Shown piece by piece: positions 1 to 64,000 of a stretch of 64,000 bases of DNA. Position 1 is the stretch's first letter. The number at the start of each line of letters is the position of its first letter. Below the pieces are notes generated by a model. That model ran no database searches. It was not told the DNA's origin and worked only from the letters and a program-made list of their open reading frames with translations. The stretch covers positions 1 through 64,000 of the forward strand of contig JAAFJL010000001.1 in NCBI GenBank assembly GCA_013298865.1, read 5' to 3'. Origin of the DNA: Cytophagales bacterium (GTDB lineage: Bacteria > Bacteroidota > Bacteroidia > Cytophagales > Spirosomataceae). Made by a program: the position numbers and the translations under genes.

Positions 1-378
1 TTATTTTTCATCTTCGGCAAAAGTCAGCAAATAACCGTTATTATCTTCTATTGAAAATTCTGTCGCACCGTAAAATGTTTTTTCAAGTCCTTTAACCACT
101 TTTACGTTGTCTTTTATTTGGTCAAAAAATTTTATGATTTCAGTTGTCTGAATATACAGAAGCAATGAACCACCATTTTGTCTTGAAATCATTGGCAAGT
201 CGTTGCCTAAACTTTCAAAAGTCTGAAACAAAAAAGTTACGTTTCCGCAAGCCATCATTGCCCAAAATATGTCACCTTGCTCGGGAACTGTCGCAATAAC
301 ATTAAAGCCTAATTGTTTGTAAAAGTCAATAGTCTGTTTAATGTCTTTTACAAAAATGTTTGGTGATACTGAGTTCAT
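1..378 (-). CDS. VOC-superfamily (glyoxalase/bleomycin-resistance-like) protein
   Basis: This is a complete 125-aa single VOC module. A first strand (residues 5-10) is followed by a helix ending in FYKQLGF, and the protein closes with the strand YLLTFAE at 116-122. The usual first-strand metal ligand is Asn7 and the common DPDGN turn reads EDNNG, so a metal-dependent glyoxalase I reaction is not supported. A ligand-binding or resistance role is equally possible. The ATG at 378 lies 20 bp after the hydrolase stop, so the two genes are probably cotranscribed. Substrate unknown. Confidence 0.8.
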   Translation of the reverse strand: MNSVSPNIFVKDIKQTIDFYKQLGFNVIATVPEQGDIFWAMMACGNVTFLFQTFESLGNDLPMISRQNGGSLLLYIQTTEIIKFFDQIKDNVKVVKGLEKTFYGATEFSIEDNNGYLLTFAEDEK

Positions 379-398
379 GTTTTTTCTTGTTTTCTCTC

Positions 399-1397
399 TT
401 ATTTTTTCGTAGTCATATTAATTGTCTGCAACCACCTCTCAACCAAATTTTCCCAATCTGCAATGGGAAGTTTATTCCAATTTGGATTATCAAGTATTGT
501 TCTATTCAAACCAAAGGCGTGTCCTCCTTCGGCATAAACGTGATATTCTGCGTGAACTTTTGCTTTTTGAAGTGCTATAAAATAGACTAATGAGTTTTCA
601 ATCGGGTCTATTGGGTCATTTCCTGCTTGCAAAATAAAAGTTGGCGGTGTATTACTGTCGACAGGGATTTGTTTGTTAAGTTCATAAGAGTTGCTTGTGT
701 GATTAGTCATATGTCCAGGAAAAAATATTATTCCGAAATCTGGTCGGCAATTTGCCTTATCCATTTCATCGGTAAGTGAATATGCTCGTTTCCTGTAATT
801 TGTACTTACATCAGCAACTAAATGTCCGCCTGCTGAAAAACCCATGACTCCAATCTTTTTTGAATCAATATTCCATTGTTTAGCTTGTGAACGAACTAAT
901 CCTATTGCTCTTTGAGCGTCTTGTAATGCAATTGGTTTAATTGGGTCTTTTTCACAAAAGCAATCTTTGTAATAATGCGGTCCTGAATCAGGCACTCTAT
1001 ATTTTAGTAATATTCCTGTCACGCCAATTGAAGCTAACCATTCACATATTTCAGAACCTTCTAATTCAACAGCAACTTTAGTATATCCACCACCTGGGAA
1101 AACAAGCACAGCGGCACCAGTATTTTCCTTAGTTGGTGAGAATACTTTTATTGTTGGATTAGAAACATTTTTAGCAATTCCGTCAATGTTAGTTTCTTCT
1201 CCTGTAATTAGTGCGGAGTCTGGAACTCCATTTGTCCAAATTGGTATATCATTACTTACAGTGTATGGTTTTGTGTTTACTGCGTTTACTTTGGTTTCTT
1301 GCGAAGTTTGTTTTTTCCCGTTACAAGAAATAAAACAGATTGCAGTTATAACAAGAATCAGTTTCAAAAAAGTCAATTTTATTTTAAGCTGTTTCAT
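399..1397 (-). CDS. Alpha/beta-hydrolase lipoprotein (acetyl-xylan-esterase-like)
   Basis: The 332-aa protein begins with a lipoprotein signal whose lipobox ends at Cys25, so it is probably membrane-anchored in the periplasm or exported. The hydrolase core shows the oxyanion-hole segment PGGGY at 101-105, the nucleophile elbow GFSAGG with Ser188, a likely acid in the AGNDP segment near 263, and the catalytic His in EGGHAFG near 300. This layout matches the BD-FAE/xylan-esterase-like group that often acts on acetylated or feruloylated glycans; the substrate is inferred only. It precedes the VOC gene on the same strand with a 20-bp gap. Confidence 0.82.
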   Translation of the reverse strand: MKQLKIKLTFLKLILVITAICFISCNGKKQTSQETKVNAVNTKPYTVSNDIPIWTNGVPDSALITGEETNIDGIAKNVSNPTIKVFSPTKENTGAAVLVFPGGGYTKVAVELEGSEICEWLASIGVTGILLKYRVPDSGPHYYKDCFCEKDPIKPIALQDAQRAIGLVRSQAKQWNIDSKKIGVMGFSAGGHLVADVSTNYRKRAYSLTDEMDKANCRPDFGIIFFPGHMTNHTSNSYELNKQIPVDSNTPPTFILQAGNDPIDPIENSLVYFIALQKAKVHAEYHVYAEGGHAFGLNRTILDNPNWNKLPIADWENLVERWLQTINMTTKK

Positions 1398-1527
1398 TTT
1401 TATACTGTGTCTGATAAACTTGCCACTAACACACTAATTTACGAAAGTTTTGTCGTACGGTTTCAATGAAAAATTGATTAAATATTTGATAATTAATCGT
1501 TCATGATTTTTTAAAAACTCAGTAAAA

Positions 1528-1998
1528 TCAATCAACAGGTTCCCAAAGTTGTATTTTATTGCCCTCAGCATCAAGGATATGGATAAATTTTCCGTAGTCA
1601 TAAGTTTCCATTTTGTCCACGATGGTTACGCCTTCTTTTTTCAATTCCTCAACCAATGCTTCTAAGTTTTCGACCCTATAATTTATCATAAAATCCTTGG
1701 TTGAAGGTTCAAAATATTTTGAATTTTCAGCAAAAGGTGTCCACTGAGTCTGTGCTTTGGTTGTGCTGTCTGGACTTTCGTACCATTCAAAAGTTGCTCC
1801 ATAAGGATTTGTGTCTAAACCCAGATGCTTCTGATACCACTCCGTTACTTTTTTTGGGTCTTTGCATTTGAAAAATACACCCCCAATTCCTGTTACTTTT
1901 TTCATTTTATGATTATTTTTTGTTGTTAATGACTTGAAAGCAAAACCAAGATAAAAGGTTGTTGCGAATGCTATGATTAGTAAAGTTATTTTCTTCAT
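1528..1998 (-). CDS. Membrane-anchored or exported VOC-family protein
   Basis: 156 aa. A hydrophobic segment at residues 4-22 looks like a signal peptide or anchor, followed by one VOC module from about residue 33 (GIGGVFFKCKDPKKVTEWYQ) to the end, with the closing strand KIQLWEP. An internal Met32 could serve as a cytoplasmic start, but the upstream ATG gives a convincing hydrophobic N-terminus, so I keep it. The first-strand metal position is occupied by Phe/Lys, so enzymatic glyoxalase activity is doubtful. It resembles the VOC protein at 1-378 only at the level of the superfamily. Confidence 0.78.
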   Translation of the reverse strand: MKKITLLIIAFATTFYLGFAFKSLTTKNNHKMKKVTGIGGVFFKCKDPKKVTEWYQKHLGLDTNPYGATFEWYESPDSTTKAQTQWTPFAENSKYFEPSTKDFMINYRVENLEALVEELKKEGVTIVDKMETYDYGKFIHILDAEGNKIQLWEPVD

Positions 1999-2044
1999 TA
2001 TTATTGGATTCAGTTAATGGAAATTGTAAAAAATAAAGTGCCAA

Positions 2045-2122
2045 TTTTACCACAAAAGTCACAAAGGAAACAAAGTTTTTACTATTTTACTTTTGATTTC
2101 TTTGTGACTTTGTGGTAAAAAA
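2045..2122. repeat. Large inverted repeat between VOC and Crp/Fnr genes
   Basis: Arms 2045-2071 and 2096-2122 pair almost perfectly around a short AT-rich loop. The motif ACCACAAAGTCACAAAG recurs in altered form at 53175-53205, suggesting a dispersed intergenic repeat. It lies between the start of the VOC gene (1998) and the stop of the Crp/Fnr gene (2244), where it could end transcription of the latter. Confidence 0.7.
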
Positions 2123-2243
2123 GAAAGTACTTGGTACTTTTAAATTTACAAATTCCCTAAACAGAAAGTTTGAATATCTGTAAAACAAAAATAAAGTAAA
2201 GGCACAAAAAAAAATGACACAAATGTGCCATTTTCAGAAATAA

Positions 2244-2831
2244 TTATTGGGAATTTAGTTTTTTTCGTATTCGAGTTAGTGATTGTCGTTCTATGCCCAA
2301 ATACGTTGCAATATGTTCTACTGATAATCGGTTTAAAAGGTCATTATGGTTTTTTATAAACTCTAAATACCTTTCGGTGGCAGTTTTGAACAAAAAACTC
2401 TCTATCCGTCTTTGCAGAAATTGGACAGATTCCTCGGCAATTAATCTACCAAATCTTTCAAATTTGGATGAAGTTTCATAAGCCTTCAATATCAATTGCT
2501 TCGGAATGATGACTGCGGTTGTATCTTCAAGTGCTTCAAACAAATAATTACTTTTAGCGTCGTTCAAGAAGGCTGGATAGTCTGAAACAAAATCAAATTC
2601 AGCAACGAAATAACCCGAAACCTGAGAACCTTTATTGTCTATGTAAAAACTCCTTACTAAACCCGAAGTGATATACACAATTTGGTTCTGGGGTTTTGTG
2701 TTATCAAAAATATGCTCTTTACTCTTGAAATGCTTTACGGAGATACCACTTTTAAATTCTGATAATTCATCATCAGTAATGTCTGGACAAATTACTTGCA
2801 CTTTTTGGATAAAAATATCTACTGGATTCAT
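2244..2831 (-). CDS. Crp/Fnr-family transcription regulator
   Basis: 195 aa. Residues about 20-130 form a cyclic-nucleotide-binding-like beta roll (for example GLVRSFYIDNKGSQVSGYF), and the C-terminal helix-turn-helix reads LSVEHIATYLGIERQSLTRI. The short length and the Q-S-L-T-R-I recognition helix fit the small Bacteroidota Crp/Fnr group that often lacks a cAMP phosphate-binding cassette; I see no RxS pocket. The start codon is 26 bp downstream of the purM stop on the same strand, so it may be read through from purM. Effector and targets unknown. Confidence 0.85.
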   Translation of the reverse strand: MNPVDIFIQKVQVICPDITDDELSEFKSGISVKHFKSKEHIFDNTKPQNQIVYITSGLVRSFYIDNKGSQVSGYFVAEFDFVSDYPAFLNDAKSNYLFEALEDTTAVIIPKQLILKAYETSSKFERFGRLIAEESVQFLQRRIESFLFKTATERYLEFIKNHNDLLNRLSVEHIATYLGIERQSLTRIRKKLNSQ

Positions 2832-2857
2832 TATCAGACAGTTATTGATTCAAAAAC

Positions 2858-4024
2858 CTAATAAACAAACTCTCCAAACTCAGACTGTATCGTTACTTTC
2901 TTCTGGTCAGAGGCTTCTACTCTACCAATAATCTGAGCATTAATTCCGAATGATTTTGAAATATCAATAATTGTTTGGGCGTGCTTTTCGGAAAGATATA
3001 CTTCTAAACGATGCCCCATATTGAAGACTTTGTACATTTCTTGGTAATCAGTACCGCTTTCGGCTTGAATCATTTTGAAAAGCTGAGGTAACTCAAAAAG
3101 ATTGTCTTTGATGATGTGAAGATTATCAATAAAATGCAAAACCTTTGTCTGAGCCCCACCCGAACAGTGTACCATTCCGTGAATTTCTGAGCCAATTTCT
3201 GCCAAAATACTTTTCACGACGGGTGCATACGTACGGGTTGGCGAAAGAATCAACTGTCCCACATTCATGGGCGTACCAGCTACCAAATCCGTGAGGTTTT
3301 TTGAACCACTATACACTAAATCTTTGGGAACGGCAGGGTCAAATGATTCTGAATATTTTTGTGCCAAATAATGCCCCAAAACGTCATGTCGAGCAGATGT
3401 GAGTCCGTTAGAACCCATGCCACCGTTATAAATTTTCTCGTAACTTGCCTGTCCGTCAGACGCAAAACCAACAATTACATCCCCTGCCTGAATACTATGA
3501 TTTGAAATCACATCAGAGCGTTTCATACGGGCGGTTACGGTAGAATCCACGATAATTGTTCTGACCAAATCACCAACGTCAGCAGTTTCTCCTCCTGTAC
3601 TCCAAATCCCGATACCATTGTCTCTGAGCATCTGTAAAACCTCCTCAGTTCCGTTGATAATTTCTGCAATAACTTCCCCAGGAATCAGGTTTTTATTTCT
3701 ACCTATTGTACTGGAAATCAACATATTGTCAACTGCACCTACACAAATTAAATCATCGGTATTCATCACAACGGCATCTTGGGCAATGCCCTTCCAGACG
3801 GAAATATCTCCAGTTTCTTTCCAATAAAGATACGCCAAAGAAGATTTTGTACCCGCACCATCTGCGTGCATGATGTTGCAATAGGAATCATCTCCGCCCA
3901 AAAAATCAGGAATAATTTTACAGAATGCCTGCGGGAAAAGCCCTTTATCTATATTCTGAATAGCCTTGTGAACATCTTCTTTTGAGGCAGAAACGCCTCT
4001 TTGCATATAACGGTCAGTTGTCAT
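2858..4024 (-). CDS. purM: Phosphoribosylformylglycinamidine cyclo-ligase (AIR synthase)
   Basis: 388 aa. The enzyme makes 5-aminoimidazole ribonucleotide from FGAM with ATP in de novo purine synthesis. Family marks include the N-terminal RGVSASKEDV, the nucleotide/metal loop HADGAGTKSS, the segment STGGETADVGDLVRT, and the C-terminal domain with HCSGGAQTKV and FNMGHRLEVY. This is the longer Bacteroidota form, more divergent than E. coli PurM (about 345 aa). The paralogous PurL/ThiL/SelD folds are less likely given the MGHR and GETADV motifs. It lies upstream of the Crp/Fnr gene. Confidence 0.87.
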   Translation of the reverse strand: MTTDRYMQRGVSASKEDVHKAIQNIDKGLFPQAFCKIIPDFLGGDDSYCNIMHADGAGTKSSLAYLYWKETGDISVWKGIAQDAVVMNTDDLICVGAVDNMLISSTIGRNKNLIPGEVIAEIINGTEEVLQMLRDNGIGIWSTGGETADVGDLVRTIIVDSTVTARMKRSDVISNHSIQAGDVIVGFASDGQASYEKIYNGGMGSNGLTSARHDVLGHYLAQKYSESFDPAVPKDLVYSGSKNLTDLVAGTPMNVGQLILSPTRTYAPVVKSILAEIGSEIHGMVHCSGGAQTKVLHFIDNLHIIKDNLFELPQLFKMIQAESGTDYQEMYKVFNMGHRLEVYLSEKHAQTIIDISKSFGINAQIIGRVEASDQKKVTIQSEFGEFVY

Positions 4025-4106
4025 TAATTTGGGAATTGTAATTGTAAAACGATTTGTCAGATCATAGAAAAATTTATTGCTTAGTGACGAATTGAAACTT
4101 AGAGGT

Positions 4107-4151
4107 TTAGAGAATTAGAGAAAAGGCAAAATGTTACCTCTAATTCTCTAA
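4107..4151. terminator. Perfect 14-bp hairpin downstream of hemB
   Basis: Arms 4107-4120 and 4138-4151 are exact complements (TTAGAGAATTAGAG and its reverse complement) around a 17-nt loop. It lies 28 bp beyond the hemB stop and upstream of purM, so it probably ends or attenuates the hemB transcript. No long U tract is present. Confidence 0.55.
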
Positions 4152-4178
4152 GTCAAATTGTTACAGGTTATTTATTCC

Positions 4179-5144
4179 TTACAGCATCGCATACTCTTTC
4201 GCAAAATACGTCAGAATGATTTTTGCACCTGCTCTTTTGATGGACGTTAGGCTTTCTACCATTGTCTTTGTTCCGTCTAACCAACCATTTTGGGCAGCCG
4301 CTTTTACCATCGCATATTCGCCCGAAACATTATAGGCGGCAATCGGAATATTGAAATTGTCGTTCAGTAATTTGATGATGTCCAAATACGCCAAAGCTGG
4401 CTTAACCATCAGAAAATCAGCACCTTCTGCATAATCCAACTCAGCTTCCAAAAGGGCTTCACGACTATTGGCGGGGTTCATTTGGTAGGTTTTTTTATCG
4501 CCAAATTTTGGGGCAGAATCAAGGGCATCTCTGAAAGGTCCATAGAAAGCAGAAGCATATTTGGCTGAATACGCCATGATGGATACTTGGTTGAAACCTT
4601 CATCGTCAAGGGTTTCACGGAGGTAGCCGATTCGCCCGTCCATCATGTCTGATGGTCCGATAATATCTGCTCCTGCACGTGCCTGAGCGAGTGCCATATC
4701 TCCAAGAATTTGGAGGGTTTCATCGTTCAAAATATTACCATTTTCATCCACCAAACCATCGTGTCCGTCTGATGAATACGGATCCATGGCTACGTCTGTC
4801 ATCAAAGCAATTGCTGGAAATTTATTTTTGATTTGATTGATGGCTTCCAAGTACAAACTACCCTGACGGTGGCTTTCGGTAGCATACTTATCTTTCTTAT
4901 TTTCAGGGAGTTGTGGGAAAAGTGCGATGGATTTTATGCCCAAATCTTGCACTAAAGAAAGTTCTTCCAAGAGTTTATCCAACGAATATCGGTGGATGCC
5001 AGGCATAGATTTTATTTCTGAAGTCAGGTTGTTGCCTTCTGTCAGAAACATCGGATAAATAAAATCATTAACTGAAAGTGTAGTTTCTTCCACCATCGCA
5101 CGGATGGCAGAAGTTTTGCGGTTTCTTCTTGGTCTTCTCAACAT
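4179..5144 (-). CDS. hemB: Porphobilinogen synthase (delta-aminolevulinate dehydratase)
   Basis: 321 aa, full length. It condenses two 5-aminolevulinate molecules to porphobilinogen in cytoplasmic tetrapyrrole synthesis. Both active-site lysine contexts are present: AYSAKYASAFYGPFRDA and the Schiff-base segment FLMVKPALAYLDI. The metal loop reads DVAMDPYSSDGHDG, so the zinc-binding cysteines of the E. coli/animal type are replaced by Ala and Asp residues, as in Mg-dependent enzymes. The N-terminus RRPRRNRKTSAIRAMVEET is typical. ATG at 5144 is preceded by a 5'-region with no other gene. Confidence 0.95.
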   Translation of the reverse strand: MLRRPRRNRKTSAIRAMVEETTLSVNDFIYPMFLTEGNNLTSEIKSMPGIHRYSLDKLLEELSLVQDLGIKSIALFPQLPENKKDKYATESHRQGSLYLEAINQIKNKFPAIALMTDVAMDPYSSDGHDGLVDENGNILNDETLQILGDMALAQARAGADIIGPSDMMDGRIGYLRETLDDEGFNQVSIMAYSAKYASAFYGPFRDALDSAPKFGDKKTYQMNPANSREALLEAELDYAEGADFLMVKPALAYLDIIKLLNDNFNIPIAAYNVSGEYAMVKAAAQNGWLDGTKTMVESLTSIKRAGAKIILTYFAKEYAML

Positions 5145-5276
5145 TGTTTTTTGTATTTATTCGTACAAAATTACAAGAAGAGATTTAAAAATACTATTTC
5201 AAAATCACCCACAAAATCGCCATATATAGAACAACCTACAACCTCATACCTACGACCTCATACCTAAAAAAAGACG

Positions 5277-6320
5277 TTACTTCAAAATCAACCTCACCAC
5301 TGTCATATTATAAGCACCAAATGCTCCGAGACCATTTTTGATATTACTAAAAGTCAGGACGGGTTCAGAGAAAGGATTATCTCCGTTTCTGATTGAGGCT
5401 GTTCTGTTGTATTCGTAATAATTTTTGTCTGCATTTGCCACAAAGAATTCTACGTACTTTTTTTGGTCGGGGTCTTCTTTGTAATTGGGGTCATTCGTAC
5501 TGGAACTCAAAAAAATACTGGTTTTATCGGTCACCATAAATTGTCCATCTTGCTTATAATCAGTCAGATAGTTGGTATAACCGAAGTTGCTACCTTTCTC
5601 AAAACCGAGGCTCTGGACATTAGTAATAATAAACTCTTTTCCAGACGGAGGCTTAACTTTACTGGTAACATAATTGAAAGCAGAGATGGCATAAAAGTTT
5701 TCTTCGCCCACAAAATCCTTAAATTTCAAGGCAACCACTTTCGTGATTTGCTCTACTTTAGTCAGTGTTGAACTTGGTCCAGATGTGTAAGTATAAGAGT
5801 TGATTTTATCATTAGCAATTACCTCTATGTCTTTGGTAATCAGTCGGTTCTGTGGTACAGTGCAAGTGGCAGAAACGTCTTTGAAATTCGGGGCAGTGAC
5901 TGTAAGAGTATAAGTTTTTCCAGCCATAATCGGGAAATCTTTGGTATTGATAAAATACCCTTTTTTCTCAGCTCCAGCCACTTGTTTCCCAGTAGTATAA
6001 TCAATGCCATTAAAAACTTTTATGCTTGATAATTTTGTAATGGTCGTCCTTGTGCCATCAGACAAGGTAACAGTAGCATTTTGTATTGCCTGAGGGTCAT
6101 TGAATTGTCCATTTTGCCCATAAATTATATTAGGAACTACCCCGATAGAAGGCGAAGTTTTTGACACTTTTATTTCTATCAGAGAATCTTGTGGGGCAAT
6201 AAAGGAAGTTACCACCAAACGTTCTTCGTAAGGTAGAGAAATATCTTCTACAACTTTGGTGCAAGCATTTAGCCCAAAAATACTGATGCTTGCGATGATA
6301 ATTTTTGTGATTGTTTTCAT
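5277..6320 (-). CDS. DUF4249 lipoprotein, partner of a TonB-dependent receptor
   Basis: 347 aa from the ATG at 6320; an upstream extension to 6518 would only translate the low-complexity repeat and is rejected. The N-terminus MKTITKIIIASISIFGLNAC has a lipobox ending at Cys20, followed by the DUF4249 start pattern (LPYEERLVVTSFIAPQDSLIEIKVS). The rest is beta-rich. DUF4249 proteins are encoded beside TonB-dependent receptors and are thought to be surface or periplasmic partners; the ligand is unknown. It lies downstream of the receptor on the same strand with a 198-bp palindromic spacer. Confidence 0.82.
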   Translation of the reverse strand: MKTITKIIIASISIFGLNACTKVVEDISLPYEERLVVTSFIAPQDSLIEIKVSKTSPSIGVVPNIIYGQNGQFNDPQAIQNATVTLSDGTRTTITKLSSIKVFNGIDYTTGKQVAGAEKKGYFINTKDFPIMAGKTYTLTVTAPNFKDVSATCTVPQNRLITKDIEVIANDKINSYTYTSGPSSTLTKVEQITKVVALKFKDFVGEENFYAISAFNYVTSKVKPPSGKEFIITNVQSLGFEKGSNFGYTNYLTDYKQDGQFMVTDKTSIFLSSSTNDPNYKEDPDQKKYVEFFVANADKNYYEYNRTASIRNGDNPFSEPVLTFSNIKNGLGAFGAYNMTVVRLILK

Positions 6321-6342
6321 GATTTTTATTTTTTTTGGAAAA

Positions 6343-6503
6343 GAGGAACAGAGTTGCGAAGGAGCAGAGGCACGAAGGAGCAGAGGCACAGAGGCACAAA
6401 GTTTTCTACTCTGATATTTCCGCCAAAAACACTTCGTTCCTCTAATAACTCTGTTCCTCTGCCACTTTGTGCCTCTGTGCCTTTGCTCCTCTGTTCCTCT
6501 GCC
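6343..6503. repeat. Low-complexity palindrome between receptor and DUF4249 genes
   Basis: The left side (6343-6401) has repeated GAGGCACAGAGGCACAAAG-like units and the right side (6464-6503) carries their reverse complement, giving a long imperfect hairpin with a roughly 60-nt centre. It fills the whole gap between the two genes of this operon. It explains spurious open frames on both strands here. Confidence 0.75.
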
Positions 6504-6518
6504 ACTATGCCCCTTCAC

Positions 6519-8975
6519 TCAAAACTTAAAACTATAACTCACCGAAGGAATAATGCCAAAAAGTGAATAACGAGTTAAAGCTCTTTCGGTAGTTTGAGTT
6601 TTGAAATTATATGTTGAGGTGAAATTATAGAAAAACGGATTCCTTCTTCCGTACAAATTATAAACGCTGATTTCCCAAGTACGTTGATGCCCCTTTTTCA
6701 TTTGTTTATGGAACTGAATTCCGACATCCAAACGGTGGTAGGCTTCGGCTCGAAAATTATTCCTCGACCCATAATCTGGCACTTGCCGAGTATTACTGAA
6801 AAAGCCACCAAATACAGGAGTTTTCGTGAAATTATCAGGATTATAAATTACGCCTGTTGGTGTTGTTCCCAAAACGTTTTCCCCACCCGAATATGTAGCA
6901 GAATTGAGCGTAATGGCATTTCCTGTACCGTAAACCCACGTACCAGAGAGCGTAGTTTTGGGTGAAATATGGTAAATCCCAACCACAGAAACATCATGGC
7001 GACGGTCGTATCTTGCCCAGAATTCTTCGCCAAAATTCAATTCAGGAAATTGATGTTTTATCCAAGAAAGCGTATAACCCACCCAACCCGTAAACTTACC
7101 CACTTTGCGTTGCAGCAGAATTTCTGCCCCATAAGATTTTCCTTTTCCCGTGGTTACTTGGTCGTCCCAAGTTTTTCCTTTGGCTTTTTCGTCTGCCACA
7201 GCTTCAGGACCATCTTCGAGCAAAAGGAAAGAACTGCCTTCTTTCAAAGCGATGATATTGTCCATTTCTTTGTAAAAACCTTCGACTGTCAAGGCTAAAT
7301 TTTTCTCTGTAAAATCCTTCGCAATACCAATTGCAACCTGCTTGGAACGCTGTGCAGGCACTTTTTCGGTAGAAGGTACCCACAAATCTGTTGGTAAACT
7401 CGCTCCCGAATTTGATAGTAAATGAATGTACTGATTCATGGTTGCGTAAGATGCTTTCAGTGCCAAATTATTAGGCAAAGACAACGCAACTGCCAATCTT
7501 GGCTCAGGATTTAGGTAACTTACCTTATTGGTTTTGAAGGTACTCAACCTAAAACCCGCATTGATTTTCAGATTATCCGTTGGGCGGTAGGTATCTTCAA
7601 TATAAACTCCTCCTTCGGTGGCGTCAATCGTTTCTACTTCTTGTCTGAAAGTTGATACTGCATCATCTTTTACAACAATGGCACTCGGCGAAAATTGGTG
7701 TTTTGTCAGGGCGATTCCTGCCTTGATGGCGTGCTGAGGATTTGGCAGAAAATCGAAATCAGTTTTAAAGCCAATGTCCTGAATACGAGAGGAATAGCTC
7801 AGTTCAAAGTTCAATTGTTTTCCCCCAGAAATACTTTGGTCAGTTGCATAAATTTTGAATAAATAGTCACTCAAAATCAGAGAAGTATTGGCAAAAAGTC
7901 GTTCGTTAAATAAGTGATTCCAACGTAAAGTTGCCGTTTTATTTCCCCAATTTAAACCTACTTCATTTTCTAAACCATCTCTACTTTTACTCAAGCCAAA
8001 AAAGACATCTTTCCCGAAATAACCACTGAGGTACAATTTATCTTTTTGCCCAAAATCATAGTTTAATTTGGCGTTTAAATCATAGAAATAATAACCACCA
8101 TCGCCATCTGTTTTGTTGATAAACGGACGAACGATAGCATCTATATAAGTACGCCTGCCAGAGATTAAAAATGATGATTTGTGTTTTTTATCAATTGGAC
8201 CTTCTACTACTAACCTGCTGGCTAACAGACCGATACCTCCTTCAACGTGGAGTTTGTCACGGCTTCCGTCTTTCATTTGCATCTCGATTACGGACGATAA
8301 TCTTCCCCCAAAACGAGCAGGAAATCCACCTTTCGTGAGTTCGACAGATTTGAGGGCATCGCCATTGAAAACCGAGAAAAATCCGAACAAATGGCTGGCA
8401 TTATAAACGGGTGCATCGTCCAGAATCAACAAGTTTTGGTCTGGTCCACCACCACGTACATAAATACCCGAATTACCTTCTGAACCTTTCTGAACGCCTG
8501 GCATTAATTGTAGCACTTTCAGCACGTCTTTTTCGCCCAAAAGAGCAGGAATTTCTTTAATTTGTTGAATCGGAATGGAAATCTGGGACATTTGTACTTG
8601 CTCAGAAACTCGCTGATTTTCGGGGGCATCAGCAACAACTTTCACTTCTTCCAAAATTCTGTCTTCAGGAATAAGAATTACATTAACTTCTTGATTTTTA
8701 GTAAGTTGAATACTTTTTGACTCAGCTTTATATCCAATGAAACTATACACAAAAGTGAGTGCTTCGGCTTGGGTCAGGGTCATGGAATAGAAGCCGTAAT
8801 TATTGGTTTGCGTGCCAATTTTTTTACCTTTGACATAAATACTTACGCCTGGCAGCAGTTCGCCACTGCTTTTTTCTCGGACATACCCACTAATGGTAAA
8901 TTTTTCTGAGGATTGGGCGTAGATAAAATCTTTAGCAAACAAGAAAAGTAGAATTGATAGGATAGTTTTTTGCAT
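6519..8975 (-). CDS. TonB-dependent outer-membrane receptor with carboxypeptidase-like domain
   Basis: 818 aa from the ATG at 8975; the extension to 9146 overlaps feoA in antisense and lacks a signal sequence. Order: signal peptide ending near FIYAQ, a carboxypeptidase-regulatory-like domain (ISGYVREKSSGELLPGVSIY), a plug domain with PGVQKGSEGNSGIYVRGGGPDQNLILLD shortened here to its key GIYVRGGGPDQN, then a beta barrel ending in the terminal Phe of SYSFKF. It imports a substrate across the outer membrane using TonB energy. It is divergent from feoA with only 43 bp between starts and precedes a DUF4249 gene. Iron-related uptake is possible but unproven. Confidence 0.87.
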   Translation of the reverse strand: MQKTILSILLFLFAKDFIYAQSSEKFTISGYVREKSSGELLPGVSIYVKGKKIGTQTNNYGFYSMTLTQAEALTFVYSFIGYKAESKSIQLTKNQEVNVILIPEDRILEEVKVVADAPENQRVSEQVQMSQISIPIQQIKEIPALLGEKDVLKVLQLMPGVQKGSEGNSGIYVRGGGPDQNLLILDDAPVYNASHLFGFFSVFNGDALKSVELTKGGFPARFGGRLSSVIEMQMKDGSRDKLHVEGGIGLLASRLVVEGPIDKKHKSSFLISGRRTYIDAIVRPFINKTDGDGGYYFYDLNAKLNYDFGQKDKLYLSGYFGKDVFFGLSKSRDGLENEVGLNWGNKTATLRWNHLFNERLFANTSLILSDYLFKIYATDQSISGGKQLNFELSYSSRIQDIGFKTDFDFLPNPQHAIKAGIALTKHQFSPSAIVVKDDAVSTFRQEVETIDATEGGVYIEDTYRPTDNLKINAGFRLSTFKTNKVSYLNPEPRLAVALSLPNNLALKASYATMNQYIHLLSNSGASLPTDLWVPSTEKVPAQRSKQVAIGIAKDFTEKNLALTVEGFYKEMDNIIALKEGSSFLLLEDGPEAVADEKAKGKTWDDQVTTGKGKSYGAEILLQRKVGKFTGWVGYTLSWIKHQFPELNFGEEFWARYDRRHDVSVVGIYHISPKTTLSGTWVYGTGNAITLNSATYSGGENVLGTTPTGVIYNPDNFTKTPVFGGFFSNTRQVPDYGSRNNFRAEAYHRLDVGIQFHKQMKKGHQRTWEISVYNLYGRRNPFFYNFTSTYNFKTQTTERALTRYSLFGIIPSVSYSFKF

Positions 8976-9018
8976 GGATGTATTGAGTTTAGATTTCTCA
9001 AATTTAACGTAAAAACTA

Positions 9019-9237
9019 ATGAAAACAATCGCATCTTTAAAAATAGGAGAACGGGGGGTCATTGTGGGATTCACGGACGAAGTTTTGTCATTGAAACTCC
9101 TCGAAATGGGTTGCCTGCCTGGAACGCAAGTTACGCTTACGCACATTGCCCCTTTTGGTGACCCAATTGCGATAAAAGTAACAGGCTATACGCTGTCTCT
9201 GAGAATTGAAGAAGCACAAACTATTCAGATTGTTTGA
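9019..9237 (+). CDS. feoA: FeoA-domain protein of ferrous iron transport
   Basis: 72 aa, one SH3-like FeoA domain: KIGERGVIVGFTDEVLSLKL, then EMGCLPGTQVTL and a closing strand pair SLRIEEAQTIQI. FeoA is a small cytoplasmic accessory protein needed for FeoB function. It is followed 129 bp later by feoB. The ATG at 9019 is 43 bp from the divergent receptor start, so part of its promoter probably overlaps the receptor's leader. Confidence 0.92.
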   Translation: MKTIASLKIGERGVIVGFTDEVLSLKLLEMGCLPGTQVTLTHIAPFGDPIAIKVTGYTLSLRIEEAQTIQIV

Positions 9238-9243
9238 TTTTTC

Positions 9244-9322
9244 TTGTGTGTATTAAGTATTATGTACTAAGTATTAAGTCTGGCACTCAGAATATAATTA
9301 GGACTAAATGCTTAACACACAA
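9244..9322. repeat. Imperfect palindrome between feoA and feoB
   Basis: TTGTGTGTATTAAGTATT at 9244-9261 pairs with the reverse complement of the segment around 9304-9322. The inner stretch contains AAGTATTAAGTC, which recurs in the hairpin upstream of nusB at 28817. Possible transcript processing or differential-expression element. Confidence 0.5.
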
Positions 9323-9366
9323 CCCACTATAAACCTACCTTAAAATTAAAAGAGATTAAAATATCA

Positions 9367-11487
9367 ATGAAAAAAGCTCCTAAAATTGCTCTTATCGGAA
9401 ATCCAAATGCAGGAAAATCTTCGCTGTTTAATAGCCTGACGGGTTTGAGACAAAAAACAGGGAATTTCCCAGGAGTGACGATGGACAAACTCATAGGGAA
9501 GTGGCACATTGAGTCTGATACTGATGCCGAAATTCTGGATTTGCCAGGGATTTATAGTATCTACCCAAAATCGGTGGATGAACAAGTGGTGATTAATATT
9601 TTAGCAAATCCGCAACATCCTGATTATCCAGACATGGCAATTGTTGTGGTTGATGCCTCTAATCTGAAACGTAACCTTCTGTTATTCAGTCAAGTACGAG
9701 ATTTGGGTATTCCAACAATCTTGGCTCTGAATATGATTGATGTTGCCGAAAATGCTGGAATTGTCATTAATTCAGTAAAATTATCCCGAGAACTAAATGT
9801 CCAAGTTGCCGAAGTAAATGCCAAAAAAGGCATCGGTCTGAACGGTTTGCGTTTGGCTGTGAATAAAACTTTAGAAACCAAATATGGTTCAAATGACTCA
9901 TTACCAGTAGATTATGATACTGATTTAGTAGAAGAAATCAAAGAAAAATATGGTGATACCGACGACTATCATGCACTACTTTGGTTGGCAGAACACGATA
10001 ATTTAAAGCAATTTGATGAAAAACAGAGAGCTGGATTTGACCAATTGCAAGAAAAATATCATTGGGACACTCAAAAGTTTCAAGCCAAAGAAACGATGGC
10101 TCGGTATGAAGTTCTGAACGAAATTGTTGACAGTTGTCTGCACCAATCACCCGTCGAAGAAGACCCAGTTATTACTTGGTCTGAGCGTTTAGACAAAGTT
10201 TTCCTTCACCGTTTTTGGGGATATTTCATTTTCTTGGGCATTCTTTTTGTCATGTTCCAAGCCATTTTCACGTGGGCAACCTATCCGCAAGACCTCATTG
10301 ATTCGGGCATTGCAAGCCTGAATGATTTCTTAAAAACACAATTGCCCAAAAGCCAACTCACTGGTTTACTGACAGATGGACTTATAGCGGGAATTGGTGG
10401 CGTACTTATTTTTATTCCTCAGATTGCTTTTTTGTTCCTGTTCATTTCACTTTTAGAAGAAACAGGATATATGTCTCGTGTAATGTTTATCATGGACAAA
10501 CTGATGCGACGTTTTGGTTTGAATGGCAAATCTGTCGTACCCCTGATTTCGGGTGTGGCGTGTGCCGTACCAGCCATCATGAGTACCCGCAGCATAGGTT
10601 CGTGGAAAGACCGCCTCATTACAATTATGGTTACGCCTTTGATGTCGTGTTCGGCAAGATTACCGATTTATACCATTCTCATTGCCTTGGTCGTTCCCGA
10701 AACGAGTAAATTATTTGGATTTTTCAATTTGCAGGGTGTAGCCTTATTCGGACTTTATTTACTTGGTTTTTTTATGGCATTGTTTTCGGCTTGGGTCATG
10801 AAGTTGATTCTAAAGACCAAAGAACGGAGTTATTTCATCATGGAATTACCCACTTTCAAAGCCCCAAGATTCAACCATATTATGCTTTCTATCTGGAATT
10901 CAGTAAAAGCATTTGTTCATGAAGCTGGGAAAATTATCGTTGCTATTTCGGTAGTGCTTTGGGTATTAGCAAGTTATGGTCCAGGAGATGCCATGCAACA
11001 AGCAGAAATTAAAGTAAAAACAGAAAATCCAACGCTTACAGGAAAGGATTTAGAAAATAAAATTGCAGCACAGAAATTAGAAAATTCTTATGCTGGAATT
11101 TTTGGTAAAACCCTCGAACCTGTCATTAAACCTTTGGGTTATGATTGGAAAATCGGCATAGCCTTGATTACATCTTTTGCCGCTCGTGAGGTTTTTGTGG
11201 GTACGATGTCAACCATTTATAGTTTAGGTGCTGACGTTGAAGACCAAGATGCAACTATCAAAAATAGAATGCGAGCAGAAATTAATCCAACCACAGGGAA
11301 ACCCCTCTACGACACCGCATTGGGCTTTTCGCTCTTGATTTTCTACGCATTTGCGATGCAGTGCATGAGTACCCTCGCTACGACTTACCGAGAAACAAAA
11401 TCATGGAAATATCCGACCATTCAATTCGTTTATATGACAGCTTTGGCATACATTTCAGCCTTTATTGTTTATCAGGTTTTGAAGTGA
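9367..11487 (+). CDS. feoB: Ferrous iron transporter B
   Basis: 706 aa, normal FeoB size. N-terminal G domain with G1 GNPNAGKSS, the G2-region GVTMDK, G3 DLPGIYS and G4 NMID; then a spacer to about 255 and a membrane domain of many helices with the Cys-containing Gate motifs (ISGVACAVPAIMSTR and MSCSARLPIY). It moves Fe2+ across the inner membrane. It follows feoA; no feoC is present downstream. The C-terminus is AYISAFIVYQVLK. Confidence 0.96.
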   Translation: MKKAPKIALIGNPNAGKSSLFNSLTGLRQKTGNFPGVTMDKLIGKWHIESDTDAEILDLPGIYSIYPKSVDEQVVINILANPQHPDYPDMAIVVVDASNLKRNLLLFSQVRDLGIPTILALNMIDVAENAGIVINSVKLSRELNVQVAEVNAKKGIGLNGLRLAVNKTLETKYGSNDSLPVDYDTDLVEEIKEKYGDTDDYHALLWLAEHDNLKQFDEKQRAGFDQLQEKYHWDTQKFQAKETMARYEVLNEIVDSCLHQSPVEEDPVITWSERLDKVFLHRFWGYFIFLGILFVMFQAIFTWATYPQDLIDSGIASLNDFLKTQLPKSQLTGLLTDGLIAGIGGVLIFIPQIAFLFLFISLLEETGYMSRVMFIMDKLMRRFGLNGKSVVPLISGVACAVPAIMSTRSIGSWKDRLITIMVTPLMSCSARLPIYTILIALVVPETSKLFGFFNLQGVALFGLYLLGFFMALFSAWVMKLILKTKERSYFIMELPTFKAPRFNHIMLSIWNSVKAFVHEAGKIIVAISVVLWVLASYGPGDAMQQAEIKVKTENPTLTGKDLENKIAAQKLENSYAGIFGKTLEPVIKPLGYDWKIGIALITSFAAREVFVGTMSTIYSLGADVEDQDATIKNRMRAEINPTTGKPLYDTALGFSLLIFYAFAMQCMSTLATTYRETKSWKYPTIQFVYMTALAYISAFIVYQVLK

Positions 11488-11526
11488 GAAAATTTCTATT
11501 GCCCCTAAAAACAACTCAAAATACCT

Positions 11527-12525
11527 ATGAAAAAATTACCTCTAATCGTCATATTTGTTCTTTTACGCTCTTTTTCTTCACTTTGCCAAGACACATATTT
11601 TAGTTACGCAAAGATGATTAATAAGGCGGAAATGGCTATTGTACATCAAAATTTCAAGCAAGCCCAAACTATTTATGATAGTGCCTTTGCCATCAAATCT
11701 AAGAAATTCTCTAAAGATTATTATAATGCTTTGGTATGTTCAATCATAATCAAAAATATAGCTAAATCTGAAGAATATATTAGCACTCTGATTGATAGAG
11801 GAGCTTTATTGGATAATATCAAAACGGATACTGTAATCAACAAAGTGATGCAAATGCCTTTTTGGGCAAATATTATAACTGATTATTCAGCCCGCCATAA
11901 AAAAGCTATCAAAAAATTTAATTACCCTCTTTTTAAAGAATTAGAATTTCTCCGTGCAAGAGACCAGCACATGAGGGGACGAGAGGGTTCGTATAAAGTT
12001 TGGGGAGATACCATAAAAAAATTAGATGTCATTAACTACAAGCGTTTAGATGAAATATTTGAAACTTATGGGTTTCCAGACGAAGAATTAATTGGTAATG
12101 AGAACCCACGTTATGATGATTTACCACATTATATAATTTTGAGACATTTACAAGGAGATAAAGAGTATGACCGTTCCGTAGTCATGAAAAAAGCAGTTAT
12201 AGAGGGGCGATTTTCTGCAAAATATTTTGCCTGGGTAATGGATTATGAGAATGATGAAAGGCACAATCCAGAGATTAATTTTGGAGTGACATTATATTAT
12301 GAGATAGATAATCAGCTATATCTTGATAAATTTTCGGATAAATTCAAATTGAAAGTTAATAGAAATAGAGAAAGTGTAGGACTTGAAAATGTAGATGATT
12401 ATCAGCAAAAAATATTGTACGAGCGAAAGGATAAACGGTTTAATTTCGGAAATCATTCTGGAATTTCAACAATGTCTTTTACAAATGAACAAGACAAAAA
12501 ATCATTTATCGAAGGCTTCAAATAG
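11527..12525 (+). CDS. Exported protein resembling DUF6624
   Basis: 332 aa with an N-terminal signal peptide (residues 1-20, ending near SSLCQ). Residues 25-120 are helical and may form TPR-like pairs. From about 135 the order 'RARDQHMRG', 'LDEIFETYGFPDEELIG' and a His-containing helix 'LPHYIILRHLQGD' resembles DUF6624 as I remember it; the match is from memory and not certain. It begins 39 bp after feoB but nothing links it to iron uptake. Function unknown. Confidence 0.6.
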   Translation: MKKLPLIVIFVLLRSFSSLCQDTYFSYAKMINKAEMAIVHQNFKQAQTIYDSAFAIKSKKFSKDYYNALVCSIIIKNIAKSEEYISTLIDRGALLDNIKTDTVINKVMQMPFWANIITDYSARHKKAIKKFNYPLFKELEFLRARDQHMRGREGSYKVWGDTIKKLDVINYKRLDEIFETYGFPDEELIGNENPRYDDLPHYIILRHLQGDKEYDRSVVMKKAVIEGRFSAKYFAWVMDYENDERHNPEINFGVTLYYEIDNQLYLDKFSDKFKLKVNRNRESVGLENVDDYQQKILYERKDKRFNFGNHSGISTMSFTNEQDKKSFIEGFK

Positions 12526-12555
12526 AACAAAAAAATAAAAAATCCCACACCCAAA

Positions 12556-13680
12556 ATGCTTTTACCAGAAGAAAAAAGACGCTATCAAAAACATCTTCTT
12601 CTGCCCCAAATTGGCGAAGAAGGGCAAACCAAGCTCAAAAATGCTCGGGTTTTGGTCGTTGGTGCTGGTGGTTTGGGCTGTCCTGTTTTGCTATATTTAT
12701 CGGCGGCAGGGGTTGGTAAAATTGGCGTGATTGATGCTGATGTTGTGGATATGACAAACCTCCAAAGACAAGTGCTTTACAGAGTTGAAGACATCGGAAA
12801 ATCAAAAGCAGTTATTGCCGTGAGTCGTCTCAAAAAACTGAACGATTCTATTGATTATGAGGTAATTAACCATAGATTTAAGCACGAAAATGCCGAAACT
12901 ATTCTTCAAAATTATGACATTGTTGTTGACTGCACCGACAATTTTCCTACTCGTTACGCCATCAATGATTTTTGTGTGAAGCTCCAAAAGCCCTTTGTTT
13001 ACGGGGCAATCCATCAGTTTGAAGGGCAAGTTTCTGTCTTTAATTTCAAGAACTCAGAAGGAATTTTAGGACCAACCTATCGCTGTCTTTTTCCAGAAGA
13101 ACCTGCCGATGGAGAAATCCCGAATTGTGCTGAAATTGGGGTTCTTGGAATCCTCCCAGGGACACTTGGAATGTACCAAGCCAACGAAGTAGTGAAGATG
13201 ATAACGGGCATCGGGACAGTCCTGAGTGGACAATTATTGATGGTAGATTTATTGGAAAATACTTCTCAGAAAATTCGTTTCAAACGAAAATCGAATGCTG
13301 AGACGCTTATTTTTCCAGAAAAGAAAATAGAAAAAACAGAAAGTGAATCATTCAATATTATGAAAACTATTTCGGTAAAAGAATTATCAGAACTTATTGA
13401 TAATCAGAAAGATATATTCCTTTTAGATGTAAGGAATTTGGGAGAATATGAAACTTGTAGGTTAGCAAATGCAGTATTAATTCCGATGAATAGTATCCCG
13501 ACAAGCGTTAAACATATTCCAAAAGACAAAAAAGTAATTGTGCATTGCCACCACGGAATGCGGTCGGCGAGTGTGATTCAATATTTAGAACAAAATCATG
13601 GTTTCGATAACCTCTACAACCTCACGGGAGGCATAGACGCTTGGGCAAGAGAAATTGATTTGGAAATGGTGAGATACTAA
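12556..13680 (+). CDS. ThiF/MoeB-type adenylyltransferase fused to rhodanese domain
   Basis: 374 aa. Residues 1-250 are a ThiF/MoeB E1-like domain with the nucleotide loop GAGGLGCPVL, the DMTNLQRQVLY segment and DCTDNFPTRYAIND. A linker leads to a C-terminal rhodanese domain whose catalytic Cys is in HCHHGMRSA. Such fusions adenylate the C-terminal glycine of a ThiS/MoaD-like protein and supply sulfur, for thiamine or molybdopterin synthesis. Only two cysteines (YRCLF, PNCAE) are near the usual zinc site. No ThiS/MoaD partner is in this window, so the pathway is undecided. Confidence 0.85.
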   Translation: MLLPEEKRRYQKHLLLPQIGEEGQTKLKNARVLVVGAGGLGCPVLLYLSAAGVGKIGVIDADVVDMTNLQRQVLYRVEDIGKSKAVIAVSRLKKLNDSIDYEVINHRFKHENAETILQNYDIVVDCTDNFPTRYAINDFCVKLQKPFVYGAIHQFEGQVSVFNFKNSEGILGPTYRCLFPEEPADGEIPNCAEIGVLGILPGTLGMYQANEVVKMITGIGTVLSGQLLMVDLLENTSQKIRFKRKSNAETLIFPEKKIEKTESESFNIMKTISVKELSELIDNQKDIFLLDVRNLGEYETCRLANAVLIPMNSIPTSVKHIPKDKKVIVHCHHGMRSASVIQYLEQNHGFDNLYNLTGGIDAWAREIDLEMVRY

Positions 13681-13743
13681 TTTGCGTTATTCGATGTTCG
13701 GTTTTCGATGTCTGTTTTTGTTTCGATGCCTGATGTTCGGTTT

Positions 13744-13800
13744 TCGTTGTTCGTTTTTCGATGCTCGTTGTTCGTCCTAACATCGAAAAACGAACAACGA
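13744..13800. terminator. 20-bp perfect stem between convergent genes
   Basis: Arms 13744-13763 and 13781-13800 are perfect reverse complements with a 17-nt loop. The flanks repeat variants of GTTCGTTTTTCGATG, so the region also looks like a degenerate repeat. It lies between the convergent stops at 13680 and 13810 and can serve both strands. Confidence 0.7.
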
Positions 13801-13809
13801 GAATCGAAA

Positions 13810-14226
13810 TCAAATCCCCATTTTTTCCATATAAGATTGCAAAATAATTACGGCTGAAACCTTGTCGATATTACCCTTCACTTTTCTATCTTTTTTAGAA
13901 GTTCCACTCGCAATCATCGACTGCATTGCCATCACAGAAGTAAATCTTTCGTCATGCGTATGTACAGGAGTTTCTGGAAAATTTTTCTGCAATAATTTCA
14001 CAAAACCCTTCACCAAACTTGTGTTATTGGTGTCAGAGCCATCCAATTGGCTGGGCATTCCAACCACAAAAACCTCTACTGGTTCGTTTTCTGCATAGTT
14101 TTTCAAGAAATTAATCACGTCCATACTATGAACAGTATCCAAAGCTGTGGCAATAATTTTCAGAGGGTCAGTCACTGCCAAACCTACTCTTTTCGACCCA
14201 TAATCTATTGCTAAAATCCTACCCAT
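13810..14226 (-). CDS. ruvX: RuvX/YqgF-family pre-16S rRNA nuclease / Holliday junction resolvase-like
   Basis: 138 aa, normal length. RNase H-like fold with the first acidic strand ILAIDYGSKRVGLAVTDP, the central VVGMPSQLDGS loop, and the DERFTSVMAM segment that carries the second acid. A late Asp in DKVSAVIILQSYM completes the set. The protein is cytoplasmic and acts in 16S rRNA 5' maturation, with a resolvase role also proposed for the family. It converges with the ThiF-rhodanese gene. Confidence 0.92.
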   Translation of the reverse strand: MGRILAIDYGSKRVGLAVTDPLKIIATALDTVHSMDVINFLKNYAENEPVEVFVVGMPSQLDGSDTNNTSLVKGFVKLLQKNFPETPVHTHDERFTSVMAMQSMIASGTSKKDRKVKGNIDKVSAVIILQSYMEKMGI

Positions 14227-14244
14227 ATTTTTAATTGTTGAATC

Positions 14245-14327
14245 ATTGAGGTTTGACTGGGCAGCGCTCTGCTTGTTGAAAGTACTTTGAGATTTCTCTC
14301 CAACAAATCAACAAATCAAACCTCAAT
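14245..14327. repeat. 12-bp inverted repeat upstream of ruvX
   Basis: ATTGAGGTTTGA at 14245-14256 is perfectly complementary to 14316-14327, with a GC-richer loop. It lies in the shared 5' region of ruvX (minus) and the S41 protease gene (plus). It may be another of the intergenic palindromes common here. Confidence 0.5.
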
Positions 14328-14461
14328 AACTGATTAAAAGTTACCTTTTTTCAAAGTTACGTCAAATAGATAGGAATGGAAGAAATAATTTTTTCTAATC
14401 TCAAAATGGGGTTCTACCAGATTGTTTGTATCTTTAATGACAGAACGTACAAGATTAGAAA

Positions 14462-16171
14462 ATGAAGGAGAATAAAGAGATTAAAAATCACCCAACCACT
14501 GTTAAACTACCAATTCTTGTTGCCCTGACTTTAGCAGGCGGAATTTTGGTAGGGGCAAACTTCTTCGGAGGAAAAAGCCGCATGAATAATATTTCAAAAG
14601 GCTACAATAAATTTAGAGAAGTCCTCTCTTTGATTGAAACCAGTTACGTTGATACTGTAAATACTGATACCTTGGTTGACTATTCCATCAAAAAAATGTT
14701 GGAAAAACTTGACCCACACACCTTATATTTTACTACGGATGAAACCTCATCAGCAAGAGCCCCACTCGAATCAGGCTACGACGGCGTGGGTATAGAATAC
14801 AATTTTTTTAGCGATACTATTCATGTAATTTCAGTTATTCCTGGCGGTCCTTCAGACGTTGCTGGTTTAAGAAGCGATGACAAAATCATCAAAACAGATG
14901 GTGTACCAGTAGTAGGCTCAAAAATAACTAACTCTTTCATTTATAGTAGATTACGAGGAAAAAGAGGCTCAGAAGTTACGATTGAAGTTTTGAGAAAAGG
15001 CGAGAAAAAACTCAAAATGCTCACTATTACTCGTGACAGAATCCCGTCTTACTCTATTACAGGTAGTTATATGGTTGACCCACAAACGGGCTACATCAAA
15101 GTAGAACGTTTCTCGGAAAATACCTTCGACGAATTCAAAAATCATTTATCATTGTTGAAAACAGCAGGTATGAAACGCCTTGTGATTGACCTTCGTGGAA
15201 ATCCAGGCGGTTATAAAGATCGTGCAGAAAAAATGGTAGATGAATTAGTAGCAGGCGAAAAATTAATTGTCCGCACAGACGGAAAAGGCACACAATATGA
15301 TTCCGAAACTTACACTAAAAAAGAAGGTATTTTTGAAAAAGGAGCAGTTATCGTTTTAATGGACGAAGGTTCGGCTTCGGCAGCAGAAATAGTAGCTGGT
15401 GCTTTACAAGATAATGACCGTGCTTTAGTTGTTGGTCGTCGTTCTTTCGGAAAAGGATTGGTACAAATGCCTGTCAATCTTTCGGACGGTTCAGAACTTC
15501 GTCTTACAATTTCAAGATATTATACCCCAAGCGGAAGAAGTATTCAGAAACCATATTCTTCTGGCAATGACGAAGACTACGAAAAAGACTACGAAAAACG
15601 CATGAAAAGCGGAGAGTTTTTTGTGGCAGATAGTATCAAATTCAACGAAAAATCAAAGTATAAAACCATTGGTGGGCGTACCGTTTATGGTGGTGGAGGC
15701 ATTACACCAGATGTATTTATTCCACGAGATACAACCATGATAACCAAGTTTTTAAATGAACTTTGGGCAAAAAATGTTATCAGAGAATATGCGTTTAATT
15801 ATTCAACAGAAAATAGAAAAGCCCTCGAAAAACTCACTTTCAAGGATTTTAACAAACTATTTGTAGTAAACGAAGCCATGATGGTGGAACTTTTGAAACT
15901 TTCAAAACAAGTTGGAATCAAAGGAAAAGACAATGAATATGCTCGTTCAAAACCATATATTCGTTACCAAATAAAGGCGTACATTGCCCGTAATATTTGG
16001 CAAAACAAATTCAATGAAGGTCTGAATAATGAGTATTTCCAAGTGATGCTACCATTAGACGAAACACTTCAAAAATCACTCAGATATTTTGACCGTGCCG
16101 AAAAAATGGCACGAGGAGAATTAGCCCTTGAAAAAGAAATTTCACATTGGGGAACAAAAGGTAAACAGTAA
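14462..16171 (+). CDS. S41-family C-terminal processing peptidase
   Basis: 569 aa. An N-terminal membrane anchor or signal is at about 17-36, then helices, a PDZ domain (about 85-190, with GVGIEYNFF and GGPSDVAGLRSDD), and the S41 core. The catalytic dyad is visible as Ser306 in GSASAAE and Lys331 in SFGKGLVQ, the 25-residue spacing typical of Ctp proteases. It cleaves C-termini of periplasmic proteins. The C-terminal extension after 430 is helical and typical of the longer Bacteroidota form. Substrates unknown. Confidence 0.92.
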   Translation: MKENKEIKNHPTTVKLPILVALTLAGGILVGANFFGGKSRMNNISKGYNKFREVLSLIETSYVDTVNTDTLVDYSIKKMLEKLDPHTLYFTTDETSSARAPLESGYDGVGIEYNFFSDTIHVISVIPGGPSDVAGLRSDDKIIKTDGVPVVGSKITNSFIYSRLRGKRGSEVTIEVLRKGEKKLKMLTITRDRIPSYSITGSYMVDPQTGYIKVERFSENTFDEFKNHLSLLKTAGMKRLVIDLRGNPGGYKDRAEKMVDELVAGEKLIVRTDGKGTQYDSETYTKKEGIFEKGAVIVLMDEGSASAAEIVAGALQDNDRALVVGRRSFGKGLVQMPVNLSDGSELRLTISRYYTPSGRSIQKPYSSGNDEDYEKDYEKRMKSGEFFVADSIKFNEKSKYKTIGGRTVYGGGGITPDVFIPRDTTMITKFLNELWAKNVIREYAFNYSTENRKALEKLTFKDFNKLFVVNEAMMVELLKLSKQVGIKGKDNEYARSKPYIRYQIKAYIARNIWQNKFNEGLNNEYFQVMLPLDETLQKSLRYFDRAEKMARGELALEKEISHWGTKGKQ

Positions 16172-16206
16172 ATAGATAAATATTTTAATAAAAGGTTTGG
16201 TAGATA

Positions 16207-16237
16207 TTTGTCTAAAGCTCAAAATTTACTACCTTTG
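16207..16237 (+). promoter_or_regulatory. Bacteroidota-type promoter of rpmG operon
   Basis: TTTG at 16207-16210, a 19-nt spacer and TACCTTTG at 16230-16237 match the Bacteroidota sigma-A consensus (-33 TTTG, -7 TAnnTTTG). Transcription should begin a few bases on, giving a leader of roughly 120 nt before rpmG. Confidence 0.8.
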
Positions 16238-16365
16238 CAGTCCCTTTGGGAAAACCGTTAATCATCAATGACTAAAAGTTACATCTAAGTGACTCAGAAT
16301 CAGGCAAAAGATATACGATTAACGACCGAATGTCTTAACGATTAACGCAAAACGAAAATAAAGCA

Positions 16366-16548
16366 ATGGCTAAGAAAGGTAATAGAATTCAAGTAATTTT
16401 GGAATGTACTGAGCAAAAAACATCAGGTGTTCCAGGGATGTCACGTTACATCACTACAAAAAACCGTAAAAATACTACGGCACGTATCGAGTTGAAGAAA
16501 TACAACCGATTCATGAAAAAAGTAACAGTACACAAAGAAATCAAGTAA
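16366..16548 (+). CDS. rpmG: 50S ribosomal protein L33
   Basis: 60 aa, with the L33 signature ILECTEQ near the start, the Thr-Lys-Asn-Arg-Lys-Asn run (TTKNRKN) and a basic C-terminus. Only one Cys remains of the four zinc ligands, so it is the zinc-independent C-minus form. It starts the rpmG-DUF4295-ftsY run. The rpmB (L28) gene that often precedes rpmG in Bacteroidota is not here. Confidence 0.96.
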
Positions 16549-16599
16549 TTAACTTAGTGATTGTTTGAAAAATAACATCACTCAAAGCTCAATAAAGAA

Positions 16600-16752
16600 A
16601 TGGCAAAGAAGGTAGTTGCAACGCTCAAGAAAGAAGGTGGCGTTAAATATGCAAAAATTATTAAAGCTGTAAAAAGTCCAGTTACAGGTGCTTACACTTT
16701 CAAAGAAGAAATCATTCTTCAAGACGAAGTGGCAAATGCTTTGAAAGGATAA
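16600..16752 (+). CDS. DUF4295 small basic protein
   Basis: A 50-aa ORF starting MAKKVVATLKKEGGVKYAKI and ending VANALKG, 51 bp after rpmG. It is the small Lys-rich DUF4295 protein regularly found between rpmG and ftsY in Bacteroidota, presumed ribosome-associated from context. Short size explains why simple ORF cut-offs miss it. A terminator follows at 16788. Confidence 0.88.
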   Translation: MAKKVVATLKKEGGVKYAKIIKAVKSPVTGAYTFKEEIILQDEVANALKG

Positions 16753-16787
16753 TTTTCAATTTGAAAACTTATCGTTTACAATATTTT

Positions 16788-16816
16788 AAAAAGTCCCTTC
16801 ATCGGGACTTTTTTTG
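16788..16816 (+). terminator. Rho-independent terminator after DUF4295
   Basis: Stem 16788-16797 (AAAAAGTCCC) and 16804-16813 with a 6-nt loop and trailing T run. It lies 36 bp past the DUF4295 stop and probably separates the ribosomal genes from ftsY. Confidence 0.88.
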
Positions 16817-16979
16817 TTTTACTTTTGTTTGAAGGTTATCAAGTATAGAGTTAAAGGTTTATGAGTTAAGAGTTTTAAACAGCTTCAAAATGTTATTCGG
16901 CATCAAGTACTTTCAACTTTTTACTTTTACACTAACCATATTAGACTTTCTCCGCTACAAAACTAAAAATTAACTCAGA

Positions 16980-17954
16980 ATGGGCTTATTTGATTTTTTC
17001 AAGAAAAAAGAAACGTTAAACACCGAAGAAAAGGAATCTCTCGACAAAGGTCTGGAAAAAACTAAAGAAGGTTTTTTCGGAAAACTGAGTAGAGCGGTTG
17101 TCGGAAAATCGAAAGTTGATGAAGATGTTTTGGATGAATTAGAAGAAATTCTGATTTCGTCAGACGTTGGTGTAGAAACAACTGTAAAGATTATTCGTAG
17201 AATTGAAGAACGAGTTTCTCGTGATAAATTTCTGACTACCAATGAGTTAGACGTAATTCTCAGGGAAGAAATCGCTGGACTTTTATCTGAAAACAAAACG
17301 CATGATGTCTCCAATGCTTTCCAAATGTCGGACATTAAGCCTTATGTCATTATGGTTGTCGGTGTGAATGGCGTTGGAAAAACCACAACGATTGGTAAAT
17401 TGGCATCTCAGTTTCATAAAGCAGGCAATAAAGTTGTATTAGGTGCTGGCGATACTTTCCGTGCAGCAGCAGTTGACCAACTCAAACTTTGGGGTAATCG
17501 TGTAGGTGTACAAGTAATTGACCACGGTATGAATACCGACCCCGCAGCAGTTGCATTTGATGCCGTGAAACAAGCCAAAGAACAAGGTGCTGACGTTGTG
17601 ATTATTGATACCGCAGGAAGGTTGCATAATAAAGTCAATTTGATGAATGAACTTTCTAAAATCAAGCGAGTGATTCAGAAATTTATTCCTGATGCACCGC
17701 ATGAAGTTTTATTAGTTTTGGATGGTTCAACAGGGCAAAATGCGTTTATCCAAGCACAAGAATTCACGAAGGTTACAGAAGTTACGGCACTGGCTATCAC
17801 GAAGTTAGACGGTACTGCCAAAGGCGGTGTTGTCATTGGGATTTCAGATCAATTAAAGATTCCCGTAAAATATATTGGTGTGGGAGAAAAAATTGAAGAT
17901 CTCCAAGTTTTCAATAAAAAAGAATTTGTTGATTCGTTTTTTAAGCGGGTTTAA
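16980..17954 (+). CDS. ftsY: Signal recognition particle receptor FtsY
   Basis: 324 aa, the short form without a long acidic A domain. N-terminal helices (N domain) are followed by the G domain with GVNGVGKTTTIGKLA, the insertion-box segment GDTFRAAAVDQL, DTAGRLHNK and TKLDGTAKGG. It docks SRP-bound ribosomes at the inner membrane through GTP hydrolysis with Ffh. The start MGLFDFFKKKE gives the amphipathic membrane-targeting N-terminus expected. Confidence 0.96.
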   Translation: MGLFDFFKKKETLNTEEKESLDKGLEKTKEGFFGKLSRAVVGKSKVDEDVLDELEEILISSDVGVETTVKIIRRIEERVSRDKFLTTNELDVILREEIAGLLSENKTHDVSNAFQMSDIKPYVIMVVGVNGVGKTTTIGKLASQFHKAGNKVVLGAGDTFRAAAVDQLKLWGNRVGVQVIDHGMNTDPAAVAFDAVKQAKEQGADVVIIDTAGRLHNKVNLMNELSKIKRVIQKFIPDAPHEVLLVLDGSTGQNAFIQAQEFTKVTEVTALAITKLDGTAKGGVVIGISDQLKIPVKYIGVGEKIEDLQVFNKKEFVDSFFKRV

Positions 17955-17981
17955 TGAGTTTGAAGACAATCAGGTTTACAG

Positions 17982-18013
17982 AAATGCTTGGACTTCGGTT
18001 CAAGCATTTTTTT
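17982..18013 (+). terminator. Rho-independent terminator of ftsY
   Basis: AAATGCTTG at 17982-17990 pairs with 18001-18009 around a short loop and is followed by T residues, 28 bp past the ftsY stop. Confidence 0.85.
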
Positions 18014-18190
18014 GTGAAATTCACCCAAAATCATCCTACTTTTACAAGGTACTGTCAAGTCCTGTGACCATTCTTCACGATAAGTCTTTTCTATCATCAT
18101 GCTATTCTATTAATATTGCATAAATCTTAGTAATTTAACGAGTACAAAGCCTTGAGCTTATACTGATAAACTAAAAATACTTTACAATTC

Positions 18191-18883
18191 ATGGCAGAAC
18201 AAGAATCAAGTTTCGGACGAAAGTTATTGAGTTTCTTTGTTGAAGAAGACACTACCCATACGCAGACACAAACTAATGTGACACCTACGCCTTCTGGCGG
18301 AACGCCTCAAGTGCAGGTACAGCAAACGGTTGCCGTTCAGAATTCGGCAGGGACTGGAGTGGTCGATAAAAAATTTGTTGACCATTTCGTACAATTGATT
18401 GAAAAATCAAATCTGAAAGGTCCTGATTATTTTGAATATATGCAGGCTTTGAAAAGTTTAGCAGGTTTGGGGCTTTCTGAAGACAAACAATATCAGGCAG
18501 CTTGGGCGAGTTTCAAGGCGATGGGGGGCATTACAGACCAAACTGTTCTGACAACCACTGCCAATCAGTATATTAGTATTTTGGATACTGACCGTCAGAG
18601 TTTTTTGAAGGATGTCGAAGCCGCCGTAACTGAAAAAGTAGGCGGGCTTAAAGGTCAACTGCAACAAATGCAACAAGACAATGAAGCAATGGCGAAGCAA
18701 ATCATTGATTTACAGAACCGTATCAATGAAAATAACAGTAAAATTCAGAAGACTACGAATGACATTGCCGAACAAAGCATGAAAATTACGGGTAATAAAA
18801 ACAATTATGAATTAACGTATTCATCTTTTGTGGAACAAATAAAAGGCGATATTTCAAAGATTCAGAGGTATTTAGCTTCTTAG
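18191..18883 (+). CDS. Unknown coiled-coil protein upstream of PspA-like gene
   Basis: 230 aa with no signal peptide. Residues 1-17 are charged/aromatic, residues 18-55 are Thr/Gln/Pro-rich and probably disordered, residues about 58-115 form a helical domain (KKFVDHFVQLIEKSN, then a second part ALKSLAGLGLSEDKQYQAAW), and residues 130-205 look like a coiled coil (QLQQMQQDNEAMAKQIIDLQ). I do not recognise the family. The gene lies 68 bp before the PspA-like membrane protein, with which it probably works. Between them is a GC-rich hairpin. Confidence 0.75.
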   Translation: MAEQESSFGRKLLSFFVEEDTTHTQTQTNVTPTPSGGTPQVQVQQTVAVQNSAGTGVVDKKFVDHFVQLIEKSNLKGPDYFEYMQALKSLAGLGLSEDKQYQAAWASFKAMGGITDQTVLTTTANQYISILDTDRQSFLKDVEAAVTEKVGGLKGQLQQMQQDNEAMAKQIIDLQNRINENNSKIQKTTNDIAEQSMKITGNKNNYELTYSSFVEQIKGDISKIQRYLAS

Positions 18884-18951
18884 TAAACTTTTTCTTAATC
18901 ACTTAAAAAAACCTCTCCCCCAGAGGCAAAATTCAAGGGGCTTTTTCTAAA

Positions 18952-19956
18952 ATGGCAGCAGACTTATCTCAAATTGGTGGAGAATCTCCACAAAAATCTT
19001 TCTGGAGCAAGCCTGAAGGTATTACTTCAATATTTTTCATGGCGGCAGTCGGAGCATTTGGTTTGTATTATTTCAACAAAATTGTTGAATTTCTGATAAA
19101 AGTTACCGAAAACACGCTTTATCTGGGTTTCTTATTGGCGGCTTTGGCATTGGTGATTTTCTTAATTACCAGTAAAGATGTCCGTACGGCGGTGTTCTTT
19201 TTGTACAAAACTTTGATGAGAAAAATCGCAGGTTTAATTGTGCAACTTGACCCTATTGCTATCATGAAAATTTATATTCAGGATCTTCGAGAGAAAAAAG
19301 AAAAAATGTCTGGACAGGTGGATATTTTGGCTGGTCAGTTGACGAAGTTGAATAAAAAAATCAATGAAAATAACGACAATATCAAGCTAAAATTCGCTGA
19401 GGCTAACAAAGCAAATACCATGACAGACAAACCTGGCATGAAAGAAGCTGCTTCATTGGCAACTATCGAAGGGGCTGGTTTGCAGGAAATGAATGAGAAA
19501 TTATTGCCTTTGCAACGCAACATGAAAACGATTTTGGGTTTCATGGAGAAAGTTCAGACTTCGGCAGATTATATTATCAAAGAAACTGAAATTAAGGTAA
19601 AATTGAAAGAGGCTGAGTATGAAATTGTAAAAAGTAGCTCGAACGCTTTGAAGACTGCGATTAGTATTTTCAAGGGAAATCCAGACAAGAAGTTTTATTT
19701 CGATGAGTCGATGGATTACATTCAAGACGATATGAGTCAGAAATTAGGAGAAATGAAGCGTGCAATGGATTTATCAATGGATTTTGTAAACTCTGTTGAC
19801 ATTCAAAACGGAATCCTGACCGACAAAGGTCAAGTGATGTTGGATGCTTTCAATAATGGTGAATTCAAGATGATTAGTATTGATGCACCTGCTGAAACTT
19901 CAACAAAAGCAATCAATCCTGCCAAAGACTCTGATTATAAGGGACTTTTGGAATAA
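18952..19956 (+). CDS. PspA/ESCRT-III-like protein with N-terminal membrane hairpin
   Basis: 334 aa. Two hydrophobic segments at about 24-41 and 56-73 form a membrane hairpin. From residue 97 the segment VQLDPIAIMKIYIQDLREKK resembles the start of PspA (AEDPxKxxxxxIxxMxE) and leads into a long charged helical region (about 105-270, for example QLTKLNKKINENNDNIKLKF) like the PspA/Vipp1 hairpin. True PspA lacks membrane segments. The resemblance is from pattern only. It would act at the inner membrane, with the helical part probably in the cytoplasm. Preceded by the coiled-coil gene and followed by two rhomboid genes. Confidence 0.6.
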   Translation: MAADLSQIGGESPQKSFWSKPEGITSIFFMAAVGAFGLYYFNKIVEFLIKVTENTLYLGFLLAALALVIFLITSKDVRTAVFFLYKTLMRKIAGLIVQLDPIAIMKIYIQDLREKKEKMSGQVDILAGQLTKLNKKINENNDNIKLKFAEANKANTMTDKPGMKEAASLATIEGAGLQEMNEKLLPLQRNMKTILGFMEKVQTSADYIIKETEIKVKLKEAEYEIVKSSSNALKTAISIFKGNPDKKFYFDESMDYIQDDMSQKLGEMKRAMDLSMDFVNSVDIQNGILTDKGQVMLDAFNNGEFKMISIDAPAETSTKAINPAKDSDYKGLLE

Positions 19957-19974
19957 ATAGATAATTGTTGAATT

Positions 19975-20030
19975 TTGAATTGTTGAGTTGTTGGAAGGTC
20001 AATTCCCTTTCCAACAATTCAATAATTCAA
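19975..20030. repeat. Hairpin between PspA-like and first rhomboid gene
   Basis: Arms 19975-19998 and 20006-20030 pair with few mismatches (TTGAATTGTTGAGTTGTTGG and its complement). It lies in the 93-bp gap and may end or attenuate the upstream transcript. Confidence 0.65.
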
Positions 20031-20049
20031 ACAAATAAATTTTGTAAAA

Positions 20050-20841
20050 ATGTATCCAAGGATTGAGCTTACGCCCGTTGTCAAGATTTTGTTATTGATT
20101 AATGTGGGATTTTATTTATTGGCAGCAGCAGGTATCAAGCTGGACGGGATGATGATGTATTATTTTGAATCTCCTCAGTTCAAACCTTACCAAATTATTA
20201 CTTATATGTTTGCCCACTCTGGGACAGCCCATGTTTTTAGTAATATGTTCTCATTGTTTATGTTCGGTCCAATGTTGGAACGACTTTGGGGTTCTCAGCG
20301 TTTTCTATTTTTCTACCTGTTTTGTGGTGTAGGTGCAGGACTTTTGTACATGGGAATTAACTGGTATGAAGTTTCTCAGATAAAAGCAGCAGCGAGTGCC
20401 TATTTACAAGATCCAAATCCTACAAGTTTTGTTGGTTTTATACACAAGATTTTTGGTCAATTTCCGTTTGACTTGCAGGAATTTACTCAAAGTTTTCAAA
20501 AAAATCCTACTGATGCAGGAATGATTGCTGAAACTTCATCTTTTGTCAAGAAGATGGTTTTGGATTCAATGAATGGAGGGATGCTGGGGGCTTCGGGAGC
20601 GGTTTTTGGGCTTCTGATGGCTTTTGGGCTACTTTTCCCGAATACTGAGCTGTTTTTATTTTTAATTCCTTTTCCTATAAAAGCCAAATATTTTGTAACT
20701 TTATATGGGTTCTACGAGTTATATGCAGGAATACACAGGACACCAGGCGACAATGTTGCACACTTTGCCCATATTGGCGGTATGCTTTTTGCCTATATTT
20801 TAATACGATATTGGAGTACCAAAAAAGATAGATTTTATTAA
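20050..20841 (+). CDS. Rhomboid-family intramembrane serine protease (first of pair)
   Basis: 263 aa, six or so hydrophobic helices. Catalytic Ser182 is in GASGAVFG and the His partner is His241 in FAHIGG. The early HxxxN segment (AHVFSNMFSLFMFGPMLERL) is present. A polar loop at 112-165 is unusual in length. It cleaves single-span membrane proteins within the inner membrane; substrates unknown. It is 14 bp upstream of a second rhomboid gene, with AGAGGAAA as a clear ribosome-binding site for that gene. Confidence 0.9.
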   Translation: MYPRIELTPVVKILLLINVGFYLLAAAGIKLDGMMMYYFESPQFKPYQIITYMFAHSGTAHVFSNMFSLFMFGPMLERLWGSQRFLFFYLFCGVGAGLLYMGINWYEVSQIKAAASAYLQDPNPTSFVGFIHKIFGQFPFDLQEFTQSFQKNPTDAGMIAETSSFVKKMVLDSMNGGMLGASGAVFGLLMAFGLLFPNTELFLFLIPFPIKAKYFVTLYGFYELYAGIHRTPGDNVAHFAHIGGMLFAYILIRYWSTKKDRFY

Positions 20842-20855
20842 CAGAGGAAATAGAA

Positions 20856-21743
20856 ATGAGTGGTATTTTAGATGACTTTCGCAACGCTTTCACCAAACGC
20901 AACAATGGTTTGGTTCAGATTATATTGATTAATGTAGTTGTATTTTTGGTGTGTGCAATTATTGGAACGATTCTATTTTTTGCAAAAATTGACGATTCTA
21001 TCATTGTTAATCAATTGTCATTATCAAGTAGTCTGCCCTATCTACTGACCCATCCTTGGACACTCATTACCAACTTTTTTACCCATTTTGGCTTCTTTCA
21101 TATTCTCTTCAATATGCTGTTTTTGTATTGGTTCGGGCTTTTGATTGAAGAATATTTAGGTGGGCGAAGGCTCATAAATTTATATATCCTCGGAGGACTT
21201 TTCAGTTCGGTTATTTATCTGATTGCCTATAATACAATTCCTACATTAATGGGCGTAAGTACAGTTGTAGGGGCTTCTGGGGCAATTTTCGCAGTGGTAG
21301 TTGGGGCAGCAACGTTATTGCCAGACTACACGCTTTTCTTGTTTTTGATTGGACCAGTCAAAATTAAATACATTGCTCTTTTCTACGTAGTTTTATCATT
21401 TGTTGAATTACGTTTTTCTAATACTGGAGGAAATTTAGTGCATTTGGGCGGAGCTTTATTGGGCTTTGTTTACGTTCGTCAACTGCAAAGCGGAAGGGAT
21501 TTAGGTGCTCCAATTGATGCAACACTCAATTTTTTCAAAAACTTATTCAAGAAAAATGAAACGCCAACTGTCAATGTAACGTATCGTTCTCAAAGACAAA
21601 ATTCTTATAGTAACGCTGCTCCTGCGGGGTTTCCTGATGATGAAGAAGTAGATGAAATTTTAGATAAAATCTCAAAATCAGGCTACGAAAGTCTGAGTAA
21701 AGACGAGAAACAAAAACTCTTTAAAGCAAGTCAGAAGAGTTAA
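20856..21743 (+). CDS. Rhomboid-family intramembrane serine protease (second of pair)
   Basis: 295 aa. Membrane core at about 20-210 with Ser141 in GASGAIFA and His196 in VHLGGALLG; the HILFNMLFLYWFG helix is typical. A cytoplasmic tail after residue 215 is polar and ends in an acidic/helical segment (DEEVDEILDKISKSGYESLS) resembling the tail of DUF6576-type rhomboids. It is probably translationally coupled to the gene before it. A terminator follows at 21765. Confidence 0.9.
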   Translation: MSGILDDFRNAFTKRNNGLVQIILINVVVFLVCAIIGTILFFAKIDDSIIVNQLSLSSSLPYLLTHPWTLITNFFTHFGFFHILFNMLFLYWFGLLIEEYLGGRRLINLYILGGLFSSVIYLIAYNTIPTLMGVSTVVGASGAIFAVVVGAATLLPDYTLFLFLIGPVKIKYIALFYVVLSFVELRFSNTGGNLVHLGGALLGFVYVRQLQSGRDLGAPIDATLNFFKNLFKKNETPTVNVTYRSQRQNSYSNAAPAGFPDDEEVDEILDKISKSGYESLSKDEKQKLFKASQKS

Positions 21744-21764
21744 TTTCAAAAAGTATATATTGTG

Positions 21765-21793
21765 AAAGAGCGAACTTCGGTTCGCTTTTTTTA
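21765..21793 (+). terminator. Rho-independent terminator of rhomboid pair
   Basis: Stem 21769-21775 with 21780-21786 around the stable TTCG tetraloop, A-rich before and T-rich after. Confidence 0.9.
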
Positions 21794-21898
21794 TGTCTAA
21801 ATGTCAGTTAAGAAACTAAATTTCTGAATTAAACCATTACTGCGTATTTTCGTTATAAATATACAGATTTTCTATTTCTTAACTCAACCAATTTCATC

Positions 21899-24460
21899 AT
21901 GTTAAAAACTACTTTAAAAGCATCTTTATTTCTGCTGGGAATTTTGCCTTTTTCAGGTCTTGCCCAAGATAAAAAAGGAGATTCAAAGGCTACTACTGCT
22001 GCCACTACCACACCACCCAAGGTTGACCCACCTAAATCTGGACCAAAACCTTACAAGGAAGTAATCACGGACAAAGCCAAGACCACAAAGGGACTTTTGA
22101 CAGTTCATAAAATTGAAGATAAGTATTTCTTTGAAATTCCTGATTCTTTGATGGGAAGAGAGATTATGGCGATTACTCGTATCTCTAAATCAGCCACTAT
22201 TCAAGGAACTTATGGTGGTGAATTATTGAACCGCCAAGTGATTCGTTTCGAGAAAGCCCCTGAAAATAAAATCTTTATCAGAGCGGTTCAGTACATCAAT
22301 GTTTCGCCAGATTCTACTGCCCCAATGTACAAGGCAGTTCGTAATTCAAATATTGACCCTATCGCACAAGCCTTTGATTTAAAGGCAGTTAAAAAAGATT
22401 CTGTTCTGAAAACCAGTAACTCAGTTATTGAAGTTACAGACTTTTTTAAGGGAGATAACCAAATAATTTCATTGTCACCTTTTGCGAAAAGTATTAATAA
22501 AATTACGTCAATTGCTGCTGACCGTACTTATATTCAGAGTATCAAATCATATCCGATTAATACCGAAATTAAAACTGTAAAGACTTACAACGGCATTCCG
22601 CCAACGCCTTCATTTAGTCCTTCGCCAATTCCACAATTGCCGACACCTGCGGCTATTGCTGCAACGGGGGCAATCACGATGGAGTTGAATACCTCTCTGA
22701 TTTTGTTGCCAGCAACGCCCATGAAACAGCGTTATTATGACGGACGTATTGGCTATTTTGCGAATGGATATACTGTTTTTGACGAAAATTCTCAGCGTAC
22801 CGAAGACCGTACTTTTGCCGTAAGATGGCGTTTAGAGGCAAAAAATAAAGAAGACGAAGAACGCCAAAAGAAGGGCGAGTTGATTGAACCGAAAAAACCG
22901 ATTATTTATTATATCGACCCTGCAACGCCTGCAAAATGGAGAAAATACCTCAAATTAGGCGTTGATGATTGGCAAAAAGCGTTTGAAGCTGCTGGTTGGA
23001 AAAATGCCATCAGGGGAGAGATGTTGGCAGATAATGATACCACAATTAGCTTGGAAGATGCTCGTTATTCGGCAATCCGTTATTTTGCTTCGGATATTGA
23101 AAACGCTTACGGTCCGAATGTACATGACCCACGTTCAGGCGAGATTCTCGAAAGTCATATTGGCTGGTACCATAACGTGATGAAGTTATTGAAAAAATGG
23201 TATGTAACTCAGGGGGCTGCGGTTGACCCTCGTGCCAGAAAGAATAAATTTGATGATGAATTAATGGGAGATTTGATTCGTTTCGTATCATCACACGAAG
23301 TTGGTCATACTTTGGGGCTACGTCATAACTATGGTTCAAGTAGTACAATTCCTGTTGAAAAACTCCGTGACCCAAAATGGATTGCAGAACATGGACATAC
23401 GCCTTCAATTATGGATTATGCTCGTTTTAATTACGTGGCTCAACCAGAAGATGGTGTGAAAGACCTTTATCCAAGAATTGGCGAATACGATAATTGGGCT
23501 ATCGAATGGGGCTATAAACCTACTTACGATGCCAAAGATGCAGAAGATGATAAGAAAATTTGGAACAAAGTTTATATTGACCGCATTGCGAAAAATCCAA
23601 GAATTTGGTTTGGAACAGAAACCAATCCTTATGACCCACGCTCGCAAAGTGAGTGCCTCGGCGACAATAATATGTTGGCAAGTGATTATGGTATCAAAAA
23701 CTTGAAGAGAATTTTGCCAAATCTTGCGGAATGGACAAAGGAAGAAAGTCAGGATTATGATATGTTGGATGAAGCCTACAATGAGATTATTTTTCAGTTC
23801 CGTCGTTATATCGGACACGTGACGAAGAACGTTGGAGGAATTTTTGAAACCCCAAAAACGTTCGATGAAGCTGGTACAGTCTATGAACCAACCCCAAGAA
23901 ACACCCAAAAAGAAGCCGTAACGTGGTTGACTCGTAATGTTTTTGATACGCCAACATGGTTGATTGATGATAAAATTATGGCAAAAATTCGCCCAGACCA
24001 GGGGATTGATGCCATCAGTAGAATTCAGGAAAGTTCATTGAATAACTTGTTTGTCACAGACAGATTACAACGTTTGATAGAAACACAGGCAAAGTTCCCT
24101 GCACAATATGGTTTGGACGAAATGTTTACCGATGTCAGAAATAGTATTTGGTCAGAATTGCGTACTCGGAGTAGTATCAATAATTACCGTCGTAATCTCC
24201 AGAAGGTTTTTGTTGAAAAAATGATTGCGACACTCAATCCGCAACCAACGATAGCGTTCTCTGGGTTTTCGTTCAGAGGAACGGTTATCCCGAATGCCGT
24301 TGACCCACGCAAGACCGATATTGTATCAGTAGCTCGTGGGCATTTGTTGGCTTTGAGAGACGAAATCAAATCTGCCCAGTTCATGTACACAGACAAAATG
24401 AGTAAATATCACCTTCAAGATTGTTTATTCAGAATTGAAAAAGCATTAGACCCGAAGTGA
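21899..24460 (+). CDS. Zinc metalloprotease of the metzincin type with DUF5117/DUF5118-like regions
   Basis: 853 aa. A signal peptide (about 1-22, ending GLAQ) is followed by a Lys/Thr/Pro-rich linker. The extended metzincin motif HEVGHTLGLRH spans His466, His470 and His476, with Glu467 as catalytic base and SIMDYARF downstream as the Met-turn. Flanking regions match the DUF5117-DUF5118 arrangement of large Bacteroidota periplasmic or surface proteases. Substrate unknown. It is a single-gene unit with a terminator at 24480. Confidence 0.88.
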   Translation: MLKTTLKASLFLLGILPFSGLAQDKKGDSKATTAATTTPPKVDPPKSGPKPYKEVITDKAKTTKGLLTVHKIEDKYFFEIPDSLMGREIMAITRISKSATIQGTYGGELLNRQVIRFEKAPENKIFIRAVQYINVSPDSTAPMYKAVRNSNIDPIAQAFDLKAVKKDSVLKTSNSVIEVTDFFKGDNQIISLSPFAKSINKITSIAADRTYIQSIKSYPINTEIKTVKTYNGIPPTPSFSPSPIPQLPTPAAIAATGAITMELNTSLILLPATPMKQRYYDGRIGYFANGYTVFDENSQRTEDRTFAVRWRLEAKNKEDEERQKKGELIEPKKPIIYYIDPATPAKWRKYLKLGVDDWQKAFEAAGWKNAIRGEMLADNDTTISLEDARYSAIRYFASDIENAYGPNVHDPRSGEILESHIGWYHNVMKLLKKWYVTQGAAVDPRARKNKFDDELMGDLIRFVSSHEVGHTLGLRHNYGSSSTIPVEKLRDPKWIAEHGHTPSIMDYARFNYVAQPEDGVKDLYPRIGEYDNWAIEWGYKPTYDAKDAEDDKKIWNKVYIDRIAKNPRIWFGTETNPYDPRSQSECLGDNNMLASDYGIKNLKRILPNLAEWTKEESQDYDMLDEAYNEIIFQFRRYIGHVTKNVGGIFETPKTFDEAGTVYEPTPRNTQKEAVTWLTRNVFDTPTWLIDDKIMAKIRPDQGIDAISRIQESSLNNLFVTDRLQRLIETQAKFPAQYGLDEMFTDVRNSIWSELRTRSSINNYRRNLQKVFVEKMIATLNPQPTIAFSGFSFRGTVIPNAVDPRKTDIVSVARGHLLALRDEIKSAQFMYTDKMSKYHLQDCLFRIEKALDPK

Positions 24461-24479
24461 TTTTGAATTAGAAGCTCAT

Positions 24480-24518
24480 AAAAAAGCCCTTCCAAAATTT
24501 GTTTGGAATGGCTTTTTT
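24480..24518. terminator. Bidirectional terminator between metalloprotease and XRE gene
   Basis: A-rich arm with AGCCCTTCCAAA pairs with TTTGGAATGGCT and a T run. It separates convergent stops at 24460 (+) and 24550 (-). A similar hairpin occurs at 26136. Confidence 0.88.
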
Positions 24519-24549
24519 ATGGGAAAATTAACCCAAGAATTATTACATT

Positions 24550-24825
24550 CTAATTTTGGCTATAATGATTCTTCAACTTCGCATAATCCTGCACTATAAA
24601 GTTAAGAAGGTCAACATTATCTAAAATTTCAATAAACGCTACATCCATCTTCAATATCTTACAAATTTCATCTAATCGCTCTATTGAAAGGTATATTTCT
24701 CCAATTTCGAGAAGTTGATAAGTTTGTTGGCGAATTTTAAGTTCCGTAGCCATGTTTTCTTGGGAATAGCCTCTCAATAAACGTGCGATTCTAATTTTCT
24801 TTCCTAAGTCTAAGGTTTTCTTCAT
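24550..24825 (-). CDS. XRE-family helix-turn-helix regulator
   Basis: 91 aa from the ATG at 24825 (MKKTLDLGKKIRIARL); longer starts to 24870 add non-conserved residues. One HTH: GKKIRIARLLRGYSQENMA then ELKIRQQTYQLLEIGEI, followed by a short helical tail. The fold is that of antitoxin or local repressors. It is divergent from the lipoprotein at 25035 with a 209-bp shared region, suggesting that this is its target; that is inference. Confidence 0.82.
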   Translation of the reverse strand: MKKTLDLGKKIRIARLLRGYSQENMATELKIRQQTYQLLEIGEIYLSIERLDEICKILKMDVAFIEILDNVDLLNFIVQDYAKLKNHYSQN

Positions 24826-25034
24826 TATCGTAACAGGTTGGTTGGTCATAGAATATTTTGTCACAAGCAAATATATGAAAATACTTGTTATTTACAGAAA
24901 GAATTCTTGTTTTTTACAAGTATTTTTATTGCTTTCAACTAAAAGAATAGTGAAACATTTGTATGCTCAATTAATTGAGTCGCAGATGTCGAACAGCGGA
25001 TATAGTAGGCAAAAAAATAAATAGTCAAAACACT

Positions 25035-26120
25035 ATGAGAAAGCTAAGTAAATTGGTCAAAATGATTGTTGTACCTGCCCTTATGATTGTAGGTGTGGTC
25101 TCATGTAACAAAAATGATCTTGAGGTAACACCACAAGAAACTTTACAGAATTCTGCTACTGTCTCTTCCAGTAAGTTAGGTTTTTTAGAATTTAAAGATG
25201 TTGAAACATTTCAGCAGACTGTTAGTAAATTGAAAGACTTATCGCAAGATGAAAGAATAGCTTGGGAGAAAAAACACAATTTTACATCGCTAAAATCAAT
25301 TCACGAGAAAGTACTTAGTGACGAGTCGGAATTGTATGGAAAATTAAAAATTACTTTTAAGGATGTAACAAAAATTAACGATAGTGATTTTCCTGCTATT
25401 CATTCTGAATCTTTTGAAAAATATAAGAATTCTATTGTGAGTACTGGTGAGCGGATAATAAATACTCCATCAATGGATATTGGTTTCAGTGAATATGCTA
25501 CAATTGTTGATAAAGATGGATATGTTAAAATTGGGAAAGGCTTATTTCAATTTGAGAAAGGTTTAATAAAAGTTTCCAATATTGTTGGGGAAGTGAAATC
25601 AACGGATTTAGATATTATTAATCAAGCAAGAAAATCAACGAGTAATGTAAAAATTATAGCGAGCAATACTAATTCCAGTAATACGAAAATTTCATCTTTC
25701 AATGGTTCATTATTTTCTCCTCCAGCAGCACTTGGAAGTAGATTAATATTTGGTAGAGTAGATTATCAAGATACTTTTAAAGTTGCTGACCCAAGTGAAC
25801 CTGGGGCTTTTTTTGTTAACTTCTTGGGCTTATCTTTTTGGTTTGCACCAATCGTGAGTACAAAAACGTCTATGGTAGTACATCGCTCTTATTGGTATGC
25901 CGGACCTGCACCAGAAAGTAATTGCCCAGTTAGTTTAGAGGGTAATATCATAACGACTGGTTATCAATATGGACAGACAAACAGTGCTGGTATTTTTGAA
26001 CATGATAGTTTTGTTTACGGTTCAGGATCTTTTGCTTTACCAATTGTAAATGTAGGTTTTCGACTCCCAAATTCAACAGGGGGTTATTCTCAGGTAACAA
26101 GTATATTCCAATATCTTTAG
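25035..26120 (+). CDS. Unknown lipoprotein divergent from XRE regulator
   Basis: 361 aa from the ATG at 25035. Signal peptide with lipobox VVSC at about 20-23. Residues 45-110 are charged and helical (KDVETFQQTVSKLKDLSQDE); the C-terminal half (about 205-361) is Gly/Ser/aromatic and beta-rich with SYWYAGPAPESNCPVSLEG. No family recognised. It is flanked by similar hairpin terminators at 24480 and 26136 and has lower GC than neighbours, which fits a separately acquired unit. Confidence 0.75.
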   Translation: MRKLSKLVKMIVVPALMIVGVVSCNKNDLEVTPQETLQNSATVSSSKLGFLEFKDVETFQQTVSKLKDLSQDERIAWEKKHNFTSLKSIHEKVLSDESELYGKLKITFKDVTKINDSDFPAIHSESFEKYKNSIVSTGERIINTPSMDIGFSEYATIVDKDGYVKIGKGLFQFEKGLIKVSNIVGEVKSTDLDIINQARKSTSNVKIIASNTNSSNTKISSFNGSLFSPPAALGSRLIFGRVDYQDTFKVADPSEPGAFFVNFLGLSFWFAPIVSTKTSMVVHRSYWYAGPAPESNCPVSLEGNIITTGYQYGQTNSAGIFEHDSFVYGSGSFALPIVNVGFRLPNSTGGYSQVTSIFQYL

Positions 26121-26135
26121 AATCATAAATTCCAT

Positions 26136-26176
26136 AAAAAAAGCCCTTCCAAACAAATTTTGGAAGGGCTTTTTTT
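26136..26176. terminator. Perfect bidirectional terminator
   Basis: An 18-bp perfect stem (26136-26153 with 26159-26176) with a 5-nt loop, A-rich and T-rich on opposite ends, lies between convergent stops at 26120 and 26193. Confidence 0.93.
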
Positions 26177-26192
26177 ATAGCACCTATAATGT

Positions 26193-26711
26193 TTAGAACT
26201 TCACAGCTAAACCAAGACGAGAAGAAGAGAGACCTGTATAGCCTAATTCTACAAAAGCTCCGATTTTTTCAGTAAAGTAATATTTACCACCAATAAAGTA
26301 GTTAAAGAAGATACCATTACCATAACTATATCCAAAACCATAACTTGAATCATTCCATTTAAAACTTTGGTATCCCAAGCCGAGACCTGCATACAAGTCA
26401 ATTTTGTCATCATTCAATTTCAATAACGGAGCTAAGTGATATGAACCTCTTGCTCCCACATAAAATGCTGTATAACCCCAGTCAGCAAGTCCACTACTCT
26501 TACCAGAGTTATAATCGAACTGACCACCAACACTGATATTTTCATTGATGCCTGATTCATAAGAAACACCAAATGGTGTACCAAAGTAGTACGATGATAA
26601 ACCCACACCAACATTTAATAATTTATCTCCTTCTTTATATGCCTGAGCATTAACTTTTGAAGAGAACAGAAGAGCAGTAACAACGAATGTTAAAGTAAGT
26701 AATTTTTTCAT
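26193..26711 (-). CDS. Small outer-membrane beta-barrel protein
   Basis: 172 aa. Signal peptide (1-22, ending KVNAQ), then alternating strands rich in Gly/Tyr/Phe (for example NVGVGLSSYYFG, FYVGARGSYHLAPLL, FVELGYTGLSS) ending in the C-terminal Phe of LAVKF. This is the OmpA/OmpW-like eight-strand barrel type. Role unknown. A promoter is likely in the AT-rich stretch just upstream. Confidence 0.82.
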   Translation of the reverse strand: MKKLLTLTFVVTALLFSSKVNAQAYKEGDKLLNVGVGLSSYYFGTPFGVSYESGINENISVGGQFDYNSGKSSGLADWGYTAFYVGARGSYHLAPLLKLNDDKIDLYAGLGLGYQSFKWNDSSYGFGYSYGNGIFFNYFIGGKYYFTEKIGAFVELGYTGLSSSRLGLAVKF

Positions 26712-26888
26712 GAGCGTAATTTGTTTAAGTTTTTAATTAACTAAGAGAATTTAATTATAGTAAATATCCCTATTTTCTACGAATAGTGCAAATTAAGGGA
26801 AAAAAACTGAGAGCGATACTCTGTTATTTAGTAAACGGTCATTATTGGGGGATAAATAATGTTGATTCTTGTAAAATTTATAAAAATC

Positions 26889-27740
26889 TCATTGCATTGG
26901 CTTAGCGTCAATAGTGAATTTTAGAATATACCCTTCTCCTTCTTTACCTTCTGAGGCAATAAATAAGTCTCCATTCGGGGCAAAACAGATGCCTTCTGGT
27001 TGTTTAAAAGTACTCGGATTTAAGGAAAATAAGGCTTCTTTATGTCCGTCTTTTGCTAAAACTAATAACTTTTTCCCATCAGAAGCAATGATAAAAGTTT
27101 GCCCCGTAAGCGGGTGTACCGCAACCCCTGATGGTCTGAAATCCTTTCCATTGGCTTCGTCAATTACTTGTTCTTCGGGAATAGCAATATTTTTGAACAA
27201 GGTTTTTGTTTCAAAATTATAAGCATAAATCATCTTCTTGTCGTCTTTATCTTTTACTCTTTCTTTGGCTGCCAATAGCAAATTCTTAGTCTTGGGGTCA
27301 TAGCCGAGTCCTTCGTATTCAATTACGTCTGGGTTGGTGCAGTCAATTTCACGTTCAAAGGGCAGACCAATTTTAAATCCTTTCAGTTTGCCATTACTTT
27401 TCAAGACAAAAACTTCATCGCCCACTACTTCTACGCCTTCGTAGTCGCCATCTTTAGCGAAAGGAATTTTGTCGATTATTTTTTTCTGAACAAAATCATA
27501 GACAAAAATTTTGCCTTGCTCGTCGTTCACACAAATTAATTGATTGTCTTTGTAGAAAGAAAGTCCAGAAATCTCTCTGAGTTTATCGGGGAGAATGTAT
27601 TTTTCAGAAGGAGTTTCAAAATGATAAGGAAGGCTAATATTCTGGAATACCTCCGTAGTAGTTGTATCTTGGTTTTTGTTTTTGGGTTCACAAGCATACA
27701 AAAAAACAAGACTGAGTAGGACAAGACTAAAGTGTTTCAT
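26889..27740 (-). CDS. SdiA-regulated-like beta-propeller lipoprotein
   Basis: 283 aa from ATG 27740 (MKHFSLVLLSLVFLYAC, lipobox Cys17); the longer frame would need a TTG at 27761. Repeated blades such as LREISGLSFYKDNQLICVND, EGVEVVGDEVFVL and PEGICFAPNGDLFIASEGKE match the SdiA-regulated domain, a propeller related to NHL/SMP-30. It probably binds or cleaves a small ligand at the cell envelope; no activity is known. It is divergent from rlpA. Confidence 0.85.
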   Translation of the reverse strand: MKHFSLVLLSLVFLYACEPKNKNQDTTTTEVFQNISLPYHFETPSEKYILPDKLREISGLSFYKDNQLICVNDEQGKIFVYDFVQKKIIDKIPFAKDGDYEGVEVVGDEVFVLKSNGKLKGFKIGLPFEREIDCTNPDVIEYEGLGYDPKTKNLLLAAKERVKDKDDKKMIYAYNFETKTLFKNIAIPEEQVIDEANGKDFRPSGVAVHPLTGQTFIIASDGKKLLVLAKDGHKEALFSLNPSTFKQPEGICFAPNGDLFIASEGKEGEGYILKFTIDAKPMQ

Positions 27741-28030
27741 ATTGTTGAGATTTTTTTTCAAAGATACTTTTTTCGACTCTTAATTCTTTAAAACGGTACC
27801 AATTTTAGTTCATTAAAACCAAATCTTTACTTTCTTATGTTTTGGCTAAGTCTCAATAAATCACTAACTTGCAGGCGTAAACTATACAATAACACACATA
27901 TTTTCGTTTACACTCCTGTCGTCTTTTCCTTTACTTCAAACTAAAAAAACCATTTTTTTAATATTATAAACTTGAGATGTAACTCAAGGATAGTATTTGC
28001 GTCCCAATATAAAACCACCGAATTTTAGAA

Positions 28031-28735
28031 ATGAAGAATCTTATAGGAATTTTGATTTGCTTTTTTGTTGCAGTAAACCTTGCCAATGCCCAAGACGGTC
28101 AGATTATGAACGGAAGGGCATCTTTTTATGCTGATAAACTTCAAGGTAAAAGAACATCAAGTGGTGAACCTTACGTGCGTGAGGGCTACACGGCATCGCA
28201 CAGGACGTTGCCTTTCGGAACTTTGTTGGAAGTTACTAATAAAGCCAACGGGCTATCGGTAGTTGTACGGGTAAATGACCGTGGACCTTTCGACAAAAAA
28301 CTTACCATTGACCTTTCTTATGCTGCCGCAAACGATATTGGAATGATTGGGGCAGGTATAGCAAATGTAAAAATCAAAATCATGACATTGGGTGATAATG
28401 CGACACAACCCTATCAGGAAGTAACTGAAAATGTGACAGTTAGCTATCCGTCAAACCCCGTAGTGATTGCTCCAGTGTCAACACCTACGCCAACTCCAAC
28501 TTACAGAAATGAAGTGAGTCTATCTCAATTTCCACAATATGAGCGTCTGAAGGTTGATACCGTGAATGGAAAGCCCATCGTGAGAGATACTAAAAAAGTA
28601 AATGTTGTTGTTGAAAAAAAGCCCATAGCCGAGGAGAAAAAATATAAATACGTGGTGGTAGTAAGAGACAAAGATGGAAAAATTCGCTTAGATTCAAGCG
28701 ATGTTCGCCCACCTGCTACGGCGATTAAAAAGTAG
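28031..28735 (+). CDS. rlpA: RlpA-like septal ring/lytic transglycosylase protein
   Basis: 234 aa. A signal peptide (1-20, ending ANAQ) precedes a double-psi beta-barrel: NGRASFYADKLQGKRTSSGE, ASHRTLPFGTLLEV and VVVRVNDRGPFDKKLTIDLS, with the Asp of NDRGPF as the RlpA catalytic mark. RlpA cleaves denuded glycan strands in peptidoglycan. The Thr/Pro-rich linker and basic tail after 130 lack a recognisable SPOR domain. A possible promoter (TTTG-N20-TAACTTGC) lies at 27841-27872. Confidence 0.88.
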   Translation: MKNLIGILICFFVAVNLANAQDGQIMNGRASFYADKLQGKRTSSGEPYVREGYTASHRTLPFGTLLEVTNKANGLSVVVRVNDRGPFDKKLTIDLSYAAANDIGMIGAGIANVKIKIMTLGDNATQPYQEVTENVTVSYPSNPVVIAPVSTPTPTPTYRNEVSLSQFPQYERLKVDTVNGKPIVRDTKKVNVVVEKKPIAEEKKYKYVVVVRDKDGKIRLDSSDVRPPATAIKK

Positions 28736-28762
28736 AAAAATTCAAAAAAAGCAATGGTTACA

Positions 28763-28786
28763 AGCATTTTCTCTGAGAAAAATGCT
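28763..28786 (+). terminator. Hairpin after rlpA
   Basis: AGCATTTTCTC pairs with GAGAAAAATGCT with almost no loop, 28 bp past the stop; it is followed by ATTTTG and overlaps a TAATTTTG box that may be part of the nusB promoter. Confidence 0.6.
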
Positions 28787-28817
28787 AATTTTGTAGTGAA
28801 GCTGTTTAACAGTCCTA

Positions 28818-28892
28818 AGTATTAAGTCCTAAGAATTAAGAAATTTTGACTAACCAAAACTTCTTAATTCTTAGGACATAGTTCTTAATACT
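28818..28892. repeat. Palindrome upstream of nusB
   Basis: Arms 28818-28842 and 28861-28892 pair; the inner 16 bp (28827-28842 with 28861-28876) are perfect. The AAGTATTAAGTC motif is shared with the feoA-feoB spacer. It lies 47 bp ahead of the nusB start. Confidence 0.7.
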
Positions 28893-28938
28893 CATTCACA
28901 GACTTTCCCAAAAAAGTTCTTTATATTTTAAATATTAC

Positions 28939-30099
28939 ATGGTAAACCGCAGACTTCTCCGCACAAAGGCTTTTCAAACTTTGTATGCCTTCCGCCAAGC
29001 GGAAAGAGCTAATTTTCTTTTAGCTTCTGATCAAATTTCCGAAATTTTCTTGCCAAATCTTGATTCAATGATTCCCAAAGAAGAGCAAACTCAACAGCTC
29101 GAAGGACTTCGTCAATTGGCAGAACTCTACTTCACAGAACTTTACACAAAACAAATCAAAGATGATGAGGACACTCCGCCAGAAGCAAAAAATGCTGCAA
29201 AATTAGCATTGGCTTCGTATCGTGAGAGCGTCCAAAAAGATAGAACTCGTTTCACTAAAATCATGGTAAACGACGTAGAAGGTTTGTATAAAACTTATCT
29301 TCGTATTTTATTGATTATCAGAGAATTAGGCAAAATTGCAGTATGGGATGAAGGCAGACGCTATGTAGAAACTGACATCAAAACTTCACGTTTGGCACAA
29401 AACCAAGTGATGATGTTATTGACAGATTTCTCGGCATTAGAGACAGAATCCATTCGTCAGGACGTGAAAATTACTACTGATTATCATAATACAATCAAAA
29501 AATTATTCATTGATATAATCCTTCCTGACCCCGATTTTCAGACGTATCTTAGTGTTTCAAAACCTACTTTTGAAGATGATTTGCAAATAATTAATCATCT
29601 TTTGAAGACTTTTGTGCTGAAACATTATTTGATAACGGATGATTTTGAGGAAAAAGATATAAATTGGAATGAAAATAAAGATGTCCTGAAAAGTTTAGCT
29701 GTAAAAACTTTCAAAATTACTGAAGGGCAGGCATTAGAATTACAACCTTTAGCGTTGAATTGGGAAGACGATAAATACTACTTTTTGGACATCTTCAATA
29801 ATACGCTTGATAATGATGAGTATTACGAAAAACTGATTGTTGAACAAACTCAGAATTGGGAAGCCGACCGTTTGGCAATGACTGATGTTATTATCATGAA
29901 AATGGCTTTGGCAGAAATGATTAATTTCCCGAGTATTCCGACAAAAGTAACAATCAATGAATTTATTGAATTAGCAAAGAATTATTCTACCCCAAAATCA
30001 GGTAATTTTGTGAATGGTCTCTTGGATAAACTTTCCGTGAAATTACAAGCAGAAGGCGTGATTCGTAAATCTGGGCGAGGATTGATTGATAATAAATAG
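28939..30099 (+). CDS. nusB: Transcription antitermination factor NusB (long form)
   Basis: 386 aa, against about 140 in E. coli. The N-terminus RRLLRTKAFQTLYAF and the C-terminal NusB domain (about 250-375: DRLAMTDVIIMKMALAEMI, SIPTKVTINEFIELAKNYS, then SGNFVNGLLDKL) are typical; the extra middle region is a helical insert usual in Bacteroidota. NusB with NusE binds boxA of rRNA transcripts. It starts a gene run that continues to coaE. Confidence 0.93.
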   Translation: MVNRRLLRTKAFQTLYAFRQAERANFLLASDQISEIFLPNLDSMIPKEEQTQQLEGLRQLAELYFTELYTKQIKDDEDTPPEAKNAAKLALASYRESVQKDRTRFTKIMVNDVEGLYKTYLRILLIIRELGKIAVWDEGRRYVETDIKTSRLAQNQVMMLLTDFSALETESIRQDVKITTDYHNTIKKLFIDIILPDPDFQTYLSVSKPTFEDDLQIINHLLKTFVLKHYLITDDFEEKDINWNENKDVLKSLAVKTFKITEGQALELQPLALNWEDDKYYFLDIFNNTLDNDEYYEKLIVEQTQNWEADRLAMTDVIIMKMALAEMINFPSIPTKVTINEFIELAKNYSTPKSGNFVNGLLDKLSVKLQAEGVIRKSGRGLIDNK

Positions 30100-30121
30100 C
30101 AACCTTTTAATTATAACAACA

Positions 30122-30424
30122 ATGAACAAATCATCAAAAACATTTTGGGCATTTATGGCAGGGGCTACGGCAGGTGCAATTTTAGGAATTTTGTACGCCC
30201 CCGACAAAGGTGAAAATACCAGAAATAAATTATATTACCAGTTGAATAAATACCGTGACCAATTGAAGCAATTGCTGAACGATTTGATTGACGGAAAAGA
30301 AATTCATGAATCTTTGGCAAAAGCCGAGGGTAAAAAAGTAGTAAACGAAGCTCGTGAAAAAGCAGAACGCCTTTTGGAAGACGTAGAAACAATGATGAGC
30401 CAAATCAAAACAAATAAAGCATAA
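30122..30424 (+). CDS. YtxH-domain protein
   Basis: 100 aa from the ATG at 30122; the longer frame begins with TTG inside nusB. A membrane segment (AFMAGATAGAILGILYAPDKG) is followed by a charged coiled coil. The glycine-rich start with APDKGENTR is the YtxH signature; function in Bacteroidota is unknown. It follows nusB by 22 bp. Confidence 0.85.
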   Translation: MNKSSKTFWAFMAGATAGAILGILYAPDKGENTRNKLYYQLNKYRDQLKQLLNDLIDGKEIHESLAKAEGKKVVNEAREKAERLLEDVETMMSQIKTNKA

Positions 30425-30556
30425 GGGGAATTGAAAATTAAAAGTGTAGAATTAAAAATTCAAGACATTGATAATCAATAGCTTATGAATATTTGATAAC
30501 TTATTGACTTAAAACTTAATGACTCCTTGAAAGGACAAACAAAAGATTAATATTTT

Positions 30557-31012
30557 ATGAAAAAAGTACTCATTTTGGCATTTTCTGCGAGTTTATTTTT
30601 TAGTGCTTGCCAGAATAAACAAAAAAACGGTGGCATGACAGTAGAAGAATTATCTGATTCTTTGAAAGCCATTACGCCAACTGCCGAAAAATTTCCTGTG
30701 ATGGAATTTGATAAATCAGTCGTGGATTTAGGAAAAATCAATGAAGGCGATAGCCTATTTCATACTTACCGTTTCGTGAACAAAGGAAATATGCCTTTGG
30801 TAATCAGTAGTGTAAATGCTTCATGCGGCTGTACCACTCCGAAATGGACACAAGAGCCAGTTTTACCAGGCGGTTCGGGTGAAATCAGTGTGAAATTTAA
30901 TAGTAAAAATAAAGAAGGGAAACTTCGTAAAACTGTTTCGATTTATGCCAACACAGACCCACAACAAAACGAAGTGGCGTTTAATGTAGAGGTTATAAAA
31001 AAAGAGAAGTAG
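30557..31012 (+). CDS. DUF1573 lipoprotein
   Basis: 151 aa. Lipobox SAC at Cys18, then an immunoglobulin-like DUF1573 domain: FDKSVVDLGKINEGDSLFHT, VNASCGCTTPKWTQ and PGGSGEISVKFNSKNKEGK. The CGCT cysteine pair is the family hallmark. It resides in the periplasm; role unknown. It follows the YtxH gene at 132 bp and precedes yajC. Confidence 0.9.
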   Translation: MKKVLILAFSASLFFSACQNKQKNGGMTVEELSDSLKAITPTAEKFPVMEFDKSVVDLGKINEGDSLFHTYRFVNKGNMPLVISSVNASCGCTTPKWTQEPVLPGGSGEISVKFNSKNKEGKLRKTVSIYANTDPQQNEVAFNVEVIKKEK

Positions 31013-31051
31013 TTGCAATAATTTGATTATCAAACACTTAACCAAAAAATC

Positions 31052-31369
31052 ATGTTCAATTCAATTTTATTACAAGGAATGGGAGGCGGTAGCGGAATGT
31101 CAACCCTAATTCTATTTGGTGGGGTATTTATCGTGATGTATTTCTTCATGATTCGTCCACAACAAAAGAAACAAAAAGAACAACAAACTTTTATTGATGG
31201 CTTGAAAGCTGGCGAAAACGTTGTGACAATCGGTGGCGTTCATGGTAAAATTATTACTGTAAACGACAAAACTGTTGTGGTAGAAATAGACGGAAACAAA
31301 GGCGTAAGAGTTCGTTTCGAGAAAACGGCTATCTCTAAAGATGCTTCAACAAGATTAGGAACAGAGTAG
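31052..31369 (+). CDS. yajC: Preprotein translocase subunit YajC
   Basis: 105 aa. One membrane segment (LILFGGVFIVMYFFMIRPQQ) with the RPQQKKQKEQ signature, then a cytoplasmic domain KAGENVVTIGGVHGKII. YajC associates with SecDF-YidC at the inner membrane. secDF is not here. Confidence 0.95.
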   Translation: MFNSILLQGMGGGSGMSTLILFGGVFIVMYFFMIRPQQKKQKEQQTFIDGLKAGENVVTIGGVHGKIITVNDKTVVVEIDGNKGVRVRFEKTAISKDASTRLGTE

Positions 31370-31383
31370 TTTTATAGGCAATC

Positions 31384-31414
31384 AGCTTTCGGCAATCAGC
31401 AATTGCCGAAAGCT
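31384..31414. repeat. Perfect 13-bp hairpin after yajC
   Basis: AGCTTTCGGCAAT at 31384-31396 pairs exactly with 31402-31414 around CAGCA; nearby CCAATAGC copies make the whole 31376-31444 gap repetitive. No T run follows. Confidence 0.75.
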
Positions 31415-31457
31415 AATAGCCGACCGCCAATAGCCAATAGCTAAAAATCATAAACCC

Positions 31458-32132
31458 ATGAAATCAGAAAGTACTAAAACTGACTATAAAGCAATTATTT
31501 TATGCCTTTTGGCAGCTATGATTTTTTGGCTAATGAATGCCCTAAATAAAGATGGGTATTCTGAAAAAATATCTTTCCCCTTGAAGTTTGTTTATGATGA
31601 TTCCCTCTACGTACCTACGCAACCATTGCCCGAAAAGATTTTTGTAAATGTAAGTGGCAATGGCTGGGATTTACTCAGGAAAGCCTTCTCTTTAGATGTA
31701 AATCCAGTGCGTTACCAGATTAATAAACCAATGAAAACCAGGTACTTAAATACCTCCACCCTTCAGGATTCGATTCAGGGGTTCATCAAAGGTGTTCGGG
31801 TAAATAATGTGGTTTCTGATAGATTTGAATTAGAATTTGACAGAAAAATTAGCAAAAATTTTATCATAAAAATAGACAGTTCAAAAATTCCGTTGCAGGA
31901 GCGTTATGTGGTTTCAAGCCTTATCAATGTGAACCCACGAACTGTAACTTTGGTAGGACCAGAGTCAGTTTTAACAGAATTAGGGGACTATATCATGCTG
32001 AAAGTGCCAGGAAAAAGAATTCACGAAAATTTTGACGAAGAAATCAGATTAACTCTTCCGAATAATCCTTATCTCAAAGTGAATCATGAAAGAATTTTGG
32101 TCAGTTTTGAAGTTTCGGAACTGTTGAAATAA
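31458..32132 (+). CDS. YbbR-like-domain membrane protein
   Basis: 224 aa. One N-terminal membrane helix (ILCLLAAMIFWLMNAL) then extracytoplasmic beta domains of YbbR type (LPEKIFVNVSGNGWDLLR; SLINVNPRTVTLVGPESVL). YbbR proteins such as CdaR regulate diadenylate cyclase in Firmicutes; in Bacteroidota the gene is instead a neighbour of coaE, as here. Its stop overlaps the coaE start by one base (TAATG), so the two are translationally coupled. Confidence 0.82.
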   Translation: MKSESTKTDYKAIILCLLAAMIFWLMNALNKDGYSEKISFPLKFVYDDSLYVPTQPLPEKIFVNVSGNGWDLLRKAFSLDVNPVRYQINKPMKTRYLNTSTLQDSIQGFIKGVRVNNVVSDRFELEFDRKISKNFIIKIDSSKIPLQERYVVSSLINVNPRTVTLVGPESVLTELGDYIMLKVPGKRIHENFDEEIRLTLPNNPYLKVNHERILVSFEVSELLK

Positions 32133-32731
32133 TGAATACTACTCTTCCAAAAATCATCGGAATTACAGGCGGAATAGGCTCAGGAAAAAGCCTAATCTGC
32201 AAAATATTTGCCACCTTCGGCATACCAATCTACGAAGCCGACACACAGGCAAAATTGCTCACTACACAAGACTCCATCCTCAAAGAAAAAATCATTCAAT
32301 TACTTGGTTCAGAAGCATACACAACCGCAGGCGAATACAATCGTGCATGGGTAGCGTCACAGGTATTTGGCAATGTCGATTTACTGAAAAAACTCAACGA
32401 AATTATTCATCCTGCTGTACGCCAAGACGCAGAAAAATGGGTCTTTGCAAACTCCAAAGCCCCTTTTTTACTCTACGAAGCCGCATTAATGAAAGGTGCA
32501 GGAGACGGCAATTTTTTTCAGAAAGTTATTGTAGTAAATGCTCCAATCGAACTTAGAATTAAGCGAGTAAAACTCAGAGACGGGCGTTCAGAACAAGCCA
32601 TCCGTGATATTATCGCCAGACAAATTTCTGATGAAGAACGCAACAAATTTGCTGATTTTATTGTTGAAAATGATGAAAAGACTCCTGTAATTCCACAGGT
32701 TTTAGCTCTTTTTGAATCGTTGAAAAGCTAA
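32132..32731 (+). CDS. coaE: Dephospho-CoA kinase
   Basis: 199 aa. P-loop GITGGIGSGKSLICKIF, the substrate segment YEADTQAKLL, the lid-region RDGRSEQAIRDIIARQ and SDEERNKFADFIVEND. It phosphorylates dephospho-CoA to CoA in the cytoplasm. Start ATG shares one base with the YbbR stop. Confidence 0.96.
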   Translation: MNTTLPKIIGITGGIGSGKSLICKIFATFGIPIYEADTQAKLLTTQDSILKEKIIQLLGSEAYTTAGEYNRAWVASQVFGNVDLLKKLNEIIHPAVRQDAEKWVFANSKAPFLLYEAALMKGAGDGNFFQKVIVVNAPIELRIKRVKLRDGRSEQAIRDIIARQISDEERNKFADFIVENDEKTPVIPQVLALFESLKS

Positions 32732-32778
32732 CATTTTTCAATAATTCAAACATCAACAACTCAACAACTATTTTAGCT

Positions 32779-33348
32779 ATGCAAGACATTGAACCCTACT
32801 ATCGTTGGGAAAGCCTCTATGTTGCTTCACGAGATGAGCGTTCTCCTTTTTATGAGCGATTTTATAACCTTGATTACTACGAAAACAACATTTATGGCTA
32901 TTATATTCACCCAATGTGGGATGAAATTGGCTCAGATACTCTCTACTGCAAAATCCTTTTTACAGACTACAATCGCAAGTTTTCCATCATAGAAATGTTC
33001 GGAGAATGGAATGATACCCTACATAACGACATTATGTTTTTCAAGCGAAATGTAGTGGACCACCTTATCAATCAGGGCATTAATCAATTTATTTTATTGG
33101 GAGAAAACGTACTCAATTTCCACGGTTCGAGAGAAGATGATTACTATGCCGAATGGTTCGAGGAAGTTGAAGACGGTTGGATTGCTGCTTGTAATTTTCA
33201 AGAATTTGTGGAAAAGGAACTCACCAAATATCGGCTTGATATGTACCTGAATTTTGGCGGAACGTTGAACATTCCAAATTGGCGAACATTGAAACCCCAA
33301 CAGTTTTATGAATTAGTTAATGGATTGATTATTAGAAGGTTGGGGTAA
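32779..33348 (+). CDS. Unknown acidic/aromatic protein downstream of coaE
   Basis: 189 aa, no signal or membrane segment. It is strikingly rich in Tyr, Trp, Asp and Glu (PYYRWESLYVASRDERSPFY, REDDYYAEWFEEVEDGWIAA). Codon use resembles neighbours and it starts 47 bp after coaE, so a real cytoplasmic protein is likely. I do not recognise the family. A possible role in the coaE transcript is not evident. Confidence 0.75.
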   Translation: MQDIEPYYRWESLYVASRDERSPFYERFYNLDYYENNIYGYYIHPMWDEIGSDTLYCKILFTDYNRKFSIIEMFGEWNDTLHNDIMFFKRNVVDHLINQGINQFILLGENVLNFHGSREDDYYAEWFEEVEDGWIAACNFQEFVEKELTKYRLDMYLNFGGTLNIPNWRTLKPQQFYELVNGLIIRRLG

Positions 33349-33474
33349 TTTTATTTTAAAAATGATTTTATGGTAAAGGCGGTGGGACGCAAAAACTTCC
33401 GTTCTTCCGCCCTTGCGGTAATTTTTTAGACAACAAAAACCGTATCTTTATTTACATTTCACAAAACCAAAATC

Positions 33475-33909
33475 ATGCAAGAACAAAATTACAAAAATCA
33501 TGTCCGCTTTGTCAAAGGCTATCATTATGTCCTTTTCGGAATAATCCTTGTCTCGTTCATCTGTTCACTCGTCAATTTTTATCAAGAAATCAAAAGTGGT
33601 GAAGGAGTTTTAGAGTCCTCTATCTTAGTATTACTAACGATTGGCTTGTTATTGGCAACATGGTTCGCCCGTGCATTTGCCCTAAAAGCCCAAGACAGAG
33701 CTATCAGAGCAGAAGAAAATTTGAGACATTTTATCCTGACAGGAAAACCCTTGGATAGTACTTTGAGAATTGGACAAATTGTTGCATTACGTTTTGCGTC
33801 TGATAATGAAGTTGTCGCACTTGCCCAAAAAGCAGTAACAGATAATTTGAGTGGGAAAGACATCAAAGCCCAAATCCAAAACTGGAAAGCAGATAACCAT
33901 AGAGTTTAG
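33475..33909 (+). CDS. DUF6526-like membrane protein
   Basis: 144 aa with two membrane segments (about 16-33 and 46-64) followed by ARAFALKAQDRAIRAEENLRHF and a helical cytoplasmic tail. The pattern fits DUF6526 as I remember it. Function unknown. It stands alone between AT-rich gaps. Confidence 0.75.
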   Translation: MQEQNYKNHVRFVKGYHYVLFGIILVSFICSLVNFYQEIKSGEGVLESSILVLLTIGLLLATWFARAFALKAQDRAIRAEENLRHFILTGKPLDSTLRIGQIVALRFASDNEVVALAQKAVTDNLSGKDIKAQIQNWKADNHRV

Positions 33910-34293
33910 AGCTTTTAAAAATATAGATGACCCAAAAACTCTTCAAAGGTTAGTTTGCAGAGTTTTTTTAGATTAGAAAATAGAGGAAATGTCGTAAATA
34001 CTTGACAAACATCAATAATCAGTCATAAAACATGAAATAATTTGACCGTTTAATTGTTTATTTGTATAAAATTTTCAATTTTCAATTGAATTTAAGTAAT
34101 TTGTAATACTTTTAACAGTAATGAAAAAAAGCCTTGTATCATTAGGTAAATTTTAAAAAGCTAATTAGATATTTTAATAGCTTTTATTCATTAATTTTAT
34201 TTTATCAATAAACCCTTTAATCAAAACAGACCTCAACCGTAGGCTAAACCGTGAGAGCTATGGCTTTGCCAGAAACTCAACACCCACTAAACA
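33910..34293. other. Gene-free AT-rich interval before DUF349 gene
   Basis: I see no ORF or RNA gene. A short perfect hairpin (AAAAGCTA at 34156-34163 with 34178-34185) and a GC-richer stretch (34230-34275) precede the DUF349 start; the latter could be a structured leader but I recognise no riboswitch. Confidence 0.5.
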
Positions 34294-35577
34294 ATGGACA
34301 ATACAGTAACAAACCCCGCCGAGTACGGCTATTGCAAAAACGGAAACGTATATTTGAAAGGTTACCTTGAATATTCAGACCGTCAAATTGGAGTTGTTCG
34401 CAACACCGAAGCCGAAGCCCTTCAATATTTTGTCAATCGTTTTTCGATTGCTGAAGGTAAAGTTAACCTCCTGTTTTCACAGGTAGATGAAGCCCAAAAT
34501 AAAGGCTCGTTCCTCACGAAATTATTACAACTCCGTGTCGCATTAGTAGAATTTGATGGCTTAGGAAATTTCATTCCTTTGCTTGATAGATTAGACGGTC
34601 TTGAATTGCAACTAAGAGAGCTTATTCTTCACAATCAAATTAAAAACCTTGAAATCAAGCGTGCTTTAATTGAAGAAGTTAAACTTGCGGCTGCACAAGA
34701 AGATTGGCAAAAAGCGACTGATGATTTGATGGAACTGAAGACAAAGTGGCTCAAAACTGGTCCTGTTGACAAAGCCCTTCAAGATTCAATTGAGTCTGAA
34801 TTTACGGAAATCAATGATGACTTTTTCCAACGTCGTAGAGAATACTATGCTGAGAAAAACCGCATTATCGACGAGAAGTTAGCAACCCTACAAAACTACG
34901 TAGATATGGCTTACAGTCTTTTGGACGAAAAAGACTACGATATTTCATTTGCCAAAATGAAGGATTTACAAAGAGATTGGAAAAACATTGGTCAAGTTCC
35001 ACCAAAGAAACAATCTCAACTTTGGAAGAAATTCAAGAAAGCTAATGATATTTTCTTTGATAGATACAATCGTTCTAAGGGTATCGTGATGAAACCTCGG
35101 ATTGACCCACGCATGATGCAAATGCAGTCAATGACCGAAGAATTAGAAAGAGAATTCCCAATCCAAAGATTGATTCCTGAAACTGCCGAGAAAGCTAAGA
35201 ACTATTTGGTAAAATGGAAAGAACTTTCTGCACAGGTTAAGAATATTGACCGTAATATTGCAGAGCGTTTCCGTAATGTTTGTGATAAGGTTTTTGAGAT
35301 GAACTATCTTTTACGTGTAATCAGTTACCGTCACCCAGCCTTGAACGATAAACCTCGTGTAGAACAATTGAAGATTATGATTAATCAGATGGACTACATG
35401 ACTAAGAAAGAAAAGAACGAATTAGATATTTTCATTCAAGAATCTCAATACTCTGGTCAGATGGCAGAACGTCCAGTTCAGAATAAAATCAATACTCAGA
35501 AACGTAAAATTTCAATGAAAGAAATCCTTTTAGTGGAGTTCAAGAAAGAGTTAGAATTACTATTAGGAAGATATTAA
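34294..35577 (+). CDS. DUF349-repeat protein
   Basis: 427 aa, soluble and highly helical. At least three DUF349-type units occur, with marks such as DWQKATDDLMELKTKWLKTG, LQRDWKNIGQVPPKKQSQLW and WKKFKKANDIFFDRYNRSK. DUF349 proteins are cytoplasmic, possibly nucleic-acid- or ribosome-associated; in this phylum the role is unknown. Strong terminator at 35593. Length is normal for Cytophagales-type members. Confidence 0.88.
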   Translation: MDNTVTNPAEYGYCKNGNVYLKGYLEYSDRQIGVVRNTEAEALQYFVNRFSIAEGKVNLLFSQVDEAQNKGSFLTKLLQLRVALVEFDGLGNFIPLLDRLDGLELQLRELILHNQIKNLEIKRALIEEVKLAAAQEDWQKATDDLMELKTKWLKTGPVDKALQDSIESEFTEINDDFFQRRREYYAEKNRIIDEKLATLQNYVDMAYSLLDEKDYDISFAKMKDLQRDWKNIGQVPPKKQSQLWKKFKKANDIFFDRYNRSKGIVMKPRIDPRMMQMQSMTEELEREFPIQRLIPETAEKAKNYLVKWKELSAQVKNIDRNIAERFRNVCDKVFEMNYLLRVISYRHPALNDKPRVEQLKIMINQMDYMTKKEKNELDIFIQESQYSGQMAERPVQNKINTQKRKISMKEILLVEFKKELELLLGRY

Positions 35578-35592
35578 TTTCCTATCAATTAC

Positions 35593-35629
35593 AAAAGCCC
35601 CCTCTACTACTTGTGGAGGGGGCTTTTTT
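35593..35629 (+). terminator. Rho-independent terminator of DUF349 gene
   Basis: GC-rich stem AAAAGCCCCCTC with its complement and a T run, 16 bp past the stop. Confidence 0.93.
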
Positions 35630-35805
35630 GTGGGAATGTGGAAAATAAAGAGATATAGCAGAACAGGATAGAAAATTATTATTGAAATGGTATTTTCATA
35701 CTATTAAAATCAATTTCAGCATCGTGCTGAAATCGGAACTTAATTTTTTCTAAACTTCAATTATTAAATCTAAAACTTTATAATTGAAAGGTGTCAAACC
35801 TACCA

Positions 35806-36966
35806 ATGAAAACCTCACTTCTATATTTAATCTTAGTATTCAGTCTTCAATCCTGCATTGAGAACTATGATATTTCGATTTCTACTAAAACACAAAAACT
35901 TATTGTTGAGGGCTTACTGACAGACAATTCCTATGAGAACGATACCATAAAGATTTATTATTCTCAGAATGAAGGTAGCCAAGTATTTCAAAATATAGAA
36001 ATTTCAGGTGTTACAGCTTCTATTGTTATAAAAGAAAAACAGCAAGAAATTTTACTCAGGAATGTTGGGAAAGGGAAATTTTCACTTCCAGAAAACACTT
36101 TTTTACCTGTCGGACAAAGCTATCAATTGAAATTTACCCTACCAGACGGTAACAACTACGAGTCTTCATTCATGCAAAAACAAAAGACTCCTCCGATTTT
36201 AAAGGTTTATGATAAATTCAATAGCAAAAGCCGTCAAAGTACAGACGGTAAAAAATTTCTTTCGGCAAATGAGGTTTTTATAGATTTCGATGACCCGTCC
36301 CAAGAAAAAAACTTTTATCTATGGCGTTATATCCATTACGAACGCACTTACAATTGTAAAACCTGCACGGACGGATTAGCCAATTTTAATACTCCAAAAA
36401 TATTAGCTGTACCAGAAGGAACTTGTGATGAACAACCGTTTAAATCTATTGGCTTACTAGTATCTGGTACTCAGAGCTATGGTTGTGAAACGATTTGTTT
36501 CCGAACTTTCAGAAATGATAATGCAGTAATTTTTTCTGATTTGTTATCTAATGGAAAAAAAATTACAGGAACATTACTGACTAAGATTCCTTATTACAAT
36601 AATCGAGAAGGTTGTTTAATTGGGATTCAACAATTAGTTGTCTCTCAATCTACTTATGAGTACATAAAGCTCCTAAAAAACTTAACTTCTGGTGGAACTT
36701 TAGTTGATACTCCACCCACAGCGATTGTTGGAAATATCAGAAACATCACTAATCCCAAAGAAAAAGTTATAGGTTTTTTTGAAGTTGGAGACGGGCAGAC
36801 TTTGAGCTATTGGGTCAATAGAAAAGGAGCAACTGGGGAAATTGAAAATTTAGCAGACCCAAATTTTGAGCCAAGAGGCTTATACCGTATGGAAGTACCT
36901 TTGTATAGATGTGGTCCTAACAAAGATAGAATTCCTTATAAACCAGAGGGTTGGCAAGATGAATAA
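35806..36966 (+). CDS. DUF4249 lipoprotein (first of tandem pair)
   Basis: 386 aa from ATG 35806; the GTG at 35791 only adds MSNLP. Lipobox ends at Cys17 (VFSLQSC), then the DUF4249 N-terminal pattern IENYDISISTKTQKLIVEGL. Conserved cysteines in YNCKTCTDG and SYGCETICFR suggest disulfides. It overlaps the next DUF4249 gene by 8 bp and is closely similar to it (KSRQSTDGKKFLSANEVF versus KSRQSPDGKKFFSANDVF), showing tandem duplication. It ends YRCGPNKDRIPYKPEGW, a useful guide to the lost end of its neighbour. Confidence 0.85.
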   Translation: MKTSLLYLILVFSLQSCIENYDISISTKTQKLIVEGLLTDNSYENDTIKIYYSQNEGSQVFQNIEISGVTASIVIKEKQQEILLRNVGKGKFSLPENTFLPVGQSYQLKFTLPDGNNYESSFMQKQKTPPILKVYDKFNSKSRQSTDGKKFLSANEVFIDFDDPSQEKNFYLWRYIHYERTYNCKTCTDGLANFNTPKILAVPEGTCDEQPFKSIGLLVSGTQSYGCETICFRTFRNDNAVIFSDLLSNGKKITGTLLTKIPYYNNREGCLIGIQQLVVSQSTYEYIKLLKNLTSGGTLVDTPPTAIVGNIRNITNPKEKVIGFFEVGDGQTLSYWVNRKGATGEIENLADPNFEPRGLYRMEVPLYRCGPNKDRIPYKPEGWQDE

Positions 36967-38107
36967 GAAATATTTGCTCTATGTATTTTTGCTTGTTGTT
37001 CTCCTTCAATCTTGCATTGAGGGTTATGACATCAACATTCCATCCAATACAAAAAGACTTGTCGTGGAAGGCTTGTTGACAGATAATGCTTTTGAGACAG
37101 ATACTATCAAAATCTATTATTCAGAAAATCAAGGAGGGTCTTTTTCTGAAAAAAAATATCCCGAAAATATCAAAGCCTTTATTGTTGTTCAAGAAACTAA
37201 GGAGGTTATTAGTTTAGTGTCTCCATCACTGGGTTCTTTTGTACTTCCAGAAGGGAAAAGCCTTCCCGTTAATAGAAGTTATCAATTACGTTTTACCTTA
37301 CCCAATGGTAATGAGTATGAATCTACTTTCTCAAAGAAACGGGCAAGTCCCGCTATTTTGAGAGTTTATGATAAATTTAATCTTAAAAGTCGCCAGAGTC
37401 CTGATGGTAAAAAGTTCTTTTCGGCAAACGATGTTTTTATAGATTTTGAAGATGCTCCTCAAGAAAAAAACTACTATTTATGGAGGTATGTCCACTACGA
37501 ACGGCTTTACTATTGCAAAAGTTGTTATAGTGGTTTAGCCGATTTTCTGAAAGTAGGCGAAGCAGGTATTTGTGACGAAGAACCTTTTGCTTCACGAGGA
37601 GTATATCTCAACGGAACAACTTATGTGTATGGTTGCAAGAGTACTTGTTTTAGGACATTCAGGAGTGACTATTTGAATACAAATTCGATATTTTCTGATA
37701 AATTATCCAATGGTACAACTATCAAAGGATTGAAGGTTGCTAATATTCCCTACTACATTAGATCCAATGGCTGTTTGATTGAAATTCAGCAAATGAATAT
37801 TTCTCCAGAATTGTATCAGTATTATACTATTCTAAAAAATATTTCAACCCAAACTGGAACATTAGTAGATGTACCACCCGCAGCAATAGTGGGCAATATC
37901 AAGAATATCAATAACCCCAATGATAAAGTTATTGGTTTCTTTGAGGTAGCTAATGCAAAATCTGTTCGTTATTGGATAGATAGAAATGAGGCTTCTGGAG
38001 AAGAAGATTATATTTTGGGTAGAAGAGTAGTGCTGGAACGTTCAGGTGAATTCAGGGATAATATACCTACACCAGTTGTGCTAGTTGATTTTTTGGTTAA
38101 AAACTAA
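36959..38107 (+). pseudogene. DUF4249 lipoprotein truncated by IS982 insertion (second of tandem pair)
   Basis: The current ORF is 382 aa from ATG 36959, with lipobox Cys19 (VVLLQSC). Its natural sequence stops at 38070; the last 12 codons or so (PVVLVDFLVKN) come from the transposon. Removing 38071-39113 joins codon AC|T and restores TYRCIQTIETTPMIPTEW-R-F to a stop at 39174, giving 390 aa and matching the YRC...W ending of the first copy. The truncated protein lacks this conserved end but could still be made. It was the middle gene of a DUF4249-DUF4249-receptor operon. Confidence 0.85.
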
Positions 38108-39113
38108 AAAAGGGTTATCTCTGAGGTTGCAACCAAAAGAGAAAACCCATGAACCAAGAGAAACAACTCTTAGCACTCAAAGATAATCCCAAAGATTTAG
38201 ATTTGGAAAATTTCTTGACTTTAACCTATTGTTTAGTCGATGAACTCTACCAAACCTTAAAATATTTAGTTGATCGTCCAGGTCCAAATCCTTTATTCTC
38301 AGAAAGTGAGGTCATCTGTCTAAATTTAGTGGGACAGATGGCGTTCGATTCTGAAAAAGCTTGGCACGGATTCGTCAAAAAAAATTACATTCATCTCTTT
38401 CCAAAACTCTTGGAAAGAAGTCGTTATCATCGTAGATGCAAAGATTTACAACAAATTACCGAGTTAATGAGGGGTAAATTATTGTATTTTATGAATACCC
38501 ATTTACAGGATTGGTTTGTCCTGGATAGTATGCCAGTCCCTGTGTGTGTTTATACCCGAGCATCTCGAAATTTACGTTTTGCTGCTGATTTTCAGGTAGA
38601 TAACAATACTTTATATGGTCATTGTGCTGCAAAAAAAGAAGATTACTACGGTTTTAAATTACATTTACTTGTAACTACACAGGGAGTCCCAGCTCATTAT
38701 GTGTTAGCTCCAAGTTCTCACCATGATGTTGTACTTGGTTCAGAAGTATTAGAATCTTATCGAAAATATACCCTAACCTTATTTGATAAGGGATATGTAG
38801 GACTTGAAAAAAGACTAATTCAACCCAATGATTACCAACTTATTATTCAAAAAAGGGATAATCAAACACCAAATACACCCATTGAAAAAGTATTTTTAGG
38901 TACTTTTAGGAAAACCATTGAAACAACAAATTCTCTATTAGCAGGTCAATTTAACCTGCAATTTTGTAGAGCTAAAAGTGCTTGGGGACTCACAAATAGA
39001 GTTATTGCTAAAATAACAGCACTCACTTTATCTATTTTTATCAATTATTGCCTTGATTTACCTCTATTGGAAATCAAAAACTTTATCTTTTAACTAGCAC
39101 AACTGGTACCTAC
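38065..39113 (+). mobile_element. Complete IS982-family insertion sequence with target duplication
   Basis: Element 38071-39107 (1037 bp) has perfect 16-bp inverted repeats: ACCAGTTGTGCTAGTT at 38071-38086 and its reverse complement at 39092-39107. ACCTAC is duplicated at 38065-38070 and 39108-39113. One transposase gene fills it. Intact ends and intact duplication indicate a recent insertion. It interrupts the 3' end of a DUF4249 gene. Confidence 0.95.
38149..39093 (+). CDS. IS982-family DDE transposase
   Basis: 314 aa, full length. Helical N-terminus, then RNase H-like core with Asp126 (FVLDSMPVPVC), Asp213 (LFDKGYVG) and Glu258 (KTIETTNSLL). The VLDSxPVPxC segment and the FxKDF-like segment replaced by YGFKLHLLVT are typical of IS982 members. 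It lies 63 bp inside the left repeat and is uninterrupted, so the copy may be active. Confidence 0.93.
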   Translation: MNQEKQLLALKDNPKDLDLENFLTLTYCLVDELYQTLKYLVDRPGPNPLFSESEVICLNLVGQMAFDSEKAWHGFVKKNYIHLFPKLLERSRYHRRCKDLQQITELMRGKLLYFMNTHLQDWFVLDSMPVPVCVYTRASRNLRFAADFQVDNNTLYGHCAAKKEDYYGFKLHLLVTTQGVPAHYVLAPSSHHDVVLGSEVLESYRKYTLTLFDKGYVGLEKRLIQPNDYQLIIQKRDNQTPNTPIEKVFLGTFRKTIETTNSLLAGQFNLQFCRAKSAWGLTNRVIAKITALTLSIFINYCLDLPLLEIKNFIF

Positions 39114-39195
39114 TTACCGATGTATTCAAACAATAGAGACGACCCCAATGATTCCTACTGAATGGCGATTTTGACTAACCTTAAAATAAAATTCT

Positions 39196-41604
39196 ATGAA
39201 AAAAATACTTCTGAGCATCCTTTATCTACTGCCTTTTGTTTCTATAAGTCTTTCGGCACAAGTAACTTCAAATAAATATGTAGTGGTTGATGGTATCATA
39301 AAAGATTCTTCTGATAATTCTCTTGTAGCAGGAGCAAATATCAAAGTTAACTTTGGCAAACTTGGAATCAGAACTAATGATAAAGGTCGTTTTTTGATAC
39401 AGTTACCTCTCGGAGCAAGTATTTCCATCACCCATTTGGGCTACCGTCCTTATCGTATCCGAGTGGATACCCAACGAGATACATTACAACTTAAAGTTAA
39501 ATTAATCAATATCGCTAATGAATTGGAGGAAGTGGTAGTTTCCACACAAGGTTCAGACAAAAATATATCTCGCCCACTAATTGGTGTAACTCAACTAAGT
39601 ATAAAAGCCATTCAAAAACTGCCAGCCGCTATGGGAGAAATTGATGTACTTCGGGGATTACAAATGTTGCCAGGAGTAACATCGGTAGGAGAAGCATCTA
39701 ATGGTATCAATATCCGAGGAGGAACAACAGACCAAAATCTGATTTTATTGGATGATACCCCAATTTTTAATCCTACTCATCTTTTTGGGTTATTTTCAAT
39801 TTTCCCACCTGATGCCATATCGAATATTGATTTGTATAAAGGTAGTGTCCCTGCACGTTTGGGAGGGCGAACTGCTTCTGTTTTGGATATACAAATGACA
39901 AATCCTTCTTTAGAAAAACTAAAATTAACAGGGGGAATCAGCCTGATTTCAAACCGTTTAACCCTTGAAACGCCAATCGTGAAAGAGAAGTTAAGTATCC
40001 TTCTCTCTGGTAGAGGGTCATTCAATGATTTTTTATTTAATCTTGGACCTGCCAGACTTCAAAATATTAGAGCCAACTTTTATGATTTTGCGACAAAGGT
40101 ATTTTACAGAGCGAATGCCAAAAATACGCTCACGCTATCGACTTATTTGAGCAAAGATTTTTTTCAGACAGATTTATTGGGTGGTATCGCAAATATTAAT
40201 GCAACTGCAACACAATTTAGTTATCAAACCAATAATGTTGCTTTGAAATGGTTTCATAGTTTTACTCCTAAAGTTAACTTACAAACAGTCGTTGTTTATA
40301 CAGACTATCAGCCTAAGACACTTTTACCAGAACTTAATTCAGATAATAAAGTAACGATTGAATCTGGTATTGAATACAAACAAATCAAATCCAGTTTGAT
40401 TTATGTACCAACCGAAAGCCATCGTCTTGAAGCAGGGATTTCCTTGGTAAGTTATGGTATAGAACCTGGCAAGTTAGTCCCAGGGACTTCTGTAAGTGTA
40501 AATCCAATCACTGTTCCGAAGGAGAATTCATTAGAAAGTGCTATTTATCTTGAAGATGAAATCATGATAAATAAGAAACTCACTGTTTCTATTGGATTGA
40601 GGTACTCAAATTATTGGGCTATCGGTCCCGCCAAACTGAGAAAATATGAACAGAATTCGCCCAAAACAGATTTTACTGTAACTGATTCTTTAACCGTAAA
40701 ATCAGGAGAAATTATTAAAAGTTATGGCGGTTTTGAACCAAGGTTTGCCCTCAAATATTCATTGGGAGCATTAAGTTCTTTCAAATTTGGCTATAACCTC
40801 ATGAGGCAATACATTCAAGTCATTTCAAATACTACCACACCACTGCCCACATCTCGCTGGAAGGCAAGCGATGATTACATTAAACCTCAGATTAGCCAAT
40901 TATTTTCTTTGGGATATTTTAAAAACTTCAAAGACAATATCTATGAAATTTCTCTCGAAGGATATTATCGTCATACAGAAAATGTGCTTGATTATAAACC
41001 TGGGGCTGATTTTTTGTTTCAACCATACCTCGAAACCCAAATTCTTGCCGGGAAATCAAAAGCCTATGGAGTGGAATTAATGATTGTAAAAAAGAAGGGC
41101 GAATTTACAGGATGGGTTAATTATACCTATTCAAGGTCATTGAATCAAATAAATGAAGGGTTATCTTTTACTGAGCAAATCAATAGTGGAGATTGGTATG
41201 CAACCAACTATGACCGACCGCATAGTTTTAATGGTAATTTCAATCTCAATCCGAATATTCATCATGAATTTAGTTTTACTTTAGCATATAGTACAGGCAG
41301 ACCTTTTTCTTTACCAGTTGGTTTTGTGAATTTTAAGAATGTACAATACCCACTTTACGAAGAAAGAAACAATGAACGAATCAAAGACTATACCCGTCTG
41401 GATTTCTCTTGGACAATCCGAAATCCGAGTATGCAAAAAAAACGCTGGGAAGGTAGCTGGACATTTACTCTATATAATTTATTGGGGCGTTCCAATGCCT
41501 ATTCAGTTTATTTTCGTTCAGAAAAAGCAGGCATTAAACCTTATCAACTAACTGTTTTTGGTTCTGTAATTCCCTCATTAACTTACAATTTCAAGTTTTT
41601 ATAG
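39196..41604 (+). CDS. TonB-dependent receptor with carboxypeptidase-like domain (downstream of IS982)
   Basis: 802 aa. Signal peptide ending SLSAQ, carboxypeptidase-like repeat (VDGIIKDSSDNSLVAGANIK), plug with PGVTSVGEASNGINIRGGT and barrel ending SLTYNFKF-L. It is 22 bp after the pre-insertion stop of the second DUF4249 gene (39174), so it was the last gene of that operon; the IS now lies between. Expression could be lost or driven from the IS end. Substrate unknown. Confidence 0.87.
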   Translation: MKKILLSILYLLPFVSISLSAQVTSNKYVVVDGIIKDSSDNSLVAGANIKVNFGKLGIRTNDKGRFLIQLPLGASISITHLGYRPYRIRVDTQRDTLQLKVKLINIANELEEVVVSTQGSDKNISRPLIGVTQLSIKAIQKLPAAMGEIDVLRGLQMLPGVTSVGEASNGINIRGGTTDQNLILLDDTPIFNPTHLFGLFSIFPPDAISNIDLYKGSVPARLGGRTASVLDIQMTNPSLEKLKLTGGISLISNRLTLETPIVKEKLSILLSGRGSFNDFLFNLGPARLQNIRANFYDFATKVFYRANAKNTLTLSTYLSKDFFQTDLLGGIANINATATQFSYQTNNVALKWFHSFTPKVNLQTVVVYTDYQPKTLLPELNSDNKVTIESGIEYKQIKSSLIYVPTESHRLEAGISLVSYGIEPGKLVPGTSVSVNPITVPKENSLESAIYLEDEIMINKKLTVSIGLRYSNYWAIGPAKLRKYEQNSPKTDFTVTDSLTVKSGEIIKSYGGFEPRFALKYSLGALSSFKFGYNLMRQYIQVISNTTTPLPTSRWKASDDYIKPQISQLFSLGYFKNFKDNIYEISLEGYYRHTENVLDYKPGADFLFQPYLETQILAGKSKAYGVELMIVKKKGEFTGWVNYTYSRSLNQINEGLSFTEQINSGDWYATNYDRPHSFNGNFNLNPNIHHEFSFTLAYSTGRPFSLPVGFVNFKNVQYPLYEERNNERIKDYTRLDFSWTIRNPSMQKKRWEGSWTFTLYNLLGRSNAYSVYFRSEKAGIKPYQLTVFGSVIPSLTYNFKFL

Positions 41605-41618
41605 TAGGTATTGCAAAC

Positions 41619-41657
41619 AAAATCCTCTCCAAATTCAGATTTAGAGAGGATTTTTGA
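41619..41657 (+). terminator. Terminator after TonB receptor
   Basis: AAAATCCTCTC at 41619-41629 pairs with 41644-41654, followed by T residues. It also separates the convergent XRE gene. Confidence 0.88.
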
Positions 41658-41668
41658 TTTCTAAAAAA

Positions 41669-41881
41669 TCAAGCAGAATACATTGCATCAATCCCGAACA
41701 AATCGTTGGGGGTTACTTGAAGAATCTCAGAAATCTTGGGAATAAAACGAGTACTTGGGTGGGTTTTTTCACTTTCCCAGTCGCTATACGTACTTTGTTT
41801 GACCCCAACAAGCGAGGAAATATCTTGTTGAGAAAGATTACGTAATTTACGGAGGCGGATGAGATTTGAACTAAAAATCAT
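41669..41881 (-). CDS. Small XRE-family regulator
   Basis: 70 aa, essentially one HTH: FSSNLIRLRKLRNLSQQDIS then SLVGVKQSTYSDWESEKTHP and a closing helix. Typical of SinR/Cro-like local repressors. It is divergent from the glycosyltransferase-like gene at 42144 and may control the peptide locus; that is inference. A second XRE gene lies at 44193. Confidence 0.85.
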   Translation of the reverse strand: MIFSSNLIRLRKLRNLSQQDISSLVGVKQSTYSDWESEKTHPSTRFIPKISEILQVTPNDLFGIDAMYSA

Positions 41882-42040
41882 AGCGTTAAAAGTTTTAAAA
41901 ATTGTTCAAAAAATGGATTTTGTTTAAATTTTTTTAAAAGCGATTAGTTGGCTATAAATACTCAACGTATTTTTAGAGGAAATGAGTATAATAATACAAT
42001 ATTAATTTTAATTGAAGAATTTTCAAAGCCAATTTTTCTC

Positions 42041-42081
42041 AAAATATCGGAAAAACGGATAATTTTTACCGAGTTTTTGGT
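42041..42081 (+). repeat. 40-bp direct repeat, copy A
   Basis: The 41-bp block around ATCGGAAAAACGGATAATTT and GAGTTTTTGG matches copy B at 49632-49671 in the same orientation, with one inserted T and one C/T change. The two copies bracket 7.6 kb of accessory genes. It is 62 bp before the start at 42144, so a promoter or regulatory role is also possible. Confidence 0.85.
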
Positions 42082-42143
42082 TTGGAATGCAAATATTAAT
42101 CAATATGTTTGTTTTTGTTGTTCAAATATTAGAGACATAGTCT

Positions 42144-43688
42144 ATGAAATTTATACACACATTCTGGACACCCACAAAATCTCTTGAAGGATTAAATGGT
42201 GGTTGGCTCAATGAAAAACTACATTTGACAAGTTGGGTTCTCAGTTTTCTACTGCTCAAAAAATATCATCCCTCAATTCCGATAAAATTAATGACTGATG
42301 ATTTTGGCAAAAAATTATTAGTTGAAGAATTATGTTTACCCTACGACGAGGTGGAAACTTCTCTTGAAACGTTAGAAACTGGTGTTTCCCCTAAAATATG
42401 GATTTATCAGAAATTATGGTCTTATGCCCAACAAAACGAGCCATTCATCAATGTTGATGGTGATTTCTTTTTGTTTGCTCCCATTCCTGATACGCATCTA
42501 AAATCTGAAATAGTTGCTCAAAATCTTGAAATTGGCTTTGAATTCTATCAGATTGCATTACAAAATCTACCTCTTATTTCTGATAAATTATCTCATCGTC
42601 TTCAAACCTTAATCTTACCCAATCAGGATTTGCCTGCTATGAATGCTGGCATTGTTGGCGGTCATGATTTCGTTTTTTTTCAGGAATATTTTCATCTCAT
42701 TTCTTCTGTTTTGAAAAATGAACCTTCTCTGAATGATGAACTCATCGACAGTAATTTTAATATGTTTTTTGAGCAGTATCTTATGTATTCATTTGTTCAA
42801 AATCAATCAAAGAAATGTCTATTTCTGACAGAACCTGTAAGTACCAATGTTTATGAAGGATTTGTTAATTTTCATGAAGTTCCTTTTCAGCGTAGCTTCT
42901 TGCATTTTTTGGGGAATTTCAAAAAAAATGTTTGGGCTTGTAACCAACTCTCGGATTATGTCTTGATACATTTTTCTGAATATACAGATAAAATCGAACG
43001 ACTTCTCAGAAAAAATAATTTGTCAAGAATTGTTACATTACAAAACCATTCTTTTTTAGAAAACAGTAAAAGCAATAATCCTTTTTATCGAACAGAATGG
43101 CTTCTGAAAACTCAGGGAATATTAGTGGAAAATGATATTAGTGGTAGTATCAAAAATAGTACTCTTTCAGAAAAAAAAAATACCGTTTTGGAGGATGCTT
43201 ACCAATTTGAAAAACAAAAAAATCATTTTCTGCAACAACTATTTTCTGACGGTGAAATCATTGAAAATCAGATGATTAGTTTTAAAAATAATGAAAAAAT
43301 ACTTTCTGAAAACGCCCAATTATTAGGAGTTAGAATCTCTTGGAATTCTTCAGCAAAAGTGATTGAAAGTTCTTGGAATTGGACTGAACAAAATTTCTTT
43401 CATGAAGCACCCAGAACGTATGAACAAAACTTTGAAGAACCCGAAGGACTATTTCAAGTATTTCTCTATTTGGACACTTTGTTTCTGAAAGTTTATGAGT
43501 ATCAGTCAGACGAAATAGCGATTGTGATGAAGGAAATTTTAGACGAGAAAGAGGTACTTTCAGTAGAAGAATTAGTACAAGAAGCCTATCAATATTTATC
43601 TCAATTAGGAGATTATGAGTTAGTGAAAGATTGTATTATTACAAGAATATCATTTTGGGTAAAAAGTGGATTCATTGATTTGGAATAA
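42144..43688 (+). CDS. Glycosyltransferase-like protein with possible RiPP-recognition C-terminus
   Basis: 514 aa, no signal or membrane segment. Residues 1-290 resemble DUF6734/GT-A-type proteins: MKFIHTFWTP, IPIKLMTDDFGK, and a DxD motif Asp105-Gly-Asp107 in PFINVDGDFFLFAPI, then MNAGIVGGHDF. The C-terminal 76 residues (439-514) have strands then helices with SDEIAIVMKEIL, VEELVQEAYQYL and FWVKSGFID, an order like PqqD/RRE winged helices. This is fold-pattern inference. It is convergent with a Cys-rich double-glycine peptide gene; modification of that peptide is plausible. DUF6734 naming is from memory. Confidence 0.6.
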   Translation: MKFIHTFWTPTKSLEGLNGGWLNEKLHLTSWVLSFLLLKKYHPSIPIKLMTDDFGKKLLVEELCLPYDEVETSLETLETGVSPKIWIYQKLWSYAQQNEPFINVDGDFFLFAPIPDTHLKSEIVAQNLEIGFEFYQIALQNLPLISDKLSHRLQTLILPNQDLPAMNAGIVGGHDFVFFQEYFHLISSVLKNEPSLNDELIDSNFNMFFEQYLMYSFVQNQSKKCLFLTEPVSTNVYEGFVNFHEVPFQRSFLHFLGNFKKNVWACNQLSDYVLIHFSEYTDKIERLLRKNNLSRIVTLQNHSFLENSKSNNPFYRTEWLLKTQGILVENDISGSIKNSTLSEKKNTVLEDAYQFEKQKNHFLQQLFSDGEIIENQMISFKNNEKILSENAQLLGVRISWNSSAKVIESSWNWTEQNFFHEAPRTYEQNFEEPEGLFQVFLYLDTLFLKVYEYQSDEIAIVMKEILDEKEVLSVEELVQEAYQYLSQLGDYELVKDCIITRISFWVKSGFIDLE

Positions 43689-43726
43689 TAAAATGGTTAT
43701 CTAAGAATTCAGACAACCATTTTATT
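43687..43726. terminator. 40-bp palindrome between convergent genes
   Basis: AATAAAATGGTT at 43687-43698 pairs with 43715-43726 and the centre is nearly symmetric too. It covers the stop at 43688 and precedes the convergent stop at 43734, so it can end both transcripts. Confidence 0.88.
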
Positions 43727-43733
43727 GGGCTGG

Positions 43734-43994
43734 TTATCCGCAATATGTTGGATTAGTAGAGCATTGATAAGCACCATTAAAATAACTTTGGCAACGAAAA
43801 GCAGAAGTAGCACAAGCTGCCGCACCTGATGATACATCCACAGAGCCAACAGGAACACCATTTTTACAGCAATAAACATGATATGGTGGACAAGAACTTA
43901 CATACCCATTACCACCTAATAATGATTTCTGAGAAGCACGAGATAGTTTCTCTGTTGAACTAAGATTCAACAAGGCAAATTTCTTATTTTTCAT
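43734..43994 (-). CDS. Cys-rich peptide precursor with double-glycine leader
   Basis: 86 aa from the ATG at 43994 (MKNKKFALLNLSSTEKLSRA); ATGs at 44015 and 44027 would add 7 or 11 residues. The leader ends at Gly27-Gly28 in LSRASQKSLLGG, as in Bacteroidota double-glycine natural-product precursors. The 58-residue tail has seven cysteines (SSCPPYHVYCC, AAACATSAFRC, YQC, TYCG) and is rich in Ser/Gly/Tyr. The sequence suggests an exported, disulfide-bonded or Cys-modified peptide. No C39 peptidase/ABC exporter is in the window. The convergent neighbour is glycosyltransferase-like. Confidence 0.72.
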   Translation of the reverse strand: MKNKKFALLNLSSTEKLSRASQKSLLGGNGYVSSCPPYHVYCCKNGVPVGSVDVSSGAAACATSAFRCQSYFNGAYQCSTNPTYCG

Positions 43995-44192
43995 TTGAAT
44001 AGATTTACTAAACATCCCATTGTCCATTAGGAAAGACCATTTCGTTTTAGTACCAACAAACTAACTATATTTTACCTCTACGTTGTATAAAAAAATGAGG
44101 TATAATTATAAGCTGAATATATAAACATATAAGTCGAAAATCATTTTATAGGATTAAACGCAGAATTTTAAATTTACTAAACGCTATCAGTT

Positions 44193-44591
44193 ATGACATT
44201 CGGAGCTAAACTTAAATATTACAGAGAAAGAAAAAACTTTAAGCAAGAGTACATTGCTCATAAATTAGGAATGACACAACCTAATTATTCCCTTATTGAA
44301 AACGATAAGCAACAACCTTCAATCAATCAACTCCAAAAAATTGCTCAGTTATTAGAAGTTAGTACGGACATATTGTTAAGTCCTACTTCGGTTATTGAAG
44401 AAAAAAGTGTACATGAATCTGGCATATCACAGCAGTTATTGCTACTGAAAGACGAGATTATTAAGACCAAACAGGAATTAATAGAAGCCAAAAACTTAGT
44501 AATTGAGAATCAGCAAAAGATTATTCAAGATTTAGAGCAGAAAATAATCCTATTTCAATCAAACTATTCCTCCCCTACTTATTCGGTTTAA
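44193..44591 (+). CDS. XRE regulator with C-terminal coiled coil
   Basis: 132 aa. N-terminal HTH (FGAKLKYYRERKNFKQEYIA, LGMTQPNYSLIENDKQQPSI) and a C-terminal coiled coil (about 80-122: LLLKDEIIKTKQELIEAKNL) that probably makes dimers. Divergent from the peptide gene with a 165-bp shared region, a likely control site. Its last 17 bp overlap the convergent propeller lipoprotein gene. Confidence 0.87.
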   Translation: MTFGAKLKYYRERKNFKQEYIAHKLGMTQPNYSLIENDKQQPSINQLQKIAQLLEVSTDILLSPTSVIEEKSVHESGISQQLLLLKDEIIKTKQELIEAKNLVIENQQKIIQDLEQKIILFQSNYSSPTYSV

Positions 44592-45873
44592 ATTCCCAGA
44601 AATCTTTTGCTGGATAGTATTTGGAGGTTTTGAGATTAGTCGGCACTGCCTGATACCCCATACCCAAAAATATTTTAGTATATTCTCCTGCTACTGCTAC
44701 GCCTACGTTTCCACTGCCTGGGTATTCGTAAGCCATTTGCCAAGAATCTGTTTGGTCATTGTATTTCCAGATGTCTTTATATCCTTCTCCTGTCTTGAGG
44801 TTACTGCCCAAGCCATAATAGCCCGTTCCTTCAAAAACAAAGAAAATACCAGACTCTCTGTCTGGAAAAGGAATATTTTTCAGGGCTTGCCATTCATCAG
44901 TGTTAATGTTGTATCTAAAAAACTCTTTGGTGTCCTCAGCCAAAACATAGCCATTGTTTTTGATGGTACAGGCTAATAATTTAAGCCCATTTCGTTTTGG
45001 ATAGGGTCGTAGTTTTACCCATCCTACTGGGTCAATCTTAGTTCGGCTAAAACTCCAGAGGTTAAATCCTTTTCCAACTTCTAATACAAAAAGGTCTGGA
45101 TAGTCGCCATCTGTGGCAAAGTGAACGGTTGGGGCATCTGCTCCTGGGTAATTATCAACTTCACTTCGGGGCAAAAAATCTGCAAACCTTTTATTGTATT
45201 CATAAGCAGGATTTTTTTCTGGAAAATAAAAATAACCCGCACCACCAAAGGAGCGATTTTCCGCAGGAGCTCGCAAATATATTGGATTAATAAGTAATTT
45301 ACTCTCACGGTCGCCAACCCATTCTTTTTGACCTGAACCATAGTAAAACCCTTTTGAAATAGCTTCTTCATTATTGGGCAATCTTGTTCTGACATTAATA
45401 AAGTAAAAAACTGTATTCCCCAAAGAATAGCTACTTAAACTTGCCTCTGGCAAAGGTGTACCCGTATAAGGTACATCGGGCAGGCGTTCCCAATTGGGAG
45501 AATTAATGACTACTTGTTCGTTACTGTACTCAATTTTTTCATTATTTTTTGAATACAATCGTACATAATATTTTTCACCGCTTTTTACTTCTAATGCTAA
45601 AGTTCGAGTAATATCTTGGAGAGAACCATCTGATTGATAGGCAATTACCTTTGAACTTTCAATCGTAGGGTTTGATTTTGTTCCATAAACAAAACCTACT
45701 TCTGAACCGCTTGAGGCAAGTACTGTTCCTGTAATTTTGACATCTTTCTGAACGGCATCATACAAAACGGACTTTAGTTCAAGCCGAGTTTCTGGAATAG
45801 CTTCTTCTTGTTTTTTACAGAATGTCAATAAAAAAACAAAGCAGAGATATATGATTTTTCTTGAAATAGACAT
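44575..45873 (-). CDS. Kelch/galactose-oxidase-like propeller lipoprotein
   Basis: 432 aa. Lipobox Cys19 (FLLTFC), then a FnIII/IPT-like domain at about 30-125 (GSEVGFVYGTKSNP; GEKYYVRLYSKNNEK) and a beta-propeller with kelch-like blades (WERLPDVPYTGTPLPEA, NTDEWQALKNIPFPDRES, NDQTDSWQMAYEYPGSGNV). It is the third gene after a TonB receptor and DUF4249 gene (21-bp gap), so it probably helps their uptake task at the cell surface. The stop region overlaps the convergent XRE gene by 17 bp. Confidence 0.82.
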   Translation of the reverse strand: MSISRKIIYLCFVFLLTFCKKQEEAIPETRLELKSVLYDAVQKDVKITGTVLASSGSEVGFVYGTKSNPTIESSKVIAYQSDGSLQDITRTLALEVKSGEKYYVRLYSKNNEKIEYSNEQVVINSPNWERLPDVPYTGTPLPEASLSSYSLGNTVFYFINVRTRLPNNEEAISKGFYYGSGQKEWVGDRESKLLINPIYLRAPAENRSFGGAGYFYFPEKNPAYEYNKRFADFLPRSEVDNYPGADAPTVHFATDGDYPDLFVLEVGKGFNLWSFSRTKIDPVGWVKLRPYPKRNGLKLLACTIKNNGYVLAEDTKEFFRYNINTDEWQALKNIPFPDRESGIFFVFEGTGYYGLGSNLKTGEGYKDIWKYNDQTDSWQMAYEYPGSGNVGVAVAGEYTKIFLGMGYQAVPTNLKTSKYYPAKDFWEFKPNK

Positions 45874-45894
45874 TTTAGTTATTGATTTAAAGTT

Positions 45895-46947
45895 TTACCA
45901 ATCCGAAGGTCTAAACGGAATTGAATTAGGGAAAAAACTGACGCAATCACCTTCGCCCTGAAATGGTAAAGTAATCGTACTGATTTTTGAAAGATACACT
46001 TCGTCTGTTAATGGTACTACCAACCTTTTTCTGATAACACCTGCCACCGAAAAATAACCCAATGTTAGCTTGGTTGGGTCTTTTCTGTCGTAAACATTTC
46101 CTTCAATAGTAGAGGGAATAGGGTCAAAAATTGTCCCAGTTCGGTTGTATTGGTCATTTAGCCTTTGGTAATACACATAAGCCTCCCTGCTAATAGCGTA
46201 TTGGCTAACCTCTATCAAATGTGAACCTCGGTTATAAATTGGAGCATACCAAATGCTCTTTTTCTGGATTTGGTTGCCATCAATATCTCTATCAGATTCA
46301 ACATCAAAGGCTACTTTTCTGAAATACTGCCAGCAAAAATCTTTAGTAATTTGCCCAGACCGAAAATCAAAGACTCCCGTCGAACGCCTGCGTGTCCAGA
46401 AATATACTTCCCAACGGTAAAAATTTTCTACGTTTTTGGGGTCTTTCAAATCTATGTAAATCAAATGTCCATAAGATTGTTCAAACTTGGCGGTCTCTGT
46501 ATATTCTACATAAAGATTATCAATCTGTGGTACTTTTTGTAGTTTCTCGGCTTTTGAAAGATACTCTTCGCCTTCGGGCGTTTTTATAGACAATACATAG
46601 ACATGACCCACTTTTCCAGCAAAATCTAACTCTCTTGTACGATAAACGCCTGCTTCTTCATATACCTGTGGCAGTGTATAAATCTTATTGTCTGTACTAT
46701 CTATAATTTGCACCAAAGCACCATTAACTGCCTGACTCTGAAAGGTTTGATTGGCATAAGCGAAGGTACTGGTGTTGGTCAGCCGAATGGTGCAGGGAGA
46801 ATTTTCATCCGAAAGAACACCTTCTACAACCAATTTTGGTTTTTCAATTCTAATGGGCAAATCAACAGATTCGATACAAGAAGAAAGCCCTATTACTGAT
46901 AGCAACAGAGGATAAAAATAAATAAATATGTGAGGTATTTTTTTCAT
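45895..46947 (-). CDS. DUF4249 lipoprotein of the third receptor locus
   Basis: 350 aa, lipobox Cys24 (VIGLSSC), DUF4249 start VDLPIRIEKPKLVVEGVLSD and C-terminal FFPNSIPFRPSDW. Similar in order to the proteins at 5277, 35806 and 36959 but the most divergent of the four. It is between the receptor (47123) and the propeller gene, with palindromic element 1 in the upstream gap. Confidence 0.85.
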   Translation of the reverse strand: MKKIPHIFIYFYPLLLSVIGLSSCIESVDLPIRIEKPKLVVEGVLSDENSPCTIRLTNTSTFAYANQTFQSQAVNGALVQIIDSTDNKIYTLPQVYEEAGVYRTRELDFAGKVGHVYVLSIKTPEGEEYLSKAEKLQKVPQIDNLYVEYTETAKFEQSYGHLIYIDLKDPKNVENFYRWEVYFWTRRRSTGVFDFRSGQITKDFCWQYFRKVAFDVESDRDIDGNQIQKKSIWYAPIYNRGSHLIEVSQYAISREAYVYYQRLNDQYNRTGTIFDPIPSTIEGNVYDRKDPTKLTLGYFSVAGVIRKRLVVPLTDEVYLSKISTITLPFQGEGDCVSFFPNSIPFRPSDW

Positions 46948-46948
46948 A

Positions 46949-47109
46949 AGTAACGGTAAAATAATAACTTGTAAAATTTTAGGTTGGTTATTTTAGTGTC
47001 AGTTTTATGTACTTTTGAAGCGAATAGCATCGCTATTTAATGAAAAAGTAGATAGAACTGGCGGTAAAAGAGTCGCTTAAAAATTATAAGCTATTGTTTT
47101 ACCGTTACT
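46949..47109. repeat. Palindromic element family A, copy 1 (about 161 bp)
   Basis: Arms from 46949 (AGTAACGGTAAAATAATA) and up to 47109 pair over about 35 bp with few mismatches. The centre AATAGCATCGCT at 47023-47034 followed by TTTAATGAAAAAG matches copy 2 at 57206 with two changes. The element fills the receptor-DUF4249 gap. No ORF. Confidence 0.82.
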
Positions 47110-47122
47110 AAAAGGTCTATTC

Positions 47123-49489
47123 CTAAAAATTGAAATTCCATGTTAATGATGGAATGATACTACCAAAAACTGTGAGCTGATACGACTGAGTTGTTTTGTT
47201 GAATTTGGTAAAATAAATTGAGTACGGGTTTTGTCTTCCATAGAAATTATACATCGAAAACACCCAAGTACCATATCGTTTTTGTTCTTTTTTCTTTCGG
47301 GTTTCCCAAGAAAAAGACATATCCAAACGATGGTAATCTGGTATTCTGTCTTGATTTCTGAGTGAATAATTGATGATTGGAGTGCTTTTGTAGGCGTAAG
47401 TACCATCTGGGTAAATCGCAGGGCGACCAGTACTGTACGTGAAATTGGCAGAGTAATTCCAGCCCCGTCCTAAGTTATAAGTAGTTGAAATATTGAGGGT
47501 ATGGGGTTTGTCGAAAGTAGATGGAAACCATGCCCCTTGATTGACATTTTCTATCGGAAAAGCCCCCTGAGTAGCCACCAACGAACGTGCATAAGAATAA
47601 TTGGCTTGTCCTGTTAGTTTTCCTTTGTTCTTTTTTACGCTAAATTCTATCCCATAAGCCTTACCGACAGCAGTAATCAAATCGGTTTCTATGAAAGGAT
47701 TTAGCAATAAAGTTGCTCCATTTTTGTATTCGATAATTGAGCTAATATCCTTGTAATATGCTTCAACGGATGTCTCAAAGGTATTATCATTAAAATTTCT
47801 GAATAAACCCACAGCGTATTGGTCGCCTACTTGTGGCGGTATGTAGGTGTCGCTTAGTTTCCAATAATCTACTGGCGAAATGGCTGTGGTATTAGAAATC
47901 AGATGGAGGTATTGTCGCATTCGGTTATAGCTCATTTTCAGAGACATCAATTCAGAAAGCCCAACCCGCATAGAAATTCGTGGTTCAAGACCACTATAAG
48001 TTTGAATTTTCTCTCCGTCCTGATACACTTTTTGTCCTGCAATACTCCCCGTACTTTTGGGTAAATTTGGCAAATACTGAGCTACTGTTTTTGCCCCATA
48101 ATTACTAAACTGACTGTACCGCAAACCCGCCTGTAAAGTAATCGTTGGCGAAATCACCCACTCTTCGCTGACATAAGCTGCTATTTCGGTGGCTTGTTCT
48201 GGCTCTAATTTTTTGGGATTGATATTGGATTTGTCGTTGGATGGATTTCGTTCTCCAAGAACATTATTGTAGCGAATAATATTACCCCCTAATTCTAATT
48301 TATGGGCTTCGTTTGGACTAAAAAGTAAGCCCGTTTTTACTTCTTGATGTTTGATGGAAGATTGATACAAAAATCCCAAAAATTCCTTCAATCCCTCCAT
48401 CTCGAACCGATAATTACTGTAAACCAATGCGGTATTGAGCGAGAGTTTCTTGCTAAGGATTACCCCCCACTGCAAACTTGCCATTTCGGATTTCCAAGCA
48501 TAAGAAGTGTCTTCGGGGAATTTGAAATCATCATAACCCCGATAATACGAAACTGCAAGGTTATGTTTTGTATTGGGTTTGAAATTTAATTTGAGGTTGG
48601 CATCATAAAAACTTCCTCTACTATTTTCAAAACGCTCGGGAAATTGCTTGATAATCCAATTTGGATAAGCAATTCTGGTTGCTGCCAGAAAAGTTAATTT
48701 GTCAGAAATTGGTCCTTCAACTAATAATTTTGTACTAATATTCCCAACTCCGCCAGAGACATTTATTCTTTCGGTGTTTCCCGTTTTAGTACTCATTTTT
48801 ACCAAAGAAGACAGCCTACCGCCATACTGAGCAGGAATTCCGCCTTTTAGTAACGTTACATCTTGCAAAATATCGGGGTTGACATTGGCAAAAAAACCAA
48901 GTAAATGCGAAGAATTGAAAACGGGGGCTTCGTCGAGCAAGATAAGATTTTGGTCAACCCGTCCGCCACGTACATTGAAACCACCAGCACCTTCGCCAAC
49001 AGTACTAACCCCAGGCTGAAGCAACAATGCTTTGATAATATCTACTTCCCCAAAGACAACGGGGATTTTTTTAATGTTTTGAAGATTAAGCCGTACGGTA
49101 CTCATTTCAATACTTTTTACATTGGCATCAGCTTTTTTGCCTTTCACTTCTACTTCATCCAAATCTTTGATTTCTTCTGTCAATTCTACATCATAAACGG
49201 TGTCATCAGTAATATCTAACTCTCGTGTTTTGGAATAATACCCCACCGCAGAGACTTTGACGGTGACTCGACCGAAAGGAATTTTGAGAGAATATGCTCC
49301 ATTTTGATCTGTAACCGCCCCTTTTTTTGAACCCAATATCGAAATGTTAGCCCCAACAATCGGCTTTTGGGTATTCTTGTCCGTGATAATTCCAGAAAGC
49401 ACAACATTTGCCTGACTTTCAAAATTTACCATAAAAATGGCAATGAAAAAGAGGGGAAAGAGAAAAGATTTTAGAGTGTTGTTGACCAT
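47123..49489 (-). CDS. TonB-dependent receptor of the third locus
   Basis: 788 aa. Signal peptide ending SQANV, carboxypeptidase-like domain (LSGIITDKNTQKPIVGANIS), plug with PGVSTVGEGAGGFNVRGGR and barrel ending in the terminal Phe of SLTWNFNF. It begins the receptor-DUF4249-propeller operon on the minus strand. About as similar to the receptor at 39196 as to that at 6519 by eye (shared YSTGRP, RMRQY). Ligand unknown. Confidence 0.87.
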   Translation of the reverse strand: MVNNTLKSFLFPLFFIAIFMVNFESQANVVLSGIITDKNTQKPIVGANISILGSKKGAVTDQNGAYSLKIPFGRVTVKVSAVGYYSKTRELDITDDTVYDVELTEEIKDLDEVEVKGKKADANVKSIEMSTVRLNLQNIKKIPVVFGEVDIIKALLLQPGVSTVGEGAGGFNVRGGRVDQNLILLDEAPVFNSSHLLGFFANVNPDILQDVTLLKGGIPAQYGGRLSSLVKMSTKTGNTERINVSGGVGNISTKLLVEGPISDKLTFLAATRIAYPNWIIKQFPERFENSRGSFYDANLKLNFKPNTKHNLAVSYYRGYDDFKFPEDTSYAWKSEMASLQWGVILSKKLSLNTALVYSNYRFEMEGLKEFLGFLYQSSIKHQEVKTGLLFSPNEAHKLELGGNIIRYNNVLGERNPSNDKSNINPKKLEPEQATEIAAYVSEEWVISPTITLQAGLRYSQFSNYGAKTVAQYLPNLPKSTGSIAGQKVYQDGEKIQTYSGLEPRISMRVGLSELMSLKMSYNRMRQYLHLISNTTAISPVDYWKLSDTYIPPQVGDQYAVGLFRNFNDNTFETSVEAYYKDISSIIEYKNGATLLLNPFIETDLITAVGKAYGIEFSVKKNKGKLTGQANYSYARSLVATQGAFPIENVNQGAWFPSTFDKPHTLNISTTYNLGRGWNYSANFTYSTGRPAIYPDGTYAYKSTPIINYSLRNQDRIPDYHRLDMSFSWETRKKKEQKRYGTWVFSMYNFYGRQNPYSIYFTKFNKTTQSYQLTVFGSIIPSLTWNFNF

Positions 49490-49631
49490 ACAGAAATTTC
49501 CAAAGAAGTGAAAACTGAATTTAGAGATATTACGTAACCATCTGGTTTTTAGAAAACTGTGAATAAAAGCACAGAAAAAATCTATTTCCTAAAGCTACTA
49601 AAATATTTCTGATAGCAGAATAAGGTTTTAG

Positions 49632-49671
49632 AAAATATCGGAAAAACGGATAATTTTACTGAGTTTTTGGT
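49632..49671 (+). repeat. 40-bp direct repeat, copy B
   Basis: Matches copy A at 42041-42081 in the same orientation with one base deleted and one substitution. It marks the right edge of the accessory block. Confidence 0.85.
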
Positions 49672-49725
49672 ATCATCATTGAGAGAATTTTCTATGACTT
49701 TAATCCAATATTTGTAAAACATGAT

Positions 49726-49762
49726 ACCCTCATTTAGCCATTGACTAAGTGAGGGTTTTTGT
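49726..49762 (+). terminator. Orphan terminator ahead of S41 lipoprotein gene
   Basis: ACCCTCATTTAG pairs with CTAAGTGAGGGT around CCATTGA, then a T-rich tail. It shares stem, loop and tail with the terminator after the gene (50821-50860), although no gene precedes it on the plus strand. Confidence 0.85.
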
Positions 49763-49822
49763 TTAGATACACATTATTTTGCATCTTTATACTTACTTAT
49801 TTTTAAACTCATACATCATAAC

Positions 49823-50794
49823 ATGAAAAATCAAATCAGAAATTGCACGCTATTAATTTTTTTCCTCATCATTTGGGGGTGTAAGAAAACAGAAGAACAA
49901 ATTGTTACTCCAGTAGAGACTTACATTACGGAAATGATTTCAATTATGGAAACCAATTCAATTAATCGAAAGACCATTGATTGGATTAGTTTCAAAGAGA
50001 AAGTATTAGGAAAAGTGAAAGGAGTCCAAAGTTTTAATGACCCTAAATTTAACTCGGCTATTTCGTTAGCTCTTGACTTACTTAAAGATTCTCATAGTTT
50101 TTATGTTGACCGAAACGATAAAGATGTTTCAGGGACAATCAGTAGTGTTTCTTGCTATGCTAATCCACTTGTTATACCAAATCCAGACAAAGAAATTGGA
50201 TATGTAAGGATAACAGGTACAGAAATCTTCACGGATGAAGCAGGTGTAAATGCTTTTGCGGAAAAATTACAAAATACCATTAAAGCAAACGACAGCAAAG
50301 CTATTAAAGGTTGGATTGTTGATTTAAGAAGTAATTTTGGAGGAAATATGTGGCCCATGCTTGCTGGAATAGGACCGATTCTTGGAGGAAGTACCAATGG
50401 AACAATAGGATATTTCATAAAACCAGATGGTACTGAAACCAAATGGAATTATCTTGATGGTGTAGTGAATGGAATAAATATCACACAATATAAACTGATA
50501 AACCCAAATCCAAAAGTAGCAGTACTGACAGACCAAGCAACGGCAAGTTCTGGCGAGGCGTTAGTAATTGCGTTCAAGGAAAGACCCAATACCAAAAGTT
50601 TTGGTACACCAACTTGTGGGCTGTCAACTTCCAACAAAAGTTATAAACTATCTGACGGAGCCTATCTCTTTTTAACAGTCTCTACCATGGCAGACAGAAC
50701 AAAGAAAAAATATGGTAGTAGTGTTATTCCAGATGTTGTTGAAACAGACCAACAAGTCTATCTAAAGAAAGCAATTGATTGGTTGAAAGAGTAA
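49823..50794 (+). CDS. S41-family peptidase-like lipoprotein
   Basis: 323 aa. Lipobox Cys20 (IIWGC). Helical N-terminal domain, then an S41 core with ITGTEIFTDEAGVNAF, the strand GWIVDLRSNFGGNM, nucleophile Ser in TASSGEALV, and FGTPTCGLSTSN. The Lys seen in Ctp proteases (as in the gene at 14462) is replaced here by the PTCG segment, as in tricorn/IRBP-like members, so a different general base is needed or activity is lost. No PDZ domain. The gene is bracketed by near-identical terminators. Confidence 0.83.
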   Translation: MKNQIRNCTLLIFFLIIWGCKKTEEQIVTPVETYITEMISIMETNSINRKTIDWISFKEKVLGKVKGVQSFNDPKFNSAISLALDLLKDSHSFYVDRNDKDVSGTISSVSCYANPLVIPNPDKEIGYVRITGTEIFTDEAGVNAFAEKLQNTIKANDSKAIKGWIVDLRSNFGGNMWPMLAGIGPILGGSTNGTIGYFIKPDGTETKWNYLDGVVNGINITQYKLINPNPKVAVLTDQATASSGEALVIAFKERPNTKSFGTPTCGLSTSNKSYKLSDGAYLFLTVSTMADRTKKKYGSSVIPDVVETDQQVYLKKAIDWLKE

Positions 50795-50820
50795 TATCAA
50801 TCAATTATCAAAGCCATTTA

Positions 50821-50860
50821 AACCCCCACTTAGCCATTGACTAAGTGGGGGTTTTTGTTT
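50821..50860 (+). terminator. Terminator of S41 lipoprotein gene
   Basis: AACCCCCACTTAG pairs with CTAAGTGGGGGTT around CCATTGA with a T run. Twin of the hairpin at 49726. Confidence 0.93.
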
Positions 50861-51020
50861 AAAAAAAACATCTAACTCCCTGACTGTAAGGCTTAAAAAT
50901 AGTACCTTTCTGATAATCGTTGCACTTTTCTATGAACTTTTAATCATTCATTGACTTTCGATATTTAGCGGACTATATTTGATGACTTTTTCTGTAATAC
51001 GTTAACCGTAACTCGTAAAT

Positions 51021-51665
51021 ATGATACTAACTTTATTAATAATTGGAGGTACAATTGCTGCCTATCTGTTGGGGTCAATTCCAACAGGGATTTGGTATGG
51101 AGAAGCCTATTTTGGCATGGATATTCGCCAACATGGAAGTGGAAATGCTGGTGCAACTAATACTTTTAGGGTCTTAGGGAAACGTGCAGGAACAGTTGTT
51201 CTTTTGATTGATGCTATCAAGGGTTGGATTGCTACTTCAATTGCTTTGATGCTCTATTACAGTCACTTAGTAGATTGGAACGACTGCGAAAGCCTGAAAT
51301 TAGTCTTTGGTTTTTCGGCAGTTGTGGGTCATATCTTTCCGATATTTTCAAAATTCAAAGGAGGAAAAGGAGTTGCTACATTACTTGGTATGGTCATGTC
51401 TGTACACGCAGAGGCAGCCTTGGTTTGTATGGTGATTTTCTTCTTGGTTTTCTTGGCTTCTAATTATGTTTCATTGGGGTCTATTATTGCAGCGTTGTCA
51501 TTTCCGATGCTATTAGTTTTGCAGGCTTTTGGACAAGAAAATATATTGATTATCATTTTCGGATTTGGATTGTTTTTACTCATTGCAATTACTCATCGTA
51601 AAAATATTGTAAGGTTATTTAAAGGAAAAGAAAGTCGAATTTACCTGCGACCCAAAAAGAAATAG
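51021..51665 (+). CDS. plsY: Acyl-phosphate glycerol-3-phosphate acyltransferase PlsY
   Basis: 214 aa, five or so membrane helices. Signature loops GSIPTGIWYGEAYFG, RQHGSGNAGATNTFRVLG and KFKGGKGVAT are intact. It transfers acyl from acyl-phosphate to glycerol-3-phosphate, the first step of phospholipid synthesis, in the inner membrane. plsX is not in this window. Confidence 0.96.
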   Translation: MILTLLIIGGTIAAYLLGSIPTGIWYGEAYFGMDIRQHGSGNAGATNTFRVLGKRAGTVVLLIDAIKGWIATSIALMLYYSHLVDWNDCESLKLVFGFSAVVGHIFPIFSKFKGGKGVATLLGMVMSVHAEAALVCMVIFFLVFLASNYVSLGSIIAALSFPMLLVLQAFGQENILIIIFGFGLFLLIAITHRKNIVRLFKGKESRIYLRPKKK

Positions 51666-51806
51666 GGCAATTTGAAAATTCCTTAATTTGAAAATTTGGA
51701 AAATAGATAATTTGGAAACTATGTCTTAATTTTTTATTCCTTAACGTTTATCTTTGTCTCTCATCAATCAATGGTGAGAGATTTTTTTTTCTCAAAAACT
51801 AAAAAC

Positions 51807-53171
51807 ATGAAATCATATATTCAAACAAACAAAGACCGATTCCTTACTGAACTCTTAGATTGGCTCAGAATTCCTTCGGTTAGTGCTGATAATAAATTTG
51901 CTGGGGATGTTCGGAAAGCAGCAGAATTTATTGCTGAAAAATTCAAGGCAGCAGGAGCAGACGATGTAGAAATCAGCGAAACAGCAGGGCATCCGATTGT
52001 TTTCGGACAAAAAATTATTGATAAATCGCTGCCTACAATCTTGGTTTATGGGCATTATGATGTCCAACCTGCTGACCCTTATGAACTTTGGGATTCACCG
52101 CCTTTTGAACCTGTGGTAAAGGATGAAAAAATCTTTGCCCGTGGTTCATGTGATGACAAGGGGCAGGTCTATATGCACGTAAAGGCATTTGAAACCATGA
52201 TGGCGACCAATTCTTTAGCCTGTAATGTCAAGTTTATGATTGAGGGCGAAGAGGAAGTTGGCTCAAACAATTTGGGGATTTTTGTTGCTGCCAACAAAGC
52301 AAAATTAAGTGCAGATGTTATCTTGATTTCGGACACTGCCATAGTTGCCAATGATATTCCTTCGATTGATGTCGGTTTGCGTGGATTGAGTTATTTAGAA
52401 GTTGAAGTGACAGGTTCAAATCGTGATTTACATTCGGGAGTTTATGGTGGTGCTGTGGCAAATCCGATTAATGTTTTGGCAAAAATGATTGCCTCATTGC
52501 ACGACGAAAATAATCATATCACGATTCCGCATTTCTATGATAATGTTGCAGAACTTTCAACCATCGAAAGAGCCGCAATGGCAGAAACGCCTTTTAGTTT
52601 AGAAGAATATAAAAAAGATTTGGGTATCAATGATATTCGTGGCGAAGCAGGCTATTCGACCATCGAAAGAGCATCTATCCGCCCTACTTTAGATGCCAAT
52701 GGTATCTGGGGAGGTTACATCGGCGAGGGTTCTAAGACAGTTTTACCTTCAAAAGCATTTGCTAAAATCTCAATGCGTTTAGTGCCAAACCAAACGACAG
52801 CAGAGATTACGGAGCTTTTTACGAACCACTTTTTGTCTATCGCTCCCGCAGGTGTAAGTGTGCAGGTACGTCCGCATCATGGCGGAGAACCTTATGTAAC
52901 TCCCACAGATTCAATTGCTTACCAAGCTGCCGAAATGGCAATGCAGGAAAGTTTCAATAAAAAACCAGTACCTACTCGTGGCGGAGGAAGTATCCCGATT
53001 GTGGCTTTGTTTGAAAAAGAATTAGGGCTAAAAACGGTACTGATGGGCTTTGGTTTGGACACAGATGCGATTCATTCGCCAAATGAGCATTTTGGACTTT
53101 TCAATTTTTATAAAGGTATCGAAACCATTCCTTTGTATTTCAAATATTTTGCAGAATTGAGTAAGAAGTAA
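51807..53171 (+). CDS. M20-family dipeptidase
   Basis: 454 aa from ATG 51807 (MKSYIQTNKDRFLTELL); the ATG at 51771 adds 12 unlikely residues. Two-zinc peptidase: first ligand in VYGHYDVQPADP, bridging Asp in GSCDDKGQVY, catalytic Glu-Glu in EGEEEVGS, further ligands in ISDTA and the C-terminal SPNEHFGL. It also has GRGGSIPIV-like RGGGSIP. Cytoplasmic hydrolysis of dipeptides or related amides is likely. A TATCTTTG box at 51749-51756 may be its promoter -7 element. Confidence 0.92.
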   Translation: MKSYIQTNKDRFLTELLDWLRIPSVSADNKFAGDVRKAAEFIAEKFKAAGADDVEISETAGHPIVFGQKIIDKSLPTILVYGHYDVQPADPYELWDSPPFEPVVKDEKIFARGSCDDKGQVYMHVKAFETMMATNSLACNVKFMIEGEEEVGSNNLGIFVAANKAKLSADVILISDTAIVANDIPSIDVGLRGLSYLEVEVTGSNRDLHSGVYGGAVANPINVLAKMIASLHDENNHITIPHFYDNVAELSTIERAAMAETPFSLEEYKKDLGINDIRGEAGYSTIERASIRPTLDANGIWGGYIGEGSKTVLPSKAFAKISMRLVPNQTTAEITELFTNHFLSIAPAGVSVQVRPHHGGEPYVTPTDSIAYQAAEMAMQESFNKKPVPTRGGGSIPIVALFEKELGLKTVLMGFGLDTDAIHSPNEHFGLFNFYKGIETIPLYFKYFAELSKK

Positions 53172-53294
53172 TGAACCACAAAGGTATAAAGGAAACAAAG
53201 TTTTGAATGTTGACTCGTGACATTACCCCAAGGTCTGTGGCACGCCATAGGAGAAACCATTTTTTTAAACTTTGCAAAAGACTAAATTATTGCC

Positions 53295-53684
53295 ATGCTT
53301 CAAATTAATCGTATTCATCATGTAGCTATTATTTGTTCAGATTATCAAAAATCTAAACATTTTTATACAGAAATTCTTGGGTTTAAAATCGTGAACGAAT
53401 ATTATCGTGCAGAACGCCAGTCTTATAAGTTAGATTTATCGGTAAATGATTTGTACCAAATTGAATTATTTTCCTTTCCCAATCCTCCTACACGTACTTC
53501 TCGCCCAGAAGCGTGTGGATTACGTCATATAGCTTTCGAGGTAAATAAGATTAATGAAACCAGAGAAGAACTAATAAAGGAAAATATTGATTGTGAGGAA
53601 GTTAGGATAGATGAATTTACAAATAAAGCCTTCTTTTTTATTGAAGACCCAGACGGCTTGCCCATAGAATTTTACGAAAAATAA
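53295..53684 (+). CDS. gloA2: Glyoxalase I-like VOC protein of the YaeR/GloA2 type
   Basis: 129 aa, one VOC module with metal-type residues: His8/His9 in IHHVAIICSDY, Glu in QIELFSFP, His in LRHIAFEV and Glu in LPIEFYEK, with DPDGLP before the last strand. The R-P-E-A-C-G-L-R-H segment is characteristic of the YaeR group. Unlike the two VOC proteins near the start of the window it keeps the ligands. Possible 2-oxoaldehyde detoxification; unproven. Confidence 0.88.
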   Translation: MLQINRIHHVAIICSDYQKSKHFYTEILGFKIVNEYYRAERQSYKLDLSVNDLYQIELFSFPNPPTRTSRPEACGLRHIAFEVNKINETREELIKENIDCEEVRIDEFTNKAFFFIEDPDGLPIEFYEK

Positions 53685-53761
53685 CTGATAATGTAGTGGC
53701 AATTGTGTCAATTTGACACCACAGAAAAGAACACATTTTTTCATTTTTAAAACCCAATATC

Positions 53762-54313
53762 ATGAACAAATTCTTGAAAAGAACGCTAATCGTACTTGGT
53801 GTATTGGCAGTTGTATTATTTGGAGCTTACAAGTTTTTACAAAATCAAACCAAAAAAGCCAGTCCAGAAGCTACTGTTGAGTACAAAAATGGAGCAAATA
53901 TTTCCGTTTTTTATTGCAGACCTTCCAAAAAAGGAAGAGAAATTTTTGGTGGAAAAATAGTTCCGTTTGGTAAAGTTTGGCGTACAGGTGCCAACGAAGC
54001 AACGACTTTTACGACGGATAAAAATCTTACGATTGGCGGAAAGGTTTTACCTGCTGGAAAATATACCCTATGGACAATCCCAGAAAAAGATAGTTGGACA
54101 GTTATTTTCAACAAAAAAGAATATCCTTGGGGCGTAGGTTTTGATAGTGTTGCCAGTCGTGAAGCAGCAGAAGATGCTCTGCAAGTGGTTGTACCAGTAG
54201 AAGGTACAGAAAATGTTCAAGAGCAATTTGAAATTTCAGTTGTTGATCAACCAGCACTTTCATTAATTTTTGCATGGGACAAAACTAAAGTTGTTGTACC
54301 AATGACGCTTTAG
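53762..54313 (+). CDS. DUF2911 protein
   Basis: 183 aa. N-terminal signal or anchor (about 7-26), then the DUF2911 domain: VEYKNGANISVFYCRPSKKG, FGKVWRTGANEATTFTTD, LPAGKYTLWTIPEKD and a closing WDKTKVVVPM. Exported in Bacteroidota; function unknown. A large palindrome follows it. Confidence 0.9.
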   Translation: MNKFLKRTLIVLGVLAVVLFGAYKFLQNQTKKASPEATVEYKNGANISVFYCRPSKKGREIFGGKIVPFGKVWRTGANEATTFTTDKNLTIGGKVLPAGKYTLWTIPEKDSWTVIFNKKEYPWGVGFDSVASREAAEDALQVVVPVEGTENVQEQFEISVVDQPALSLIFAWDKTKVVVPMTL

Positions 54314-54330
54314 GAATGTGTATTTTTTGC

Positions 54331-54532
54331 CTGCTCACGCTTGAATATTTCGAGCGTGTAGTCACTCAGCGTTTGTAACGCTGCTCGCACTATTAATATT
54401 AATTCCAATCTGGTTGTGAACGAAGGTGTGGCGTACTTAACAACAAAGAATAATCAAGTGGATTGGAGATGTTTTTTTCCAGCGTTATAAACGCTGAGTG
54501 ATTGCATACTCGAAATATTCGAGCGTGAGCGG
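54331..54532. repeat. Large palindromic element family B with 53-bp arms
   Basis: Arms 54331-54383 and 54480-54532 match at 46 of 53 positions; every mismatch is a transition. Within each arm are smaller palindromes (CGAATATTTCG, AGCGTTTATAACGCT). A solitary arm piece, CCTGCTCACACTCGAATATT, is at 56114-56133. Most of the gap 54314-54644 is this element; the remainder is AT-rich with no ORF. Confidence 0.85.
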
Positions 54533-54644
54533 GTAAATTAACTATATTTCTCTGCAATAAGAATTTTGTAACTATTCTAAAATAATTCTCATAGCCTCTA
54601 AAATTAATAGTTATCATGTTTAAAAATGATTCCATTAACCTAAA

Positions 54645-56099
54645 ATGAAAAAAATCCTAATAATTTTATACTCGTTAATATCCCAACTTCTTTTAGGACA
54701 AAACTCGCCAAACGTCCATATTGAAGGAAAATTAGCTCCTTATGATAAAGAAATCAAATCTATAAAATTCCAAAAGCAAGGGTTACGGAGTCACTTAACT
54801 ATTGACCCTGATATTGAGATTCCCCTTAGTAATAAAGGTGAATTTAAGGCGGATGTATTCATTGAAAAACCAAGTTTCTATGATTTAAAGGATTTATGGT
54901 GGGGGCATACTATGCTTATTCAGCCTGGCGATACCATTAAAGTTACCTTGCAAGAAATCAAAAAAAGTGAAGCTGAAAAAAATGCAGCTATGTTTACCTA
55001 TAAGATGAAAGCTCAGTCTAAGAAATTGGGGGACATTGTGATATTTGATGAATATATTGACAAAGTAGGTTTTGCAACAAAGATAAATCTTCAAAAGGAT
55101 TCTCCAGAAATTTTCAAAAAACGGTGTGAAGATAATGTTATCATTGGATTATCTATTTTAGAAAAATACGATAAAATTCAAAAGGTTTCAGCACTTTTTA
55201 AAGAATGGTTTCCTCAATATCTGAATGCTCGATATACCCTATCAATGTGTGAGGCACTTTATAAAATTTCAAAAAATAAGATTCCCCAAAACTATTTTGA
55301 GAGGTTACAAATTCTTAGTTTTAATGACCCAGTTATAGCCACAATCTGTGACCAGTACATGACTGCTGCATCAGTAAAAAATTGGTATGTTTTCAATAAT
55401 TTTGATATTAAAAATCCTTATGGAAATCTAAAGGGTATTTTTGATGGAAGTCGGAAAAACTATACTGGAATCATCAAAGACAGGCTTATGGGTTGGAATT
55501 TAGAAGATTTTGCAGATAAAAAATCACCAGACTTTGAGGAATGTTATCAGATATTTTTGAAAGAATGTCAGAATCAAACTATTAAAAATAGCGTCATTAA
55601 AAAAGTTAAAGCAACGCAAAAAAACAATGTTGTAAAATCTGGAAAAGTGCCAACTTTCAAGGATTTTATTAGTAAGACTCAAGTAGAAGACTTTGCAGGA
55701 AAATCATTTTATTTATCAGAAATTTTATCTGATACAACTATTACTTTGTTAGATTTTGGAGCGAGCTGGTGTGGTCCTTGCAAAGAACAACAACCTCTTG
55801 TTGAAGATTTAGAAAAATTATACAAAGGAATGGTTCAATTTATTTACCTCTCAACTGATACGGATGAAATTAAATGGAGAAATTCAGTAAAAGATAAAAG
55901 TCCAGAAAAACTAAAAAGTCAATTTGTTATTAGCGAGTTTACTTCATCACCGATAAATCAATATTTTGACATCAACTTAATTCCTCGTTATATTCTTATA
56001 TCAAAAAAGCGTGGAATTGTCTTGAACGCTCAACTACCGTTACCCTCATTATCAGAAGATTTTGAGAATATTATTCAGAAAAATATTCCTTTGAGGTAA
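54645..56099 (+). CDS. TlpA/ResA-type thioredoxin-fold protein with N-terminal extension
   Basis: 484 aa. Signal peptide ending about LLLGQ, a DUF4369-like beta region and a helical middle (about 20-335), then a thioredoxin domain with the redox site WCGPC (Cys376, Cys379) and cis-Pro near LIPRYIL. It acts in the periplasm as a thiol-disulfide reductase; electron donor and substrate unknown. The gene is AT-rich and lies between the family B palindrome (54331) and an isolated arm of it (56114). Confidence 0.88.
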   Translation: MKKILIILYSLISQLLLGQNSPNVHIEGKLAPYDKEIKSIKFQKQGLRSHLTIDPDIEIPLSNKGEFKADVFIEKPSFYDLKDLWWGHTMLIQPGDTIKVTLQEIKKSEAEKNAAMFTYKMKAQSKKLGDIVIFDEYIDKVGFATKINLQKDSPEIFKKRCEDNVIIGLSILEKYDKIQKVSALFKEWFPQYLNARYTLSMCEALYKISKNKIPQNYFERLQILSFNDPVIATICDQYMTAASVKNWYVFNNFDIKNPYGNLKGIFDGSRKNYTGIIKDRLMGWNLEDFADKKSPDFEECYQIFLKECQNQTIKNSVIKKVKATQKNNVVKSGKVPTFKDFISKTQVEDFAGKSFYLSEILSDTTITLLDFGASWCGPCKEQQPLVEDLEKLYKGMVQFIYLSTDTDEIKWRNSVKDKSPEKLKSQFVISEFTSSPINQYFDINLIPRYILISKKRGIVLNAQLPLPSLSEDFENIIQKNIPLR

Positions 56100-56113
56100 A
56101 TATTATTCCAAAG

Positions 56114-56133
56114 CCTGCTCACACTCGAATATT
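56114..56133 (+). repeat. Solitary arm of palindromic family B
   Basis: Matches the start of the left arm at 54330-54349 with two changes and in the same orientation. No partner arm is near. Confidence 0.65.
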
Positions 56134-56157
56134 TCTACCTCTCCAACCCCAATCATC

Positions 56158-56988
56158 TCACTTTTTCCTAAAAACCACAGCACAACTTGCTCCGAAAGGT
56201 ATTTTGGTTTTTTCTAAACGATTCAATTCCCATTGATGAATTTTATTGAAAATGGCAGTTGCTAACTTAGAAGGAGTATGATTATCAGCTTCGGCATCTA
56301 AAGTATTTTGTCTGGTTTTTCCGAATAATCTCGCCAAACGATAAGGAATTGCTCTTAGAATTCCCATAATTGGGGGTAAATAAGAGAAAATGTAGCTTCC
56401 GTAAGCAAATTCTAAACCACAATCTGTTGCCAATTTTTCAAGAGTTTCGAGGGAATAACGCCTGTAATGTCCACTTTCATCATCAACCTCAGACCAGAGC
56501 CATTGATGAGCAGGCACAGTAATAAAAATCAGAGCATTCGAGGGAAGATATTCAGCCAAACCTTCAAGGAAATTTTTATCGTCTTCGATATGCTCAATCA
56601 CATCAAAAAGCCCTACCGCATCAATCTGTTTTTCTTCAAAAGGAAACTCTTGAAAGAAAATATTATAGACATTCTCGACTCCTCTTTTTTGGGCATTCAG
56701 ACAGCCAGCATAGCCAGGTTCAATCAAAAAAGTATTTTTCTGAGGGTATTTTTCTGCTAAAAATCTTGCCTGAAATCCATTTCCACCCCCAACATCAGCA
56801 AAGTTTTTTGCAAAACCAAAACGCTGCGTGAGCTTGAAAATAACATCATTTCGATGCTTGAACCAAAAGCTATTGTCTTCTACGGCAAAGCAATAATTAT
56901 TACCCTCTTCGGGGTACGACATTTTTTCGGCATGAGATGCCCGCCAAATATTGTTTTTATCGAGTACTAACTCATTCGTTGTTGTCAT
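56158..56988 (-). CDS. Class I SAM-dependent methyltransferase
   Basis: 276 aa from ATG 56988; an extension would need TTG 57009. Motif I NFADVGGGNGFQARFLAEKY, acidic loop IEPGYAG, VGLFDVIEHIEDDKNFLEGL as motif IV-like region, then ALIFITVPAHQWLWSEVDDE. It resembles methyltransferases acting on lipids, quinones or surface sugars; substrate unknown. It converges with the TlpA-like gene. Confidence 0.88.
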   Translation of the reverse strand: MTTTNELVLDKNNIWRASHAEKMSYPEEGNNYCFAVEDNSFWFKHRNDVIFKLTQRFGFAKNFADVGGGNGFQARFLAEKYPQKNTFLIEPGYAGCLNAQKRGVENVYNIFFQEFPFEEKQIDAVGLFDVIEHIEDDKNFLEGLAEYLPSNALIFITVPAHQWLWSEVDDESGHYRRYSLETLEKLATDCGLEFAYGSYIFSYLPPIMGILRAIPYRLARLFGKTRQNTLDAEADNHTPSKLATAIFNKIHQWELNRLEKTKIPFGASCAVVFRKK

Positions 56989-57393
56989 TTCTGAAATGGT
57001 ATAAATCAAAATTCGGGTAATTTTCGTTATTTACTGACCAAATAGCAAGCCAAAGATAAAACTCAATTTCAGCCTTTTTGTCAGGTTTAAAATAAAAATA
57101 GAGCTTGGCAAGTTGTTTGTTGAGTTATAGTGAGGGACTATGTATTAAATAAACTACCAGTTTTAGACTGGCAATTTTTTGGTTAGACAATCATCTTTTT
57201 CTGCTAATAGCACCGCTCTTTAATGAAAAAGATGGGCAGGATAACCGAAAAAAGGTCGTATCAAAAGGTAGTTTATTTCATACATAGTCCTTTAGCTGTT
57301 TTACCAAAAAAACCTGTTGTTTGAAATTTTATTACGAAGTTTTTACTGAACACCGCAAGATTTCGTACATTTACAACAACACTCATCAAATTT
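56989..57393. other. Gene-free interval holding palindromic element copy 2
   Basis: Divergent upstream region of the methyltransferase (-) and the sigma factor (+). Most is the element at 57135-57290; I see no ORF in the rest. Confidence 0.7.
57135..57290. repeat. Palindromic element family A, copy 2 (156 bp)
   Basis: Terminal arms 57135-57158 and 57267-57290 match at 23 of 24 positions (GGACTATGTATTAAATAAAC). Inner arms also pair (ATCTTTTTC with GAAAAAGAT). The centre AATAGCACCGCT at 57206-57217 followed by TTTAATGAAAAAG is nearly that of copy 1. No transposase inside; a MITE-like or structured element. Confidence 0.88.
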
Positions 57394-58020
57394 ATGTCAG
57401 AGCAAGAAGAACAAGTTCAAACGCTCCAAGTCTATTCTGACAACGAAAAGTATCGGATTTTCGACAAGGAGTTCATGCCCCATATAGATTCTATGTACAA
57501 CTTCGCCTTTCGTCTGACCAATGACGAAGACGATGCCAATGATCTTGTGCAAGATACCTACCTCAAAGCCTTTCGTTTTATTAGTTCTTTTGAAGAAGGA
57601 ACGAACGCAAAGGCTTGGCTTTTCCGTATCCTGAAGAATAGCTTCATCAATGATTTTAGGAAGAAATCGAAAGAACCTTCAAAAGTTGATTATCAGGACG
57701 TAGAAACTACCTACAATTCAGAAGAAGATGCTGAAACGAATCAGACCGTAGATTTACGGGCGGAATCTGTCCAAGATTTGATTGGTGATGAAATCGCTAC
57801 GGCACTGAATTCTTTGCCCGTGGATTTCAGAACGGTCATTATTCTTTGTGATGTTGAAGGGTTTACCTACGAAGAAATGGCGAAGATTTTGGATATTCCC
57901 ATCGGTACGGTGCGTTCGAGGCTTCACCGTGCGAGAATGCTACTAAAAGATAAGCTGAAAAAGTATGCCAAATCGTTAGGCTATGATACTGAAAATGCCA
58001 TTGTGGCAGAGAATATTTAG
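57394..58020 (+). CDS. ECF-type RNA polymerase sigma factor
   Basis: 208 aa. Region 2 with MYNFAFRLTNDEDDANDLVQ, DTYLKAFRFISSF and AWLFRILKNSFINDFRK; acidic linker; region 4 with LNSLPVDFRTVIILCDVEGF, YEEMAKILDIPIGTVRSRLH. Resembles the SigR/RpoE-like group. The next plus-strand gene is a putative zinc anti-sigma factor, but 384 bp and a palindromic element lie between. Confidence 0.95.
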   Translation: MSEQEEQVQTLQVYSDNEKYRIFDKEFMPHIDSMYNFAFRLTNDEDDANDLVQDTYLKAFRFISSFEEGTNAKAWLFRILKNSFINDFRKKSKEPSKVDYQDVETTYNSEEDAETNQTVDLRAESVQDLIGDEIATALNSLPVDFRTVIILCDVEGFTYEEMAKILDIPIGTVRSRLHRARMLLKDKLKKYAKSLGYDTENAIVAENI

Positions 58021-58404
58021 CTACTTTCATGGGTATTTTTTTCCTAATAAATTCCTAATGGATAAATTTTATTGGTCAAAAGGAATTTTTTTTAGAACCA
58101 TCCTGTTAAACTACTACCAAGGAATAAAAATCAAGTAAAATCTTCATTTTTGAAATATAATTATTTGACAATCAAATAATTAACTGATTTTTTGGATTCC
58201 TCCTAATACAATTCCCAACCATGGAAGCTGTTTAAATTTTCTGTTTTATTCTAAAATATAGGCTATTTTTAAAGTCAGTTTTTTTAAAATTATTGACATA
58301 TAGCAGCGCTACATTGAAAGAATTTTGGAAAACTGGCTTTAAAAAGAGTCAATTTTAGTTGAAAGAGAAAGTCTAAACAGCTTCAGAATTAAAATTATCA
58401 AGCA
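58021..58404. other. Interval between sigma and anti-sigma genes with element copy 3
   Basis: No ORF supported. Contains the palindrome at 58251-58358; otherwise AT-rich. Confidence 0.7.
58251..58358. repeat. Palindromic element family A, copy 3 (shorter, about 108 bp)
   Basis: TTTTAAAGTCAGTTTT at 58267-58282 pairs with 58329-58344 with one mismatch; outer CTAAAAT/ATTTTAG ends pair too. The centre ATAGCAGCGCT and the ACTGGC-TTAAAAAGAGTC side resemble copy 1. More diverged than copies 1 and 2. Confidence 0.7.
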
Positions 58405-58767
58405 ATGGTCTCCGAGGCTGAAAAAGTACAGAAAAAGACAAAATGCGAACATCAAGCCGAGTGCATGAAGTTGGTACAACTCATTGTTGACGGACAAGCA
58501 ACTGATGAACAAGTTGCTCATTTTAAAGCAAACATGGAAACCTGTTTGCCTTGTGAAAAAGGTTATGAATTAGAAAAGTGTATCAAAGAATCACTCCAAT
58601 TGCGTCTTGAAAAAAAGTGCGTTCCACAAAGTTTAGTTGACTGTATCAAAGCAAATATTGGAAAAATGGCATTACTTGCCCTAATTATCTCTTATTTTAT
58701 TACAGAAGGTAATTTTCTCTGTCGTAACTTTGCCTCCTCACAAACAGCAATTACTATTGGACGGTAA
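58405..58767 (+). CDS. Putative zinc-binding anti-sigma factor
   Basis: 120 aa. Cysteines and His in [20 protein letters not shown] and [12 protein letters not shown] resemble the zinc anti-sigma (ZAS/RsrA) motif, though the His-Cys gap is seven residues, longer than the classic HxxxCxxC. The C-terminal 30 residues ([16 protein letters not shown]) may be weakly hydrophobic. It probably binds the sigma factor encoded at 57394. Its 3' end overlaps the gmk reading frame by 11-38 bp. Confidence 0.7.
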
Positions 58768-59335
58768 ACTCATTATCTTCTCTGCCCCGTCTGGTTCGGG
58801 CAAAACTACTATCGTAAAGCATCTCTTAGCGAATAACTCCAATCTGGGCTTTTCTATTTCTGCGTGTACCCGTGACAAACGTGGGCGTAACGAAGAAAAC
58901 GGCAAAGATTACTACTTCATGACGCCCGACGAATTCAAGACAAAAATTGATAATAATGAATTTGTTGAATGGGAAGAAGTATATCCTGGGGCATATTATG
59001 GCACATTAAAATCAGAAATAGAAAATCTTTGGGCTTCGGGCAAACACGTAATTTTCGATGTAGATGTGCGTGGTGGCGTGAAATTGAAAGAATTTTTCAA
59101 GGAAAAAGCCTTGGCAATTTTCGTGAAAGTTCCCAGTATTGAAGAATTAGAAAAACGTCTTCGTGAAAGAGGTACGGATAGCGAAGATTCTATTTCAAAG
59201 AGAGTTTTTAAAATGAAATTTGAAATGACTTTTCAAAATCAGTTTGATGAAATCCTCATCAACGATGATTTAGAAGAAGCCTTCGCAAAAGCACAGAAAT
59301 TATTTGAAGAATTCACAGGTTCAATTAACAATTAA
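58730..59335 (+). CDS. gmk: Guanylate kinase with non-ATG start
   Basis: Up to 201 aa. P-loop [22 protein letters not shown]-binding [34 protein letters not shown], and FDVDVRGG. It makes GDP from GMP. No in-frame ATG occurs upstream of the P-loop; candidate starts are TTG 58730 and TTG 58757, the latter giving [13 protein letters not shown] of normal length. Both overlap the anti-sigma gene. The stop lies within a 7-bp tandem repeat. Confidence 0.92.
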
Positions 59336-59355
59336 CAATTAACAATTAACAATTA
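59323..59355 (+). repeat. 7-bp tandem repeat at gmk stop
   Basis: AATTAAC is repeated about four and a half times; the gmk stop (59333-59335) is inside it, and the protein's last residues come from the repeat. The rest of the gap to 59519 holds partial inverted copies (CAATCAGCAGTT at 59374 and its complement near 59476). Confidence 0.8.
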
Positions 59356-59518
59356 TCAAGGGTCAATCAGCAGTTTTCAAATGTCAATGGATAGTGTAGG
59401 AGTTAAGAATACCTAATTCTTGCTAATTGACTTTTGCAATGTTGTTCATAGATTATTACTCATTGGTAATTGCTAACTGCTGATTGTTCATTGTTTATTG
59501 TTCATTGATAATTGAGCA

Positions 59519-60094
59519 ATGAAAGTTGGTTTATTTTTTGGTTCGTTTAATCCCATCCATGTTGGACATTTGATTGTTGCCAACGTTATGGCTACCACTA
59601 CCGATTTGGAACAAGTCTGGTTTGTGGTTTCTCCGCAAAATCCCTTCAAGAAAAATAAGTCTTTGTTGCATGAGTTTGACCGCTTAGATATGGTCGAGAA
59701 AGCCATAGCCGACAATCATAAATTCAAAGCAACAGATATTGAGTTTTCGATGCCAAAACCTTCCTACACGATTGATACGCTGATACGTTTGCAGGAAAAA
59801 TACCCTCAGCACGAATTCAAATTGATTATTGGCGGAGATAATTTGGCACAGTTCCCGAACTGGAAAAACCACGAACAAATCTTGGAATATTTTGGCTTGT
59901 ACGTCTATCCAAGACCCAATGCCGCACCAAGCGAATTAGAAAAACACCCCAAAGTAAAGTTTGTAAATGCCCCTTCCTTAGATATTTCGGCAACTTTTAT
60001 TCGTGAATGTCTGAAAAACGGACAGTCTATTCGCTACATGACCCCCGAAGTTGTGGAGGAATTTATCATTAGAAAAAAATTCTACCAGCTATGA
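59519..60094 (+). CDS. nadD: Nicotinate-nucleotide adenylyltransferase
   Basis: 191 aa. N-terminal FFGSFNPIHVGHL (the GxFxPxHxGH motif), VVSPQNPFKK, IIGGDNLAQFPNWKNH and the C-terminal ISATFIRECL (SxTxxR). It joins NaMN with ATP in NAD synthesis. Overlaps the next gene by four bases (ATGA), so coupled. Confidence 0.96.
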   Translation: MKVGLFFGSFNPIHVGHLIVANVMATTTDLEQVWFVVSPQNPFKKNKSLLHEFDRLDMVEKAIADNHKFKATDIEFSMPKPSYTIDTLIRLQEKYPQHEFKLIIGGDNLAQFPNWKNHEQILEYFGLYVYPRPNAAPSELEKHPKVKFVNAPSLDISATFIRECLKNGQSIRYMTPEVVEEFIIRKKFYQL

Positions 60095-60891
60095 AAATCA
60101 GCATTTTAGGTTGTGGCTGGTTGGGTTTGCCACTGGGGAAATATTTAGTAGAACAAGGGTATTATGTCAACGGAAGTACAACTTCTGAAACTAAAAGTTT
60201 TGCCTTACAATCAGCAGGAATTCATCCGTTTTTGCTAAACCTTTCACCAGAAATTTCAGGAGAAAAAATTACAGAATTCTTTGACAATGAGATACTTATC
60301 ATTGCGATTCCCCCACGTGCGAGTAAATTTGGAGAAGATTTTCATGTACAACAAATCCGTAGTTTAATTCCTTTTTTAGCCCAATCTTCTGTCCGTAATA
60401 TCATCTATATTTCATCGACTTCGGTTTATCCAGAGCTGAATCGAGTAGTCATGGAACAAGACCAAACCATAGAAACTTCGGGTTTGGTACAAGCCGAGAA
60501 AATCCTGCAATCGTTTTCAAAAACTACAGTCTTACGTTGCGGAGGATTGATGGGTTATGAGCGTATTCCAGCGAAATATTTTGCAGGAAAAACAATCAAT
60601 ACAGGTCAAATTCCAGTAAATTATGTCCATCGAGATGATGTAATCGGAATCATAGAAAGTATCATTTTACAGAAAAAATATGGAGCAACTTACAATGTAG
60701 TTTCCCCGCAACATCCTGTACGTGAGGACGTTTACCTGAAAAACTGTGCAGATTTAGGATTTATAGAACCAATTTTTGCACAACCCACAGAAGCCATTCC
60801 TTACAAAATTATCAGTCCAGAAAAATTATTAAACGAAATTAAATACACCTTCAAGTTTCCAGACCCTTTGGGGTTTTATTATGAGGTTTGA
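60091..60891 (+). CDS. NAD(P)-binding epimerase-like protein (YeeZ-like)
   Basis: 266 aa. Rossmann start ISILGCGWLGLPLGKYLVEQ (GxGxxG), YISSTSVYPE, GLVQAEKILQ in place of the SDR YxxxK, and NYVHRDDVIGIIESI. The short-chain Tyr-Lys pair is not obvious, so it may bind dinucleotide without classic reductase action. It matches the atypical NAD-dependent epimerase group that includes E. coli YeeZ. Coupled to nadD. Confidence 0.82.
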   Translation: MKISILGCGWLGLPLGKYLVEQGYYVNGSTTSETKSFALQSAGIHPFLLNLSPEISGEKITEFFDNEILIIAIPPRASKFGEDFHVQQIRSLIPFLAQSSVRNIIYISSTSVYPELNRVVMEQDQTIETSGLVQAEKILQSFSKTTVLRCGGLMGYERIPAKYFAGKTINTGQIPVNYVHRDDVIGIIESIILQKKYGATYNVVSPQHPVREDVYLKNCADLGFIEPIFAQPTEAIPYKIISPEKLLNEIKYTFKFPDPLGFYYEV

Positions 60892-60899
60892 GGGGAAAA

Positions 60900-60930
60900 T
60901 TTGCTAATATAAAAATTTCATTTACCTTTG
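60900..60930 (+). promoter_or_regulatory. Bacteroidota-type promoter ahead of AAA-M41 gene
   Basis: TTTG at 60900-60903, 19 nt, TACCTTTG at 60923-60930: the same boxes and spacing as the rpmG promoter at 16207. Predicts a roughly 300-nt leader. Confidence 0.78.
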
Positions 60931-60966
60931 TGACAACAAACAAAAAATCTTCTATTCAATAAAAAA

Positions 60967-61050
60967 ATGCTACTTATCAATACATATTTCAGTCCACTTG
61001 GCTCAGATAGTGCCTTGTCTTATGGACGGGAGAATTTTGTATTGAAGTAG
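60967..61050 (+). CDS. Possible 27-residue leader peptide
   Basis: ATG to TAG: begins MLLINTYFSPLGSDSALSYG and ends RENFVLK. It is the first ORF after the promoter at 60900 and is followed by a possible T-rich hairpin, an arrangement that could allow attenuation. It could also be chance. Confidence 0.35.
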   Translation: MLLINTYFSPLGSDSALSYGRENFVLK

Positions 61051-61241
61051 GTTTTAGCTGCTCCATTCTTATTCTTGCCGCCCATATTGGTCGGTTTTTT
61101 TATGCCCTTTTTCAAGGGTTTCAATCATTTTACTTTACGGGATTATTACTTTCAAAGAAAACTGCGTTGTCTAAAATGTGATAATTTCGTTGTCTGCTTA
61201 CGTAAGAAATACCCTTACGTTTTAGCTTTAATTATCAGATT

Positions 61242-63287
61242 ATGAATAACTTAAATATAAATCAAGAAGATATTCTTCTTAAAAAAACAATACTTTCAGA
61301 AGCTAAACAACAACTAAAACTTGAATTTGTTGGCTTGGATAGTATTATTGACGAAATCGCTGATTTAATGCTTCCGTGGTGGTTGTTCCCCCAGTTTCAA
61401 CATCGCCCTACTATCATTAATTTGTGGGGTATGACAGGTACAGGTAAAACTGCTCTTATTAAAAGATTGATGGAGTTGATGAGTCTGAAAGAAAAACTTT
61501 TACACTTTGACATGGGAACATTTGGTGATGGAGAAACTTCTCTGAAAGATACCTTCACGGACGATTTAGAACATTTTAATGCACAAGAAGTAGTGCTGGC
61601 TTTTGATGAATTTCAGTTCGCTCGTTCAATTAATGAAGACGGAGATGAAGTTAATAATCATAAACTTCGTATCATTTGGGATTTATTAGATTCTGGACAA
61701 TTCACTTATGAACCTTACCTAAATATGTATTATCAGAATAAGGTTTTTCATTTTCTCAAAATCCTAAATAAAGCTCAGGAAGTAGGAGTTAACGTAAAAA
61801 ATGGTCTGATTGTCAATGAGTTAGATGCTTTTACACAACTTATTGGCGATTTTACATTGTCTTCAAAATCAAGTGAAGATAAGAAAAGAAAACCAGACGA
61901 ATATTTTGTGTCAGATCACTTTCTGGATGGAATCGATGACTTGATTGAAGGGTATTTTGACAAGAAAAAATACCTTGAACAAATCAAACTCATGAGTTTG
62001 GAAGGCTATATAGATTTTTTCATCAACCTTGTCAAACAAAAAGGGAAACAATGTTTAATGGATATGTCTAAAGCTCTAATTTTTGTGGTGGGTAATCTTG
62101 ATGAAGCCTTTTATATGAGCGATAGTATCAACCCAGATATTAGTGCTGATGAGTTTCATAATCATTCCAAAAAAATTACGATTGCTTCTATTAAATCTGC
62201 TTTGCAAGAGCGTTTCAGAAATGAACAGATTGCTCGTCTCGGTAATAATCACATCATCTATCCATCTTTTAGTAAAAATCAGTATAAGCAACTGATTATA
62301 AAAGGTTTAGAGACCGTGGAAAAAAATATTGCAGAAACGTTTGCAATCAAAATTCACTTCAATGAGTCGGTGATAGATTTGATTTATACCGAAGGTGTTT
62401 TCCCTACACAGGGTGCAAGACCTGTCCAGACGACTCTTCGTAACTTGATTGATTCTTATACTGGTAAGTGGATTTTGGAGATTTTTGAAAATAATTTGTT
62501 CGTAACAGACATACACTGGAGTTATCAGAATAATCAATATCTACTTGAATTTTGGAATAAATCTGATAAAATCTTAGAGCAGCAATACAAGTTAAATCTG
62601 AAAATTAACCCCCTCAGACAAACTCGTAATAATGATGTTCAGGCTTATGTAGCAATACACGAGGCAGGTCATGCTGTTTTATCGGCTTTATGCTTAAAAT
62701 TGATACCCGAATATGTAGTAACCCAAACGGCAGATAGCAATTCAGAAGGTTTTTGTTTAGTAAATTATCCAGACGGATTTCATACAAAAGACTTGATACT
62801 GAATAGAATTAAAGTTTCATTGGGTGGTTATCTTGCTGAAAAACTGATTTTGGGAGATGATTTTATTTCAAGTGGAGTTTCGGAAGATATTGCTAAAGCT
62901 ACCCAATTTGCCAACGATGCCGTGAACAGGTTTGCTATGGGAAAAGATCCTATTTTATCTCAACACAACCCGACACAACACCAGGCGGTGTTCACGATGA
63001 CCAATTCACAAAGTTCGCAGGCTCTTCAAATTATCAAAGAATGTGAAACAGAAGCTCTTGAGATTCTGGAAAGAAATGAATTATTACTTCTGAAACTCAC
63101 TGATTATCTGACACTTAACTCAAGAATTGAAAAAGAAATGATTCGGAAATTTGTAGAGGAATTTAGTGTAGAGCCTTTTGTGAAAGAAGATGGTTTTAGG
63201 GATATTAAGCATTATTATAACATCAAAAATCAGGTACAAAAACGGATGTTGCAATTAGAATTTATAGAAGAATTTGAAATTGCATAA
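61242..63287 (+). CDS. Clp-type AAA+ ATPase fused to FtsH-type M41 metalloprotease
   Basis: 681 aa, with no membrane segment. AAA+ module at about 25-430: Walker A GMTGTGKT (63-70), Walker B VVLAFDEFQFA, long insert at about 160-270, and sensor 2/small domain with GARPVQTTL (Arg393) as in ClpA/B. The M41 module from about 460 has zinc site HEAGH (His473, Glu474, His477), the loop SLGGYLAEKLIL and third ligand Asp549 in GVSEDIAKAT. FtsH itself has an AAA of another clade and membrane anchors. The protein is likely a soluble ATP-dependent protease; substrate unknown. Confidence 0.85.
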   Translation: MNNLNINQEDILLKKTILSEAKQQLKLEFVGLDSIIDEIADLMLPWWLFPQFQHRPTIINLWGMTGTGKTALIKRLMELMSLKEKLLHFDMGTFGDGETSLKDTFTDDLEHFNAQEVVLAFDEFQFARSINEDGDEVNNHKLRIIWDLLDSGQFTYEPYLNMYYQNKVFHFLKILNKAQEVGVNVKNGLIVNELDAFTQLIGDFTLSSKSSEDKKRKPDEYFVSDHFLDGIDDLIEGYFDKKKYLEQIKLMSLEGYIDFFINLVKQKGKQCLMDMSKALIFVVGNLDEAFYMSDSINPDISADEFHNHSKKITIASIKSALQERFRNEQIARLGNNHIIYPSFSKNQYKQLIIKGLETVEKNIAETFAIKIHFNESVIDLIYTEGVFPTQGARPVQTTLRNLIDSYTGKWILEIFENNLFVTDIHWSYQNNQYLLEFWNKSDKILEQQYKLNLKINPLRQTRNNDVQAYVAIHEAGHAVLSALCLKLIPEYVVTQTADSNSEGFCLVNYPDGFHTKDLILNRIKVSLGGYLAEKLILGDDFISSGVSEDIAKATQFANDAVNRFAMGKDPILSQHNPTQHQAVFTMTNSQSSQALQIIKECETEALEILERNELLLLKLTDYLTLNSRIEKEMIRKFVEEFSVEPFVKEDGFRDIKHYYNIKNQVQKRMLQLEFIEEFEIA

Positions 63288-63396
63288 ATGAAGGGATTGT
63301 GTGAAAAGTCTATGAGTTAAAAGTTTTAAGTAGAAATACTATTCGCAGTAAAACACTTTCAACTTTAGACTTTTCACATAACTCAGATTCTCCCTC

Positions 63397-64000
63397 TCAA
63401 TTCTTATCTGAAATCACCATCAATTGGGCTTTGATGCCTGCTGCTTTTGCTTTGCCCAAGATTTTTTCGAGGTCTTCTAAACTGGCATTATAAATATTTG
63501 TTACCGTACCAAAGTGCTTCAATAATTTGGTTGAAGTAGTTTTTCCAACGCCTTCTAAACTCTCTAACTGACTGATAATGAAATTCTTACTTCGCTTATT
63601 TCGGTGATTGGTAATGCCAAAACGGTGGGCTTCGTCTCGTAATCTCTGAATAAGTTTCAAGGATTCTGATTTTTTATCAATGTATAACGGAATGGTATCT
63701 TCTGGGAAATAGATTTCTTCCAAACGTTTAGCAATACCAATAATTGGAATTTTTCCGTACAATCCAAGGGCTTTTAACGCATCACAAGAAGCTGAAAGTT
63801 GTCCTTTGCCACCGTCTATGATAATGAGGTCGGGTAGGGGAGATTCTTCTTCCAAAAGCCTTGTGTATCTACGTGTCACGACTTCGTTCATGGTCTTGAA
63901 ATCGTCTGGACCGACTACCGTTTTTGGCGTAAAATGCCTATAATCTTTTTTGGAAGGCATTCCGTCTTTGAAACAAACCATTGCCGAAACAGGATTTGTT
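63397..64000 (-). CDS. uvrC: Excinuclease ABC subunit C, C-terminal part (runs off window)
   Basis: The visible part is about 200 residues; the frame continues past 64000 with NPVSA ahead of MVCFKDGMPSKKDY. UvrC marks: RRYTRLLEE, PDLIIIDGGKGQLSAS (endonuclease region), RDEAHRFGITNHR, and the HhH2 tail LESLEGVGKTTSTKLLKHFG. UvrC makes the 3' and 5' incisions in nucleotide excision repair. The internal Met at 63981 is not the true start. Confidence 0.94.
   Translation of the reverse strand, partial: TNPVSAMVCFKDGMPSKKDYRHFTPKTVVGPDDFKTMNEVVTRRYTRLLEEESPLPDLIIIDGGKGQLSASCDALKALGLYGKIPIIGIAKRLEEIYFPEDTIPLYIDKKSESLKLIQRLRDEAHRFGITNHRNKRSKNFIISQLESLEGVGKTTSTKLLKHFGTVTNIYNASLEDLEKILGKAKAAGIKAQLMVISDKN

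Follow-up and report, generated by a model that had tools for sequence, protein, structure and literature searches.

The closest described systems to the locus studied here are the glycocins, such as sublancin (SunS), glycocin F, thermoglycocin (ThgS) and pallidocin (PMC12457901, PMC6405829). RRE-glycosyltransferase fusions are flagged as possible new RiPP architectures in the RRE-Finder paper (PMC7470986), and a fusion of this kind with a GT2 enzyme (PF00535) appears in a 2025 structure-based RRE survey (PMC12710340). Mining of Bacteroidales for RiPPs has listed clusters with glycosyltransferases (PMC10352776). A literature search, with most subscription journals outside its reach, returned no published account of DUF6734, the family of the enzyme described below. 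The window, i.e. the whole stretch of 64,000 nucleotides that was analysed (contig JAAFJL010000001.1 of a Cytophagales bacterium), contains a gene for a Cys-rich double-glycine peptide next to a DUF6734 gene. Our preferred reading, to which we give a probability of about three in four, is that this pair constitutes a minimal RiPP locus in which an RRE-guided glycosyltransferase modifies the core of a disulfide-rich RiPP.

The peptide and DUF6734 genes are convergent, with 46 bp between their stop codons, and are bracketed by two XRE-type regulators (Table 1). Both flanking regulators had been recognized in the first-pass annotation, and HTH_3 matches (E 1e-14 and 6e-14) agree with it. They may have roles in the peptide/DUF6734 locus. 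The strong hairpin located between the convergent stop codons is possibly a shared bidirectional terminator for the peptide and enzyme genes; a consensus scan for a GC-rich terminator between them gave none. No exporter, protease or oxidoreductase was seen at the locus beside the pair, and no LanB, LanC or rSAM gene was found beside it within the stretch covered, nor a dehydratase next to it. The lack of an exporter by the pair had been noted before; C39 proteins occur elsewhere in the genome. On either side of the pair lies a TonB-receptor/DUF4249 block (36866-41604 and 44575-49489), the two blocks being convergent, and a DDE transposase is encoded at 38149-39093. Another peptide/enzyme pair of the same genome (C288) also adjoins a DUF4249 gene and a Kelch-like gene. 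The DUF4249 and TonB-receptor neighbours were considered as partners and rejected: this adjacency is weak evidence because the genome carries 20 DUF4249 copies.

Table 1. Coordinates of the features of the peptide/DUF6734 locus in the window.
Feature	Position	Strand	Remarks
XRE-type HTH regulator, 70 aa	41669..41881	-	HTH_3 E 1.1e-14
DUF6734 protein, 514 aa, GT-A (GT8/glycogenin-like) domain and C-terminal RRE-like module (both predicted)	42144..43688	+	PF20508
Glycosyltransferase domain (predicted), residues 1-290	42144..43013	+	K90, D105/D107 (DxD), N167-A-G169, H254-x2-G257-x2-K260
C-terminal module, residues 296-514	43029..43685	+	RRE/PqqD-like in last ~75 residues (about 440-514)
Hairpin between convergent stop codons	43686..43735	.	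z -4.3 (+), z -7.8 (-)
Precursor peptide ORF, 97 aa	43734..44027	-	likely start at inner ATG 43994, giving 86 aa
XRE-type HTH regulator, 132 aa, divergent from peptide gene	44193..44591	+	HTH_3 E 5.7e-14

Read from the inner ATG, the peptide consists of a 28-residue leader, MKNKKFALLNLSSTEKLSRASQKSLLGG, ending in LLGG, and a 58-residue core with exactly seven Cys, just as first described from the letters alone. As in glycocins, the leader carries a GG-type (C39) cleavage site and the core contains Cys. The window peptide matched none of the leader models TIGR04149, NF038153 and NF038158, and no strong homologue was found in a peptide search over 222 genomes. Two of its weak matches, in G866 and G894 (E 0.008 and 0.05), are at 230 and 743 bp from a DUF6734 gene; we calculate that chance would produce fewer than 0.01 coincidences of this kind. 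With seven Cys in the window peptide, one would stay unpaired, and an S-linked sugar would also be possible. The Cys count is even in the core of 37 of the 47 DUF6734-linked peptides, so S-glycosylation is not implied; mostly even counts fit disulfides plus an O-linked sugar in most peptide families. A conserved 4-Cys peptide family, with a core ending like IGCxPAYCxAxGHGxFLYC, adjoins DUF6734 genes in seven loci (L126, L129, L131, L132, L133, L008 and L029). A second putative precursor class has a hydrophobic leader ending in NEAQA[ST]G, followed by a short Cys-rich tail (L030:12581-12904, with NEVQATG; L150:3988-4272; L158:3483-3695; L159:9109-9324; L160:606-803). These peptides, which we take to resemble NVEALA-type peptides, lie near DUF6734 and RND/HlyD genes.

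The convergent 514-aa protein with a DGD motif (D105-G-D107) is present as first reported. Residues 1-286 match PF20508 (DUF6734) with an E-value of 1.4e-75 in a Pfam scan. This is its sole family match, and neither a SunS-type NCBIfam nor a PF00535 match was found in the enzyme. An AlphaFold2 model of residues 1-290, based on an alignment of the window and related loci only, has a pLDDT mostly of 80-97. In a Foldseek comparison with the PDB its top matches are almost throughout GT-A type glycosyltransferases, with glycogenin (GT8) first (E 6e-7), which backs the earlier description of this domain as glycosyltransferase-like and predicts a GT-A fold with a DxD motif. All 62 relatives examined have K90, F101, D105, D107, G169, G172 and H254 unchanged, and the motif residues listed in Table 1 are kept in 61-62 of the 62, except G257 (47/62). 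They fit features typical of GT8, namely a conserved Lys, a metal site of DxD type and the motifs NxG and HxxGxxK. When DUF6734 was aligned with Bacteroidota GT8 proteins (PF01501) using hhalign, the NxG and HxxGxxK motifs were in register, with a non-significant probability. Since this overall probability is only 1.8%, GT8 membership is not established by sequence, and it is the predicted fold alone that points to a GT8 relationship. Search of PDB sequences with the A1 profile (hmmsearch) gave zero matches.

GT-like folds can be re-purposed, and DUF6734 could be a GT-A-fold RiPP enzyme with another chemistry, or a chaperone-like partner no longer transferring sugar. The LanB/LanC, radical SAM and redox enzymes also held in DUF6734 loci would be in line with this, and because of them the DUF6734 glycosyltransferase may be one of several modifiers. 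However, the DxD, K90 and H254 are invariant in the 62 homologues, which is what one would expect if the enzyme depends on a metal and uses a nucleotide-sugar, and we regard this explanation as unlikely, if the most serious of those that compete with a peptide glycosyltransferase.

The likeness of the C-terminal module to PqqD/RRE domains, also proposed at first reading, holds at the profile level. Pfam and NCBIfam scans gave no match at all for residues 296-514 and no RRE match for single C-terminal modules. The window module belongs to a module family (leave-one-out match with E 7e-25), and the profile of this family aligned by hhalign with a PqqD profile (PF05402 family, 39 sequences from Bacteroidota genomes) over 57 of 70 positions, with a score of 35-40 and a probability of 92-94%. 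An earlier comparison with three PqqD sequences only had been uninformative (5-9%) and was repeated with the 39. As controls, 40 column shuffles and unrelated neighbour families did not exceed scores of 13.3 and 17.2, respectively, with a probability of at most 1.4%, and reversed profiles also stayed far below the module score. The sole other strong match to PqqD was a cluster of LanC-plus-module proteins (score 81), which is expected because this cluster carries the same module. Three DUF6734 subclades each align to the same PqqD region (48-69%). With the five-member clade of the window alone the figure is 6.5%, so that the window's link to PqqD rests on membership in the wider module family. 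An AlphaFold2 prediction of the C-terminal module from three sequences suggests two strands followed by three helices, at low confidence (pLDDT 49). Among PDB sequences, the best hmmsearch match of the C-terminal profile is a GrpE coiled coil (E 0.012) and none is convincing; the PqqD chaperone of a lasso peptide (9x90_B) comes third with E 0.88.

The collected loci hold 1471 other ORFs, and a module profile built from 48 two-domain relatives picked out five proteins among them, all in loci with the short, glycosyltransferase-only form of DUF6734 (about 295-310 aa). Four of these trans modules (E 1e-14, 7e-10, 3e-7 and 2e-4) are carried by proteins that are LanC-like or fall into one sequence cluster with these, one being confirmed by a LANC_like Pfam match, and the fifth is on a lone 201-aa ORF (E 7e-5) located 3 bp from a glycosyltransferase-only DUF6734 gene. 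The five trans modules alone give 1.8% with PqqD. A region of ~140 residues precedes the PqqD-like part in both the fused and the trans forms. Since it is found on LanC-like proteins and alone, the module moves independently of the glycosyltransferase. We conclude that it is RRE-like, judging by its profile and its fused-or-separate behaviour and not by structure. The proteins combining a LanC-like part with the module lie beside glycosyltransferase-only DUF6734 genes (L031:7112-8959, L134:3916-5958, L138:6889-8910 and L148:3997-5841) and are a possible leader-guided LanC architecture. In L134, an NRPS protein (condensation, AMP-binding and PP-binding; 6883-12879) is encoded directly beside the DUF6734 and LanC-plus-module genes, and its cluster also occurs in L138 and L151.

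The distribution of DUF6734 is scattered: 11 of 296 genomes taken from throughout the phylum have it, as do 33 of 222 in the family of the window and 21 of 400 in another family. For linkage we considered 59 loci with 62 strong DUF6734 members, and scored small ORFs with at least two core Cys at no more than 3 kb. A GG-leader or NEAQA-type Cys-rich peptide is encoded near 37 of the 62 DUF6734 genes, versus 4 of 104 control anchors taken nearly all from the same genomes; the Fisher p-value of 5e-16 is optimistic because the loci are related. With a stricter leader motif the counts are 29/62 and 0/104. It is the looser pattern that lifted the controls to four, and one control ORF resembles a real GG peptide. 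All three DUF6734 genes of the window's own genome, on three contigs, have their own GG/Cys peptide, at 46, 88 and 95 bp. Given these proportions, the pairing of peptide and enzyme goes beyond chance. Counted over loci, a precursor or RiPP gene is present in 49 of the 59. The recurrent neighbour clusters are C39-ABC exporters (17 loci), C39-VKOR-thioredoxin fusions (15), HlyD (10), LanB (9), radical SAM (8) and LanC (7). Several DUF6734-linked precursors match the TIGR04149 and NF038153/NF038158 leader models, two of them above the curated cut-off. The first-pass annotation had named beforehand three outcomes that would count against it, namely a C-terminal fold unlike an RRE, an N-terminal domain other than GT-A, and genes that never co-occur; co-occurrence across genomes is frequent, the N-terminal fold is predicted to be GT-A, and the RRE likeness appears by profile, with the AlphaFold2 model at pLDDT 49. 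None of the three came out against it.

DUF6625 proteins recur in DUF6734 clusters of six loci (L039:15113-16375, L137, L163, L164, L165 and L170) and may act as another enzyme in the same pathway. Divergent DUF6734-like proteins devoid of the C-terminal module are found in L042-L045 beside eCIS core domain proteins (Pfam-confirmed for L042). Viral contigs from IMG/VR (L047-L072) encode further short proteins with a DxD and a likeness to DUF6734, about 270-420 aa long.

The linkage bears on whether DUF6734 could instead be an ordinary cell-surface or polysaccharide glycosyltransferase, its proximity to an unmodified class II-like bacteriocin being incidental. Envelope loci commonly hold GT-A enzymes, and the divergent relatives in eCIS-core and phage-like loci are without such peptides. 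The excess of nearby peptides over the controls, the C39, LanB/LanC and radical SAM genes found linked to DUF6734, and an RRE-like module in common with LanC-like proteins nevertheless make this quite improbable. That the main modification is lanthipeptide-like or due to a radical SAM enzyme, with DUF6734 only tailoring such products, finds some backing in the LanB, radical SAM and LanC-like genes of several loci and in leaders matching lanthipeptide leader models, but can be given very little credit as many loci, including that of the window, have DUF6734 and a GG peptide with no LanB, LanC, rSAM or, beside the window pair, dehydratase in the stretch covered.

Under the preferred reading of an RRE-guided glycosyltransferase, the C-terminal module of the DUF6734 protein would recognize the GG leader of the peptide, and the GT8-like GT-A domain would transfer a sugar from a nucleotide-sugar onto the core. 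One or more of the 58 core residues (Ser, Thr, Tyr or Cys) would be glycosylated, and the remaining Cys would form disulfides. A C39 exporter encoded elsewhere would then cleave the leader after GG and export the product. Such export in trans is possible since C39 proteins are encoded elsewhere in the genome: after a second DUF6734 gene (C270) come a C39-VKOR-thioredoxin fusion and another GG peptide, and four further C39-domain proteins have open frames of 739-771 aa, which is exporter size. A single-sequence search of the genome contigs had retrieved one DUF6734 relative only. A point against this reading is that in the window the DUF6734 gene is convergent, not co-directional, with its peptide gene. 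The product would probably be an antagonistic or signalling peptide.

Beyond the window, we lean towards DUF6734 being a new GT8-like, RRE-guided family of peptide glycosyltransferases, defining a class of disulfide-rich RiPPs that are glycosylated and occur throughout Bacteroidota, with a leader-binding module that moves between glycosyltransferase, LanC-like and stand-alone proteins. Recurring across many Bacteroidota genomes, the pairing suggests a class of bacterial peptides that bear sugars and have been little studied. For a Pfam family whose function is unknown it provides a functional hypothesis, and dozens of pairs of peptide and enzyme are at hand. If true, Bacteroidota too would glycosylate peptides by means of a dedicated enzyme, here another kind of glycosyltransferase and one that has an explicit domain for leader binding, and the RRE-fused enzyme could serve as a portable tool with which sugars are attached to leader-tagged peptides.

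What the locus has in common with glycocins is the general pathway logic: a Cys-rich core, a leader of the kind that a C39 peptidase cuts off, usually at GG, a gene for a dedicated glycosyltransferase (here a predicted one) and, presumably, disulfides. It differs by an enzyme with no SunS-type match, the glycogenin fold neighbour, the RRE-like module and the Bacteroidota hosts. The C39 exporter and thiol-disulfide enzymes of glycocin clusters were not seen beside the window pair; they occur at other places in its genome and at many of the sister loci. The glycocin-like pathway first suggested thus stands for the way the locus would work and not for family membership: with no SunS-type match, and with a local cluster devoid of exporter and oxidoreductases, it is not filed as a glycocin. 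Nor is it a class I lanthipeptide cluster with LanB and LanC beside the pair. Glycogenin, the best structural match of the N-terminal domain, glycosylates a protein (itself). It has no RRE, and DUF6734 bears no significant sequence likeness to Bacteroidota GT8 proteins. The Bacteroidota GG-leader RiPPs are related through the leader models that fit several DUF6734-linked precursors, whereas the window peptide fits none and its modifying enzyme would be DUF6734. The module resembles the PqqD/RRE family in profile, but is too divergent for single-sequence detection and is preceded by the further ~140-residue region. The RRE-glycosyltransferase fusions of PMC7470986 and PMC12710340 likewise join a glycosyltransferase to an RRE-type domain. 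The accessible text of the 2025 survey names GT2 PF00535, and no mention of DUF6734 was found in it. As far as these texts go, such fusions are already known and DUF6734 is new as the fused enzyme, to which are added here its tie to precursors, the swapping of its module with LanC-like proteins and the breadth of the family.
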